This document shows positions 1-49,595 of a stretch of 49,595 nt of DNA, piece by piece (position 1 is the first letter of the stretch; every line of letters starts with the position of its first letter). The stretch comes from Planctomycetota bacterium (lineage in GTDB: Bacteria; Planctomycetota; Phycisphaerae; WQYP01), in NCBI GenBank assembly GCA_021831565.1, contig JAKBMM010000015.1, positions 1 to 49,595 on the forward strand, given 5' to 3'. Below the pieces are notes generated by a model. The model searched no databases, was not told where the DNA came from, and saw only the letters and a program-made list of their open reading frames with translations. Both the position numbers and the translations under genes were made by a program.

Positions 1-1207
1 GGCGGGACGTGGTCCAGGCGGCGAGGCACTTTCCCTTCGGCCCCTGGAACAGCAGCACGTAATCGTCCGCTCCACCAATTTTCATTCGTTTAACAAACCG
101 GCAGCCGGCAAGTTGCGTCGCCAGCGTACGAGCCGCCAGGTAGGCGGGCTTGGGTGTGTAGATGGGAGTGCGGCCGGGATGATAGGTAAAGTTAACCAGT
201 CCGAAATGATCCTCTGAATTTTTCGGGTTGCTTCCATCATTATGCCAGTCATACCAGATGGAAAGCGGAATTCCTTGATATAGATTCACCAGGAATTCAC
301 GGGCCATATAGCGGGCTTGTATGGCGTCATTGCTCTTAACCCACCGGCTGCTATAACCCCATTCACTGGAGATGATCGGAATTTTCTTCCCCCGGGGCGC
401 ATACCGGGTAATCATCGCTCGCAATTTGCGATAATCCGCGATAACACTTTCCGGTCTGCCATTGCGATAGGGATGAATCGTAACGGCGTCCCAATATCCA
501 AGCAGTCCGGCCTGAAAACATTTTCTGAGAAAAGGCAGGTCCATACCAGCCAGGGCTGGGCCCGCATACAACGCATGTGGCGCCACGCGACGGATTGTTT
601 TGCCCACATCTAACGCCAACTTGATATAGGCGCGGACATTTCGTCGAGGCGACCAGAAGGTGCCGTTGGGTTCATTCCACATTTCCCATAAGACGCCATG
701 GCCGTGGAAATGCCGCACTGCCGCGGCGACCCAGCGACAAAAAGCGCGACGAGCCGCGGGGGTGGCCGGCGCCAGGCCGTGCTCATAGAGTGGATTGCCA
801 TAATCCAGAATCCACAGCGGACGGATATGATAGCGCTCCAGCGTCGCCAGAAGATGATCATAAGCCCGAAAATCGTAACGGCCTCTGCTCCGTTCGGTTG
901 CGCTCCACCCAAAATCTATGCGAATCCAGTGAAAACCCGCCGCGGCGAGCATTCTCATTTCACCGGGGCGGGGATTTATAAAATGAACGTTGACGCCCAA
1001 GGCGTGTGGTATGCGCGGATGAAACAAAAAGTTGTGCCGGGCCGATGCCCCTGTTTTCGCTCCGCCCGTCCGCGCCTCTTTGCCCCTGAGTAAGCAGACG
1101 TGGGCTTTCGCGGACAAAGCCGGTGCGGCGGACAGGCGGGGCGCCGCCGCGCTGGCTATTACGGCCGCCAAGATACCGGCCGTTGGAAGCGGCCACAATT
1201 GACTCAT
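1..1207 (-). CDS. Secreted glycoside hydrolase of the (beta/alpha)8 clan (3' part beyond window)
   Basis: The reading frame stays open from an ATG at 1207 to the left edge, about 402 codons, so the C terminus is missing. The start is backed by a GAAAGGAG box 6-8 bases upstream. Residues 1-30 form an Ala-rich signal peptide. The body reads like a clan GH-A hydrolase (GH5/GH39/GH42 type). There is a WEMWNEPNG motif (acid/base Glu after Asn) near residue 180 and an ISSEWGYSS motif (nucleophile Glu) near residue 280. Further C-terminal are WYDWHNDG and a KCLAAWTTS strand typical of the small beta domain after the barrel. This predicts an exported retaining beta-glycosidase acting on plant or algal polysaccharide; the substrate cannot be read. 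It follows the SYLF lipoprotein gene on the same strand after a 159-base gap and may have its own promoter. Confidence 0.85.
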   Translation of the reverse strand, partial: MSQLWPLPTAGILAAVIASAAAPRLSAAPALSAKAHVCLLRGKEARTGGAKTGASARHNFLFHPRIPHALGVNVHFINPRPGEMRMLAAAGFHWIRIDFGWSATERSRGRYDFRAYDHLLATLERYHIRPLWILDYGNPLYEHGLAPATPAARRAFCRWVAAAVRHFHGHGVLWEMWNEPNGTFWSPRRNVRAYIKLALDVGKTIRRVAPHALYAGPALAGMDLPFLRKCFQAGLLGYWDAVTIHPYRNGRPESVIADYRKLRAMITRYAPRGKKIPIISSEWGYSSRWVKSNDAIQARYMAREFLVNLYQGIPLSIWYDWHNDGSNPKNSEDHFGLVNFTYHPGRTPIYTPKPAYLAARTLATQLAGCRFVKRMKIGGADDYVLLFQGPKGKCLAAWTTSR

Positions 1208-1366
1208 GGATGGGCTCCTTTCGCAGTTATGCATGCCGATATATAAATACAATCTCTGTCCCGATTGTTCTCGGAATCACTATTTGGGATGCGTATGGGG
1301 ATTGATCCCGTCGGCACTTCCGTCCCGGCTGCGGCCGGCCGCCCCTTGCCCGCCGGCCCATGATAC

Positions 1367-1930
1367 TTACTCGTGCCGGGGATGGAAATGGAAGTGCTGA
1401 CCACCAATCGCGGCCTGCGCCATCAATCCGACTTTCGGTTTGATGAACACAATCACTCCATGGCGATAGTTGACGGCGGTTCCGGCGCCGGCGACAGCCG
1501 CGACGGCTGAGGCTCGGGCGTCAAAAGCGAAGGCGCCGTGCTCAAAATTTTCAAGCGTATATTTATTCTGAAAAAAGATGTATTCAGTGAATTCCTGGCC
1601 GCCGATCTGGCCGCCGATCGATCCTTCGCCGACACTACAATATCCAACCATATTTCCGGCTCTGAATACCTCTCCATTTCCCCCGGCGCCGCCGATTCCC
1701 AGAGCGAGTTCTTTAACCGACGGAAGCACGGCATAACCATAGGCGCTATGAAACAGCGAAGCGGTCTTCGGGTGCTCGCGTCGGAAGGCCGCAATGGCCA
1801 CCTTGACCTTGTCGTTCAGGAGCCTTTTACCCAGAGAGGTTTCCGGCGCGGCGGTACAACCGGAAATCAGAACCGCCAGGCACAACCCCAATATTCCTCC
1901 GCGGTAATGGCACAGCAGCGACTTATGCAT
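1367..1930 (-). CDS. SYLF (YSC84-type) domain lipoprotein
   Basis: The product is about 187 residues. The start at 1930 is chosen over an upstream in-frame ATG because it has an AAAAGGAG box six bases away and begins a proper signal peptide. That peptide ends in a lipobox (LISGC), so an envelope lipoprotein is expected. The rest matches the SYLF/Ysc84 fold: conserved blocks run from a KRLLND helix, through SAYGYAVLPSVKELALGIGG and GGQIGGQEFTEYIFF, to the C-terminal GVIVFIKPKVGLMAQAAIGG strand. In this family the domain binds lipids or is linked to actin patches in eukaryotes; bacterial copies are poorly characterised. It ends in a His-rich tail (HFHFHPRH), which could bind metal; that is inference. 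Confidence 0.8.
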   Translation of the reverse strand: MHKSLLCHYRGGILGLCLAVLISGCTAAPETSLGKRLLNDKVKVAIAAFRREHPKTASLFHSAYGYAVLPSVKELALGIGGAGGNGEVFRAGNMVGYCSVGEGSIGGQIGGQEFTEYIFFQNKYTLENFEHGAFAFDARASAVAAVAGAGTAVNYRHGVIVFIKPKVGLMAQAAIGGQHFHFHPRHE

Positions 1931-2061
1931 GATATTCTCCTTTTCATCAACCATATTCTCCACAATACTTTCCATTCTATGCCGGGAACAATAGCACGAT
2001 CCACACGGTCAAAATAATTCGTTTCCGGGACGCACCCACGGTGAAATGGGGCGGGGCGAGG

Positions 2062-3306
2062 TCAGATTTTTCCGATGAGAATGCTGGTATTGTGGCCGCC
2101 GAAGCCAAAACTGTTACTCATGGCGTAACGAACTTTGGCGTTGCGGGCGACGTTCGGAACATAATCCAGGTCGCAAAGTTCGTCCGGTTCATCGTAATTG
2201 ATGGTGGGCGGCAGTTCGCCGCGGCGCATGGCCAGGCAGGTGATGACGAGTTCAATGCCGCCGGAGGCTCCCAGGCTGTGGCCCAGCGCCCCCTTGGTGG
2301 AGCTGATCGGTATCTTCTTGGCGTGCGGACCGAATACCTGGTGAACGGCTCTGGTTTCCGCCAAGTCGCCCAGCGCGGTGCCGGTACCGTGGGCATTGAT
2401 GTAGTCGACCTGATCGCCCTGGATGCCGGCCGCGCCAATCGCCATTTCCATGGCCTTGGCGGCGCCGGCGCCATTGGCGTCAGGCGCGGTCAGATGGCAG
2501 GCATCGCCGGTAGAACCACAGGCCAGCAGTTCACCATAGATGCGGGCTCCCCGGGCTTTGGCCAGATCATATTCCTCCAGTACAACCACCCCGGCGCCTT
2601 CCGAGAGCACAAAGCCATCGCGGTTTTTTTCGAAGGGGCGACTGGCCTTTTTTGGCTCGCTGTTGCGAGTGGATAAAGCCCGCAGGGCGCAGAACGCCGC
2701 CAGTCCCAGTTTGGTCATAGCCGCTTCTGCGCCACCGGCGAGCATCACATCAGCCTGCCCATACTGGATGGTTTTGAAGGCGTCGGCGACGGCATTCCCC
2801 GCGGTGGCGCACGCTGTGGCCGTGGCCGAAACGGGACCACGCAGCCCCCATGCAATGGAAAGATTGCCGGCGGCGGCGTTGACCATGAGTTTCGGTACGG
2901 TAAAAGGAGAGACGCGGTCAACGCCGCGGGCCAACATGCGGTCGTATTGCTGCTCCATTTCTTCGATTCCACCGATGCCGGAGCCGACAACAACTCCCGC
3001 GCGATCGCGGTCAATTTTGGAAAAATCAATCCCGGAATCTTTTACCGCATGAATACCGGCGGCCAGACCGTAGATGGAAAAGCGGTCCAGCCGCTTGATT
3101 TCCTTGAAAGGGATGATTTTTTCCGCGCGGAAGACTTCCGGCGTGATTTCCCCACCGATGCGCACGGGATAACGGCTTACGTCGAAGCGCGAAATAAGAC
3201 CGATGCCTGATTGGCCCGCCAGCAAGCGGGACCAGAATATTTCCAGATCGTCACCCAGGGGAGTGACGACGCCCAGGCCCGTAATGACAACTCTTCGTTT
3301 GAACAT
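2062..3306 (-). CDS. fabF: Beta-ketoacyl-ACP synthase II (FabF)
   Basis: Elongating condensing enzyme of type II fatty-acid synthesis: it joins malonyl-ACP to a growing acyl-ACP in the cytoplasm. The 414-residue product has the usual length. Its Cys-His-His triad is visible: Cys about residue 164 in TATACATAGNA, His about 304 in NAHGTGT and His about 341 in LGHSLGASG. The C terminus keeps the family SNSFGFGGHN motif. The ATG at 3306 starts the typical FKRRVVITGLG N terminus; an in-frame GTG at 3336 has a closer GGGAG box, so the start is uncertain by ten residues. It is the last gene of the fab operon, 92 bases after acpP. FabF directly after ACP is the common order. Confidence 0.97.
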   Translation of the reverse strand: MFKRRVVITGLGVVTPLGDDLEIFWSRLLAGQSGIGLISRFDVSRYPVRIGGEITPEVFRAEKIIPFKEIKRLDRFSIYGLAAGIHAVKDSGIDFSKIDRDRAGVVVGSGIGGIEEMEQQYDRMLARGVDRVSPFTVPKLMVNAAAGNLSIAWGLRGPVSATATACATAGNAVADAFKTIQYGQADVMLAGGAEAAMTKLGLAAFCALRALSTRNSEPKKASRPFEKNRDGFVLSEGAGVVVLEEYDLAKARGARIYGELLACGSTGDACHLTAPDANGAGAAKAMEMAIGAAGIQGDQVDYINAHGTGTALGDLAETRAVHQVFGPHAKKIPISSTKGALGHSLGASGGIELVITCLAMRRGELPPTINYDEPDELCDLDYVPNVARNAKVRYAMSNSFGFGGHNTSILIGKI

Positions 3307-3398
3307 GTCGTGGCAAGCGCTCCAAACGCCCCCCACTCGCTCCCGCCGGGTCGGGAGCCGCGCGGCGTCCGAAAAGACCCAAACGGAGGGCGAAGTGA

Positions 3399-3662
3399 TT
3401 AGGGCTGCGGCTTCTGTTTGGCTGCGATCGCCTTGATGTAGTCAATGGCTTGGCCGACGGTCTGGATTTTTTCCGCCTCTTCATCGGGAATGGACATCTC
3501 GAACTCGTCTTCAAATTCCATGACCAGTTCAACGGTGTCGAGGCTGTCGGCGTTAAGGTCGTTGACAAAGCTGGTATCGCGGGTGATTTCCGCCTTGTCG
3601 ACCCCCATCTGTTCCGCCACGATATCGATGACCTTCTGTTCAATTTCGTCCGTTTCAGCCAT
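3399..3662 (-). CDS. acpP: Acyl carrier protein
   Basis: An 87-residue acidic carrier protein with the phosphopantetheine attachment site Ser40 in [19 protein letters not shown]. It carries acyl chains between the Fab enzymes encoded around it. The start at 3662 has a GGAGG box eight bases upstream. The upstream in-frame ATG would add an unlikely 15-residue leader. The C terminus is slightly extended and basic ([11 protein letters not shown]). It sits between fabG and fabF, the standard arrangement. Confidence 0.97.
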
Positions 3663-3793
3663 GCTAGAGGCCTCCAAAAAATCAGGTTTAACAAAAAATT
3701 CCACCACCCGTACTTTTTACCGGAGCCGGTAATTTAGCGTAGAGGACCGGACTTCGCAACGGTCCAGCGCACCGGCATCACCGCACGATGATG

Positions 3794-4540
3794 TTACATG
3801 CTCATCCCGCCATCCACCACGATAACCTGGCCGGTAATATACCCGGCCGCATCGCCGGCGAGAAAAGCCACGGCGTCGGCAATCTCCCGCGGGGTTCCAA
3901 AACGCCGCAGTGGAATGATTTTCTGCACCTCATTCTTGATTTGCGGCGGCAGCGGTTCGGTCATATCCGTAACCGTAAAACCCGGCGCCACACAGTTCGC
4001 CGTCACCTGTTTGCCGGCGAGTTCGCGGGCGATGGATTTGGTCAGACCGATTAATCCCGCTTTCGAAGCCGAATAATTCACCTGACCGGCATTCCCGGTG
4101 ATCCCGGAAACCGACGAGATGTTGATGATGCGTCCCCAGCGGGCGCGGATCATGACGCGGGCGGCGGCCCGGCAGGCGACGAAAGCCGCCCGTAGATTCG
4201 TGTTGATCACATCGTCGAAATCCTTGTCTTCCATCCGCAGGAACAGTCCGTCACGGGTGATTCCGGCGTTGTTGACCAGCACATCCAGCCGGCCGTGCTC
4301 CGCGATCACTTTTTCTATAGAGGCGGTCAAAGCCGTGGAATCGGCGACATCCAGCGCCGCCGGTTCTACTCCCAGGCCGGCGGCGGTTAGTTCGCCGACG
4401 AGTTGGTCGAGTTTTTCCCGGTTGCGCGCCACGGCTACCACATGGTGATTGGCCGCGGCCAGGGCGCGCACAACGGCTTGGCCGATGCCGCGCGACCCGC
4501 CGGTCACGTAGGCCACTCGCCTGGAATTCAATGGGGCCAT
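3794..4540 (-). CDS. fabG: 3-oxoacyl-ACP reductase (FabG)
   Basis: NADPH-dependent reduction of beta-ketoacyl-ACP, the first reductive step of each elongation cycle. This 248-residue short-chain dehydrogenase shows the TGGSRGIG dinucleotide loop (residues 14-20), the NNAG motif (90-93), and the catalytic Ser143, Tyr156 and Lys160 in ISSVSG and YSASK. It ends in the FabG-like GYITGQVIVVDGGMSM. The start at 4540 is preferred because a TTGGAG box lies ten bases upstream; the longer in-frame GTG start would swallow that box. It lies between fabD and acpP with gaps of 118 and 131 bases. Confidence 0.97.
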   Translation of the reverse strand: MAPLNSRRVAYVTGGSRGIGQAVVRALAAANHHVVAVARNREKLDQLVGELTAAGLGVEPAALDVADSTALTASIEKVIAEHGRLDVLVNNAGITRDGLFLRMEDKDFDDVINTNLRAAFVACRAAARVMIRARWGRIINISSVSGITGNAGQVNYSASKAGLIGLTKSIARELAGKQVTANCVAPGFTVTDMTEPLPPQIKNEVQKIIPLRRFGTPREIADAVAFLAGDAAGYITGQVIVVDGGMSM

Positions 4541-4658
4541 GTCGCATTCTCCAAGAGCCACAGGGGCCGCGACGCCGGGGAACGTTCCGCGTCAATGAGC
4601 CGGGAGCTTAGTTCTCCCCGCCGATAGTTCCCGCTTCCTCCGGCGCCGCCTTTTATCC

Positions 4659-5570
4659 TTATAATCCATCCACGCTGGAGATATTAACAATATTGGCGCG
4701 CCGATCAATTTTCTTCAGCAAGCCGGTGAGCACGCGCCCCGGACCCAACTCCACGAAATGATCCACCGCCGCCGCCCGAAGATACTCCATGCTTTGCCGC
4801 CAGCATACCGGCGCGATGATCTGGCGGACCAGTAAATCGCGGATGGCGGCGGGATCGGAGTGTGGTCGGGCGCTAACATTGCTGATTACCGGCAGGCGCG
4901 GTGTCGCGATGTCCACTCCGGCGAGAATTTTACTCATTTCCGCGGCGGCGGCGTCCATAAGGGGCGAATGAAACGCTCCCGCCACGTTCAACTGCACGGC
5001 GCGCAGTTTCCGGACCTCGGCTATTTTGGCCGCTTCCCGGCAGGCGGCTAGAGTCCCCGCCAGAACGATCTGGCCCGGTGCGTTAAAATTCGCGGGAACT
5101 ATAGTCCCACAGTGCGCCGCTTCCCTGCAAATATCTTCCGCGACCGCATCATCGGCCCCCAGCAGCGCCAGCATGGCGCCAGGCATGGCCGCGGCGGCGT
5201 CTCGCATGAACCGACCGCGGGCACGAACCAGTTTCAGGCCATCGGCAAAAGAAAAAGCTCCGGCAATGTATAACGCGGTATATTCTCCCAGCGAAAGGCC
5301 CGCGATCATCTGTACGGGACCGGCTGGTCGATGGAGTTCCTTGCAGACCTCGTAAATGGCTGCGGTGGTCACATAAATGCCCAGCTGGGCGTTGTCGGTG
5401 GCTTGGAGTTGATCGTCCGGTCCTTCCCAGCAAAGCCGGGAGATGGCAAAGCCGAGAATTTCGTCGGCGGTGTGAAAAATGCGCCGGGCGGATGGAAAAG
5501 CGTCATGGAAATCTTTCCCCATCCCCACATGCTGAGCCCCCTGGCCGGGGCATAAAATCGCCAACTTCAT
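4659..5570 (-). CDS. fabD: Malonyl-CoA:ACP transacylase (FabD)
   Basis: Transfers malonyl from CoA to ACP to supply the elongation cycle. The product is 303 residues. Visible motifs are the N-terminal LCPGQGAQHVGMG, the nucleophile Ser93 in GLSLGEYTAL, the catalytic His in VAGAFHSPLMDAA (about residue 200) and the C-terminal ELGPGRVLTGLLKK. A GGTGGAG box lies nine bases before the chosen ATG at 5570; an in-frame start five codons further upstream is less likely. It follows fabH after only 19 bases, so the two are co-transcribed. Confidence 0.97.
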   Translation of the reverse strand: MKLAILCPGQGAQHVGMGKDFHDAFPSARRIFHTADEILGFAISRLCWEGPDDQLQATDNAQLGIYVTTAAIYEVCKELHRPAGPVQMIAGLSLGEYTALYIAGAFSFADGLKLVRARGRFMRDAAAAMPGAMLALLGADDAVAEDICREAAHCGTIVPANFNAPGQIVLAGTLAACREAAKIAEVRKLRAVQLNVAGAFHSPLMDAAAAEMSKILAGVDIATPRLPVISNVSARPHSDPAAIRDLLVRQIIAPVCWRQSMEYLRAAAVDHFVELGPGRVLTGLLKKIDRRANIVNISSVDGL

Positions 5571-5589
5571 CGGAAATAACTCCACCTTG

Positions 5590-6582
5590 TCAGAGGTGCA
5601 AGGTTGCCGACGCCCACGTCAGGCCGGCGCCAAAAGCCACCATGATGATCCAATCGCCGGGACCACATCGTCCCTGGCGGATTGCTTCGTCGAGCGCAAT
5701 GGGAACTGATGCCGCGGACGTATTGCCGTAGCGATCAATGTTGATAAAAACTTTATCCTGCGGAAAACCCATTTTCTCGGTGGCGCTGTTGATGATGCGC
5801 AGGTTTACCTGGTGCGGCACAACCAGCCGGACGCTCTGGGAGGTAAGGGAACACGCTTCCATCGCCCGTTGGATGCTCATGGCCATCTGATGAACGGCGA
5901 ACTTGTAAACCTCTCGCCCGTTCATTTTCAGATAGTGCTGGCGGTTCTCGACGGACACGGCGCTGGCGGGCACGCGCGACCCGCCGGCGGGAATGCTCAA
6001 CAACGTTCCGCCGTCGCCGTTGGCGCCGAGTTCAAACGCCCGCACGCCGCGCTGCGGGTCGTCGCACGCGGAGACCACGGCGGCTCCGGCGCCATCGCCG
6101 AAAAGGATGCAGGTGCCGCGGTCGGTATAGTCGACCACTCGCGAGAGCGTTTCAGCGCCTACGACCAGCACATGCCGGTAAGAGCCCAATCTGATGAATT
6201 GCGTTGCCGTGGCCAGGGCGTAAAGAAAACCGGAACAGGCCGCGCCCATGTCAAAAGCGCCGATGGGGCGATGGATTCCCAGCAGGTGATGGAGCATGCA
6301 AGCGGTGGAAGGCGTCGGCATTTCCGGAGTCAGCGTAGCCACAATAATCAGGTCGATCTGTTCCGCCGGCAGCCGGGCCGCGTCCAGGGCGCGGCGCGCG
6401 GCCTCCAGCGCCAGCGTCGCGGTGGATTCGGACGGTCCGGCAAGCCGCCTTTCGTGAATACCCGTGCGCTGGACGATCCATTCGTTGTTCGTATCGACAA
6501 GCTTTTCTAAGTCGCCGTTGGTGAGGCGTCTTTCCGGAAGAAAGCTTCCCGTACCCGAGAGAACCGCGCCGAACCGAGGCAT
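5590..6582 (-). CDS. fabH: Beta-ketoacyl-ACP synthase III (FabH)
   Basis: Starts fatty-acid chains by condensing an acyl-CoA with malonyl-ACP. The 330-residue product keeps the catalytic triad: Cys116 in GAACSGFLYAL, His in VVPHQVNLRI and Asn in YGNTSAASVP. The start codon at 6582 is chosen because AGGA lies six bases before it; an ATG four codons upstream has no ribosome site. It lies between plsX (71-base gap) and fabD (19-base gap), the usual bacterial order. Confidence 0.97.
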   Translation of the reverse strand: MPRFGAVLSGTGSFLPERRLTNGDLEKLVDTNNEWIVQRTGIHERRLAGPSESTATLALEAARRALDAARLPAEQIDLIIVATLTPEMPTPSTACMLHHLLGIHRPIGAFDMGAACSGFLYALATATQFIRLGSYRHVLVVGAETLSRVVDYTDRGTCILFGDGAGAAVVSACDDPQRGVRAFELGANGDGGTLLSIPAGGSRVPASAVSVENRQHYLKMNGREVYKFAVHQMAMSIQRAMEACSLTSQSVRLVVPHQVNLRIINSATEKMGFPQDKVFINIDRYGNTSAASVPIALDEAIRQGRCGPGDWIIMVAFGAGLTWASATLHL

Positions 6583-6653
6583 GTAATTCCTCATAAGTCA
6601 TCCCCCACGCGCGACCCGACATCGCCGGGTAAAAACTACCGCGCCGGCTAAAT

Positions 6654-7658
6654 TTACGCCACCCCTCCGGACAGGCGGGCGGCGATGCGTCCGCTGATAT
6701 CCAGACGGTTGGCCTCCTTGACCCTGCGCACCGCATTGCGGATGGCTTTGGCGCCGGCGGAACCGTGGACTTTCAGAAACAGACCGGAAAAACCCAGCAG
6801 GACGGCGCCACCGTACTCTTCGTGATCGTAGCTGCTTTGAATGCGGGCCAGCACGCGGTCCATCTCCGCCGGCACTTCCGGTTTTTCCGCGCGGATTTCC
6901 CGCCGGAAGACGTTCAGCAGGGATTCAGTCAATCCCTCAATGACCTTCAAGACCATGTTGCCGGTGAAACCGTCGGTGATCGCCACATCACAGACACCCC
7001 GGAAAAAATCGCGACCCTCCACATAACCGATGTAATTCACAGACGAATCTTGTTCCAGCAGCAGGCGCGTTTCCTTGACCAAGGGCGTGCCCTTTTCAGT
7101 TTCCGAGCCGATATTCAACAGGCCCACACGGGGATTTTTCACGTGTCCCATTGACTCCGCGTAGATGCTCGCCAGCCATGCGTATTGATACAGGTGTGCG
7201 GGCTTGGGCTGCACATTGGCCCCGGCGTCGCAGAGCAGGACCAGGCCCCCGGCCGTGGGAACGGACACGGCGATGGCCGGCCGATCCACACCCGGCAGGG
7301 GCTTAAGCAGCAGCACGCCGGCCGCCACCAGCGCGCCCGTATTGCCGGCGGAAATGATCGCGTCCCCCGAGCCGTCGGCAGCCAGTTTGACCATTCGCAC
7401 AATGGAGCTGTCGCGTTTGTGGCGGACCGCTTCCACGGGCGATTCATCCATACCGATAACCTGTTTAGCATTTTCAATTCGCAGCTTGGCGCGGCCTTGG
7501 TGCGCAGCGCCGATATGGCGCCGGATGACTTCTTCCTGCCCCACGAGGATCAATTCATCCTCGCTGTCGAGAAGTTCCAGCGATTCCATAGCGCCCTGAA
7601 GAATTTTCTCGGGTGCCTGATCTCCGCCCATGGCGTCAATCGCGATCCGCATCGCCAT
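6654..7658 (-). CDS. plsX: Phosphate acyltransferase (PlsX)
   Basis: Makes acyl-phosphate from acyl-ACP for the PlsY step of phosphatidic acid synthesis. The 334-residue product shows the family N terminus RIAIDAMGGDQAPE, followed by the SAGNTGALVAAG and ITDGFTGNMVLK blocks. A second possible start lies two codons downstream. The gene follows rpmF after 40 bases and precedes fabH, linking membrane-lipid supply to the ribosomal-protein gene as in many bacteria. Confidence 0.96.
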   Translation of the reverse strand: MAMRIAIDAMGGDQAPEKILQGAMESLELLDSEDELILVGQEEVIRRHIGAAHQGRAKLRIENAKQVIGMDESPVEAVRHKRDSSIVRMVKLAADGSGDAIISAGNTGALVAAGVLLLKPLPGVDRPAIAVSVPTAGGLVLLCDAGANVQPKPAHLYQYAWLASIYAESMGHVKNPRVGLLNIGSETEKGTPLVKETRLLLEQDSSVNYIGYVEGRDFFRGVCDVAITDGFTGNMVLKVIEGLTESLLNVFRREIRAEKPEVPAEMDRVLARIQSSYDHEEYGGAVLLGFSGLFLKVHGSAGAKAIRNAVRRVKEANRLDISGRIAARLSGGVA

Positions 7659-7698
7659 TTTGCCCTATCCAAGAGATTAGCGCATACCCGGTGGCGGG

Positions 7699-7884
7699 TT
7701 ATTCCGTTGTTTCACGGACCACCACCGACAGACTGCGGTTTACGTGACCGCAATTGCTGCACATACGGTGCGGCAACCGGCTTCGGCCGCAGTTCGGACA
7801 GCGCGTTACCTGTACGCCGCGCAGGGCATGATGGGCCCGGCGCATCGCCTTTTTTGATTTGCTGGTTTTGGCAATCGGTAACAT
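7699..7884 (-). CDS. rpmF: 50S ribosomal protein L32
   Basis: A 61-residue basic protein of the large ribosomal subunit. It keeps the zinc-ribbon form with two Cys pairs (CPNCGRS and CSNCGH) after the SKSKKAMRRAHHAL N-terminal stretch. An AGGAG box lies seven bases before the ATG. It is the first gene of the rpmF-plsX-fabHDG-acpP-fabF cluster. The yceD (DUF177) gene that often precedes rpmF is not present here. Confidence 0.96.
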   Translation of the reverse strand: MLPIAKTSKSKKAMRRAHHALRGVQVTRCPNCGRSRLPHRMCSNCGHVNRSLSVVVRETTE

Positions 7885-8245
7885 CCGTTGCTCCTGTTAC
7901 TCTTGCGTCGCTTTTGAAAAACTCACCACCCGCACCAGGGAGGCGGGCAACCCGCACCTGGGACGGTGATCATACGCGTGCGGTCAGCTCCGCGGGCTAT
8001 TGAGAACCTAACCGTCTCTCGTTAGCCAAGCGGGTCCGCGCAACCGCGGTCCAACACACAAATCCCGCTGACTCTTCGAGACTCGGCGGGCCGCTTACGT
8101 TAAAGAATCGGCTCGGGCATGTCAAGGAGCGGAAAAATTCTCCGGTTTTGGAGTGCGACTCGCCCACGCCGGTTGCTCCCGCTACAATTGGCCAAAGTCG
8201 GGCCAGGAAGTTGTATGAAGTGGTATTCTCTACTGTGGAGGCATC
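7885..8245. other. Divergent intergenic region between rpmF and pilT, no gene seen
   Basis: About 360 bases separate two divergent transcription units. No supported coding frame lies here, in particular no DUF177/YceD upstream of rpmF. The stretch should hold the promoters of both the rpmF operon (minus) and pilT (plus). I see one candidate minus-strand promoter (listed separately) and no recognisable structured RNA. Confidence 0.6.
8097..8125 (-). promoter_or_regulatory. Candidate sigma-70 promoter for the rpmF-fab operon
   Basis: Read on the minus strand, a perfect TTGACA (8120-8125) is followed after 17 bases by TAACGT (8097-8102), a weak -10 with three of six consensus bases. It points towards rpmF and would give a leader of about 200 bases. 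The -35 is good and the -10 poor, so this is only a candidate. Confidence 0.35.
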
Positions 8246-9379
8246 ATGGAAAATACACAAGAGGCAAGCTCCCCTCCGATTCTCGCCGAGGTCGCCGCGG
8301 CGCCGAAGCTGCATCGTTTTCTGGAGGCGGTGTCCAAGGTGGAGGGCAGCGATCTTCACCTCAAGGCCGATGCGGTTCCGCGCATTCGCAAGGGAGGCAA
8401 GTTGATGCAGACCAACAGTCCCCCGCTGAAAAACGTGGAAATAGAAGCCATGGTCCGGGAAATACTCACACCCGAGCAGTGGGCGAGTTACCAGGAGCGC
8501 GGATCGCTGGACATTGCCCACGCTCTGACTCTCAGTGAGCGTTTTCGCGTCAACATTTTCCGTCAGCGGGGAGCTACCAGCCTTGTCGCCCGGCGCATCA
8601 ATCCGACCATCCCGACGTATTCGCAAATCAATCTCCCGCCGGTGCTTGAGCGAATCGCCGAGAACCACCAGGGAATGATCATCCTTGCCGGTATCACCGG
8701 CAGCGGCAAAAGCACCACCATCGCCGCCATGCTCGAACAGATCAATCAGCGCCGCTCCTGCCATATTGTGACCATTGAAGATCCCATCGAATATCTTTAC
8801 GTCGACAAGAAGGCGTACATCAATCAGCGCGAAATCGGTCTGGATGTCGATACGTTTGAATCCGCCCTCCGCTACCTCATGCGCGAGGACCCGGATGTCA
8901 TTCTCATCGGCGAGATGCGCGACCGCCACACGTTTCAGGCGGCGGTGCAGGCCGCCGAGACCGGTCACCTGGTGTGCACCACCATTCACGCCAGCAGCGC
9001 GGCCGGCGCCATCACCCGCATTCTGGAACTGTTTCCGCCCGATATGCACACCAATATTCGTCAGGCGCTGGCCGCCAACATGAAGGCCATCGTCTTTCAG
9101 AAGCTGGTTCCCGCCATCAAGCCGGGGGTGGATCGCGTGCCGGTCGTGGAAGTGATGCTCGCCTCGCCCTCGGTGCGCAAGTACATCCTGGAAGAGCGGG
9201 AGAATGAGTTGACCCAGGTGATCCGCAGTGAACGCGGCACCGGTATGATCGACTTCAACGACATGCTGGTGGACCTGGTGCAGCAGGAAATGATTGCATC
9301 CAAGGAAGCCTATGCCGCTTCGCCCAATGCCGACGAACTGCGCATGCGGATGAAGGGAATCAAAACCAGCGGTGGGTGA
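8246..9379 (+). CDS. PilT-type twitching motility / retraction ATPase
   Basis: Hexameric secretion-superfamily ATPase of the PilT/PilU group, which powers type IV pilus retraction at the inner membrane. The 377-residue product has Walker A GITGSGKSTT at about 149-158, the Asp box region ending in TIEDPIEYLY, Walker B LIGEMRD and the His box around GHLVCTTIHASSAAGAITRI. A GGAGG box precedes the ATG. PilU-like features are the AIVFQKLVPA stretch and the rather long C terminus. Neighbouring genes are a GspE-like protein and a CvpA-like protein; no pilin or pilC gene lies in the window, so its partner machinery must be elsewhere. Confidence 0.9.
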   Translation: MENTQEASSPPILAEVAAAPKLHRFLEAVSKVEGSDLHLKADAVPRIRKGGKLMQTNSPPLKNVEIEAMVREILTPEQWASYQERGSLDIAHALTLSERFRVNIFRQRGATSLVARRINPTIPTYSQINLPPVLERIAENHQGMIILAGITGSGKSTTIAAMLEQINQRRSCHIVTIEDPIEYLYVDKKAYINQREIGLDVDTFESALRYLMREDPDVILIGEMRDRHTFQAAVQAAETGHLVCTTIHASSAAGAITRILELFPPDMHTNIRQALAANMKAIVFQKLVPAIKPGVDRVPVVEVMLASPSVRKYILEERENELTQVIRSERGTGMIDFNDMLVDLVQQEMIASKEAYAASPNADELRMRMKGIKTSGG

Positions 9380-9603
9380 CCGCTTAAGGAATATGGAGAA
9401 CATGTCGATACGAGCGGTCCCGGCGCCGGGTTATCCCCGTGTCGTCGCGGCCTGATCCCCGGCGGTGAGGCTACCCCGTGGCGTGCGTTGTGTGAACCTT
9501 TCCGGCGCGCTGGCAATCGGGCGAGTCTCATGGTAACTTCCGCCAAGGGTGATGATTCGTTCGCCACCTGGGACGGTGTGCGGCAACGGTACAGAAATCA
9601 GGT

Positions 9604-11277
9604 ATGATTGCATTCGTTTATATAAACGTATTTTACTTCGCGGTCGCTCTGTTCCTGGCGGTGTTCTGGGCCCGACTGGTCGTCTGGATAAGCCAGGACC
9701 TGGAGAATCTTCCCGAGCAGCCATCGCTGGTTTGGAGATCATTCCTGCTGGCCTCTCTGGGCGTGATGCTTATTTTCTGGTTTATTCCGAACTTTTGGGT
9801 GGCTTTGCTCCTGAACCTGTTGCTCGTGGTTGCGCCAACCGGCTGGTACTGGCGAATCCGGGTGCGGCAACTGGGCTCCGCCGGAGATATATTCGGCGTG
9901 CTCTCGGGGCGCATGGAAAATTTGGCGCAAGGGAGGCAAGCCCGCCGGTCCACCGGCCAACTGGCGTTGAGTTACCGCGTGGCCGGCCGACCTGGGCCGC
10001 TGCCACCTCCGGGGGACCCCGCCTGGAACAGCATGATGCAGATGGACCGGTTGATTGTTCAGGCGATGGAAAACCGGGCGCAACGCATCGATTTAATTCC
10101 CGGCCCGCAGACGTACGATCTTCTTTTTACCATCGATGGAGTGGCTTATCCACAAACCGGCCTGCCGCGCGCGACCGCCGAAACGGTGATCCAGACGGTC
10201 AAATCGCTGGTCGGATTTTCACTGGAAGAGCGCCGTCGGCCGCAAAAAGGCGCTTTCGCCGTTACCGATTCCACCCAGGCCAGCACTGCTTGGACCGTGC
10301 ACAGCAGTGGCACCACGGCGGGCGAACGTCTGGCCCTCTTGGCCAACGAGAAGCAAAACTGGCGGGTGCCGCTGGATCAGTTGGGATTTTCCAGCAAGCA
10401 ACTCACCGCGTTGAACGAGATTCTCAAAACGCCGAATGGTTTGTTAATTGTCGCTTCGCCACCTCACATGGGCCGTACCACCACGCTTTATTCCTTCATC
10501 GCCGCGCACGACGCCTTCACTACCAGTATTCAAACTCTGGAAGCGAATCCACGAGTCGATTTCGAATCGGTCACCGTCAACCACTTTGATCCGCAGGCAA
10601 ACGAGGCCGGCCATGCGCGCACGCTCCAAAGCATCTTGCTCAAGGATCCACAAGTGTTGATGGTCGCCCAATGCCCCGATCCGGCCACCGCGAACCTTAT
10701 CACCCGCTATGCTGCGGAAGAACACCGCATTTACCTGGGGGTGCGCGGGTTGGACACGCTTTCCACACTGGCCATGTGGCGAAAAATTGTGCCCGCCAGT
10801 CGCGCCTCCGCCCAGGCAATCCGGGCTATTATTGCACAGCGACTGGTGCGTCTGCTCTGTCCGACCTGTAAGGTCGCCTACCGGCCCGACACGGCAATGA
10901 TCGCCAAGCTCAATTTGCCGGTAGGCCGTGATCTGCAGGCATTCCGCGCCAATCCTGGCGAACCGGTTTCTGGACGCGACGCCCGCGGCGGATCCGCCAA
11001 ATGCCCGGACTGCAACGGCTTGGGTTACCGCGGTCAGACGGGCATATTCGAAGTCTTGCTCGTCGATGACGAAATTCGCCAGGCGATCGCTGACGGCAAG
11101 CCGATTGAAACCATCCGCACCTTGGCTCGCAAAAATGGAATGCAGATTTTGGTGGAGCATGGCATTCATAAATTCGCCATGGGCGTCACCTCTCTCCAGG
11201 AAGTATTGCGTGTCTGCGGTGGCGATAAGAAGCCCGCTCCCAAGGATCCGCCGGAAAATACCGGCGACATACGTTAA
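9604..11277 (+). CDS. Membrane-anchored degenerate GspE/PilB-like ATPase
   Basis: A 557-residue protein with two parts. Residues 1-80 contain hydrophobic helices (AVALFLAVFWARLVVWI, then LLASLGVMLIFWF and VALLLNLLLVV), unlike normal cytoplasmic GspE/PilB. The rest follows the type II/IV secretion ATPase fold and ends with the family zinc site (CPTC at about 418 and CPDCNGLGYRGQTGIFEVL at about 466). The nucleotide site looks spoiled: the P-loop reads SPPHMGRTTT, with Arg for the essential Lys, and the Walker B region reads VLMVAQCPD. It is probably a regulatory or scaffold paralogue rather than a motor. No convincing ribosome site is seen. It follows pilT after 224 bases and precedes a CvpA-like gene after 18 bases. 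Confidence 0.75.
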   Translation: MIAFVYINVFYFAVALFLAVFWARLVVWISQDLENLPEQPSLVWRSFLLASLGVMLIFWFIPNFWVALLLNLLLVVAPTGWYWRIRVRQLGSAGDIFGVLSGRMENLAQGRQARRSTGQLALSYRVAGRPGPLPPPGDPAWNSMMQMDRLIVQAMENRAQRIDLIPGPQTYDLLFTIDGVAYPQTGLPRATAETVIQTVKSLVGFSLEERRRPQKGAFAVTDSTQASTAWTVHSSGTTAGERLALLANEKQNWRVPLDQLGFSSKQLTALNEILKTPNGLLIVASPPHMGRTTTLYSFIAAHDAFTTSIQTLEANPRVDFESVTVNHFDPQANEAGHARTLQSILLKDPQVLMVAQCPDPATANLITRYAAEEHRIYLGVRGLDTLSTLAMWRKIVPASRASAQAIRAIIAQRLVRLLCPTCKVAYRPDTAMIAKLNLPVGRDLQAFRANPGEPVSGRDARGGSAKCPDCNGLGYRGQTGIFEVLLVDDEIRQAIADGKPIETIRTLARKNGMQILVEHGIHKFAMGVTSLQEVLRVCGGDKKPAPKDPPENTGDIR

Positions 11278-11295
11278 TAAATAAATGGTCCAATT

Positions 11296-12957
11296 ATGAT
11301 TTTGCAATTGATTGTGTTGACGCTGATCATCCTGATCGCCCTTTTTTTGGCTAACGAGGGTGCTCTCTCCGCCATCCTGCTGCTTTTTGCCGCGGTGTTC
11401 GCCTCCACTCTGACGATGGGAATCTATGAGATCGCGGCGCAGCCGCTGCTCGGATGGCAACCGGATTACGCCCGTGGATTGGCCTTTTTGCTGATTTTTT
11501 TTCTAAGCTTCTCCGCCATCCGTTTTCTCTTTGACTACCTCATCCGCGGAGACATCAACCTGCCCCTGTTGCCCGGTCGCATCATCGGCGGCGCCGTCGG
11601 ATTTTTTGCCGCCCTCGTGATTGTCGGAACCACCCTGATCGGCATCGATATGCTCCCACTGCCGACGACCATTCTCGGCTATAACCGCTATCCGACATCG
11701 TCTGGTATGGCCGGCAAGCCCGCCGGTATGTGGCTGGCGCCGGATTCTTTTACCTCATGGATTTGGAGTCATCTCAGCGGTGGCGCCTGGGGCGGGTCCG
11801 TTCCCTTCGCACAAATTCATCCGAATATCCTGCGTGAACTTTATGGTTATCGACATACAGTTCAATACGCCGGGCGTAAAGCGCTTTCGCCGAATCTTCT
11901 GACCGTTCTGGCTGCCAGTCGTGTCCCGCTCAAAACTATCTCGGCCTTGGGAATACCAAATCCCGGCGCGTATCACTATATTCTTGTGGTTCGCAGCAAG
12001 GTGCGCCGGGGTTCCAAACCGCCCGATATCAGCGACGATGAGGGCTATTTCCGCTTAACTCCCACCGAAGTTCGCCTCGTGACAACACACCAAAGGCAGT
12101 ATTACCCCATCGGTTACCTGAAATTCGGCAAGCGATTCCGCGCTTTGCAGCTCCATTCACCGATTGTGGATGATTACCGCTCGGTTGGCGGGCATCACGT
12201 GGTGATTCAAAATTGGGTATTTCGCATCAAGGACAACGAGTCTCCGCTGGTTTTTGAAATCAAAAGCACCGCGCGTGTGGACTTCCAACAAGTCGCGATT
12301 TCAAAAAAACTGGCTCCTCTTTTAGCCGCGGATTATCCACAACTTCCCTACAATCGCGCCGCGTTAAAGCTGACCCTGTCCCTACATGCGCCGCCGGGAC
12401 CGGTTCATTTGTGGATTCTGCGCGCCACGACCGATCTCTCGCACGTTCGCAATGCCGTCCAGCAGGCCTATCGTCGCCTGGGGCGCATTGCGCAGGCGGT
12501 GCAGGGTCACCAGCCCGTCTGGTCGACGGCGGTGCGGCGGACCATAGGAAACCCCAGCGCGGCCAACGCGCTGCAATACCGTAGCATTGCCAATGCCATG
12601 GTGGGCCAGACCGGCCATTTTACCGAATCGTGGACCGAGCTGGTTCCGGTGTTGTTGGCTTCGCAGGTCGGTCATAACACCACCGAATGTATGTCTCGTC
12701 TTCACCACTATCTGCAAATCACACTCAAGCCGTTGATGAAACGGGATCAAATCGCTGCGCTCACACCAGCGGTTTCTTCGCCGGGCCAACCTCTCACGAT
12801 TCGTGTTGCGCCGGGAAACTATGCACTGGTGGCTTGGAGTTCCTCCACGGCGGGGATGCGTGTTTGGGTTTCCCAGGCGCAGGTGGAACCGAACGGTTCG
12901 ACGTCCGCGCTCCTCAATGACTCGCAACTCGTGGTCAGTTACCAGTTGGGAAAATAA
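11296..12957 (+). CDS. CvpA-like membrane protein with a long periplasmic domain
   Basis: The first 120 or so residues form four hydrophobic helices with the spacing of the CvpA (colicin V production) family. They include LIVLTLIILIALFLA, AILLLFAAVFASTLTMGIY, GLAFLLIFFLSFSAIRFLFDYL and IIGGAVGFFAALVIVGTTLIGI. The remaining 430 residues are soluble and not recognised; they contain many beta-strand-like segments and no obvious motif. CvpA proteins are usually about 160-200 residues, so this is a greatly extended form. It lies 18 bases after the GspE-like gene and is likely co-transcribed with it. The family link is moderate and the C-terminal role unknown. Confidence 0.6.
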   Translation: MILQLIVLTLIILIALFLANEGALSAILLLFAAVFASTLTMGIYEIAAQPLLGWQPDYARGLAFLLIFFLSFSAIRFLFDYLIRGDINLPLLPGRIIGGAVGFFAALVIVGTTLIGIDMLPLPTTILGYNRYPTSSGMAGKPAGMWLAPDSFTSWIWSHLSGGAWGGSVPFAQIHPNILRELYGYRHTVQYAGRKALSPNLLTVLAASRVPLKTISALGIPNPGAYHYILVVRSKVRRGSKPPDISDDEGYFRLTPTEVRLVTTHQRQYYPIGYLKFGKRFRALQLHSPIVDDYRSVGGHHVVIQNWVFRIKDNESPLVFEIKSTARVDFQQVAISKKLAPLLAADYPQLPYNRAALKLTLSLHAPPGPVHLWILRATTDLSHVRNAVQQAYRRLGRIAQAVQGHQPVWSTAVRRTIGNPSAANALQYRSIANAMVGQTGHFTESWTELVPVLLASQVGHNTTECMSRLHHYLQITLKPLMKRDQIAALTPAVSSPGQPLTIRVAPGNYALVAWSSSTAGMRVWVSQAQVEPNGSTSALLNDSQLVVSYQLGK

Positions 12958-12961
12958 TATC

Positions 12962-12991
12962 TTGACATGATGCCGAGAACCGGCCTATAAA
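12962..12991 (+). promoter_or_regulatory. Sigma-70 type promoter of sodA
   Basis: A perfect -35 TTGACA (12962-12967) and a -10 TATAAA (12986-12991) are separated by 18 bases, about 100 bases before the sodA start. This is the best sigma-70-like promoter seen in the window. Confidence 0.65.
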
Positions 12992-13088
12992 CAATTCGCG
13001 AGGCTGTTTGTTTGTGATCCGAATCGTTATGGCTTCGCCATAGAATGCGTTAGGAACGTTTTTCAGTCCTCTTACCAGGAGTTCCGCC

Positions 13089-13724
13089 ATGGCGTACAGT
13101 CTTCCCGCCCTGCCTTACGATTTTTCCGCTCTGGAGCCGATCATCGACACCCAAACCATGCAGATTCACCACGGGAAACATCACGGAGGTTACGTGACGA
13201 ATCTCAATAACGTGATCGCCGGCAAGCCGACCTTGGAAGCCAAGACCGTCGAAGCGCTCATAGGCGATCTGGCATCCGTGCCCGATGATGCTCGTACCAC
13301 TGTACGCAACAATGGCGGCGGTCATGCCAATCATTCCATGTTCTGGAGGATCATGGCGCCCAAGGGTAAGGGTGGCGGCGGAGAACCTACCGGAGAATTA
13401 GCCATGGCGATTAAATCGACCTTTGGCTCTTTCACCGATTTCAAAGCCCGGTTCATGGATGCCGGCGCCAAGCGGTTCGGTTCGGGATGGACTTGGCTTG
13501 TTCTCAAGGGCGGTAAGCTGGCAATCGGTTCCACCGCCAACCAGGACAATCCTCTCATGGGAGACGCCATCGCGGGATTTTCGGGAAAACCGGTTCTTGG
13601 TCTGGACGTGTGGGAGCACGCGTATTACCTGAAATACCAAAATCGCCGCGCCGACTATATGAACGCGTGGTGGGACGTGGTCAATTGGACCAAGGTGGCC
13701 GAGATTTACGTGGCGGCTAAGTAA
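13089..13724 (+). CDS. sodA: Superoxide dismutase, Mn type (or cambialistic)
   Basis: Converts superoxide to hydrogen peroxide and oxygen. The 211-residue product has the four metal ligands His27, His82 ([10 protein letters not shown]), Asp173 and His177 ([15 protein letters not shown]). The second-sphere Gln152 in [10 protein letters not shown] is placed as in Mn enzymes, whereas Fe forms usually carry Gln on the N-terminal domain. There is no signal peptide, so it is cytoplasmic. A CAGGAG box lies seven bases before the ATG. The D-lyxose isomerase gene follows after 31 bases and may be read from the same promoter. Confidence 0.95.
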
Positions 13725-13755
13725 CTTCTTTCCCGGCAATCCGCAGGAGCCACTT

Positions 13756-14298
13756 ACGATCACGCAAAAAGAACTCCAAAGACGGCAAAAGGAAGCGTAT
13801 AACTACTTCCGAAAGACGGGGCTGGTCATTACGATCTCGGAACGGGAGCGAATCGAGATCGCTGATTTTGGCCTGAGCGAATTTGAGAAAACAGGACTGG
13901 GTGTGCTGGTGTACGTCAATACCCGGCGCTGTTGTGCGAAGGAATTGGCAATGTGGCCGGGACAGACCTGTCCCGAACATCGTCATCCCAACATCGACGC
14001 CGAGCCCGGCAAGGAAGAGACCTTCCGTTGCCGCTGGGGTAAAGTCTTCCTCTACGTGCCCGGTGAGAAAACACGCCGTCCCCATTGTCGACCGCCGGCG
14101 GGCTCCCGGAAAGCCTGTACCGTCTGGCACGAAATAGAGCTGAATCCCGGTGATCAATATACCATTATGCCCGATACGCTGCATTGGTTTCAGGCGGGCG
14201 ACCAGGGCGCAGTGGTTTCCGAGTTTTCCACGCGCAGCACCGACGAAAACGACATCTTTACTGACAAGCGAATCAGACGAGTCACCAAGGTTGTCTGA
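13756..14298 (+). CDS. D-lyxose ketol-isomerase (cupin), apparent ACG start
   Basis: Interconverts D-lyxose and D-xylulose (also mannose/fructose in some members). The product is a single metal-binding cupin of about 180 residues. Probable metal ligands are in TCPEHRHP (two His), KEETFRCRWG (Glu) and DTLHWFQAG (His). The homologous N terminus begins with a sequence like ITQKEL, and here that segment starts at an ACG codon at 13756, six bases after a GCAGGAG ribosome site. No ATG, GTG or TTG lies in frame between that site and the conserved core, and the first GTG (13903) would remove nearly 50 conserved residues. Either ACG is used for initiation or the start codon has mutated. The gene follows sodA closely. 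Confidence 0.8.
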   Translation, partial: TITQKELQRRQKEAYNYFRKTGLVITISERERIEIADFGLSEFEKTGLGVLVYVNTRRCCAKELAMWPGQTCPEHRHPNIDAEPGKEETFRCRWGKVFLYVPGEKTRRPHCRPPAGSRKACTVWHEIELNPGDQYTIMPDTLHWFQAGDQGAVVSEFSTRSTDENDIFTDKRIRRVTKVV

Positions 14299-14513
14299 AT
14301 ATTGTTCTTCTCCTCGCCCTTTGCCACCGTACCGATATACTCCACGCCGTAGGGTTTGACATATCGCAACCGGCAAAAAAAGAGCTGCTTGTTTATTAAG
14401 CGATTGAATCTGAATACAATTGGCTAGGGAAGAGAATCGTGCGCCTTGCCTTCGGCGCCCCTTGGTCCGGATGGTATTGGAGACTCTTAACAATCGCACG
14501 CAAAGGGCAAGAG

Positions 14514-17500
14514 ATGCGAAAATCGTTACCCTTATTTACTGCAACCGCGATCTTGGGGATTGGATTTCCAGCCACACTTGCGGTGGCCGGGGCGGCATCC
14601 TACCCTCTGCCTGTCAATTTCACCGCCGGGATTTATTCCAACAGCGGCTACGCCCCGCCCGATACCAATGGAGCCGTCGGGCCAAGCGCCATCGCCGAGA
14701 TGATCAACGGTTATTACGCCGTCTATCCGAAGATTTCCAGTGGTGGCTACAACACCGCCAGTTTAAGCGAGGGGTTGAAAACATTCTGGAATAATGCGAT
14801 CGCGAATGGTGGCGGAACCTCGCCCTTTACCACCGGCGGCGCCACCGTGAGCAACTTCGCCAGCGATCCACGCCTTATTTTCGATCCCGTTTCACAGCAT
14901 TGGTTCGCCAGTGCAATCACCGTACCGTTAAACTCCAGCGGCGATTTAAGTCAGACTAACGACCTGCTCGTGGCCGTTTCCGCTAATTCCGATCCGGCGG
15001 GATCCTGGACGGGCTTTGCGATCAATTCCGTTTCCGGCAGCAGCGCCATCACAACCAACAATGGCCAATATTATACAGCGGGCAGCATTTGGGCCGATTT
15101 TCCAACATTGGGCGTAAACAGCCAGGGCGTTTACCTCGCCGGCAACATGTTCACCGTTCCCAATCCACAAAACCCCAGCAGCACACCGGCCGCCGTGGAC
15201 GTCTTGGCCATCCCAAAATCATCTCTCACGGCGGCCTCGCCTTCCATCACTGGAGCGACGCTGTTTTCCAACCAGAATTACAACACTTATGGCTTTACCA
15301 ACCAGCCTGTGAACGACTTTACCGGCGGTAACAATCCGGCTTATCTCTTCTCCGCCTATGACCAAACAACGACACCGGTTCAGAACCTGAATCAGACTAC
15401 AATAGCATCGGTTACCAGCCCGACACTCAATAGCCCTTACAACCTGGCGGCATTTTCCTACCAGTCCGGCGGGCCGGTCGCGGCATCTCAACCCAACACC
15501 ACCGATACTTTGGATGCCGGCGACGATCGGTTAAGTTCCCGCCTGATCTTGTCGCATGGCCAGATATGGGGCGTTCAGACTGTTCTCAACCAGTCCAACA
15601 TCTCTCTGGACGCCATTCGCTGGTTCGGAGTAACCCCGGCTACATCCAACAGCGGCGCACCCACAATCCAGGAACAAGGCATTATCACCGATCCGAACCA
15701 TCCCAACAGCTCGCTTTTTTACGGTTCCATAGCCGTGAGCAACAACGGTGATATTGTGGTCGCCTTCAATGAAAGCGGCAGTGGGCAATACGCCAGTTCC
15801 TACGCAGTTGTCGGACACATTTTGTCCAATGGATCGGCGTCGTTCGGAACGCCCTTTGAGCTTAAGGCCGGCGCCGCCGATTATTCGCTGTTAACCGGCA
15901 CGTATCGCTGGGGCGACTACAGCACGACGGTTGTCGATCCATCCAATCCCAATAACTTCTGGACTTTTCAGGAAATTCCGGTTCCCGGCGGCTCTTGGTC
16001 CACCCAAATCACGCAAATCGTTGTTCCCGTCATCTGGTTGTCGACCAATGCTCCTTCGGCGACAGCTTATGTCTGGAGCGCCCTGGGGCTGTCCACTTCC
16101 ACTGGTTCCAACTGGAGTACCCAAAGTTACCCCAACAGCTCTACGGTTATCGCCACTTTGGTTAACGGAACCGGCGCCGCCGGAAACACAACGATAGATC
16201 TGGGCGTGCCTATCACGGTTAACAGTCTTGTGTTTGGTCCCAGCGCCGCGGCAAGCACTTGGACCATCGGCGGCGACGGCGGCCATACCCTTACGCTTGG
16301 CGGAAGCGCACCGTCTATCAACGTCAACGCCACAGCAGCCGGCGGCGACATTGCGACGATCAACTCGCCCTTGGCCGGGACGGGCTGGACCCTCAATGGC
16401 GGCATTGCGACCGGTGATACCCCCGGTACGCTCATTCTCACCGGTAACAACACCTTCACCGGGACTCTCAACATTCCTTTCGGCACACTGCGGGTCGCCA
16501 CAACCAATGGGAGTGGAATTAACAGTGGAGCCGCTACTCCGCCGGCCATCACGGTGGGCCAGTCGGCTGGCGCCCCGACCAATGCGGGCCAGATAGTCTT
16601 GACCGGCAGTGGAACCTACAACAATGCGTTTACGATCACCGGCAACGATACCGGTTCGGCAAATAGTGGCGCCGACAATCGTGTTACTTTTGGACCGGGC
16701 GCCCTTGTATGGAGCGGCGCCGGCATATTCACCATGTCCGGATCTATTACGGTGAACAGTTTCAATCCAAGCCCCACCAGTAGCCCCGGCAACGTCAACA
16801 CGTTGACTATCACGGGTGGCGCCACCGTGAACATCAACGCGGCTATAGCCGGACAAGACAACAGCGGATCCGGTGATGTCCAGGTGGCTTTTGTAAGCGA
16901 CGGGACCAGTGCCTCGCAGATCAATACCTATAACCTCAATGTATCGCCGAATTTTCATACTCCCCAGGGCGGCTGGACCTATGTAAGCGCCGCCGACTCC
17001 ACCCTGGATTTCAACATGGCCGGGGGCGTCACCCTGCCGCAGGGCGTAAGCGGAGGCGCCGGCAGCGATCAGATGGTAATATCCACTTTTAACAACCCCG
17101 CTACCGGCGGGCTGTCGCGGGTGGTTTGGAACCTGGGCGGTAATACCCAAAACCTTTATGCACTGAATATTTCCGCCAATGGCTACGACTATGCCAACCC
17201 CATCATCGGCGCAAGCGGTTCCCTGAATGGAGGCCAAGTGGTCATTGAAAATGGTGCGATCGCGACGCAAAATCTGGTAATTGCCGAGGGGGCCACTCTC
17301 GATATCGGGAACAACGCCACAGCGATCACTTCCGCCCTCACTGTGAATCCCGGCTCTACGTTGAACCTCGCCAACAGCGCTACCGGCAATGGCGTGACCA
17401 TCAACTACGGCTCCAGTGCAAGCCCCAACGCCACCATTCGCAGCGAATTGGTGGCCGGGTATAACGCTGGAGCCTGGGACGGAACATCAACCACAAGTGG

Positions 17501-17906
17501 GGTCATTAGCAGTGCGACCGCTCAGTCCGCAGGCCTGACCATCGGTTATGCCGATGGCGCCGATGGAGTTGTCAGTGGACTGGCCGCTGGCCAGGAAAAG
17601 ATCATGGTCACCCTGCCCGGCGATGTCAATTTAGATGGCACGGTTAACCTGTATGATTTCGCGGTACTTCGCAAAAATTTTGGATTGTCATCCGGAGCGC
17701 AATGGGACCAGGGAGATTTTAATTACGATGGAAAGGTGAACTTAACAGATTTCCTGCTTTTGCGAAGCAACTTCGGTAAGTCTCTGGTGTCTGCCGCAAC
17801 AACTACTGTGGCAACACCCGAACCAGCTACACTTGGCCTCTTCGCCATCGGCGGTCTGGGTTTGCTGGTCCGTCGTCGGCGGGCAAGACAACGGTCACGA
17901 AAATAA
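14514..17906 (+). CDS. Giant secreted PEP-CTERM protein with beta-strand repeats and dockerin
   Basis: An exported surface protein of 1130 residues. The start at 14514 gives a clear signal peptide (MRKSLPLFTATAILGIGFPA, cleaved after AVAGA). An N-terminal domain of about 500 residues is low in Cys and rich in Asn/Ser/Thr, with PPDTNGAVGP and repeated blade-like segments suggesting a beta-propeller. After residue 550 come autotransporter-associated beta-strand repeats, such as GTLILTGNNTFTGTLNI. A type I dockerin follows near 1035-1095, with two Ca-binding halves (GDVNLDGTVNLYDFAVLRKN and GDFNYDGKVNLTDFLLLRSN). The C terminus is a PEP-CTERM signal: TPEPATLGLFAIGGLGLLVRRRR. It is probably sorted by an exosortase and anchored or released at the surface. 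The combination is typical of planctomycetes. Confidence 0.85.
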   Translation: MRKSLPLFTATAILGIGFPATLAVAGAASYPLPVNFTAGIYSNSGYAPPDTNGAVGPSAIAEMINGYYAVYPKISSGGYNTASLSEGLKTFWNNAIANGGGTSPFTTGGATVSNFASDPRLIFDPVSQHWFASAITVPLNSSGDLSQTNDLLVAVSANSDPAGSWTGFAINSVSGSSAITTNNGQYYTAGSIWADFPTLGVNSQGVYLAGNMFTVPNPQNPSSTPAAVDVLAIPKSSLTAASPSITGATLFSNQNYNTYGFTNQPVNDFTGGNNPAYLFSAYDQTTTPVQNLNQTTIASVTSPTLNSPYNLAAFSYQSGGPVAASQPNTTDTLDAGDDRLSSRLILSHGQIWGVQTVLNQSNISLDAIRWFGVTPATSNSGAPTIQEQGIITDPNHPNSSLFYGSIAVSNNGDIVVAFNESGSGQYASSYAVVGHILSNGSASFGTPFELKAGAADYSLLTGTYRWGDYSTTVVDPSNPNNFWTFQEIPVPGGSWSTQITQIVVPVIWLSTNAPSATAYVWSALGLSTSTGSNWSTQSYPNSSTVIATLVNGTGAAGNTTIDLGVPITVNSLVFGPSAAASTWTIGGDGGHTLTLGGSAPSINVNATAAGGDIATINSPLAGTGWTLNGGIATGDTPGTLILTGNNTFTGTLNIPFGTLRVATTNGSGINSGAATPPAITVGQSAGAPTNAGQIVLTGSGTYNNAFTITGNDTGSANSGADNRVTFGPGALVWSGAGIFTMSGSITVNSFNPSPTSSPGNVNTLTITGGATVNINAAIAGQDNSGSGDVQVAFVSDGTSASQINTYNLNVSPNFHTPQGGWTYVSAADSTLDFNMAGGVTLPQGVSGGAGSDQMVISTFNNPATGGLSRVVWNLGGNTQNLYALNISANGYDYANPIIGASGSLNGGQVVIENGAIATQNLVIAEGATLDIGNNATAITSALTVNPGSTLNLANSATGNGVTINYGSSASPNATIRSELVAGYNAGAWDGTSTTSGVISSATAQSAGLTIGYADGADGVVSGLAAGQEKIMVTLPGDVNLDGTVNLYDFAVLRKNFGLSSGAQWDQGDFNYDGKVNLTDFLLLRSNFGKSLVSAATTTVATPEPATLGLFAIGGLGLLVRRRRARQRSRK

Positions 17907-18162
17907 TCCGCCGCAACGTAAATGATCCTCACCATACCACAAGATTGCACCGGCGCCATAAGTTTTCCCATGCCTGAAAAGATTCCCGCGCCGGCCTCTT
18001 CCTTGGCGTCTTGATGTTTTCTTGATGAGGAATCGCCCATTTTTGATTATTTTTTGATTAGACCTCTTCCTTCTGTCCGCCTAAGCTCGCTCTGGTGACG
18101 CGTGCAGGGTCGCGACGTGTCATCCGATGGAGTTTTCTTATGTTGAACGGAAGGTGATTTCA

Positions 18163-18258
18163 ATGGACCTGTTGTATCCGTTGGCGGCGGCGGTGTTTTT
18201 CGGCGTCTCCTGGGCGCTGGTAAAACTTTGCGAATATCTGAGGGGAGGGCCTCCATGA
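18163..18258 (+). CDS. Small membrane protein preceding kdpF
   Basis: A 31-residue peptide (MDLLYPLAAAVFFGVSWA, then LVKLCEYLRGG) with one membrane helix. A GGAAGG box lies eight bases before the ATG, and its stop overlaps the kdpF start (ATGA). Similar tiny hydrophobic peptides sit in front of kdpF in many bacteria, so it probably belonged to a kdp potassium-uptake operon. Its function is unknown. Confidence 0.6.
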   Translation: MDLLYPLAAAVFFGVSWALVKLCEYLRGGPP

Positions 18259-18347
18259 GCGTCCTTTACTGGATATGCGGAATCCTGGCCGCGTTGATTC
18301 TTATCTATCTATTCATCGCCCTATTATTTCCGGAGAAGTTTTTATGA
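18255..18347 (+). CDS. kdpF: KdpF-like small subunit
   Basis: A 30-residue single-helix peptide (MSVLYWICGILAALILIYLF and a short tail). Its length, composition and position immediately before kdpA identify it as KdpF, the small stabilising subunit of the Kdp K+-ATPase. It overlaps the preceding peptide and the kdpA fragment by ATGA junctions. The rest of the operon is missing, so it has no visible partner here. Confidence 0.7.
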   Translation: MSVLYWICGILAALILIYLFIALLFPEKFL

Positions 18348-18505
18348 CTGGTGAGGCCTGGCTATCGATCGGCTTGCTTATGCTGGTTGTGCTGTTGCTG
18401 GTCAAGCCCGTCGGCGCGTTTCTGGCCCGCGTATACGAGTTTCAGCCCTTGTTCGGTCTGGACAAATTGTTCGGGCTGCTGGATCAGCTTTGCCGGGCCG
18501 CGTGA
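18344..18505 (+). pseudogene. kdpA: kdpA, N-terminal remnant (53 codons)
   Basis: The frame reads MTGEAWLSIGLLMLVVLLLV, then KPVGAFLARVYEFQPLFGLDK, the first membrane helix and following loop of KdpA, the K+-translocating subunit. Full KdpA is about 560-600 residues; this one stops after 53. No kdpA continuation, kdpB, kdpC or kdpDE follows, and the sequence passes directly into an unrelated region with a promoter for a porin. A deletion of the body of a kdp operon is the simplest explanation. Confidence 0.7.
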
Positions 18506-18700
18506 GACTCGAAAAATCGGCAAAAGTCGAGCTCAGAGAGCATTGCCTAATTTTTGGGCGTCCGCCGAAATGATATTTATAAAAATGTTGGAAAATATGC
18601 AATGCTTCGCACAGTACTTTTCCACCAGCGCAAGCAATACATTCGTAAAAACCACCATATATCGCAGGATTGAGCGATTTTTGCATTTATCTTATCGTTT

Positions 18701-18716
18701 TGGCATGACATTTGCA
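18701..18716 (+). promoter_or_regulatory. Sigma-54 type promoter upstream of the porin gene
   Basis: TGGCATGACATTTGCA matches the sigma-54 (RpoN) consensus TGGCAYR-N4-TTGCW. The GG and GC doublets are exactly 10 bases apart. It lies 52 bases before the first of two duplicated start sites and 128 bases before the porin ATG. No enhancer-binding site could be assigned. Confidence 0.6.
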
Positions 18717-18752
18717 CTTCCTAAACAGTCATCCGCTTGGAATGCGTAATTT

Positions 18753-18899
18753 TTCAAGAGGTGATCTATGGGAAAACGTTCGTTGTCTATTACGCCGGCC
18801 ATTGCCGCCGCAGTGACGGTTTGTATGCTTCAAGAGGTGAACTATGAAAAAGCGTTCGTTGCATATCTCAATGGCTATTGCCGCCGCAGTGACGGTTTG
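18753..18899 (+). repeat. Tandem duplication of the porin 5' end (two 71-bp copies, 76-bp offset)
   Basis: Copy one (18753-18823) and copy two (18829-18899) each hold the same ribosome site (TTCAAGAGGTGA), an ATG and the first part of a signal peptide. They are identical at both ends, including the last 23 bases, but differ in the middle, with about five sixths identity overall. The 76-base offset is not a multiple of three, so translation from the first ATG runs out of frame into the porin gene. Confidence 0.85.
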
Positions 18900-18983
18900 C
18901 CTGACGGTACACGGTTGGGCACAGGCTCAGGGCAATACCGCCACTGGCGCCGCGGGAACCGCCCCTTCCTCGGCCAAAGTTGA
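18768..18983 (+). CDS. Out-of-frame leader reading frame from the duplicated porin start
   Basis: The first duplicated copy has its own ribosome site and ATG and begins MGKRSLSITPAIAAAVTVCM, a copy of the porin signal-peptide start. It then crosses copy two in another frame and stops at 18983 inside the porin gene, giving 71 residues. After residue 20 the sequence has no protein-like character. It is probably a by-product of the duplication, although its translation over the porin start could affect porin expression. Confidence 0.3.
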   Translation: MGKRSLSITPAIAAAVTVCMLQEVNYEKAFVAYLNGYCRRSDGLPDGTRLGTGSGQYRHWRRGNRPFLGQS

Positions 18984-20265
18984 CAAGCTGGTCATTGCAG
19001 CGCTTGCTGCCAAGGTTCCGGCCACCTCGCCGGCCGACACGCATCCCGCGCTCATGTACGGCTTGGACAAGATACCGGCCGGCCCTTCCACCGTCGGAGA
19101 GGATATTCAGAATCTCGGATTGAATATCTACGGCTACCTGGAAGTGGGTTATACTTCTGATTTGAGCGGGCGCCCCGCCGGCGGGGTCATTCCCACCCGC
19201 GTATTCGATACGGAGTATGGCAACCATCTTCAGATGGATCAGCTTGATCTGACGGTTGCCCGGGCCATCAACTTTTCCGATCCCAACTACATCAAGCGTG
19301 GCTGGGCCATCGGCGGGAAAGTCGAGTGGCTCTATGGTTATGACCCGGCCACGGCCGATAATATCCATGCCAATGGCCTGAACTTTTACCACAGTTACGC
19401 CACGCAGAGCAGCGCCATAACCAGCGCCATCCAGACGCCCCTGTATCAATTCGATCTGGAGCAGGCGTATGTCACCTTCGCCTTGAACCTTGGCAGCGCC
19501 GGCAACATCAAATTCAAAGCGGGCAACTTCGTGACCCTGCTGGGGGAAGAAACCATCAATCCGACCACCAACTTCTTCTATTCACACTCGCTGGCCTTTG
19601 GCATGGGCATCCCCTTCACACAAACCGGCGTACTGGCGGAATACGTGCCCGACAGCCGATGGACGTTTTATGCCGGCGTGACCCGCGGATGGAACCAGGC
19701 TCTTAACGACAACAACACCGCCGTCGATTTTCTGGGTGAAGTAAGTTACGCGCCCAATTCGCAGTGGACTTATACCCTGAATCTTTCGGTGGGCCCGCAG
19801 GACACCGGCACCAACAATCCCTACCGCACGGTCATTGAGCCGTTGATCACTTGGGTCCCCCCCATTTTGAACAATGCCCTGACCTTGGTTTCAGACACCA
19901 CCATCGGCTATGACGGCGCTGGAAACGCCAGCAACGGCAGCGCGGCCGGATGGTTTAGCGAAGCCCTGTATCAAAGCTACACCCTCAATAGCCACCTGAC
20001 GTTTAATGCTCGCGAAGAGTATTACTACGACGGCGCCGGTTTCACCATGGACGCCTTTGTCTATAATCCGCCGCCGGCCGGCGTGAGCGTCCAGTACGGG
20101 GAACTCACCATCGGCATGAAAATCACGCCATTTCCCCGGGGTTCTCTGAGCAAGAATTTCTACATTCGTCCGGAAATTCGTGAGGACCTGGCTGACCACG
20201 GCGTGCTGACCAACGGCAAGCACTACCAGACTACCTTTGGAATTGATGCGATCTATACGTTTTAA
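18844..20265 (+). CDS. Outer-membrane beta-barrel porin (BBP2/OmpL-like)
   Basis: A 473-residue exported protein. Its signal peptide is MKKRSLHISMAIAAAVTVCL with cleavage near AQAQG. The body has alternating amphipathic strands, including an NIYGYLEVGYTSDL strand after the N-terminal linker and many aromatic girdle residues. The C-terminal strand ends in Phe (TTFGIDAIYTF), as expected for BAM insertion. Blocks such as FKAGNFVTLLGEETINP and NFFYSHSLAFGMGIPFTQTGV are typical of the putative beta-barrel porin-2 family. The ATG at 18844 has an AGAGGTG box. A sigma-54 promoter lies upstream, suggesting control by nitrogen or another RpoN-linked signal. It sits just after a kdp remnant; in some phyla such porins accompany kdp genes, which is context only. 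Confidence 0.85.
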   Translation: MKKRSLHISMAIAAAVTVCLTVHGWAQAQGNTATGAAGTAPSSAKVDKLVIAALAAKVPATSPADTHPALMYGLDKIPAGPSTVGEDIQNLGLNIYGYLEVGYTSDLSGRPAGGVIPTRVFDTEYGNHLQMDQLDLTVARAINFSDPNYIKRGWAIGGKVEWLYGYDPATADNIHANGLNFYHSYATQSSAITSAIQTPLYQFDLEQAYVTFALNLGSAGNIKFKAGNFVTLLGEETINPTTNFFYSHSLAFGMGIPFTQTGVLAEYVPDSRWTFYAGVTRGWNQALNDNNTAVDFLGEVSYAPNSQWTYTLNLSVGPQDTGTNNPYRTVIEPLITWVPPILNNALTLVSDTTIGYDGAGNASNGSAAGWFSEALYQSYTLNSHLTFNAREEYYYDGAGFTMDAFVYNPPPAGVSVQYGELTIGMKITPFPRGSLSKNFYIRPEIREDLADHGVLTNGKHYQTTFGIDAIYTF

Positions 20266-20585
20266 CACAACCGCGCCCACCCCCGGCCCCGTCCCGACAC
20301 CCGCGGGACAACTGCCTATCGGGCTCCGCCGCGCTGGCCCTGGTTTCCGCTACGGCGAGCCAAGGCCTCGTTGCAGGCGGCGGATTCGCCGGGGGAAATC
20401 GTCAGATGCCGCCAACTCGCTCCTTTGATATGATTGCCGCTGCAAACAATCTGGCCGGTATGCCACGCCGTGTGCGCCAGCGACCGCAAATTTGATTATA
20501 ATCACCGCGGTGTTTTCGCGATGTCCGGGAGCGGTTAAAATGCAAGGTTCGATCCCGGCACGCCGGGACGCAGGAGTATTTCGGC
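20266..20585. other. Intergenic region before alaS
   Basis: About 320 bases without a supported gene. A short GTCCCG/CGGGAC stem (20291-20309) lies just after the porin but lacks a T tract, so it is a poor terminator. A TATAAT hexamer at 20497-20502 could be the -10 of alaS, but there is no matching -35 at 16-18 bases. No T-box or other known structured RNA was recognised. Confidence 0.5.
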
Positions 20586-23480
20586 ATGACGTCGCGTGAA
20601 ATACGCCGGCAGTTCATTGATTTTTTCGTACAGAAGCACGGGCATACGTTTGTGCCGTCGAACCCGGTGGTTCCGCGCGACGATCCGACGCTGCTGTTCA
20701 CCAACGCGGGCATGAACCAGTTCAAGCCGTTCTTTCTGGGTATGGCCCAGCCGGCCTGGACGCGCGCCGTCAATACGCAAAAGTGCATCCGCGCCGGCGG
20801 CAAACACAACGATCTGGACGATGTGGGTCTCTCGCCGCGTCATCACACCTTCTTTGAAATGCTCGGCAATTGGAGTTTTGGCGATTACTTCAAGGCCGGC
20901 GCCATCGAAATGGCCTGGGAGCTGCTGACGGAGGTATGGAAGCTGGACCCCCGCCGGTTGCACGTGACGGTGTACGAAGGCGACCCGGCCGGCGGAGTGC
21001 CGGCGGACGAAGAGGCGGTCCGGCTGTGGCGCCGCATCGCCCAATTGCCCCAGAACCATATTCACCGGTTCGGTGCGGACAATTTCTGGGAAATGGGCGA
21101 CACCGGTCCCTGCGGGCCGTGCACGGAAATTTTCATCGACCGCACGCCGGACTTTTCCGGCGGGCAACGGATTAATGGCGATGATCCGCGGGTAATGGAG
21201 ATATGGAATCTTGTCTTCATTCAATACAACCGGGATGCGGACCGCAAACTGGCGCCTTTGCCGGCGGAACATGTGGATACCGGTATGGGTTTGGAACGTC
21301 TCTGCCAGGTGCTCCAGGGCTGCGGAGACAATTACGCCACCGACTTGTTTACGCCGCTGTTCGCGGCCATCGGCGATTTATGCGGCCGCCGGTATGGCGG
21401 GATGTTTCCCGCACCCGGCGCGGCCGCCAGCGCCGCCTCGCACAATCCCGATCTGCTGCGGGATATCGCCTTCCGGGTGATTGCTGATCACGTCCGCTGT
21501 CTGAGTTTTGCGCTGGTGGATGGCGCCGCGCCAAGCAACGAGGGCCGCGGCTACGTGTTGCGGCGGATTCTGCGCCGGGCCGTGCGCTTCGGACGCCAGA
21601 CGCTGAATATGCGCGAACCGTTTCTGCATCGCCTGGCGCCGGTGATCGCGGATATGATGGGCGACGCTTTCCCGGAACTCAAAAATGATACCCCGCGCGT
21701 GGCCGAAGTTATCCGGGCCGAGGAAGAAGGCTTTATACGTACGTTGGATCGCGGCCTGGAACTTTTCGACGCCGCCGCCCGTGCGGCGCGGACTTCTTCG
21801 GCCGCGCGGCCGGTCATTTCGGCGACCGACGCCTTCCAGCTCCACGATACCTACGGTTTTCCCATCGACCTGACTCAGATCATGGCCCGCGAACGGGACT
21901 TGGACGTTGACGTGGCGGGCTACGAAGAACTGATGTCCCAGGCCAGGGAAAAGGCGCGCGGGGCCGGCAAGAGCTTGCCGGCCGAACCGGGTGAATTGCC
22001 GCCGCATGTCCTGGCCGAACTCGCCGCCCGGCGCGTCGGCGCGACGAACGACCAGGCCAAGTATGCAGCCAAACCCTTGCGTACCATGGTGGCGGCGATG
22101 GGGGACGGTTCGCGCCTGCAAAATTCCGCTGCCGGCGACGCGACGGATCAACTGGCGCTGATTCTGGAAAAGACCAACTTCTACGCCGAAATGGGCGGTC
22201 AGGTGGGCGATCAGGGAGAAATCCGATCCGATCAGGGGGCGGTGTTCACCGTTCAGGATACGCGGCGGGTGGAGGGTTTTGTTCTGCATATCGGACGCAT
22301 TGTCTCCGGACGGTTCCAAGTCGGCGATATGGTCACGGCGGAAGTGTCTCCCATTCGACGGCAAACCGAAATGAACCATACCGGCACGCACCTGCTCAAC
22401 TGGGCGCTCCGGGAAACGCTCGGTACGCACGTGGAGCAAAAAGGTTCCCTGGTTGATCCGGACAAGCTGCGGTTCGATTTTGTTCATCCCCGGGCGTTGG
22501 AAGAGGCCCAGCTTTCGCACGTGGAGGAACTGGTGACGGCGGCGATTCGCCGGAATATGGTGGTGTACACGGCTCCGGCGGCGTTGCCGGAGGCTGTTCG
22601 GATCAATTCCTTGCGTGCTATTTTTGGAGAAAAGTACCCGCCGGTGGTGCGGGTGGTCAGCATCGGCGCGCCGGTGGAGGAATTGCTCAAGGATCCGGCC
22701 AACCCGCGCTGGCGGGAATATTCCATCGAATTCTGTGGTGGAACGCATTTGGCGGCGACCGGACAAGTAGGGGAGTTCACCATTACGGCGGAGGAATCGG
22801 TAAGCAGGGGCGTGCGGCGAATCGTGGCGCTCACGGGCCGGGCCGCGGCGCAAGCCGGCGCCCAGGCGCAAGGGGTACGCGATCTTATTGAGCGGGGATC
22901 AGCAACCAGGCCGCAGGAACTGCCCGCGCTGATTGCGGCTCTGGAAAAGGCGTCTCGTGCGCCAAACTTGCCGGTGCTCATTCGGCGGTGCGCTCAGCAG
23001 GCGCTGGCCGAGTTTCAGGAATCGCTTAAGCCGTGGCTCAAACAACAGCGGGAAGTTCGCGGCCCGTTGGCGAATGGGCAGATTGAACAGCTTATAGCCG
23101 CGGCCCAGGTGATAGGCCACGCCCGTCTGGTGGTGGGGCGGATTGCCGATGGCGGCGCTGATACCCTGCGAACCGCGATGGATATGCTCAGGAAAAAACT
23201 CGCGCCGGCGCCGGTAGCCATGCTGCTGGCCGCCACGCAGGTGGAAATGGACAAAGATGGCAATCCCCTGCCGCCGAAAGTAAACTTGCTGGCGGCGGTC
23301 AGCGATGGCCTGGTCGATAAAATAAAAGCCGGCGATTGGATCAAGCAGGTGGCGCCCCTGGTGGGTGGCAGCGGCGGCGGCCGCCCGCAGATGGCCATGG
23401 CCGGCGGTAAAGACGTGGATCACATTGAACAAGCGCTTGCGGCCGGGCGCGAATTAGCCCGAAATAAACTTCAAGCGTGA
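20586..23480 (+). CDS. alaS: Alanyl-tRNA synthetase
   Basis: Charges tRNA-Ala. The 964-residue product is slightly longer than E. coli AlaRS. Class II motifs begin at the N terminus (REIRRQFIDFFVQKHGH, then FTNAGMNQFKPFFLG). The editing domain has the zinc-binding HTGTH (about residue 598) and CGGTH (about 717). The C-terminal DHHA1 domain ends in GGSGGGRPQMAMAGGKD. A GCAGGAG site lies about ten bases before the ATG. It stands alone; the next gene begins 19 bases downstream but is functionally unrelated. Confidence 0.98.
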   Translation: MTSREIRRQFIDFFVQKHGHTFVPSNPVVPRDDPTLLFTNAGMNQFKPFFLGMAQPAWTRAVNTQKCIRAGGKHNDLDDVGLSPRHHTFFEMLGNWSFGDYFKAGAIEMAWELLTEVWKLDPRRLHVTVYEGDPAGGVPADEEAVRLWRRIAQLPQNHIHRFGADNFWEMGDTGPCGPCTEIFIDRTPDFSGGQRINGDDPRVMEIWNLVFIQYNRDADRKLAPLPAEHVDTGMGLERLCQVLQGCGDNYATDLFTPLFAAIGDLCGRRYGGMFPAPGAAASAASHNPDLLRDIAFRVIADHVRCLSFALVDGAAPSNEGRGYVLRRILRRAVRFGRQTLNMREPFLHRLAPVIADMMGDAFPELKNDTPRVAEVIRAEEEGFIRTLDRGLELFDAAARAARTSSAARPVISATDAFQLHDTYGFPIDLTQIMARERDLDVDVAGYEELMSQAREKARGAGKSLPAEPGELPPHVLAELAARRVGATNDQAKYAAKPLRTMVAAMGDGSRLQNSAAGDATDQLALILEKTNFYAEMGGQVGDQGEIRSDQGAVFTVQDTRRVEGFVLHIGRIVSGRFQVGDMVTAEVSPIRRQTEMNHTGTHLLNWALRETLGTHVEQKGSLVDPDKLRFDFVHPRALEEAQLSHVEELVTAAIRRNMVVYTAPAALPEAVRINSLRAIFGEKYPPVVRVVSIGAPVEELLKDPANPRWREYSIEFCGGTHLAATGQVGEFTITAEESVSRGVRRIVALTGRAAAQAGAQAQGVRDLIERGSATRPQELPALIAALEKASRAPNLPVLIRRCAQQALAEFQESLKPWLKQQREVRGPLANGQIEQLIAAAQVIGHARLVVGRIADGGADTLRTAMDMLRKKLAPAPVAMLLAATQVEMDKDGNPLPPKVNLLAAVSDGLVDKIKAGDWIKQVAPLVGGSGGGRPQMAMAGGKDVDHIEQALAAGRELARNKLQA

Positions 23481-23499
23481 AACTTTGCAAGGAGACATC

Positions 23500-24339
23500 A
23501 TGAAAAAAAACACGGAGAAAATTTCGGCCGGTACCGTGAAAAACCTCATGCCCCGGCGGGAGATGCTGGCCAGGGTGGCCCAGGGCGGTTTGACCGGAGC
23601 GGCTTTGCTGGGTATGGCCGGCGCCGCCGGGGCGGCGCCAAAAAAATGGCCCCCGATTTTGGAAATACCGGGTGCGGCCGGCCTCCATGATTTTAGCGCG
23701 ATCCTCGCCTCCGCCCCCCGTTCCAGAAACTTCAAGAAAGTCCCCATGATTCTCACCCATCCCGGCCAATGGGACGCGGTGGCTCTGGATATACTCCTGC
23801 ATTATCGTGGCGGCCCCAGACAAGTCTGGGACAACACGGATATCGCCAGCCCCTGGCTCAACCTGATGCGCAACGCCATGAACGCCCAGATATGGTCGTA
23901 TCGGCATCCTGATTTTCTCGCTGTTTCGGCCACGCACGGCACCTGTCACCTGGCGCTCTTCGACCCCTACGTCTGGGAAAAATACAATTTACCCGCCATG
24001 ATCGGCCACCAATACAAAAGCAACGTCTTTCTCCAAATTCCCCCGGCCGTCAAGGGCAAGCCGCGCGGCGACTACAACGATCCCCATGGCCTGTATTCTC
24101 CGTCCGCCAACTGCATTCCGTTGCTGATGGAGCGCGGCGCCGTTTTTCTGGCTTGTCACAACGCCATCTGGGAATTTTCCGGCGGTTTGCTGGCCAGGGG
24201 GCACAACCCGGATCATCTAACCCACGAGGCGCTGGCCGCGGAACTTACCAATCATTTGATTCCCGGAGTCGTGCTTACGCCGGGCATTGTTGCCACGATT
24301 CCCCAACTGGAGCTCGCGGGGTACCAATATATTAAATAA
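23500..24339 (+). CDS. Tat-exported DsrE-like protein
   Basis: A 279-residue protein starting at 23500, with AAGGAG eight bases upstream. The N terminus holds a twin-arginine signal (MPRREMLARVAQGGLTGAAL, then an Ala/Gly-rich stretch to GAAGAA). The mature part resembles the DsrE/DsrF-like fold: a MILTHPGQWDAVALDILLHY strand-helix start and a conserved Cys in VFLACHNAIWE, followed by LTNHLIPGVVLTPGIVATI. Such proteins are found next to periplasmic thiosulfate-oxidising cytochromes in sulfur oxidisers. The next gene is exactly such a cytochrome fusion, which supports a periplasmic sulfur role. The family call is moderate. Confidence 0.6.
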   Translation: MKKNTEKISAGTVKNLMPRREMLARVAQGGLTGAALLGMAGAAGAAPKKWPPILEIPGAAGLHDFSAILASAPRSRNFKKVPMILTHPGQWDAVALDILLHYRGGPRQVWDNTDIASPWLNLMRNAMNAQIWSYRHPDFLAVSATHGTCHLALFDPYVWEKYNLPAMIGHQYKSNVFLQIPPAVKGKPRGDYNDPHGLYSPSANCIPLLMERGAVFLACHNAIWEFSGGLLARGHNPDHLTHEALAAELTNHLIPGVVLTPGIVATIPQLELAGYQYIK

Positions 24340-24378
24340 TACGACATATCAAAAATCTTATGTTAAAAGGAGACGGCT

Positions 24379-26181
24379 ATGGTCCCGAGGCGCAGGGCGA
24401 TGGGCGCCGGTCTGGTTGGCGCCGCCGTGGTTGCCGGCGGCCTTACGGCCGCAGTCACTTACGCCGCCGCCGGCGGCTGGCGGGGCCGGGCGCGGCCCCC
24501 GTCTTATCAAGAGCGGATATTCCCGCCCTGGAGCCATGGCGCCAACGACCCGGCTCGGACCAAGGGCCTGCAATTCACAGTTCCGGAAGTGGATGATCTG
24601 GCCGATTTTCACGGCGATCCTTGCAATGCCAAACTGGTTCTTTACGTCGGCGGCAATTACTACTTCGCCATGGCGCCTCTGGTGGCGGCTTTTGAGCGGG
24701 AACACCCGGCCTTGCAAGGTCGAATTTACTCCGAGACCCTGCCGCCGGGAATTCTACTAAAGCAGATACGGTCGGGCGGAACCATCACCGTTGGCAATAT
24801 GACCTGGACCGCTCGACCGGATGTTTATGCCGCCGGTAAACGAAAGGTGCTGGCGCTGATCGCCCGGGGTATTCTTCGGGGACCGGCGATAAGCTACGCC
24901 ACCAACGACCTGGCAATCATGATTCCGCGGGGAAACCCGGGACACATCCGGAATCTGCGGGATCTGGCTCGGCCCGGCGTCCGCGTGGTCATGCCCAATC
25001 CCGCCTGGGAAGGAGTGGCGCGGCAGATACAACTTTCGCTGATCAAGGCCGGCGGCCCGAGCCTGGAGAAAATGGTTTATAAAACCAAGGTCGCCCGGGG
25101 ACAGACCATTCTCACGCATGTGCACCATCGGCAGACCCCCCTGTTTTTAATGCAGGGATTGGCGCAGGCGGGGGTGACCTGGAAATCGGAAGCTATTTTC
25201 CAGGAGCAGGCTGGGCATCCGATTTCTTACGTGCCCATTGCCGCCCGCTGCAACACCACGGCGATTTATGCCGGCGGGGTGTTGCGCCATGCGCCGCATC
25301 CGCAAGCGGCGCGGGAGTGGCTCGCGTTTCTCCAGTCTCCCCCGGCGCAGGCGATCTTGGCGCACTATGGATTCCACCCGGTAAGCGGACAAACAACCCC
25401 GCGCGCCGCGCCGCCGCGGAGGGGCGGCGATTCCCCGCCCCCATCCCTCGCCCCGGCGGAATCTTGGCGCCATTTTACGCCGCCGCCGGATTCCCGGATT
25501 CCCCATAACGCCTTTGGCGGGATGGTGCGGCTGGGCGAGAATATTTTTACTCATACCCAAACCTATGCAAAAAAATATGTTGGCGACGGTCTTAACTGCG
25601 TCAACTGTCACCTCGATCGCGGCCGCCGGGCGGGCGCCGCGCCGCTCTGGGCGGCCTACGTGGCCTATCCGCGCTACCAGGCCAAATACCACGGCGTCGT
25701 TACGTTCCAGAAACGCCTCCAGGGCTGCTTCCGCTTCAGCATGAACGGCACACCACCGCCCGCCAACGGCCGAATCCTGACCGCTTTGGTGGCCTATTCC
25801 TACTGGCTGGCCCACGGCGCCCCGGTGGGCGCCGCGATGCCGGGCCGGGGCTATCCGAAACTCCTTCGCCCGCCGCTTCCTCCCAGCGCGGCGCGCGGCA
25901 CCCGGGTGTTCACCGTCAACTGCGCTGCGTGCCACGGCGCACATGGCCAGGGTCTTCTTGTGAACGGGGCATACCAGTTTCCTCCGCTCTGGGGACCGGA
26001 GTCCTTTAATCAAGGCGCGGGTATGTACAAAGTCCGGCTGGCCGCCGCTTTTATCAAAGCCAATATGCCGCTGAACAAACCCGGCAGTCTCAGCAATCAG
26101 CAAGCCTGGGATGTCGCCGCTTTCGTGGACAGCCATCCCCGGCCGCCGCGGCCCCGCCAACCGGTAAAATCCCCGAATTGA
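24379..26181 (+). CDS. Fusion of periplasmic binding protein and TsdA-like dihaem cytochrome c
   Basis: A 600-residue exported protein with an AGGAGA site and a Tat-type signal (VPRRRAMGAGLVGAAVVAGG). Residues 70-335 form an extracellular solute-binding domain of the molybdate/sulfate type (KLVLYVGGNYYFAMAPLVAAFE, IMIPRGNPGHIRNLRDLARP, an EWLAFLQSPPAQAIL end). After a Pro-rich linker, residues 375-590 form a dihaem cytochrome like thiosulfate dehydrogenase TsdA. Its haem sites are CVNCH (about 412) and CAACH (about 517), and the RLQGCFRFSMNG motif carries the Cys that ligates the active-site haem in TsdA. It probably binds or oxidises thiosulfate or a related sulfur compound in the periplasm. 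It lies 39 bases after the DsrE-like gene. Confidence 0.75.
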   Translation: MVPRRRAMGAGLVGAAVVAGGLTAAVTYAAAGGWRGRARPPSYQERIFPPWSHGANDPARTKGLQFTVPEVDDLADFHGDPCNAKLVLYVGGNYYFAMAPLVAAFEREHPALQGRIYSETLPPGILLKQIRSGGTITVGNMTWTARPDVYAAGKRKVLALIARGILRGPAISYATNDLAIMIPRGNPGHIRNLRDLARPGVRVVMPNPAWEGVARQIQLSLIKAGGPSLEKMVYKTKVARGQTILTHVHHRQTPLFLMQGLAQAGVTWKSEAIFQEQAGHPISYVPIAARCNTTAIYAGGVLRHAPHPQAAREWLAFLQSPPAQAILAHYGFHPVSGQTTPRAAPPRRGGDSPPPSLAPAESWRHFTPPPDSRIPHNAFGGMVRLGENIFTHTQTYAKKYVGDGLNCVNCHLDRGRRAGAAPLWAAYVAYPRYQAKYHGVVTFQKRLQGCFRFSMNGTPPPANGRILTALVAYSYWLAHGAPVGAAMPGRGYPKLLRPPLPPSAARGTRVFTVNCAACHGAHGQGLLVNGAYQFPPLWGPESFNQGAGMYKVRLAAAFIKANMPLNKPGSLSNQQAWDVAAFVDSHPRPPRPRQPVKSPN

Positions 26182-26240
26182 TCCAAGCGGGCTTGCGGGC
26201 GGTTTTGCCACCGGCGGCGGCGATTTCGCTTTTCCTGGGA

Positions 26241-27107
26241 TTACGGTATTTCGGAATTTTCTTCCCGCCGCGCGAAGGTGAGCATCTTTCCCTCCATCCG
26301 CACGCGAACGCGGTAAATCGGCTCCAGGATGGCGGACGTGAGCACCGCCTCCGGCGCGCCGTTTGCGGCTACCCGGCCGCCATGCAGCAGGATGATCTGA
26401 TCGGAAAATTGCCGCGCCAGGTTCAGTTCGTGGGCGACCCACCCCACCGCCCGGCCTTGCCGATGGGCCAGTTCTCCGAGCCGATGCAGCAGTTCCAGTT
26501 GATGCCACAGGTCCAGCGACGCCGTCGGTTCGTCCATGAGAATAATCGGCGCGTCCTGAGCCAGGGCGCGGGCGAGAACGACTCGCTGTCGTTCGCCGCC
26601 GGAAAGTTCATTAAACGTGCGATCAGCCAGATGGTGCACGTCGGTTCGCCACATGGCGTCCCGGGCGGCGGCGTGATCCGCGGGTGCATACGCCCCCAGC
26701 AGCGATTCGAGCGAACCGCCCTCCCGCCGGCGATTCCGCAGCGGCCAGCGGCCCATGAGCACGATCTCTTCCACGGTGTAGGCGAACGCCACCGCGGGCG
26801 TCTGCGGCGTAAAGGCGATGGTCGCCGCCAGTTCGGCGGCGGGAATCACGCCCAGAGGGCGGTTGTCCAGCAGCACCGCGCCGGCGCGCGGCTTGAGATA
26901 GCCCAGCAACACGTGCAGCAATGTTGATTTACCCGATCCGTTGGGGCCCAGAATGGCGGTGACCCGGCCGGGCGCAATGGCGACGCTCACGTTCTCCAGC
27001 ACGGGGGCGCCGGCGAATGAAAAGGAAATATCACGCCCGGCCAGCGTCGCCGCGTGCGGTGGGGCGGTCCGGATTTGCTCGGTTGGCTCCATCGGCATCT
27101 CCGTCAT
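26241..27107 (-). CDS. ABC importer ATPase, FecE/BtuD family
   Basis: ATP-binding subunit of a vitamin B12 or iron-chelate importer, 288 residues. Visible motifs are Walker A GPNGSGKSTLLHVLLG, Q-loop TPQTP, signature LSGGERQRVVLARAL, Walker B PIILMDEPTASLD and the His switch VAHELN. The start at 27107 is chosen because it overlaps the permease stop as ATGA; longer upstream extensions would lie inside the permease gene. It is the last gene of a binding protein-permease-ATPase operon. Confidence 0.92.
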   Translation of the reverse strand: MTEMPMEPTEQIRTAPPHAATLAGRDISFSFAGAPVLENVSVAIAPGRVTAILGPNGSGKSTLLHVLLGYLKPRAGAVLLDNRPLGVIPAAELAATIAFTPQTPAVAFAYTVEEIVLMGRWPLRNRRREGGSLESLLGAYAPADHAAARDAMWRTDVHHLADRTFNELSGGERQRVVLARALAQDAPIILMDEPTASLDLWHQLELLHRLGELAHRQGRAVGWVAHELNLARQFSDQIILLHGGRVAANGAPEAVLTSAILEPIYRVRVRMEGKMLTFARREENSEIP

Positions 27108-28144
27108 TGCCAGGTTCGCCGGCGGGTCAGCAGGTAGAGAAAAAACGGGCCGCCGCACAAGGCGGTGATTACGCCCACCGGCAGTTCGCCGCCAGGAAAC
27201 CATGCGCCGGTGCTGCGAACGAATGTGTCGGCCAACATCAGGAACACCGCGCCAAAAAAGGGACTCGCGACCAGCAGCCGGCGATGGTCCGGCCCCAGAA
27301 TATTCCGGCACACGTGCGGGCAGATCAACCCCACGAAGCCGATCGGCCCGGCCAGGGCGATCGAGGCCGCGGTCAGAAGAGCCGCTAGAATGAAACAGAT
27401 CGCCCGCAGCGATCCCAGCCGCACGCCGAGACTTTCCGATTCCACGTCGGATAGCGCCGCGATGTTCATGGCCCCGCCGATGGCCAGCGCCGCTCCCCAG
27501 CCGAGCAGCACCACCCCCAGGGCGATCCAGAGAGTGGTCGGTGCTGTGCCCTCACTGATGTAGCCGAAAAGATAATCGAGAATGTCGGCCCGGGCGCCGT
27601 AAGGAACCAGGTTGTCCAGGAACATCACCAACGCGCCGTTGATGCTGCTGATCACCACACCGGACAGAAGCAGGGTCAGGGGATCAAGCGTGCCGCCGCG
27701 TTTGCGGCCCAGAAAAAACACCACCGCGCAGGTAATCAGTGCGCCGACCAGCGCGGGCAGCGTCTGCCCGTTGGCGAAGAGCCCGGCCAGCCAGGGATGA
27801 TGCAGCAGAGCGCCGGCGATGAAGTCGCCCCAGACGATCCACATCATCACGGCCGCCGTGGCGCCGCTGGAAATACCCAGAATGTACGGATCGGCCAGCG
27901 GATTGCGGAGCAACCCCTGCAACAGCACGCCGGTCGCGGCCAGGGCCGCGCCCACAATCGCCGCCGAACCCACGCGAACCAGCCGCAGGTCGATGAATTC
28001 TGACGCGGGGATACCGAAGCTGATGCGATTGGACCCGGGCATACCGGGGCCGATCGCCAGACACAGCAACAGCACGCCTCCGGTCAACAGGCAACCGGTC
28101 AGGAACAGGCCCGTCAAACCAGGCGCCGCTGGCCGGTATCTCAT
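27104..28144 (-). CDS. ABC importer permease, FecCD/BtuC family
   Basis: Inner-membrane permease of 346 residues with the roughly ten helices of the BtuC/FecCD family. Family blocks are LRLVRVGSAAIVGAALAATG, LQGLLRNPLADPYILGISSG, GPIGFVGLICPHVCRNILGP and the C-terminal GELPVGVITALCGGPFFLYL. It overlaps the binding-protein gene and the ATPase gene by ATGA junctions, so the three subunits are translationally coupled. The substrate (cobalamin, haem or siderophore) cannot be told from the sequence. Confidence 0.93.
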   Translation of the reverse strand: MRYRPAAPGLTGLFLTGCLLTGGVLLLCLAIGPGMPGSNRISFGIPASEFIDLRLVRVGSAAIVGAALAATGVLLQGLLRNPLADPYILGISSGATAAVMMWIVWGDFIAGALLHHPWLAGLFANGQTLPALVGALITCAVVFFLGRKRGGTLDPLTLLLSGVVISSINGALVMFLDNLVPYGARADILDYLFGYISEGTAPTTLWIALGVVLLGWGAALAIGGAMNIAALSDVESESLGVRLGSLRAICFILAALLTAASIALAGPIGFVGLICPHVCRNILGPDHRRLLVASPFFGAVFLMLADTFVRSTGAWFPGGELPVGVITALCGGPFFLYLLTRRRTWQ

Positions 28145-29067
28145 GGTTTTTCTCCCGCATCGGCGGACGCCGCGGCCGCGCCGTGAATCAGGCGGGCCAG
28201 CAACCGCACCTGCCGATCCGCCGCCAATGAAAGCATTTCAAAATTCGCCGCCGTGATGAGAAAAATGCGATGATGGACCGCCGCGGGAATCGGCAGGCGT
28301 CTCCAGGCGGCAAGGCGCGGATCATTCGGTCCCTCCTGGCGTGGTTGGCCCGGAGCGGCGATCAATAAAATCTGCGGCGCCAGCCGAACCAGCGTTCCCC
28401 GGTCAATCGCCGGATAACCCGAGCCGACTTTTTCCGCCGCATTCATTCCGCCGGCAAGTGAAATCATCTGATTCAGGAATGTGTCCGTTCCCACGATCCG
28501 TATCGGACTTGTGCCGATAAGCAGCGCCACCGCGGGATGGGATCCGCGGGCGTATCGCCGGGAAATCTGGCGCAGATTCCGTTGCAGCCGCCGCCACCGC
28601 CGTTGCGCCGCCGGCAGGCGACCGGCGGCTTTTCCGAGCATTCGCACGGTATGGTAAAGCCCGCGCAGCGTATTCAAGTTGATGTTTAGAATGCGGAAGT
28701 GATGTTGGCGGGCCAGGGCAATAAGTCGCGGCGGTATGCGGAGGCGCGATCGTTGAATCACCAGGGCTGTCGGATGCAGCCGCAAAAGTGTTTCGTAATC
28801 AATGTGCAGGTAATTGCCCACGACGGGCAGACGCCGCAGAGCCGGTGGAAGCAGCGGCCGGTCGTAGGATGAAACGCCGACCAGAAGTTTCGCCGCGCCA
28901 ATCTGCAGGAGGATGTCGGTCGCGGCGGGCACGATGCTGACAATGCGCGGAACGGCGGATTGGCCGGCGGCGACGGTGGAATGCCGGCAGGCCGGGCAGG
29001 CTGTGAGCCATATCGCCGCTAGGCTGCACCCCAGGATCAACCGCCCCCGAAACATCATGCAATTCAT
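28141..29067 (-). CDS. ABC importer substrate-binding lipoprotein, BtuF/FecB type
   Basis: A 308-residue periplasmic binding protein. The start at 29067 gives a lipoprotein signal with the lipobox LTAC; the frame upstream is open but not protein-like. The mature part has the class III binding-protein pattern: RIVSIVPAATDILLQIGAAK, then VVGNYLHIDYETLLRLHPTA, GSGYPAIDRGTLVRLAPQIL and a Pro/Ala-rich C terminus. It delivers ligand to the permease encoded next. No cobalamin riboswitch was recognised upstream, which leaves the substrate open. Confidence 0.88.
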   Translation of the reverse strand: MNCMMFRGRLILGCSLAAIWLTACPACRHSTVAAGQSAVPRIVSIVPAATDILLQIGAAKLLVGVSSYDRPLLPPALRRLPVVGNYLHIDYETLLRLHPTALVIQRSRLRIPPRLIALARQHHFRILNINLNTLRGLYHTVRMLGKAAGRLPAAQRRWRRLQRNLRQISRRYARGSHPAVALLIGTSPIRIVGTDTFLNQMISLAGGMNAAEKVGSGYPAIDRGTLVRLAPQILLIAAPGQPRQEGPNDPRLAAWRRLPIPAAVHHRIFLITAANFEMLSLAADRQVRLLARLIHGAAAASADAGEKP

Positions 29068-29223
29068 GTTAAAAGCGGCGGTGGGAAATCTCAAACCGGA
29101 GGATATACCGCGTGCCCCAAATGCAATAAACCCGGCCCGAAAATTTTGGAGCTTCCGGCCGCCGGCCACGTGGACGATCGGCCGGCGCGGGAATTGTCCT
29201 CCATCAGCGGGTAGAATAAGGGC

Positions 29224-29892
29224 ATGTTCACGGGATTGGTACAAGCGGTTGGACGAATCAGGCAAATGCGGGAAACGCCGGCGGGTAGAAGGATCGTCGT
29301 CGATCTGGCGGAACTGGGCCAGGCAAAGGCCGCGCCAATTAAACCCGGCCAAAGCATTGCCGTTTCAGGGGTGTGCCTGACGGTTGCCGAATTGCCGGCG
29401 CCGGCGGAGGCGGGTTTTGATGTGGTCGCGCAAACCCTGCGCCGAACCACGCTCGGTGCTAAAAACACCGGGGATGCGGTGAATCTGGAGTTGAGTTTGT
29501 GCGTCGGCGACGCCCTCGGCGGGCATTTTGTCCAGGGACACGTCGAGGATGTCAGCCGCGTGCTGCGCGTGGAGACGAATCCCGCCGACTGGATGGTCAC
29601 ATTCGAATTGCCCCGCGCGGGCCGGGAAGCGATTCTTCCCCGGGGAAGCGTGGCGATTGACGGCGTGAGCATGACAGTGGCCGACGTCGCCGGCGATTGC
29701 TTCCGTGTCGCGGTGATTCCCACCACGCGCGAAAAAACCACGCTGGGACTGCTGCGCGGCGGCGAAGTAGTCAACATTGAAAGCGACATTCTCACCCGCA
29801 CGGTGGTGTACTACCTGGCGCGGTTCGGCCGCGGGAGTTTTTTACCCGGAACCTCACCCTGGGAACCGGAACCGGCTGGAACCACGCCATGA
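29224..29892 (+). CDS. ribE: Riboflavin synthase alpha chain
   Basis: Converts two 6,7-dimethyl-8-ribityllumazine molecules to riboflavin. The 222-residue product has the family N terminus MFTGLVQAVGRI and the duplicated lumazine-binding domains. The first contains SIAVSGVCLTVAEL and the second contains GSVAIDGVSMTVADV and IPTTREKTTLG. The GGHFVQGHVEDVSRV motif links the halves. An AAGGG site precedes the ATG. Its stop overlaps the pdxA start (ATGA), so two cofactor genes are coupled. No FMN riboswitch was recognised upstream. Confidence 0.96.
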   Translation: MFTGLVQAVGRIRQMRETPAGRRIVVDLAELGQAKAAPIKPGQSIAVSGVCLTVAELPAPAEAGFDVVAQTLRRTTLGAKNTGDAVNLELSLCVGDALGGHFVQGHVEDVSRVLRVETNPADWMVTFELPRAGREAILPRGSVAIDGVSMTVADVAGDCFRVAVIPTTREKTTLGLLRGGEVVNIESDILTRTVVYYLARFGRGSFLPGTSPWEPEPAGTTP

Positions 29893-31007
29893 GCGCAACA
29901 GACGAATACTTGCCGACCATTGGCGTTACGATGGGTGATCCCGCCGGCGTGGGGGCGGAGGCGATCGTCAAGGCGCTGGCCGATCCGGCGATCCGCCGGC
30001 AGGGTCGTTTCGTGGTTTTCGGATTTAATGAACTGATGGCGTATTGCGCCGATCTGGCGGAATTGGAACCGTTCTGGTGGCGCGATCAGCATGAAAAAAT
30101 TCGGTCCTACGATCATGACGTGGTGGTGTTGGATTACGACGAATACTCGTTCCTGGGAATGGACGTCAAGGCGCCCTCGAAAGAGTGCGGAATGGCGTCG
30201 ATGCGTTTCGTGCTCGACGCGTTGGAGGCGGCCAAAAAACGCCGGATCGACGCCCTGGTTACCGGTCCGATCTGCAAGGAAAGCTGGCGACTTGCCGGCT
30301 ACCACCGCTGGCCCGGGCACACGGAGTTGCTCGCCGAGCGAACCGGCGCACGCCGTTACGCCATGATGTTCGTTGCCCCGCCGCGCGGCGCCCCGGCGGC
30401 CCCCGCCACGGGTACGCCCGGCGCCTCCAATGGCCTTTTCGCTTCTCACAAAGGCCTGCGCGTGGTGCTGTGCACCATTCACGAGGCGCTCTTTGAACTG
30501 CGGCACAGTTTCAAAATCGGAACGGTCTTCGACCCGATTGATTTGGCGCATCGCGCGCTGCGCGAATGGTTTGGAATCGAAAATCCCCGCATGGCGGTCT
30601 GCGGCCTCAATCCGCACGCCGGTGAAAACGGACAGTTCGGCGATGAAGAAAAAAGGATCATCGCGCCGGCGATTCTCATGGCCCGTCAGCAGGGAATGGA
30701 CGTTCAGGGGCCATTTCCCGCGGACAGCATCTTCTACAAAGCGGCCCAGGGGGCGTATGACTTGGTAGTCGCCATGTATCATGACCAGGGACTTATACCC
30801 GTCAAACTGCTGGATTTTTCGGGAAGCGTGAATCTGACTCTTGGCCTGCCCATTGTGCGGACCAGTGTGGATCACGGAACGGCTTTCGATATCGTGGGAA
30901 AAAACAAAACGGATCCGGCAAGCATGAAGGCCGCCCTGGCCATGGCCTGCCGCATCGCCCGGCGGGTTCATGCCGAGCGGGTGCGCAATTCCGCCGACCG
31001 AGAATAA
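29889..31007 (+). CDS. pdxA: 4-hydroxythreonine-4-phosphate dehydrogenase
   Basis: NAD-dependent oxidation in the DXP-dependent pyridoxal phosphate pathway. The 372-residue product starts with TIGVTMGDPAGVGAEAIVKAL and has the metal-binding His residues in PGHTELLAERTG, YHDQGLIPVKLL and RTSVDHGTAFDI. It is about 35-40 residues longer than usual. Part of this is an Ala/Pro-rich insert (PPRGAPAAPATGTPGASNG, about 164-182) after the MMFVA strand. It is coupled to ribE by an ATGA overlap and is the last housekeeping gene before the defence island. Confidence 0.95.
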   Translation: MSATDEYLPTIGVTMGDPAGVGAEAIVKALADPAIRRQGRFVVFGFNELMAYCADLAELEPFWWRDQHEKIRSYDHDVVVLDYDEYSFLGMDVKAPSKECGMASMRFVLDALEAAKKRRIDALVTGPICKESWRLAGYHRWPGHTELLAERTGARRYAMMFVAPPRGAPAAPATGTPGASNGLFASHKGLRVVLCTIHEALFELRHSFKIGTVFDPIDLAHRALREWFGIENPRMAVCGLNPHAGENGQFGDEEKRIIAPAILMARQQGMDVQGPFPADSIFYKAAQGAYDLVVAMYHDQGLIPVKLLDFSGSVNLTLGLPIVRTSVDHGTAFDIVGKNKTDPASMKAALAMACRIARRVHAERVRNSADRE

Positions 31008-31055
31008 ATTTCTAACCGTTCGTGGGCCAGAACAGCGGAATTATTTCCATTGGTC

Positions 31056-34448
<3,393 letters not shown>

Positions 34449-34480
34449 GTATTAGCCCCGGGTTTGTAAATCCAGACAAT

Positions 34481-34523
34481 ACCCTTATTACTACCCTTAT
34501 TTAAGGGTATCACTACCCTTATT
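34481..34523. repeat. Three ACCCTTATT iterons between fic and the DUF499 gene
   Basis: Direct copies at 34481-34489, 34493-34501 and 34515-34523, with a partial inverted copy (AAGGGTAT) between the last two. They straddle the fic stop codon and lie just upstream of the DUF499 start. They may be an operator or a decayed repeat; nothing else supports a function. Confidence 0.5.
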
Positions 34524-35570
34524 CAGACCCGTTCTCTCCCAACGTGCTCCAGCACCGTGGCCGAACGACCGCAATTCGCCAGCCGCTTTCATTTGTCGCA
34601 AGATACTTCGAATCCAGTCGCGTCCCACTGCGGGGCAAGCACGTTCCAAATCAGCTACTCGAAAGCTACCCTGCTGACGATAAATCGCCTGTCGCACCAA
34701 TTCCGCTTTAGCGCCCAGCGGCTCCGCAATCTCTCCGACGCGCTGCTCAAATTCCTTGTAAGCCTCCTTGAGCACCCATAAGACATAATTGACAAATGGA
34801 CAGGGATTGTGCCGACCTTCATGCCAGCCCTGAGAGCTTTGCTCCAGTGTTTCGTAATACCGCTGCTTGTTCTGCTCGATCAACCGCTCAAGACTGATAT
34901 ATCTGCCGACTTCGGCCCCGGCGTGGTATGCCTGTTGGAGCATGAGCAGCCTGGAGACTCGTCCGTTGCCGTCGCGAAACGGATGGATACATAAAAAGTC
35001 CAATGCGAAGCCGGCCAGGACTACCAGCGGATTAACTCTCCGATCCCGCAACAGGCTGCCCCATCGTTCAACGAGTTCCACCACTGCCGTTTCAGTCGCC
35101 GGGCCGGCTTCCACCGGCATGAACCGCACTCGGCTGCGGCCGTCGGAAAATCGCTCAATGATCGGTTCGGTCTTTTGTTTATATTTGCCGGTATCCCATA
35201 TTTCGCCGCGCGCCAATTGATGCAATCGGCGGATGTTGGATTCCGTCACCGGCAGCGATGCGCCTTCACGATGGATCAGGTCCAACGCGGCCCGGTACCC
35301 GCGCACTTCCTCCTCGTCACGATCCTTCAGTACGGGCGAACCGAAAATTAACGTGGCCACCCGCTTTTGATCTACCTCTACACCTTCTATGCGATTGGAG
35401 GACACGGCGCTTTCGACCAATGCATGCTCCCGCAGGACTTTCAGCTTTTCGGGTGATTGCCGGGTAAACAATTCCTGCCTGCCCAGCGCCAGGCCCAGAT
35501 CGCCAACCAGCCATGTGTTGGCCAACGGTACGGTGGCCGCCGCATCAGAAAATAGGCGCAGAGTCATCAT
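34497..35570 (-). CDS. Fic family protein (predicted AMP-transferase, self-inhibited class)
   Basis: A 357-residue protein with the Fic motif HPFRDGNGRVSRL (about 195-207), which uses its His to transfer AMP or another nucleotide moiety to a target hydroxyl. An N-terminal helix carries SSNRIEG, which fits the (S/T)xxxE(G/N) inhibitory motif; this suggests a class II, self-inhibited enzyme. The C-terminal region resembles a winged helix (FRVADLERACPAVGRDWIRSILRQM). The ATG at 35570 overlaps the stop of the methyltransferase gene. It is inserted between the methylase and ATPase genes of the trio, so it may be a regulator or toxin-like accessory of the defence operon. Confidence 0.85.
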   Translation of the reverse strand: MMTLRLFSDAAATVPLANTWLVGDLGLALGRQELFTRQSPEKLKVLREHALVESAVSSNRIEGVEVDQKRVATLIFGSPVLKDRDEEEVRGYRAALDLIHREGASLPVTESNIRRLHQLARGEIWDTGKYKQKTEPIIERFSDGRSRVRFMPVEAGPATETAVVELVERWGSLLRDRRVNPLVVLAGFALDFLCIHPFRDGNGRVSRLLMLQQAYHAGAEVGRYISLERLIEQNKQRYYETLEQSSQGWHEGRHNPCPFVNYVLWVLKEAYKEFEQRVGEIAEPLGAKAELVRQAIYRQQGSFRVADLERACPAVGRDWIRSILRQMKAAGELRSFGHGAGARWERTGLNKGSDTLK

Positions 35571-35838
35571 TTGAACATTTCCTCCTGGGTTTGCGGGGGG
35601 GTGAGCGCTCCCCGCGCCAGCTTGCTGATCTCCGGCCAGGCGATGACCAGGCTGTTGTAGGCCAGGGCTTCGGCGGCCCATTTCTTGCGTTCGCAGACAT
35701 TGTAAAGCCGATAGGCCAGATCACGCGCGGCTTCGCCGACCGACCCAAGCCGGCGGAGCATATCGCCGGCCGCCACTTCGCCGCCGGTGTCCAAGGCGCG
35801 AATTAAATGCTGCACAACTTCCCAATGGGCCGGGGGGG

Positions 35839-35879
35839 ACGGGCCTTCCGCCCGACGATCGTCGGCCTGGAAGGCCGAC
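35839..35879 (-). repeat. REP-like palindromes in the methyltransferase gene (3' end)
   Basis: One degenerate hairpin (35839-35856) and one full hairpin GTCGGCCTGGAAGGCCGAC (35861-35879), flanked by G and C tracts. They are read in frame as part of the methyltransferase C terminus. Confidence 0.8.
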
Positions 35880-36513
35880 CCCCGCTTCCATGTTGTCGGG
35901 AGTTCATCGCGCTTCAGCAGGCGCACTTTGCCAGCGCGGGCGGCGATGATGCCCGCTTCCACCAGGCCGTTGACCGCGGTGTTTTTGGCGCGGCTGAGTG
36001 TTTCCGCTTCCCCGAATGGGCCATCTTCCATACCGAACTGTTCGAACCAGGCCACCGCCCAGCGCGTATCGGGATCGAATTCGCCTTCCTGCTCGGCCAG
36101 CACTTCATCGAGCATCTGGTTGATAAGCCCCAGCGCCTGTCGCACGGTCATGGATGATCCGTCGGCTTCCATAACCTTCGAGTAGCGCGTAAAAATAGCC
36201 ATTCCCGGCCCGATGGCGGCTTGCGCCAGATCGACCGGGGCTATATTGCCGGCCTGCAAATGGCGGAGGGCATCCGGCAATTCGCGTTTGAGCGCGGCAA
36301 GAAATTCGCGCCGCGTGGCGAGAGGAGCGTCGATTGCGCGCGGGCGGCAGGAAAGAACAATGGAAGATGCCAGGGCGTTGGTACCAATGCCGATACTGCG
36401 CGCACCGCGCTCCGTGCGCATTGGCCACGTTCCATCAACCGAAAAACCCGAGCGAATCAAGCCCTCTAGCATAGTTTCCCAGCCGGTGGAGGAAATGTGA
36501 ATGGCTTGGCTTT

Positions 36514-36619
36514 GGGGGTCGGGCATCAGGGGGTCGGGCATCTTGCCCGACTCTGAATCAGTTAATAGTCGGGCTGGAAGCCCGACCCCCGTTGGGGGCT
36601 GGCGGCCAGGATGGCCGCC
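36514..36619 (-). repeat. REP-like palindrome cluster in the methyltransferase gene
   Basis: A half unit (36514-36528) is followed by three hairpins: GTCGGGCATCTTGCCCGAC (36533-36551), GTCGGGCTGGAAGCCCGAC (36568-36586) and GGCGGCCAGGATGGCCGCC (36601-36619). The last has changed both arms in step, keeping the stem. Confidence 0.85.
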
Positions 36620-37308
36620 CCCCGGATCTCCTTCCGCGGTTTCCTCCGACTGTTTGAAGGCGTAGAAAACCGTCAGCGGGTAATCCGCGTGGCCGGCGGC
36701 GCGCATGGCCTCGAACGCCTTGCCGAGTCCCTGCTCGAAAAACTGTTGGGCTTTTTGTTTGCTGCCGCCGTGGCGGTAGGGCGAAGAGATCAGTTCGTCT
36801 GCCTTGGGCGTAAGCAAGGTTTTGAAAAGATCGGGATAAATATCACCTAACGATCGCCGGAGCCAGACGTAAAAAAAATCGCTTAAATCGGCGTAGCCGA
36901 TGTTGTCGTAATAAGGCGGGTCAGTTGAAATCAATAGGCTCGGCTCATTCTGTCGCTCCGCCGCCGCGGACGACTGGATCACGTGGGCTGCAGCGGATGC
37001 CGGCAGTTGCAGGAGGGCAAGCGCCGTCCACTCCACCGCAGCACTCCAATTTGCAGTCGACGTACTGAGAGGATTACACTCACAGTAATCCCACGTCATT
37101 GGTAGCGCCTGCCGTGCAAAGCAACCTCGGATGAACTCTGCGGATGACGACCAAGTAGCCACGGTGCACCAATAATCGGCTGATTTATCCACCGCAAACG
37201 CCAAATACGTCGCCACGGCGTCGGCGTAGGCTTGGGGGCCGGTGCCGCCTTGGTCAATGCCGCGTGAATCCCATGGGGGTTGATCTCCTGGGTGTCGACC
37301 TTCTGGGG

Positions 37309-37434
37309 GGCGGGCGTCTCGCCCGCCAATTGCTTCCGTCTGGCAAGATGCCCAACCCCATTTTTGATCCAGAGTCGGGCCGGATGGGGGTCGGCCTTCC
37401 AGGCCGACATTCGAAGTCGGGCAAGATGCCCGAC
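37309..37434 (-). repeat. REP-like cluster downstream of the RAYT domain
   Basis: Full hairpins are GGCGGGCGTCTCGCCCGCC (37309-37327), GTCGGCCTTCCAGGCCGAC (37390-37408) and GTCGGGCAAGATGCCCGAC (37416-37434, followed by CCCCC). Degenerate units lie at about 37280 and 37340. All are in the methyltransferase frame. Confidence 0.85.
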
Positions 37435-37952
37435 CCCCATTATTCATGATGTACATTGATGTCTTTTGGACATCCGTCTGATCCCGCATATAACGATCAA
37501 AATAGTCATCCTGCCAGAATGGGCCGGAGCGCCCCAATAATTGATTGCACTCCTTGGCCGTAAATGATTTCCAGGAATGCAAAATGTTGGCAAGGCGCTG
37601 CCCTTCCTGCGGCACAAAAAGTACATGCACATGATTGGGCATGATGCACCAGGTATGCAGGTGGTAGCGCTCGCCATCAAAATGCTCAAGCGCCGCTTGG
37701 ATCACATCGGCGATGGCTGGTTCGCCAAGCCAGCCCGGGCCGTGGCCGCGATCGAGCTCTGCTTCCAGCTTTTCCCGGTACTGCTCGGAAGTTATCTGGC
37801 CCGAAGCAAGCTCCTGCTTGGCGCGGGCCAGGTACTCCGCAGGCAGACTTCCGGCGAGCCGGAAGGTAACGTGTTGCAGTTTGCCGGGTTGGTCGAAGTG
37901 CGGAGGATGCTTTTCGCCGCGGCGATAGAAGCCCTTGGGAGGCGGGCCTTCT

Positions 37953-38073
37953 GGGGGTCGGCCTTCAGGGGGTCGGGCGTCTCGCCCGACATCTACCTCC
38001 AGAGTCTGGCTGGTTGGGGGTCGGCCATCTTGGCCGACAATCTCAGCATTTACCGTCGGGCAAGATGCCCGAC
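37953..38073 (-). repeat. REP-like cluster upstream of the RAYT domain
   Basis: A half unit lies at 37953-37967. Hairpins follow at 37972-37990 (GTCGGGCGTCTCGCCCGAC), 38020-38038 (GTCGGCCATCTTGGCCGAC) and 38055-38073 (GTCGGGCAAGATGCCCGAC). Together with the downstream cluster they bracket the transposase as in a REP-RAYT locus. Confidence 0.88.
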
Positions 38074-38702
38074 CCCCTACCCGCGCGTCGGCCAATACCT
38101 TCTCACGGGCTTCTTTGACCAGATCGCTGAACGTGGTCAGCGCGGTCAGTTGGCGCGGGGTGAAAAGGTCACCTATATTTGGCATCCCATACGCTGGTGT
38201 CTGGAAATTGCGGTGTTTAACGGGGAGTTGGCAATCCGGCCGCCAAGTCGGCGTGGCCGATTCCGCTGCCCCGACATGCGATTCCAGCGGTGACAGATAT
38301 ACTCGGCCTCGCGTGCCCTCTGCGACAATCGCCATGAGCCGCTGGCTCATCCGCCCGGCCTTGCCTTCGGCGCGGACGTGCGTGAACGGCATCGGTGAAT
38401 CGCTGAGAGCACACCGACCGCCCTTCCGCCCAATCGTGCCGATTCCCGGGTCAAATCCCTCCGACGGCTTGCCCACACGCACTTCAAAACGGTAGCTGTT
38501 ATTTTCCCGGTCAATGATCGGTTCGACCCACGCTTCTTTGCCTTTTTTGGTGGAAAGCCAGAAGGACCGCACCAGCGGTACATGGGCACCGCCCACAGCC
38601 GGATTCGGGCTGGCGACTGTTCTGGCCCAGATCCACGCGATGACTGTAAGCTCTTGGCCGAGGTACGGCTCAAGATCAGGCCGAATGGGGAGCCTCTTGG
38701 GG

Positions 38703-38792
38703 GTCGGCCATCCTGGCCGACAGTTAAAGTCGGACTGGCTGGGGGTCGGCCTTCCAGGCCGACGTTCTCCAGAATCGGGCGAGACGCCCGAC
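38703..38792 (-). repeat. REP-like triple palindrome in the methyltransferase gene (5' part)
   Basis: Hairpins lie at 38703-38721, 38745-38763 and 38774-38792, flanked by G and C tracts. The spacing and the spacer sequences (AGTTAAAGTCGG, GTTCTCCAGA) match the block at 34234-34323 in the DUF499 gene. It adds about 34 residues after VWGSKWGSGV. Confidence 0.9.
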
Positions 38793-39125
38793 CCCCATTT
38801 TGACCCCCAGACCATTTCTTCCGTTATTTTTATTTTCGGATACAGGTGGCCAATTCTTTTCTCGGCTTCGTCGCGCATCCACTTCCCATAATAGCGCACA
38901 TCTTCAGCCAGTCCTTGTGCACCTTTCCAGCCATCCTTCAGCCGCGCATTGGATTCCGGATTCACCGGCGGCTTGCTGGCAAACTTCGGCGGAATTTCGA
39001 TCAGTGCCTTGGTAATCAGAACGGGAACCGGATTCAAATCGCTGCCGTACGCCCGTAGTCCCAGCCGCTGGGCTTCCAGCGGGATTGATCCGCCGCCGCA
39101 GAAGGGGTCGAGTACAGGCGGGGCG

Positions 39126-39319
39126 GGGCCTGTGACAGTTTCTGCAACCGGATAAGTTTGGGGGTAACCGTTCACGGGCCAAAAATCGCTTAAAATCAAA
39201 GAAATAATGTGGAATCTGAAGTTTATGGGGCATAAAAATCACAAAAAAAGTGCTCTGCAAAGCAAAAAGTGGCGTTTTTTTGCTGATTACGCCACTTTTG
39301 CAGAAACTGTCACAGGCCC
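39126..39319. mobile_element. 194-bp MITE with inverted ends and 9-bp target duplication
   Basis: The ends are perfect inverted repeats of about 22 bases, beginning GGGCCTGTGACAGTTTCTGC, at 39126 and 39319. They are flanked by direct copies of GGCGGGGCG (39117-39125 and 39320-39328), the target duplication. There is no transposase gene inside, so it is a non-autonomous element moved by an unseen transposase; the family is not recognised. It is AT-rich compared with the host gene and splits the methyltransferase after codon 163. Confidence 0.92.
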
Positions 39320-39829
39320 GGCGGGGCGTGTTCGATGAGAAATTGGTTGACATTTTCCGACTTGGCCAAACGGCAAACATAATTCCAGGATTTTTCACGG
39401 CAAATGGTCTGGTGTCTGGACCATTCCTTGGTGTCGTATATTTTGCGCGAGGCGATGCAAGCGGCAATTTCGGCACGGGCTTGATTGAGCACTTTTTCGT
39501 TATTGGAATTTTCCCATCTGACCAGTTCCTCGATCAGGCTGAAAAGCTCGGCGCGGCGCACACCGGCGCGGTCTTCATCGACTGTTCCATCAGCTTTACG
39601 AAACGACGGATCAGAATCCGGATCATCCACCAGCGAAGCAAACAGCACCGCCCGGCAAGCCGCCAACGGCCGCCGCGCCCACCAAAGATGCAGTGTGGAC
39701 GGATGCCCATGCCGGATGGATTTTTCGCGCGCCGATTCGCGATTGATCGCCTCCAGCGGCAAGGCGACTTCGATGAGCTTTTTGCGGTAGGCGGTCACTG
39801 GCGACTCCATAGTATTTTATTCAGCCATT

Positions 39830-39873
39830 GGAATTGCGCCGGAATTGCACCGGCGCAATTCCGGCGCAATTCC
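39830..39873 (-). promoter_or_regulatory. Perfect 19-bp hairpin in the leader of the methyltransferase gene
   Basis: GGAATTGCGCCGGAATTGC (39830-39848) is followed after ACCGGC by its exact reverse complement (39855-39873). In the minus-strand mRNA this hairpin ends 19 bases before the methyltransferase ATG, in the only sizeable gap (106 bases) of the island. It could attenuate transcription or hide the start; no T tract follows. Confidence 0.7.
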
Positions 39874-39916
39874 GATCCTGCATAAGTTACGCTATTAGCA
39901 TTAGTTAGAGCGTCCA

Positions 39917-41566
39917 TTATGATTGCACCTTCTCCGTCGGAAATATCGGGCTGGCATACCAGCGAGTCCCTTTGGTGCGTCCCTCATTGCGAACCCGGCC
40001 TTCGGCTTTCAATTCCTTGAGCAATTTTTGGATTTGGCTACGCGAGAGCGCGGGCAGAACCTGCTGGAGCTCGTCGAACCGCGCACCATCCGGATGGTTG
40101 CCCTGAATATGCTTCAAAAGCAGTTCCTTGTTCGTTCCCCGATCCAGACCGCGCTTGCGAGTGTAGACGCCTCGTTTACCAGTAAGGCGGTAGAACTGGC
40201 GCGGAAGCAGGTATCGCGTCCCTCGGCCTCGACCGAGTGATTCAATTGTGCCTTGATCCAGCAATTGGTGCAGTCGGGTCTGAAGTTCAGGTGGCACCGG
40301 TTGTTCGCGGTGCACCAAATCGAGGACGAGAAGATCCTCGGTAGCAAAAGACCGCACCCGCTCTTCGCCTACTCTTTCCAAAAATCTGAGGAATGCCGGG
40401 TCTTGAATCTCGCCGTGCAGCGTTAAGGCTACCTGGTAATCGTCGGTGTGCGTAAAATCCGGCAGGGGTTTGCTCTGCTTGATGCTTTCCTCGAACATCC
40501 GGTTGGCTCCCTGGCCGGATCGCTCCACCAAATCGCATTTCTCAAACACCTCGGCAATGCGGCGGTTGCGCGGCGACTGGCGGTAGAGGATGTTTTGCGG
40601 GGTAATCCCCGCCGGAAAGCCACCCGGACTGACTATTTCGATGCGACGCTGGTATTGGCGGATGAAAACTGAGCCGCTCAAACGGTAATCGCGGTGGCTC
40701 ACGGCGTTAAGAATAGCCTCTCGCACAGAGCCTTCGGCGAACGTGGGGACGTCCATCATGAACAGGCCATCTTGAAAATGCTGCACATCATTGCGCAGAT
40801 TGATTGTTTCCCACAGGTTCTCATAAAAAAGCAGAAACCCCTCACGGAACGCCAAGCGTTGGCTGGCTGGGCCCGCGGCTTCGGAGGAGCGGTACTCGAA
40901 GATCACTTCGGCCTGCGGCAAAAATCGCCCCAGAGATGCCCCCTTGCCCATCAACGCCAAGGCCGCGTAAGTGATGCCGCGGTGATCAATCAGTTCGGCA
41001 TCGGCCAAAAACTGGTCGGCGGGTAACCGGGACAAGGCTTCATTCTTCGACCGCCTGATCCAGCGTTTGCGGAACACTTCTATGGCGTCCGGATTAAGGT
41101 CGGTGAGTGTGGCTTTGGGGCAAATTTCGGCGGAGAAATCGGGGCCAGCCTCATCAAAGATGCGCTGCAGCATGTCGGGCGTCATTGGCGCCAGGTCTTC
41201 ACCGGCGCGCATCCAGTAGGCTCCTTCAACGGCGATCGGCATGCCGATAGGTCGGGATGGAGCGGTAAACACCAATACACGGCCGTTCGAATGTATGATT
41301 TCGTCAGCCTCAATCCGCAGGCGGAGCTTTTCAATCAGCCCAGCCTTGGTTCGCTCCAAGTCGGTAAACGCCCGGCTACCCACCACTTGGCGAGGGCGCG
41401 TGTCGGTGACGCCCAGAACCATAGCCCCACCTCCTTCGTTGGCCAGAGCGGCGCAGTATTTTACGAGCTTCTCAAAATGAAAATTGTTTTTGGCCTCCTT
41501 GAATTCCAGGTGCTCGTTCTCACCGGCATTCAACCATTCCTGAAGTTGCTGGTTCGATACAGTCAT
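39917..41566 (-). CDS. AlbA_2 (Schlafen-type) ATP-binding protein with winged helices
   Basis: A 549-residue protein. Residues 10-130 match the AlbA_2/divergent Schlafen domain: EHLEFKEAKNNFHFEKLVKY, then CAALANEGGGAMVLGVTD. A GHKL-like ATP-binding segment follows near 290-370 (VREAILNAVSHRDYRLSGSV, VSPGGFPAGI and NRRIAEVFEKCDLVERSGQG). The C terminus has winged-helix character (RSQIQKLLKELKAEGRVRNE). Such proteins occur as regulators and as effectors in defence islands. The start overlaps the helicase stop (ATGA), showing tight coupling. It has no REP insertion, unlike the three larger neighbours. Confidence 0.85.
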   Translation of the reverse strand: MTVSNQQLQEWLNAGENEHLEFKEAKNNFHFEKLVKYCAALANEGGGAMVLGVTDTRPRQVVGSRAFTDLERTKAGLIEKLRLRIEADEIIHSNGRVLVFTAPSRPIGMPIAVEGAYWMRAGEDLAPMTPDMLQRIFDEAGPDFSAEICPKATLTDLNPDAIEVFRKRWIRRSKNEALSRLPADQFLADAELIDHRGITYAALALMGKGASLGRFLPQAEVIFEYRSSEAAGPASQRLAFREGFLLFYENLWETINLRNDVQHFQDGLFMMDVPTFAEGSVREAILNAVSHRDYRLSGSVFIRQYQRRIEIVSPGGFPAGITPQNILYRQSPRNRRIAEVFEKCDLVERSGQGANRMFEESIKQSKPLPDFTHTDDYQVALTLHGEIQDPAFLRFLERVGEERVRSFATEDLLVLDLVHREQPVPPELQTRLHQLLDQGTIESLGRGRGTRYLLPRQFYRLTGKRGVYTRKRGLDRGTNKELLLKHIQGNHPDGARFDELQQVLPALSRSQIQKLLKELKAEGRVRNEGRTKGTRWYASPIFPTEKVQS

Positions 41567-44500
41567 GCCGGCTCCTTCGCCTGGGCCAGCAGTGCGGCCA
41601 AGTCGTAATTGACGCTTGTGGCTTTGAAATCCGGCTCTTTCTCAAACGGTTTGCGGACATATCGCACGTCGGTCTTGTCTTCATCAATCAGGGCGATGGC
41701 GAGAATGAATTCGTCGGGCTTGTTGAGGCCGGTGAGAATTTCGTTCTTGGTGAGAGTGACGGTCTTGGCGCCGTTCACGCGACCCTTGGCTTCCAGGAAC
41801 CGCAGCAGGCCGGTTCCTGGTATGGCCGATTCGATGTCGTAACCAAGGTTCTGCGCGCTTACGTCCTTTGGGACAAATCCAAGTCGGCGCTCCGTGGCCA
41901 TGATTGCGTCCATGGCGAGCCGCTCTGAATGCTCGGTTTCGATAGACTGCGGGGGTCGGCCATCTTGGCCGACCTCTGTCGGGCTGGAAGCCCAACCCCC
42001 AAGTTTCCTTAGCAGCCCTGCGGGCACGATCATCGCGCCGCCGAGTACCACCGGCGGAAGCGGAGCAAGCTTGCGCTGCTGTTCCAACTCGGTGAGGCGT
42101 TTGCGCATCCGGGCCTCCAACTCGTTGGCACGCTGTCGGGCAAGGCCGGAATTCAGCCGGGCGTTGACCTTGCCGGCACGTTCCTGATCCGCCAGTTGTG
42201 TAGCTCGGTGATCCCAATAGTTAATCTCTTTGGTGAGTCGGTCCTGAACAGCGGCCTTGGTTTTGTCCAGCAGTTCTTCCTTCCGGCGGCGCAATTCGTC
42301 AAGATGCTGCGGCACCAGGTGAATCGCGGCGTGTTCCATCGCCTTGGATTCAAGATCGCCGCGAATCCACTCAGGCATCGTCATGTCCTGGAGGGTCTTC
42401 ACTTCGTCCGCCGTCGGCGGGCGATAGTCGAGGTACGGGGCAGGCCCGGCGTTCAGAGCGTTTCCTTCCCCGTCAATCTCAACAAACTGCATCCGCTTCG
42501 ACACGACGCGCCGGTTGCCGGCGCGGTCGGTGCGGGCGTCCTGAATGGCGTGCTCCAGGTAGAGCAAGGCCCGCGACTGTTGGCCGTCGTCGGTGTCATC
42601 GATGAGGATCGCGCCGCGTTTGAGCAGATCGCGGTAACGCTCGATGATCAGGTCGAGCGTTGCATCCAATAAAGGGTGGCCCGGGCACACAAACGCGGCG
42701 AGCGGTTTGCCGGGAATGCTGATAAGGTCCTTCTCGAACGTGATGCGTTCATAGCGCGGCAATACGGAATCACCGCGTCCGATCTGGCGATCACGGTTAC
42801 GGATGAGAGCGGGGACATGTTTGATCTCGTACCGCTTTGTTTCCCGTTCGTGAATTGTCCCGCCAAGCAGCGTAAACGCCTCGATAAAGAATGAGGCGAT
42901 GAAATGCGGCTGCAAACGCCGCGCCTCGGCCCGCTGCATATCTTGGCGAATTTGCCGGACCTTGGTTACATCCATGGCGTCGTGCGCCAGGGCGCGGCTT
43001 TCAATAAGTTCACGCAGGCGCTGCCGGTCCAAAGCCTTTTCGACAACTTGGAATAAACGTGCTTTCACCACTGGCTGGTCGCCGTAGCGTATCGCTTCAA
43101 GCAGAAGCTCGCGAAGCGGTCGGTCCTCAAAGGTCAACTGCCCCAGTACGTCAAAGACCTGCCCGCCAAGCGCGTCACGCTCTTCAGCGATCTTTTCCAA
43201 TAGCCGAAAATAGACCTCGCCCTCCCGTGTGTCCTTGGCGACGAGGTTCCACAGGTGACAAACTTCGGTCTGCCCGATGCGGTGAATGCGGCCGAAACGT
43301 TGCTCAAGCCGATTGGGGTTCCACGGCAGGTCGTAATTGACCATCAGGTGCGCCCGTTGCAGGTTGATGCCTTCGCCGGCGGCGTCGGTCGCAACCAGGA
43401 TTTCGACCTCTTTATCCTGGGTAAAGGATTCCTGGGCTTTGCGTCGATCCTCGCGCCCAATACCGCCATGAATAACGACAACAGCCTCCGGTCGGCCCAG
43501 TAGTGCTCTGATCTTTTCCGACAGGTAATTCAGCGTGTCGCGGTGCTCAGTGAAGATGACGAGCTTGCGGCGATGACCGTGGGCGTCGAACATTTCGGAA
43601 TTATCCTGAAGAATCCGCGAGAGCTCATCCCATTTGCGGTCGGTGCCGGACTGACGCACGCGAAGCGCTGTGCGCTCTAAATCCTGTAACAAGGCGATCT
43701 CGGTCCGCAGTTCCGCGATGGTCCGGGCGGCGGAGGCCTGGTCAACGACACGCTCCTCGGTTTCCTCGATCTCGCGGTCGGGAGCATCATCAAGGTCCGC
43801 AAGGTCGTCGTTGGTCATTGCGGGCAGCTCCGCCGTCATGTCGATTTGAGCGCCGCGTTTGAGAAGCTCTTCTTCGCGCAGGCGTTTTTCAAGGCGCTCG
43901 CGGCGGCGGCGCAGAGATTGAAGGATCGCCTCCGGAGACGATGCCAGCCGGCGCTGAAGGATTGTCAAAGCAAAGCCGACGGTTCCCTTGCGGCCCTCGT
44001 TTTCCAGCGCCTCGGCCCGATTGAATTCCTCCCGGACATAATCGGTAACCAGCTTGTAAAGCTCGGCTTCCGCATCGGATAGCGAATAATTCACCGTGTA
44101 CGCCCGCCGCTCCGGGAACAGGGGTGTTCCGTCGAATTTAAGCAATTGTTCTTTGACCAGACGGCGCATCATGTCCGCGGTATCAGTGACGTGAACGCCG
44201 TCGCGGAATTTCCCCTCGAACCGGTCGCCGTCGAGCAAGGCCATGAACAACTGGAAGTCGGCTTCCTTCCCGTTGTGCGGCGTGGCGGTCAAAAGCAGGA
44301 AATGCCGCGTAAGTGCGGAGAGTAATTGGCCGAGCCGGTAACGTTTGGTGTATTTGATTTCGTTGCCATCGTACGTGGCACTGAGCTTATGCGCTTCATC
44401 ACAGACGATCAGGTCCCAATCCGTCTGTTGCAGCTTGGCCTGGGTATCTTCATCGCGGCTGAGCTTGTCCAGCCGGCAGATGGCCAGCGGAGTTTCGCTA

Positions 44501-45087
44501 AACCAATTCCCGGTGCGGGCTGATTGAAGCCCATCGTTGGTCATGATCTCGAACGGCAGTTGGAAACGGCGGTCGAGTTCATCCTGCCATTGCTCTACGA
44601 GATTGCCGGGGCAGACGATCAAGCAGCGCTGTAAGTCGCCGCGGGCGTGGAGTTCCTTAATCAACAGGCCCGTCATAATCGTCTTGCCGGCGCCCGGGTC
44701 ATCCGCCAGAAGAAAACGCAGCGGTTGGCGGGAAAGCATCTCGCTGTAAACCGCCGTGATCTGGTGGGGCAATGGCTCGACAAGTGATGTATGAACAGCC
44801 AACAACGGGTCAAATAGATACGCCAGCCGGATACGGTTGGCTTCGGAGAGCAAACGGAACAGCGCACTGTCGCCGTCAAAACTCCATGGTCGGCCGGCTT
44901 CGACGATATCAAGCGTCGGCTCGCGGTCGCGATACAGCAATTCGCCGCCGAGCCGCCCGCCGGCGTCTTTGTAGGTCACCTCAATGGCGACGGCGCCGAT
45001 CCAGCGCACGTCGCTGATCGTGACAATGCCATCCGGCAGAATGCCTTTGACTGCCGCACCACGGGTGATTTGTTCAAGTGTCGCCAT
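41563..45087 (-). CDS. SNF2/DEAH-family helicase with C-terminal DUF3883 domain (Hma-type)
   Basis: An 1174-residue superfamily 2 DNA translocase. Motif I is LADDPGAGKTIMTG (about 126-139), motif II CDEAHKLS (about 225) and motif III LLLTATPHNG. The C-terminal RecA half has TDAAGEGINLQRAHLMVNYD and NRLEQRFGRIHRIGQ (about 590-605). A long coiled region follows, then a DUF3883 domain at about 1080-1170 (LGYDIESAIPG, LRFLEAKGRVNG) with a nuclease-like D...ExK pattern. A REP cluster is read in frame at about 1030-1046, just before DUF3883. The ATG at 45087 is chosen because the conserved start MATLEQITRGAAVKGI begins there; an earlier in-frame start would overlap the TIR gene. This is the helicase of the helicase-methylase-ATPase trio. 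Confidence 0.88.
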   Translation of the reverse strand: MATLEQITRGAAVKGILPDGIVTISDVRWIGAVAIEVTYKDAGGRLGGELLYRDREPTLDIVEAGRPWSFDGDSALFRLLSEANRIRLAYLFDPLLAVHTSLVEPLPHQITAVYSEMLSRQPLRFLLADDPGAGKTIMTGLLIKELHARGDLQRCLIVCPGNLVEQWQDELDRRFQLPFEIMTNDGLQSARTGNWFSETPLAICRLDKLSRDEDTQAKLQQTDWDLIVCDEAHKLSATYDGNEIKYTKRYRLGQLLSALTRHFLLLTATPHNGKEADFQLFMALLDGDRFEGKFRDGVHVTDTADMMRRLVKEQLLKFDGTPLFPERRAYTVNYSLSDAEAELYKLVTDYVREEFNRAEALENEGRKGTVGFALTILQRRLASSPEAILQSLRRRRERLEKRLREEELLKRGAQIDMTAELPAMTNDDLADLDDAPDREIEETEERVVDQASAARTIAELRTEIALLQDLERTALRVRQSGTDRKWDELSRILQDNSEMFDAHGHRRKLVIFTEHRDTLNYLSEKIRALLGRPEAVVVIHGGIGREDRRKAQESFTQDKEVEILVATDAAGEGINLQRAHLMVNYDLPWNPNRLEQRFGRIHRIGQTEVCHLWNLVAKDTREGEVYFRLLEKIAEERDALGGQVFDVLGQLTFEDRPLRELLLEAIRYGDQPVVKARLFQVVEKALDRQRLRELIESRALAHDAMDVTKVRQIRQDMQRAEARRLQPHFIASFFIEAFTLLGGTIHERETKRYEIKHVPALIRNRDRQIGRGDSVLPRYERITFEKDLISIPGKPLAAFVCPGHPLLDATLDLIIERYRDLLKRGAILIDDTDDGQQSRALLYLEHAIQDARTDRAGNRRVVSKRMQFVEIDGEGNALNAGPAPYLDYRPPTADEVKTLQDMTMPEWIRGDLESKAMEHAAIHLVPQHLDELRRRKEELLDKTKAAVQDRLTKEINYWDHRATQLADQERAGKVNARLNSGLARQRANELEARMRKRLTELEQQRKLAPLPPVVLGGAMIVPAGLLRKLGGWASSPTEVGQDGRPPQSIETEHSERLAMDAIMATERRLGFVPKDVSAQNLGYDIESAIPGTGLLRFLEAKGRVNGAKTVTLTKNEILTGLNKPDEFILAIALIDEDKTDVRYVRKPFEKEPDFKATSVNYDLAALLAQAKEPA
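41955..41996 (-). repeat. REP-like palindrome pair in the helicase gene
   Basis: One full hairpin GTCGGCCATCTTGGCCGAC (41955-41973) and one nearly full GTCGGGCTGGAAGCCCAAC (41978-41996), flanked by G and C tracts. It is translated in frame as GGWASSPTEVGQDGRPPQS, sitting in the linker before DUF3883. Confidence 0.85.
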
Positions 45088-45118
45088 TGATTCAATTCCG
45101 TAAACCGCCGAGTCATCA

Positions 45119-45583
45119 TTATTTCGCAAATATTGCGATTGCAGCCAGCCCAACCAAGCCTACGGCTACAATTACTTCAAGCTTTTGTTTTTCAAGTACC
45201 AATTGCTGAACAAAGGTTTCCACGCGCGTATGTATGTGGCGGGCATCTTGTCCTCGTAAGTCGAGGGCCTGGTATTCGCGGAGCCAACCAGAAAGCTGCG
45301 CGGGATCCATGTCCCATAACACCGGTATAACTTTTTTGCCATTGAGGGCCGCTGCTCCTGATTCCTGGTTCACCATGGCGGAGTGTATAGCCTTGTGACT
45401 TGCGAGAACGAGAACCGTGCGTGCCGTCTTAAGTTCTTCGCGAATTTTTTGTGACCACGGAGCGCCGGGGGCCAAGCTGACGGTATCGAGAAAGACACTC
45501 AACCCTGCTGCGGCCAAACGGTGGTAAAACGCTTGTGCGACGTTGGCATCCTCGCGTGCGTAGCTGATGAAAATATCTGCCAT
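45119..45583 (-). CDS. TIR-domain protein with C-terminal membrane segment
   Basis: A 154-residue protein. Residues 1-125 form a TIR domain (MADIFISYAREDANVAQAFY, LSVFLDTVSLAPGAPWSQKI, VLVLASHKAI, SAMVNQESGAA). The Glu in the KIREELKTA segment or near it may be the NADase catalytic residue. The last 18 residues (EVIVAVGLVGLAAIAIF) are a hydrophobic helix, so the protein may sit in the membrane. The ATG at 45583 has an AAGGAG site ten bases upstream. It lies between the ImmA/IrrE gene (14-base gap) and the helicase gene, in the same operon. TIR proteins in defence islands often deplete NAD or make signals; that is inferred here. Confidence 0.85.
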   Translation of the reverse strand: MADIFISYAREDANVAQAFYHRLAAAGLSVFLDTVSLAPGAPWSQKIREELKTARTVLVLASHKAIHSAMVNQESGAAALNGKKVIPVLWDMDPAQLSGWLREYQALDLRGQDARHIHTRVETFVQQLVLEKQKLEVIVAVGLVGLAAIAIFAK

Positions 45584-45597
45584 TTTAGGTAGCTCCT

Positions 45598-46611
45598 TTA
45601 CACCTTTCCCCATAGCGATGGTGTACCAGCGTCCGATCTGCGATGCCGCGGCTTTTGAACTGACTTTGGCCAAAGAATTGCGGCAACGGAGGTCTCACCA
45701 TTAGCGCCAGTTTCTTCCTCTGCTGTCCACAACGGAATTGTCCACACCCGGTAGATGCCTGCGGCTTGACCTAAATCGAGAAAACACTCGTCTTCGGCTG
45801 GTGAGGCTGTTGATGCGGCGTGGTAGATCGGGCCGTCGTTTTCAACCGATTTATCTTTCGGAAGAAAATGGCCATCTGCTTTGAATGCCTCGCTTATGAT
45901 GGCGTACTCGATTCTCAAGCGAAGGGCATCACATACTTCCTGCTCTGGCGTTACGCCAAAGAAATTGCCTTGATCCTTTCGCCCGATCCTCGATTCTTGG
46001 GTGGGTTTAAGCTTCCAGGCAAAAAAGACCGCTGCGACTGATGTGGGTGATTTTTCGGCGTATCGACGCATCACTGCTTCCCGGGAGGCTTGGTACGTCG
46101 CCGCAAGGCGTAGTAATCCATTGGCATCGGTGACCGCAGCAGCGTTTTTCGAAAACCACGGTTCCGGAAATATCAGTTCGGCGGCACCGATATCACACAG
46201 CATTTCAATGTATTCGTCCGGATTCGTGCGATCTCGATATCTGGCGTCAGTGCGACACCAAGGCTTGGTGGTGTAGTCAGGAAAAAATGTGTGGCTGATT
46301 TCATGCGCCACACTAAAACGCTGCCGGGTTTCGGGGCGGTCAGGGTTGACACGCATTGTCAAGCCACCGGTGCTATTGGGCACGAGTTCTGCATCCGGAC
46401 TGTGAAGAGGCATTTCACTGCTGCGATGGATGCCGCGGAGACTGGCCAGGGCATCCATATTGAGTGGCATGGTCGGTTCGCCAAACGATGAGACGTAGGT
46501 CTGGATAAGCTCGCGCGCCTTCTGGCGGATCGCAGCGGGTGGGTCAGTGGCTCCCGTTGCACGAAGCAATTCCTTGATGAGGTCCCCGGTTGAACGGCTT
46601 GATTGGATCAA
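45598..46611 (-). CDS. ImmA/IrrE-family metallopeptidase
   Basis: A 337-residue zinc peptidase with the HExxH motif in SVAHEISHTFF and a downstream Glu in MLCDIGAAELIFPEPWF as probable third ligand. It resembles peptidases that cleave Xre-type repressors, as ImmA cleaves ImmR. The TTG at 46611 is chosen because a GGGAGG site lies eight bases upstream and it overlaps the stop of the Xre gene (TTGA). An in-frame TTG at 46662 is possible but weaker. The C-terminal 130 residues have no clear family. With the neighbouring Xre gene it probably senses damage or infection and induces the operon. Confidence 0.87.
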   Translation of the reverse strand: MIQSSRSTGDLIKELLRATGATDPPAAIRQKARELIQTYVSSFGEPTMPLNMDALASLRGIHRSSEMPLHSPDAELVPNSTGGLTMRVNPDRPETRQRFSVAHEISHTFFPDYTTKPWCRTDARYRDRTNPDEYIEMLCDIGAAELIFPEPWFSKNAAAVTDANGLLRLAATYQASREAVMRRYAEKSPTSVAAVFFAWKLKPTQESRIGRKDQGNFFGVTPEQEVCDALRLRIEYAIISEAFKADGHFLPKDKSVENDGPIYHAASTASPAEDECFLDLGQAAGIYRVWTIPLWTAEEETGANGETSVAAILWPKSVQKPRHRRSDAGTPSLWGKV

Positions 46612-47048
46612 GATTTGGGCCTCCCAACCGAGTTTTTCAGCAGCAAATAGAGTTGTTGCCAATCATCCGCCGTACGAGGCTGGCCACCACGAAATTTCAT
46701 AACCGCCAAGTCACGCAGATCGTCCTCAGAAAGCGGCGCTTTTTGTGCCTTCATGCGGTCCTGAAATTCTTTCAGTGCCGGTGGAAGCTGAACTTTCCTG
46801 TCCTGCACCGTGACCGTTTCCAGCGAAAGAAGCTCTGCCAGCGTCGTTGAAAGCGCCGTAGCAACGCGAAGGAGGACATCGGCGGACGGCTTTTTTTCGC
46901 CGGCCGTATCTCGCTCTAACTCCCAAAGATATGTCTTGGAGATTTTGGCTCGAGACGCCACCTCGTCGAGCGATAACTCTTTTGATTCCCGAATTTTACG
47001 AATATTCTCAGCAACGGTCATTGGCACATTCCATGAAACCAGAACCAT
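46608..47048 (-). CDS. Xre-family transcriptional regulator
   Basis: A 146-residue protein with an N-terminal helix-turn-helix (VAENIRKIRESKELSLDEVA, then SRAKISKTYLWELERD). The C-terminal half contains a conserved SEDDLRDLAVMKFRGGQP segment seen in regulators paired with ImmA/IrrE peptidases. AGGAG lies six bases before the ATG. It is the first gene of the minus-strand defence operon and is likely its repressor, acting at the palindrome at 47098-47130. Confidence 0.88.
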   Translation of the reverse strand: MVLVSWNVPMTVAENIRKIRESKELSLDEVASRAKISKTYLWELERDTAGEKKPSADVLLRVATALSTTLAELLSLETVTVQDRKVQLPPALKEFQDRMKAQKAPLSEDDLRDLAVMKFRGGQPRTADDWQQLYLLLKNSVGRPKS

Positions 47049-47097
47049 TTCGTCTCCTAACCATTTTAACGAGGCTATAGGTTATAGCAACAAGAAG

Positions 47098-47130
47098 CGT
47101 TCGCTATAGTTGACTTCACCATAGTGAACG
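47098..47130. promoter_or_regulatory. Probable Xre operator (interrupted inverted repeat)
   Basis: CGTTCGCTATAG (47098-47109) and CCATAGTGAACG (47119-47130) form an inverted repeat with ten of twelve matching positions and a 9-base spacer. It lies 50 bases before the Xre start and overlaps a plus-strand promoter, so bound regulator could control both divergent genes. Further half sites (GGTTATAG, CGTTATGG) lie on either side. Confidence 0.55.
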
Positions 47131-47138
47131 GTTATGTT
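47110..47138 (+). promoter_or_regulatory. Candidate promoter for the divergent DUF4209 gene
   Basis: TTGACT (47110-47115) and TATGTT (47133-47138) are 17 bases apart, 126 bases before the gene at 47264. The -35 lies inside the palindrome listed separately, which suggests repression by the Xre protein. Confidence 0.45.
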
Positions 47139-47263
47139 CGTTATGGAGGAAGGCAGGAGCAAAATGAAAGGCGTAAAGCGACCATGAACAATCTAAAGCC
47201 AATAGCACAGAACTCAGGGAAAAGACGTGATGTATATAGTGCGGATACGTGGAGTTATCGGCC

Positions 47264-49018
47264 ATGGGTGACATTGAAAAGATCGTCCTGAACGCATTGC
47301 AACAGCTTGATTCACCTTGCAGTGCTGTTACGTATCCGGATGTGGCGGATCGCCTTCGCAAGGCTATCGGCGTGAAACGTTTGGAAACCTTTGGTTCCCT
47401 TCCCGTGAGTGTCCAAGCCGAACTTATCGCGTTTCAAGCCGCAGAATTGCCCCAAGGGGAACTATGCGTGCTGTGCCCACTGGGTTCCGGGCTTTTACAA
47501 GGGTTGCAGGACTTTGTGGATTATTGGTGTAGTCGTGCAAAAGCTACCCAGAACTATCGATTACGTGAACGATATGCGGCGATCACACTGCAGATTTCCG
47601 CAGCAAGGAGCTTGAAAGTGAACCGCCTTGATGTGGGGACAATTCAAATCCAAGCCGCCATGGAAACAGCCGCGAAATGCGAACCAAATGCTTGGAGCGA
47701 AGCCATGCCACCACTCAAGCGGGCGTTGCGGTTGGCTCTCTCACTGGGACAGCGTGACATGGCCGCTCAGGTCGCCGAAGCGATGGTCGCGCTGGCGGAA
47801 AAGTGCTGGTCCAATAAAGTCAAGGAGGTTAACCTTTGGCCACAGTGTTTTGACGCGCTCTTGGTGGAACAAGCGGGCAAGCTGAAGGTTCCGACGACAA
47901 TTCAGGATAAGTTACTTGCAGGAGTCGAGGCTTCATTTCAAGCGACTCTTGATTCGATCTCCGCAGGTATCGGTGAAGCGTTTATTATGCTCGGCCAAGA
48001 TACAAAACGGCTCGTCGATTACTATCGGCGTGAAAACCGTCTTGGCGACGTTGATTGTTTAGCAAAGTTATTGCAGCGAGCGGCGCTTAATGGATGCAAT
48101 CAACTCAACCCAATGCACGTCGCAATATGCGTGCAACCTATCGTCCAGGTTCTTCACGACAACGGTTTTCCTAAACTTGCGGATGAACTCGCGGCCGGAA
48201 TGTTGGTCCGCTTAAAAACGCTCCCGGATATGATGCAAGAGTGGGGATTTTCGATAAAGGTACCGATTATGGAAGTACGAAAAGAGATCGAGAAAATTTG
48301 CGCCTTAGAAACGCCCGAAGCGATCCGGCGATGGGTACTGATGCGGGTTCCGCCACAACCAACTACGGATGGCTCCCACTTATTGGTTGCCAACATCGCC
48401 ACCGTTCAGACGAATGACGAATCTGGTCGAGTAACATCCTCGGCGGGATCGGCAAAAGAAGCCGGCGAGCAGATTGTAGTTACCAGCTATTGTAACGCAT
48501 TGCAGGTTGATTGGCAGATTCTCGGATTTCAATTTGATGAAATAGTGAGCCGTAAGGGCATCACGGCCGAGGTCTTGGCGGGGTTTTGTGTCGGTTCGCG
48601 TGCATTTAGCGTGGATCGCCGTGAAGTTCTTCGTCGCGGTTTCGCGGCTTGGCTCCAAAGGGACTATGCGGCGGCGATTCTATTTCTCCTGCCACAGATA
48701 GAACGGGCGGTGCAACGTATTGTTCAAAACGCCGGTCGTTCCGCGCTTCAGCCGTCAAAAGGTGATCCAGCAATGGATTATAAGTTGCTCGACGGCTTGC
48801 TGACCGACCCAGCTACAGTCAACACACTGGGAGAGCAGTGCATCTACTATCTGCGGGCCGTCCTGACGCATCGGGCTGGGTGGAACGTTCGGAATCAGGT
48901 GCTGCACGGTTGGCTGGACCCCTGTTCGTTGGGGCGACCGGTGTGCGATAGAGTTGTTCACGCAGCGCTGCTGCTGGCGTCGAAGACGATGGATGCAGAT
49001 GGAATACTGACACCATGA
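47264..49018 (+). CDS. DUF4209-like protein with HEPN-type RNxxxHG motif
   Basis: A 584-residue protein starting at 47264, with a TGGAG site ten bases upstream. The first 400 residues are mostly helical and unrecognised. The C-terminal region (about 440-580) resembles DUF4209: LQRDYAAAILFLLPQIERAV, then LTHRAGWNVRNQVLHGWLDP. The RNQVLH segment fits the R-x4-H pattern of HEPN RNases, so an RNA-targeting toxin-like role is possible but not shown. It is transcribed away from the island's Xre regulator and shares its control region, so it probably belongs to the same defence module. Confidence 0.7.
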   Translation: MGDIEKIVLNALQQLDSPCSAVTYPDVADRLRKAIGVKRLETFGSLPVSVQAELIAFQAAELPQGELCVLCPLGSGLLQGLQDFVDYWCSRAKATQNYRLRERYAAITLQISAARSLKVNRLDVGTIQIQAAMETAAKCEPNAWSEAMPPLKRALRLALSLGQRDMAAQVAEAMVALAEKCWSNKVKEVNLWPQCFDALLVEQAGKLKVPTTIQDKLLAGVEASFQATLDSISAGIGEAFIMLGQDTKRLVDYYRRENRLGDVDCLAKLLQRAALNGCNQLNPMHVAICVQPIVQVLHDNGFPKLADELAAGMLVRLKTLPDMMQEWGFSIKVPIMEVRKEIEKICALETPEAIRRWVLMRVPPQPTTDGSHLLVANIATVQTNDESGRVTSSAGSAKEAGEQIVVTSYCNALQVDWQILGFQFDEIVSRKGITAEVLAGFCVGSRAFSVDRREVLRRGFAAWLQRDYAAAILFLLPQIERAVQRIVQNAGRSALQPSKGDPAMDYKLLDGLLTDPATVNTLGEQCIYYLRAVLTHRAGWNVRNQVLHGWLDPCSLGRPVCDRVVHAALLLASKTMDADGILTP

Positions 49019-49051
49019 CCATGGTCTGGTGCATTGTGGGTGCTACGGGTT

Positions 49052-49365
49052 TTATCGCTTGGCTGTCTGACAAACTCCATTTCCGCCAACTGCGTCACCA
49101 AAAATAAACTCGCCATCATGAAATTTCGTGATGTGCTGGATCTGCGATACCTGTCGTTCGGGCAAAGACGCCGTGCGTTCAATGAAAACCACCAGATTGT
49201 TAGCCGATGCGATGGAGCGATGCGGAATTGTCTGGGTGACCTCTCCAATCAGGTCTTTCAGCCGGTGCAAGGCATCTTGGGCGCTGTTGGCGTGGAATGG
49301 TGGCGACGCCACCGGGATGGCCGGTGTTCCAGGCCTTGAGCATGGCCAAGTGTAATACCGCCGTT
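49052..49365 (-). pseudogene. trbB: trbB (conjugative transfer ATPase) fragment with frameshift
   Basis: Two overlapping frames together read like the C-terminal third of TrbB, a VirB11-type ATPase of conjugation systems. The first is LKAWNTGHPGGVATI, the signature of the family. The second is FHANSAQDALHRLKDLIGEV and NNLVVFIERTASLPERQ. One extra base near 49295 (codons ATT-CCA-CGC instead of ATT-CAC-GCC) joins them. The Walker A part is absent. It is a decayed remnant of a conjugative element. Confidence 0.75.
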
Positions 49366-49404
49366 GCACTTGGATTGTCCCCACGCTGCTGACCAGATAT
49401 TTGG

Positions 49405-49460
49405 ACACGCATCACCGGCGCCGACCGTATCGACCACGCGGACGGCTTGGCCGGGATTTC
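49405..49460 (-). pseudogene. PfkB-family sugar kinase scrap
   Basis: The frame AVRVVDTVGAGDAC (minus strand, about 49409-49450) matches the PfkB signature DTVGAGDAF, which ends in the catalytic Asp. An upstream in-frame TGA and a downstream change to TrbB-like sequence leave only about 18 codons. It is too short to be a gene and is best read as debris. Confidence 0.4.
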
Positions 49461-49481
49461 AGCCGCGCCGCTGTCAGCGGG

Positions 49482-49527
49482 CGGGCAAAACCGGCCACTT
49501 GCGGGCAGGTGAAAACCGGCCACTTTA
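49482..49527. repeat. Direct repeats resembling an IS21-type end
   Basis: AAAACCGGCCACTT occurs at 49487-49500 and 49512-49525, each preceded by GCGGGCA. Serial GGCCACTT-type repeats are common at the ends of IS21-family elements. On the minus strand a frame enters from the right edge (IRNFLAFQYEKRQAYELLAS) that could be the end of an element outside the window. The family call is weak. Confidence 0.35.
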
Positions 49528-49595
49528 AGGACGATGCAAGGAGTTCGTAGGCTTGACGCTTTTCGTACTGGAAAGCGAGGAAGTTACGAATGTCC

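Follow-up and report, generated by a model that had tools for sequence, protein, structure and literature searches.

What is a substrate-binding domain of the molybdate and sulfate type doing in one polypeptide with a TsdA-like dihaem cytochrome, and is the join between them genuine? The question is raised by a 600-aa open reading frame in the 49,595-nt stretch of planctomycetal DNA analyzed here, which we call the window. AAAAGGAG lies six bases 5' of this frame (24379-26181), which comprises the following parts:

24379..26181, + strand, SBP-TsdA fusion open reading frame, 600 aa, a single uninterrupted frame
24379..24468, + strand, signal peptide or membrane anchor, Sec-type according to the family comparison (17 homologues aligned)
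24496..25386, + strand, substrate-binding domain (SBP; SBP_bac_11), 297 aa, free of indels across 17 genomes
25387..25470, + strand, Pro-rich linker, of differing length and composition among the homologues
25471..26172, + strand, TsdA dihaem cytochrome module, aa ~364-595, complete

A preliminary description of this DNA had assigned both domains to one chain, and this held up: the frame is open throughout, and Pfam matched SBP_bac_11 (6.1e-49, aa 86-332), SoxA-TsdA_cyt-c (aa 396-483) and Cytochrom_C (aa 504-585). The closest solved structures were the sulfate binders 6ddn and 1sbp for the N-terminal part, and 5lo9 (7.6e-73) and 4wq7 (9.4e-51; A. vinosum TsdA) for the C-terminal part. An AlphaFold model of the fusion (mean pLDDT 78) left the linker unordered, and Foldseek returned the same two sets of structures with this model as the sequence search had done, with a TMt of 0.76 to 4wq7. 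The Tat signal that the same description had placed in front of the fusion did not survive comparison across the family. The RRR motif occurs only in the window protein and its nearest relative, while the remaining 15 of 17 homologues start with K/R and a hydrophobic stretch, are Sec-like and not of the twin-arginine type; Tat export is thereby ruled out as a family feature, and the family's signal peptides predict that the fusion is probably exported by Sec.

A frameshift or an assembly artefact joining two genes at the Pro-rich linker would refute the fusion. Homologues were sought in 61 genomes, comprising 28 of the window's family (acid mine drainage Phycisphaerae) and 33 others of the class. 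The same domain fusion recurred at full length in 17 of the 28 family genomes, the window's own included, with the 16 other copies 61-94% identical to the window protein; the 33 genomes from elsewhere in the class lacked it. When 84,980 species genomes were scanned, 16 fusions came up, all from Planctomycetota/Phycisphaerales metagenome-assembled genomes (MAGs), along with 63 loci in which the SBP is unfused (L063-L125). Across the family fusions the linker measures 20-55 aa. Both domains are under purifying selection (dN/dS in close pairs of 0.04-0.12 for the SBP and 0.06-0.13 for TsdA), while the linker reaches 0.26-0.74 in most close pairs; a loose tether between two kept folded domains is the pattern expected of a working fusion. 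Full-length copies from different genomes and several assemblies, linkers of varying length in stop-free frames, selection on either side of the linker and differing flanking genes together exclude a joining error, which we regard as practically out of the question. One of the fusion genomes was reported as MAG 19 in work on acid mine drainage, where it was put in the Phycisphaerae order UBA1161 (PMC8357290). No description of an SBP-TsdA fusion was found in the literature searched, of which coverage was partial, and the fusion is real, conserved and, within that literature, apparently undescribed.

The cytochrome module has these key positions:

25597..25611, + strand, haem 1 motif CVNCH, CxxCH kept in 17/17 fusions
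25726..25728, + strand, Cys450 in QGCFRFS, haem 1 axial and catalytic Cys (AvTsdA Cys96), Cys in 47/47 TsdA rows
25921..25935, + strand, haem 2 motif CAACH, CxxCH kept in 17/17 fusions
26062..26067, + strand, Asn562-Met563 (CjTsdA N254/M255), haem 2 Met ligand, without the AvTsdA-type Lys208

The two haem motifs and the Cys of QGCFRFS are thus present as first described, the latter aligning with Cys96 of A. vinosum TsdA (AvTsdA). By alignment, AvTsdA positions Cys96, Arg92, Ser100 and Met209 are retained in all 17 fusions; Arg82, which with Arg92 makes up the active-site Arg pair, is replaced by Lys in all 17, as in the characterized MpTsdBA, and Lys208 by Asn in all 17, as in both Campylobacter jejuni TsdA (CjTsdA) and MpTsdBA. 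With its Asn-Met pair, CjTsdA has a His/Met haem 2 (PMC5146829), and on this precedent, together with the retained TsdA ligand residues, we predict Cys/His ligation of haem 1 and His/Met ligation of haem 2 in the fusion. The A. vinosum and C. jejuni enzymes are likewise dihaem proteins with a Cys/His haem 1 and a Met at haem 2, but they stand alone, and AvTsdA carries Lys208 and Arg82 where the fusion has Asn and Lys. MpTsdBA of Marichromatium purpuratum (5lo9) resembles the fusion in joining a C-terminal TsdA to an N-terminal partner in one chain, and the two agree in the Lys, Arg, Cys, Ser, Asn and Met of their key positions; the MpTsdBA partner, however, is the dihaem TsdB, an electron carrier, whereas that of the fusion is a binding protein. 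No N-terminal dihaem TsdB was found in the fusion, the N-terminal part of which is SBP_bac_11. SoxA was ruled out as an identity for the cytochrome, since the fusion scores 47.2 bits against the cut-off of 110 for NCBIfam TIGR04484.

The Asn-Met pair also bears on the direction of catalysis. If the cytochrome worked chiefly in the opposite direction, reducing tetrathionate that the SBP captures, haem 2 would be in keeping with the reduction-biased CjTsdA; MpTsdBA, however, shares the pair and is biased to oxidation (PMC5146829), so that direction is unreadable from these two residues. As the partner TSD described below is oxidative and the genome encodes aerobic haem-copper oxidases, we consider a reductase quite improbable.

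The binding domain was matched by SBP_bac_11 in 17/17 fusion members and carries three landmarks:

25009..25011, + strand, Glu211 (PNP(A)WEGV loop), aligned with Ser130 of 1SBP, invariant in SBPs of both kinds, fused and unfused
25123..25134, + strand, HHRQ loop, aa 249-252, invariant, adjoining the putative anion pocket
25180..25182, + strand, Trp268, invariant, aligned with Trp192 of 1SBP

It shares its fold with the Sbp, CysP, SubI and ModA binding proteins (6ddn, 7tav, 1atg, 1sbp) and has Trp268 in common with 1SBP, the Trp192 of which is a sulfate ligand, but it differs from them in its WEGV anion loop, its invariant HHRQ loop and the lack of any visible ABC permease partner. Because Glu-Gly-Val replaces the Ser130-Gly-Gly anion loop of 1SBP (Ser130-Gly132), the ligand is not deducible from the sulfate binders. 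Nearly all putative pocket positions are identical between fused and unfused SBPs, so the ligand is probably shared and older than the fusion. NCBIfam scores, at 30.8 bits against a cut-off of 62.5 for modA, 29.6 against 155.5 for the sulfate family and 29.2 against 308 for CysP, place the domain in a distinct subfamily, far under the CysP, Sbp and ModA cut-offs. Its unfused relatives, 60-72% identical to the window SBP, sit in thiosulfate-oxidation clusters.

These data speak to the possibility that the SBP is a normal component of an ABC importer for sulfate, thiosulfate or molybdate, fused by chance. Its ModA/Sbp-type fold would suit such a role, and thirteen BPD-type permease genes lie elsewhere in the genome; no cognate permease, however, adjoins the SBP in the window or in seven annotated homologous clusters, and the low family scores and the predominant pairing with oxidation genes also argue against transport, making this role very improbable.

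A FecCD-type ABC importer does occupy 26241-29352 of the window (- strand), convergent with the fusion gene. A tie between the two was rejected, given the opposite strand, the importer's own binding protein (Peripla_BP_2) and its lack of conservation at this place outside the genus. Farther along the - strand, at 31056-45153, the window carries a complete-looking Hma defence system (HmaC 31056-34448, HmaB 35567-39199, HmaA 41563-45153), inside which lie a Fic-type protein (34497-35681) and a 549-aa open reading frame (39917-41566); a capP-like frame follows beyond it (45598-46662). In other genomes a second, shorter binding protein adjoins the first SBP, namely in Komagataeibacter (L134), Hymenobacter (L044) and Paraburkholderia (L045), and in the latter two this extra protein is an SBP_bac_11.

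If not a permease, what does the SBP work with? The gene directly upstream encodes a thiosulfate dehydrogenase (TSD):

23500..24339, + strand, TSD, Acidithiobacillus-type thiosulfate dehydrogenase (NF052225), 279 aa, with Tat signal and DsrE-like fold as predicted
23554..23559, + strand, twin arginine of the TSD Tat signal, both Arg at least 90% conserved in 59 homologues
24154..24156, + strand, invariant TSD Cys (ACHNAIWE), candidate DsrE active-site position

We place the start at the ATG at 23500, which has AGGAG upstream, although the open reading frame had been listed from a TTG at 23485. The protein scores 346.1 bits on NCBIfam NF052225 (cut-off 300), presumably the family to which A. 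ferrooxidans AFE_0042 belongs. Its Tat export, claimed in the preliminary description, is borne out by the conserved twin arginine. The accompanying label of a DsrE-like protein stood in part, applying to the predicted fold but not to the sequence. No Pfam family was matched in the window copy, no DsrE match was obtained in any of the 59 homologues, and a profile search of solved structures with the TSD sequence gave nothing useful; an ordinary Pfam DsrE was therefore rejected, the resemblance lying in fold only. In an AlphaFold2 model (pLDDT 87), the top Foldseek matches were of the DsrE family (2pd2, 1l1s and 3pnx dsrE), with a probability of 1.00 but E-values of about 0.01 to 2pd2 and 1l1s and a TMq of just 0.30-0.36 within that family, and the invariant Cys aligned with a DsrE Cys in weak hhalign comparisons. 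Calling the modeled fold DsrE-like thus has some merit, at weak Foldseek E-values.

Within the family, TSD immediately precedes the fusion wherever the context is complete, and it occurs in exactly the fusion-bearing genomes, 17 with a full copy and one with a partial copy out of 28; in the partial case (G016), only the C-terminal part of the fusion is present, at a contig end. The genes flanking the pair differ between genera, which marks the pair itself as a conserved unit.

The 63 unfused loci place this pair in a broader setting. The SBP gene comes after TSD in 43 of them and after DsrE in 11; DoxD, a quinone-linked subunit, is nearby in 32 and TsdA in 12, and neither of the latter is nearby in 19, for a few of these owing to close contig ends. 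No locus holds both TSD and DsrE (0/63; Fisher p 3e-7) or both DoxD and TsdA (0/63; p 5e-5), with shared ancestry ignored in both tests and some loci cut by contig ends. The common layout is [TSD or DsrE] - SBP - [DoxD or TsdB/TsdA], with DoxD usually within about 50 bp downstream of the SBP and TsdA upstream or on the opposite strand in a minority of loci (L065, L076, L089, L109). The unfused parts form a modular, widespread operon in which either TSD or DsrE can occupy the position ahead of the SBP, and the window protein joins its middle and last slots. The preliminary description had recognized neither this operon nor the neighbor as a thiosulfate dehydrogenase.

Individual clusters illustrate this layout. 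Ferrovum (TSD-SBP-TsdB-TsdA) and an Acidobacterium (TSD-SBP-TsdA), represented by loci L096 and L117-L123, have the window's parts in the window's order but as separate genes, and an acetobacterium has TSD-SBP-TsdBA. The SBP and TsdA genes of L096 are unfused and 95 bp apart, and this arrangement is the unfused counterpart of the window protein. The acidobacterial TsdA itself, encoded right after TSD-SBP (L096 6986-7939), is very divergent (end branch 1.39). Plasmid clusters of Bradyrhizobium, Methylobacterium, Paraburkholderia, Bosea and Komagataeibacter pair the SBP with TsdB/TsdA, and no ABC permease is listed in them. The tsd-sbp-doxDA cluster of A. ferrooxidans has already been published (PMC6335251); in its tsd-sbp-doxDA-rhd region (AFE_0042 to AFE_0050; PMC6335251, PMC2754497) a TSD of the same family is immediately followed by an SBP of the same kind, but there the SBP stands alone with DoxDA in the downstream slot, whereas the window SBP is fused to TsdA. 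TsdA is absent from Acidithiobacillus according to a review (PMC6335251), and the window SBP is up to 69% identical to Acidithiobacillus SBPs. That the same parts are separate neighboring genes in other bacteria suggests that the SBP has its role in sulfur oxidation rather than in uptake. On a Thioclava plasmid (L135, 2609-7303), a 695-aa cytochrome whose C-terminal part resembles TsdA has as neighbors a response regulator and a binding protein of the PhnD/SsuA type, an arrangement that may represent a sensor pair for thiosulfate or tetrathionate.

In a TsdA tree, the fusions form one clade (SH-aLRT 94) within a supported group (96) that includes TsdAs of TSD-SBP clusters and MpTsdBA, separate from TsdAs found in other Planctomycetota. 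The tree, a quick one that leaves the sister group unplaced, fits a single fusion that followed the cluster's transfer from Proteobacteria-like donors. Among plasmid TsdAs, those closest in sequence to the fusion TsdA mostly adjoin TSD-SBP.

Taken together, we consider it fairly probable that TSD and SBP-TsdA make up a two-gene periplasmic unit for thiosulfate oxidation, in which the SBP works for an oxidase instead of an ABC importer. The fusion would be exported and loaded with haem outside the cytoplasm. Its SBP domain would capture a divalent sulfur oxyanion, most likely thiosulfate and possibly tetrathionate, and hand it to TSD, to the tethered TsdA or to both, through a putative contact or complex between the two proteins. 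Tat-exported TSD, with its DsrE-like fold and one invariant Cys, would supply cysteine chemistry; TsdA would make the S-S bond at the Cys-ligated haem 1, from which electrons may run via the His/Met haem 2 and a periplasmic carrier to a haem-copper oxidase. The TsdA module would take the electron-acceptor slot filled elsewhere by DoxD or by separate TsdB/TsdA genes. The window's genome encodes haem-copper oxidases (two COX1 genes), cytochrome c assembly genes and TatC; SoxB and DoxD, considered as extra thiosulfate genes, were not detected in it. The sulfur-oxidation system with built-in substrate capture that had been proposed for this locus stands as a hypothesis well backed by the TSD neighbor, the TsdA residues and the relatives in oxidation clusters, with capture, substrate and direction of reaction as its inferred parts.

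TsdA is a complete enzyme that works alone in other bacteria (PMC5146829), which speaks against the two-gene unit in that two adjoining thiosulfate dehydrogenases would be redundant. It would suit SBP-TsdA being a self-sufficient thiosulfate dehydrogenase, the SBP of which only raises the local substrate concentration while TSD performs a separate step without handing over electrons. The TsdA catalytic residues, all kept or conservatively replaced, and the annotation of TSD as a complete thiosulfate dehydrogenase agree with this. Yet no family genome with complete context has TSD or the fusion without the other, and the SBP also pairs with TSD or DsrE where TsdA is absent, so we judge such independence unlikely. 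Also counting against the two-gene unit are the 19 unfused loci with neither DoxD nor TsdA nearby, the altered anion loop and the thirteen permease genes elsewhere in the genome. A wider form of the two-gene proposal, which we offer tentatively and hold to be possible but somewhat doubtful, is an undescribed modular thiosulfate oxidase made of a DsrE-fold Cys protein, a non-transport SBP and an exchangeable electron outlet. The SBP would then be a subunit of the catalytic complex that presents the substrate, and the outlet would lead to quinone by way of DoxD or to cytochrome c by way of TsdB/TsdA. A. ferrooxidans TSD is reported to use neither ubiquinone nor horse cytochrome c as electron acceptor in vitro (PMC6335251); if true, the modular oxidase would explain how TSD disposes of electrons without a recognizable cofactor site.

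The fusion acts as a Rosetta stone, tying an orphan SBP that has stood unexplained beside Acidithiobacillus TSD for years to an oxidation reaction, and it offers a single covalent protein on which the role of the SBP in oxidation becomes testable. For a binding protein, being coupled to a redox enzyme in place of a transporter would, if true, be unusual. For the organisms themselves, the study that reported MAG 19 surveyed sox and dsr genes only (PMC8357290), and with the TSD-fusion pair the acid-mine Phycisphaerae gain a plausible capacity for thiosulfate oxidation.
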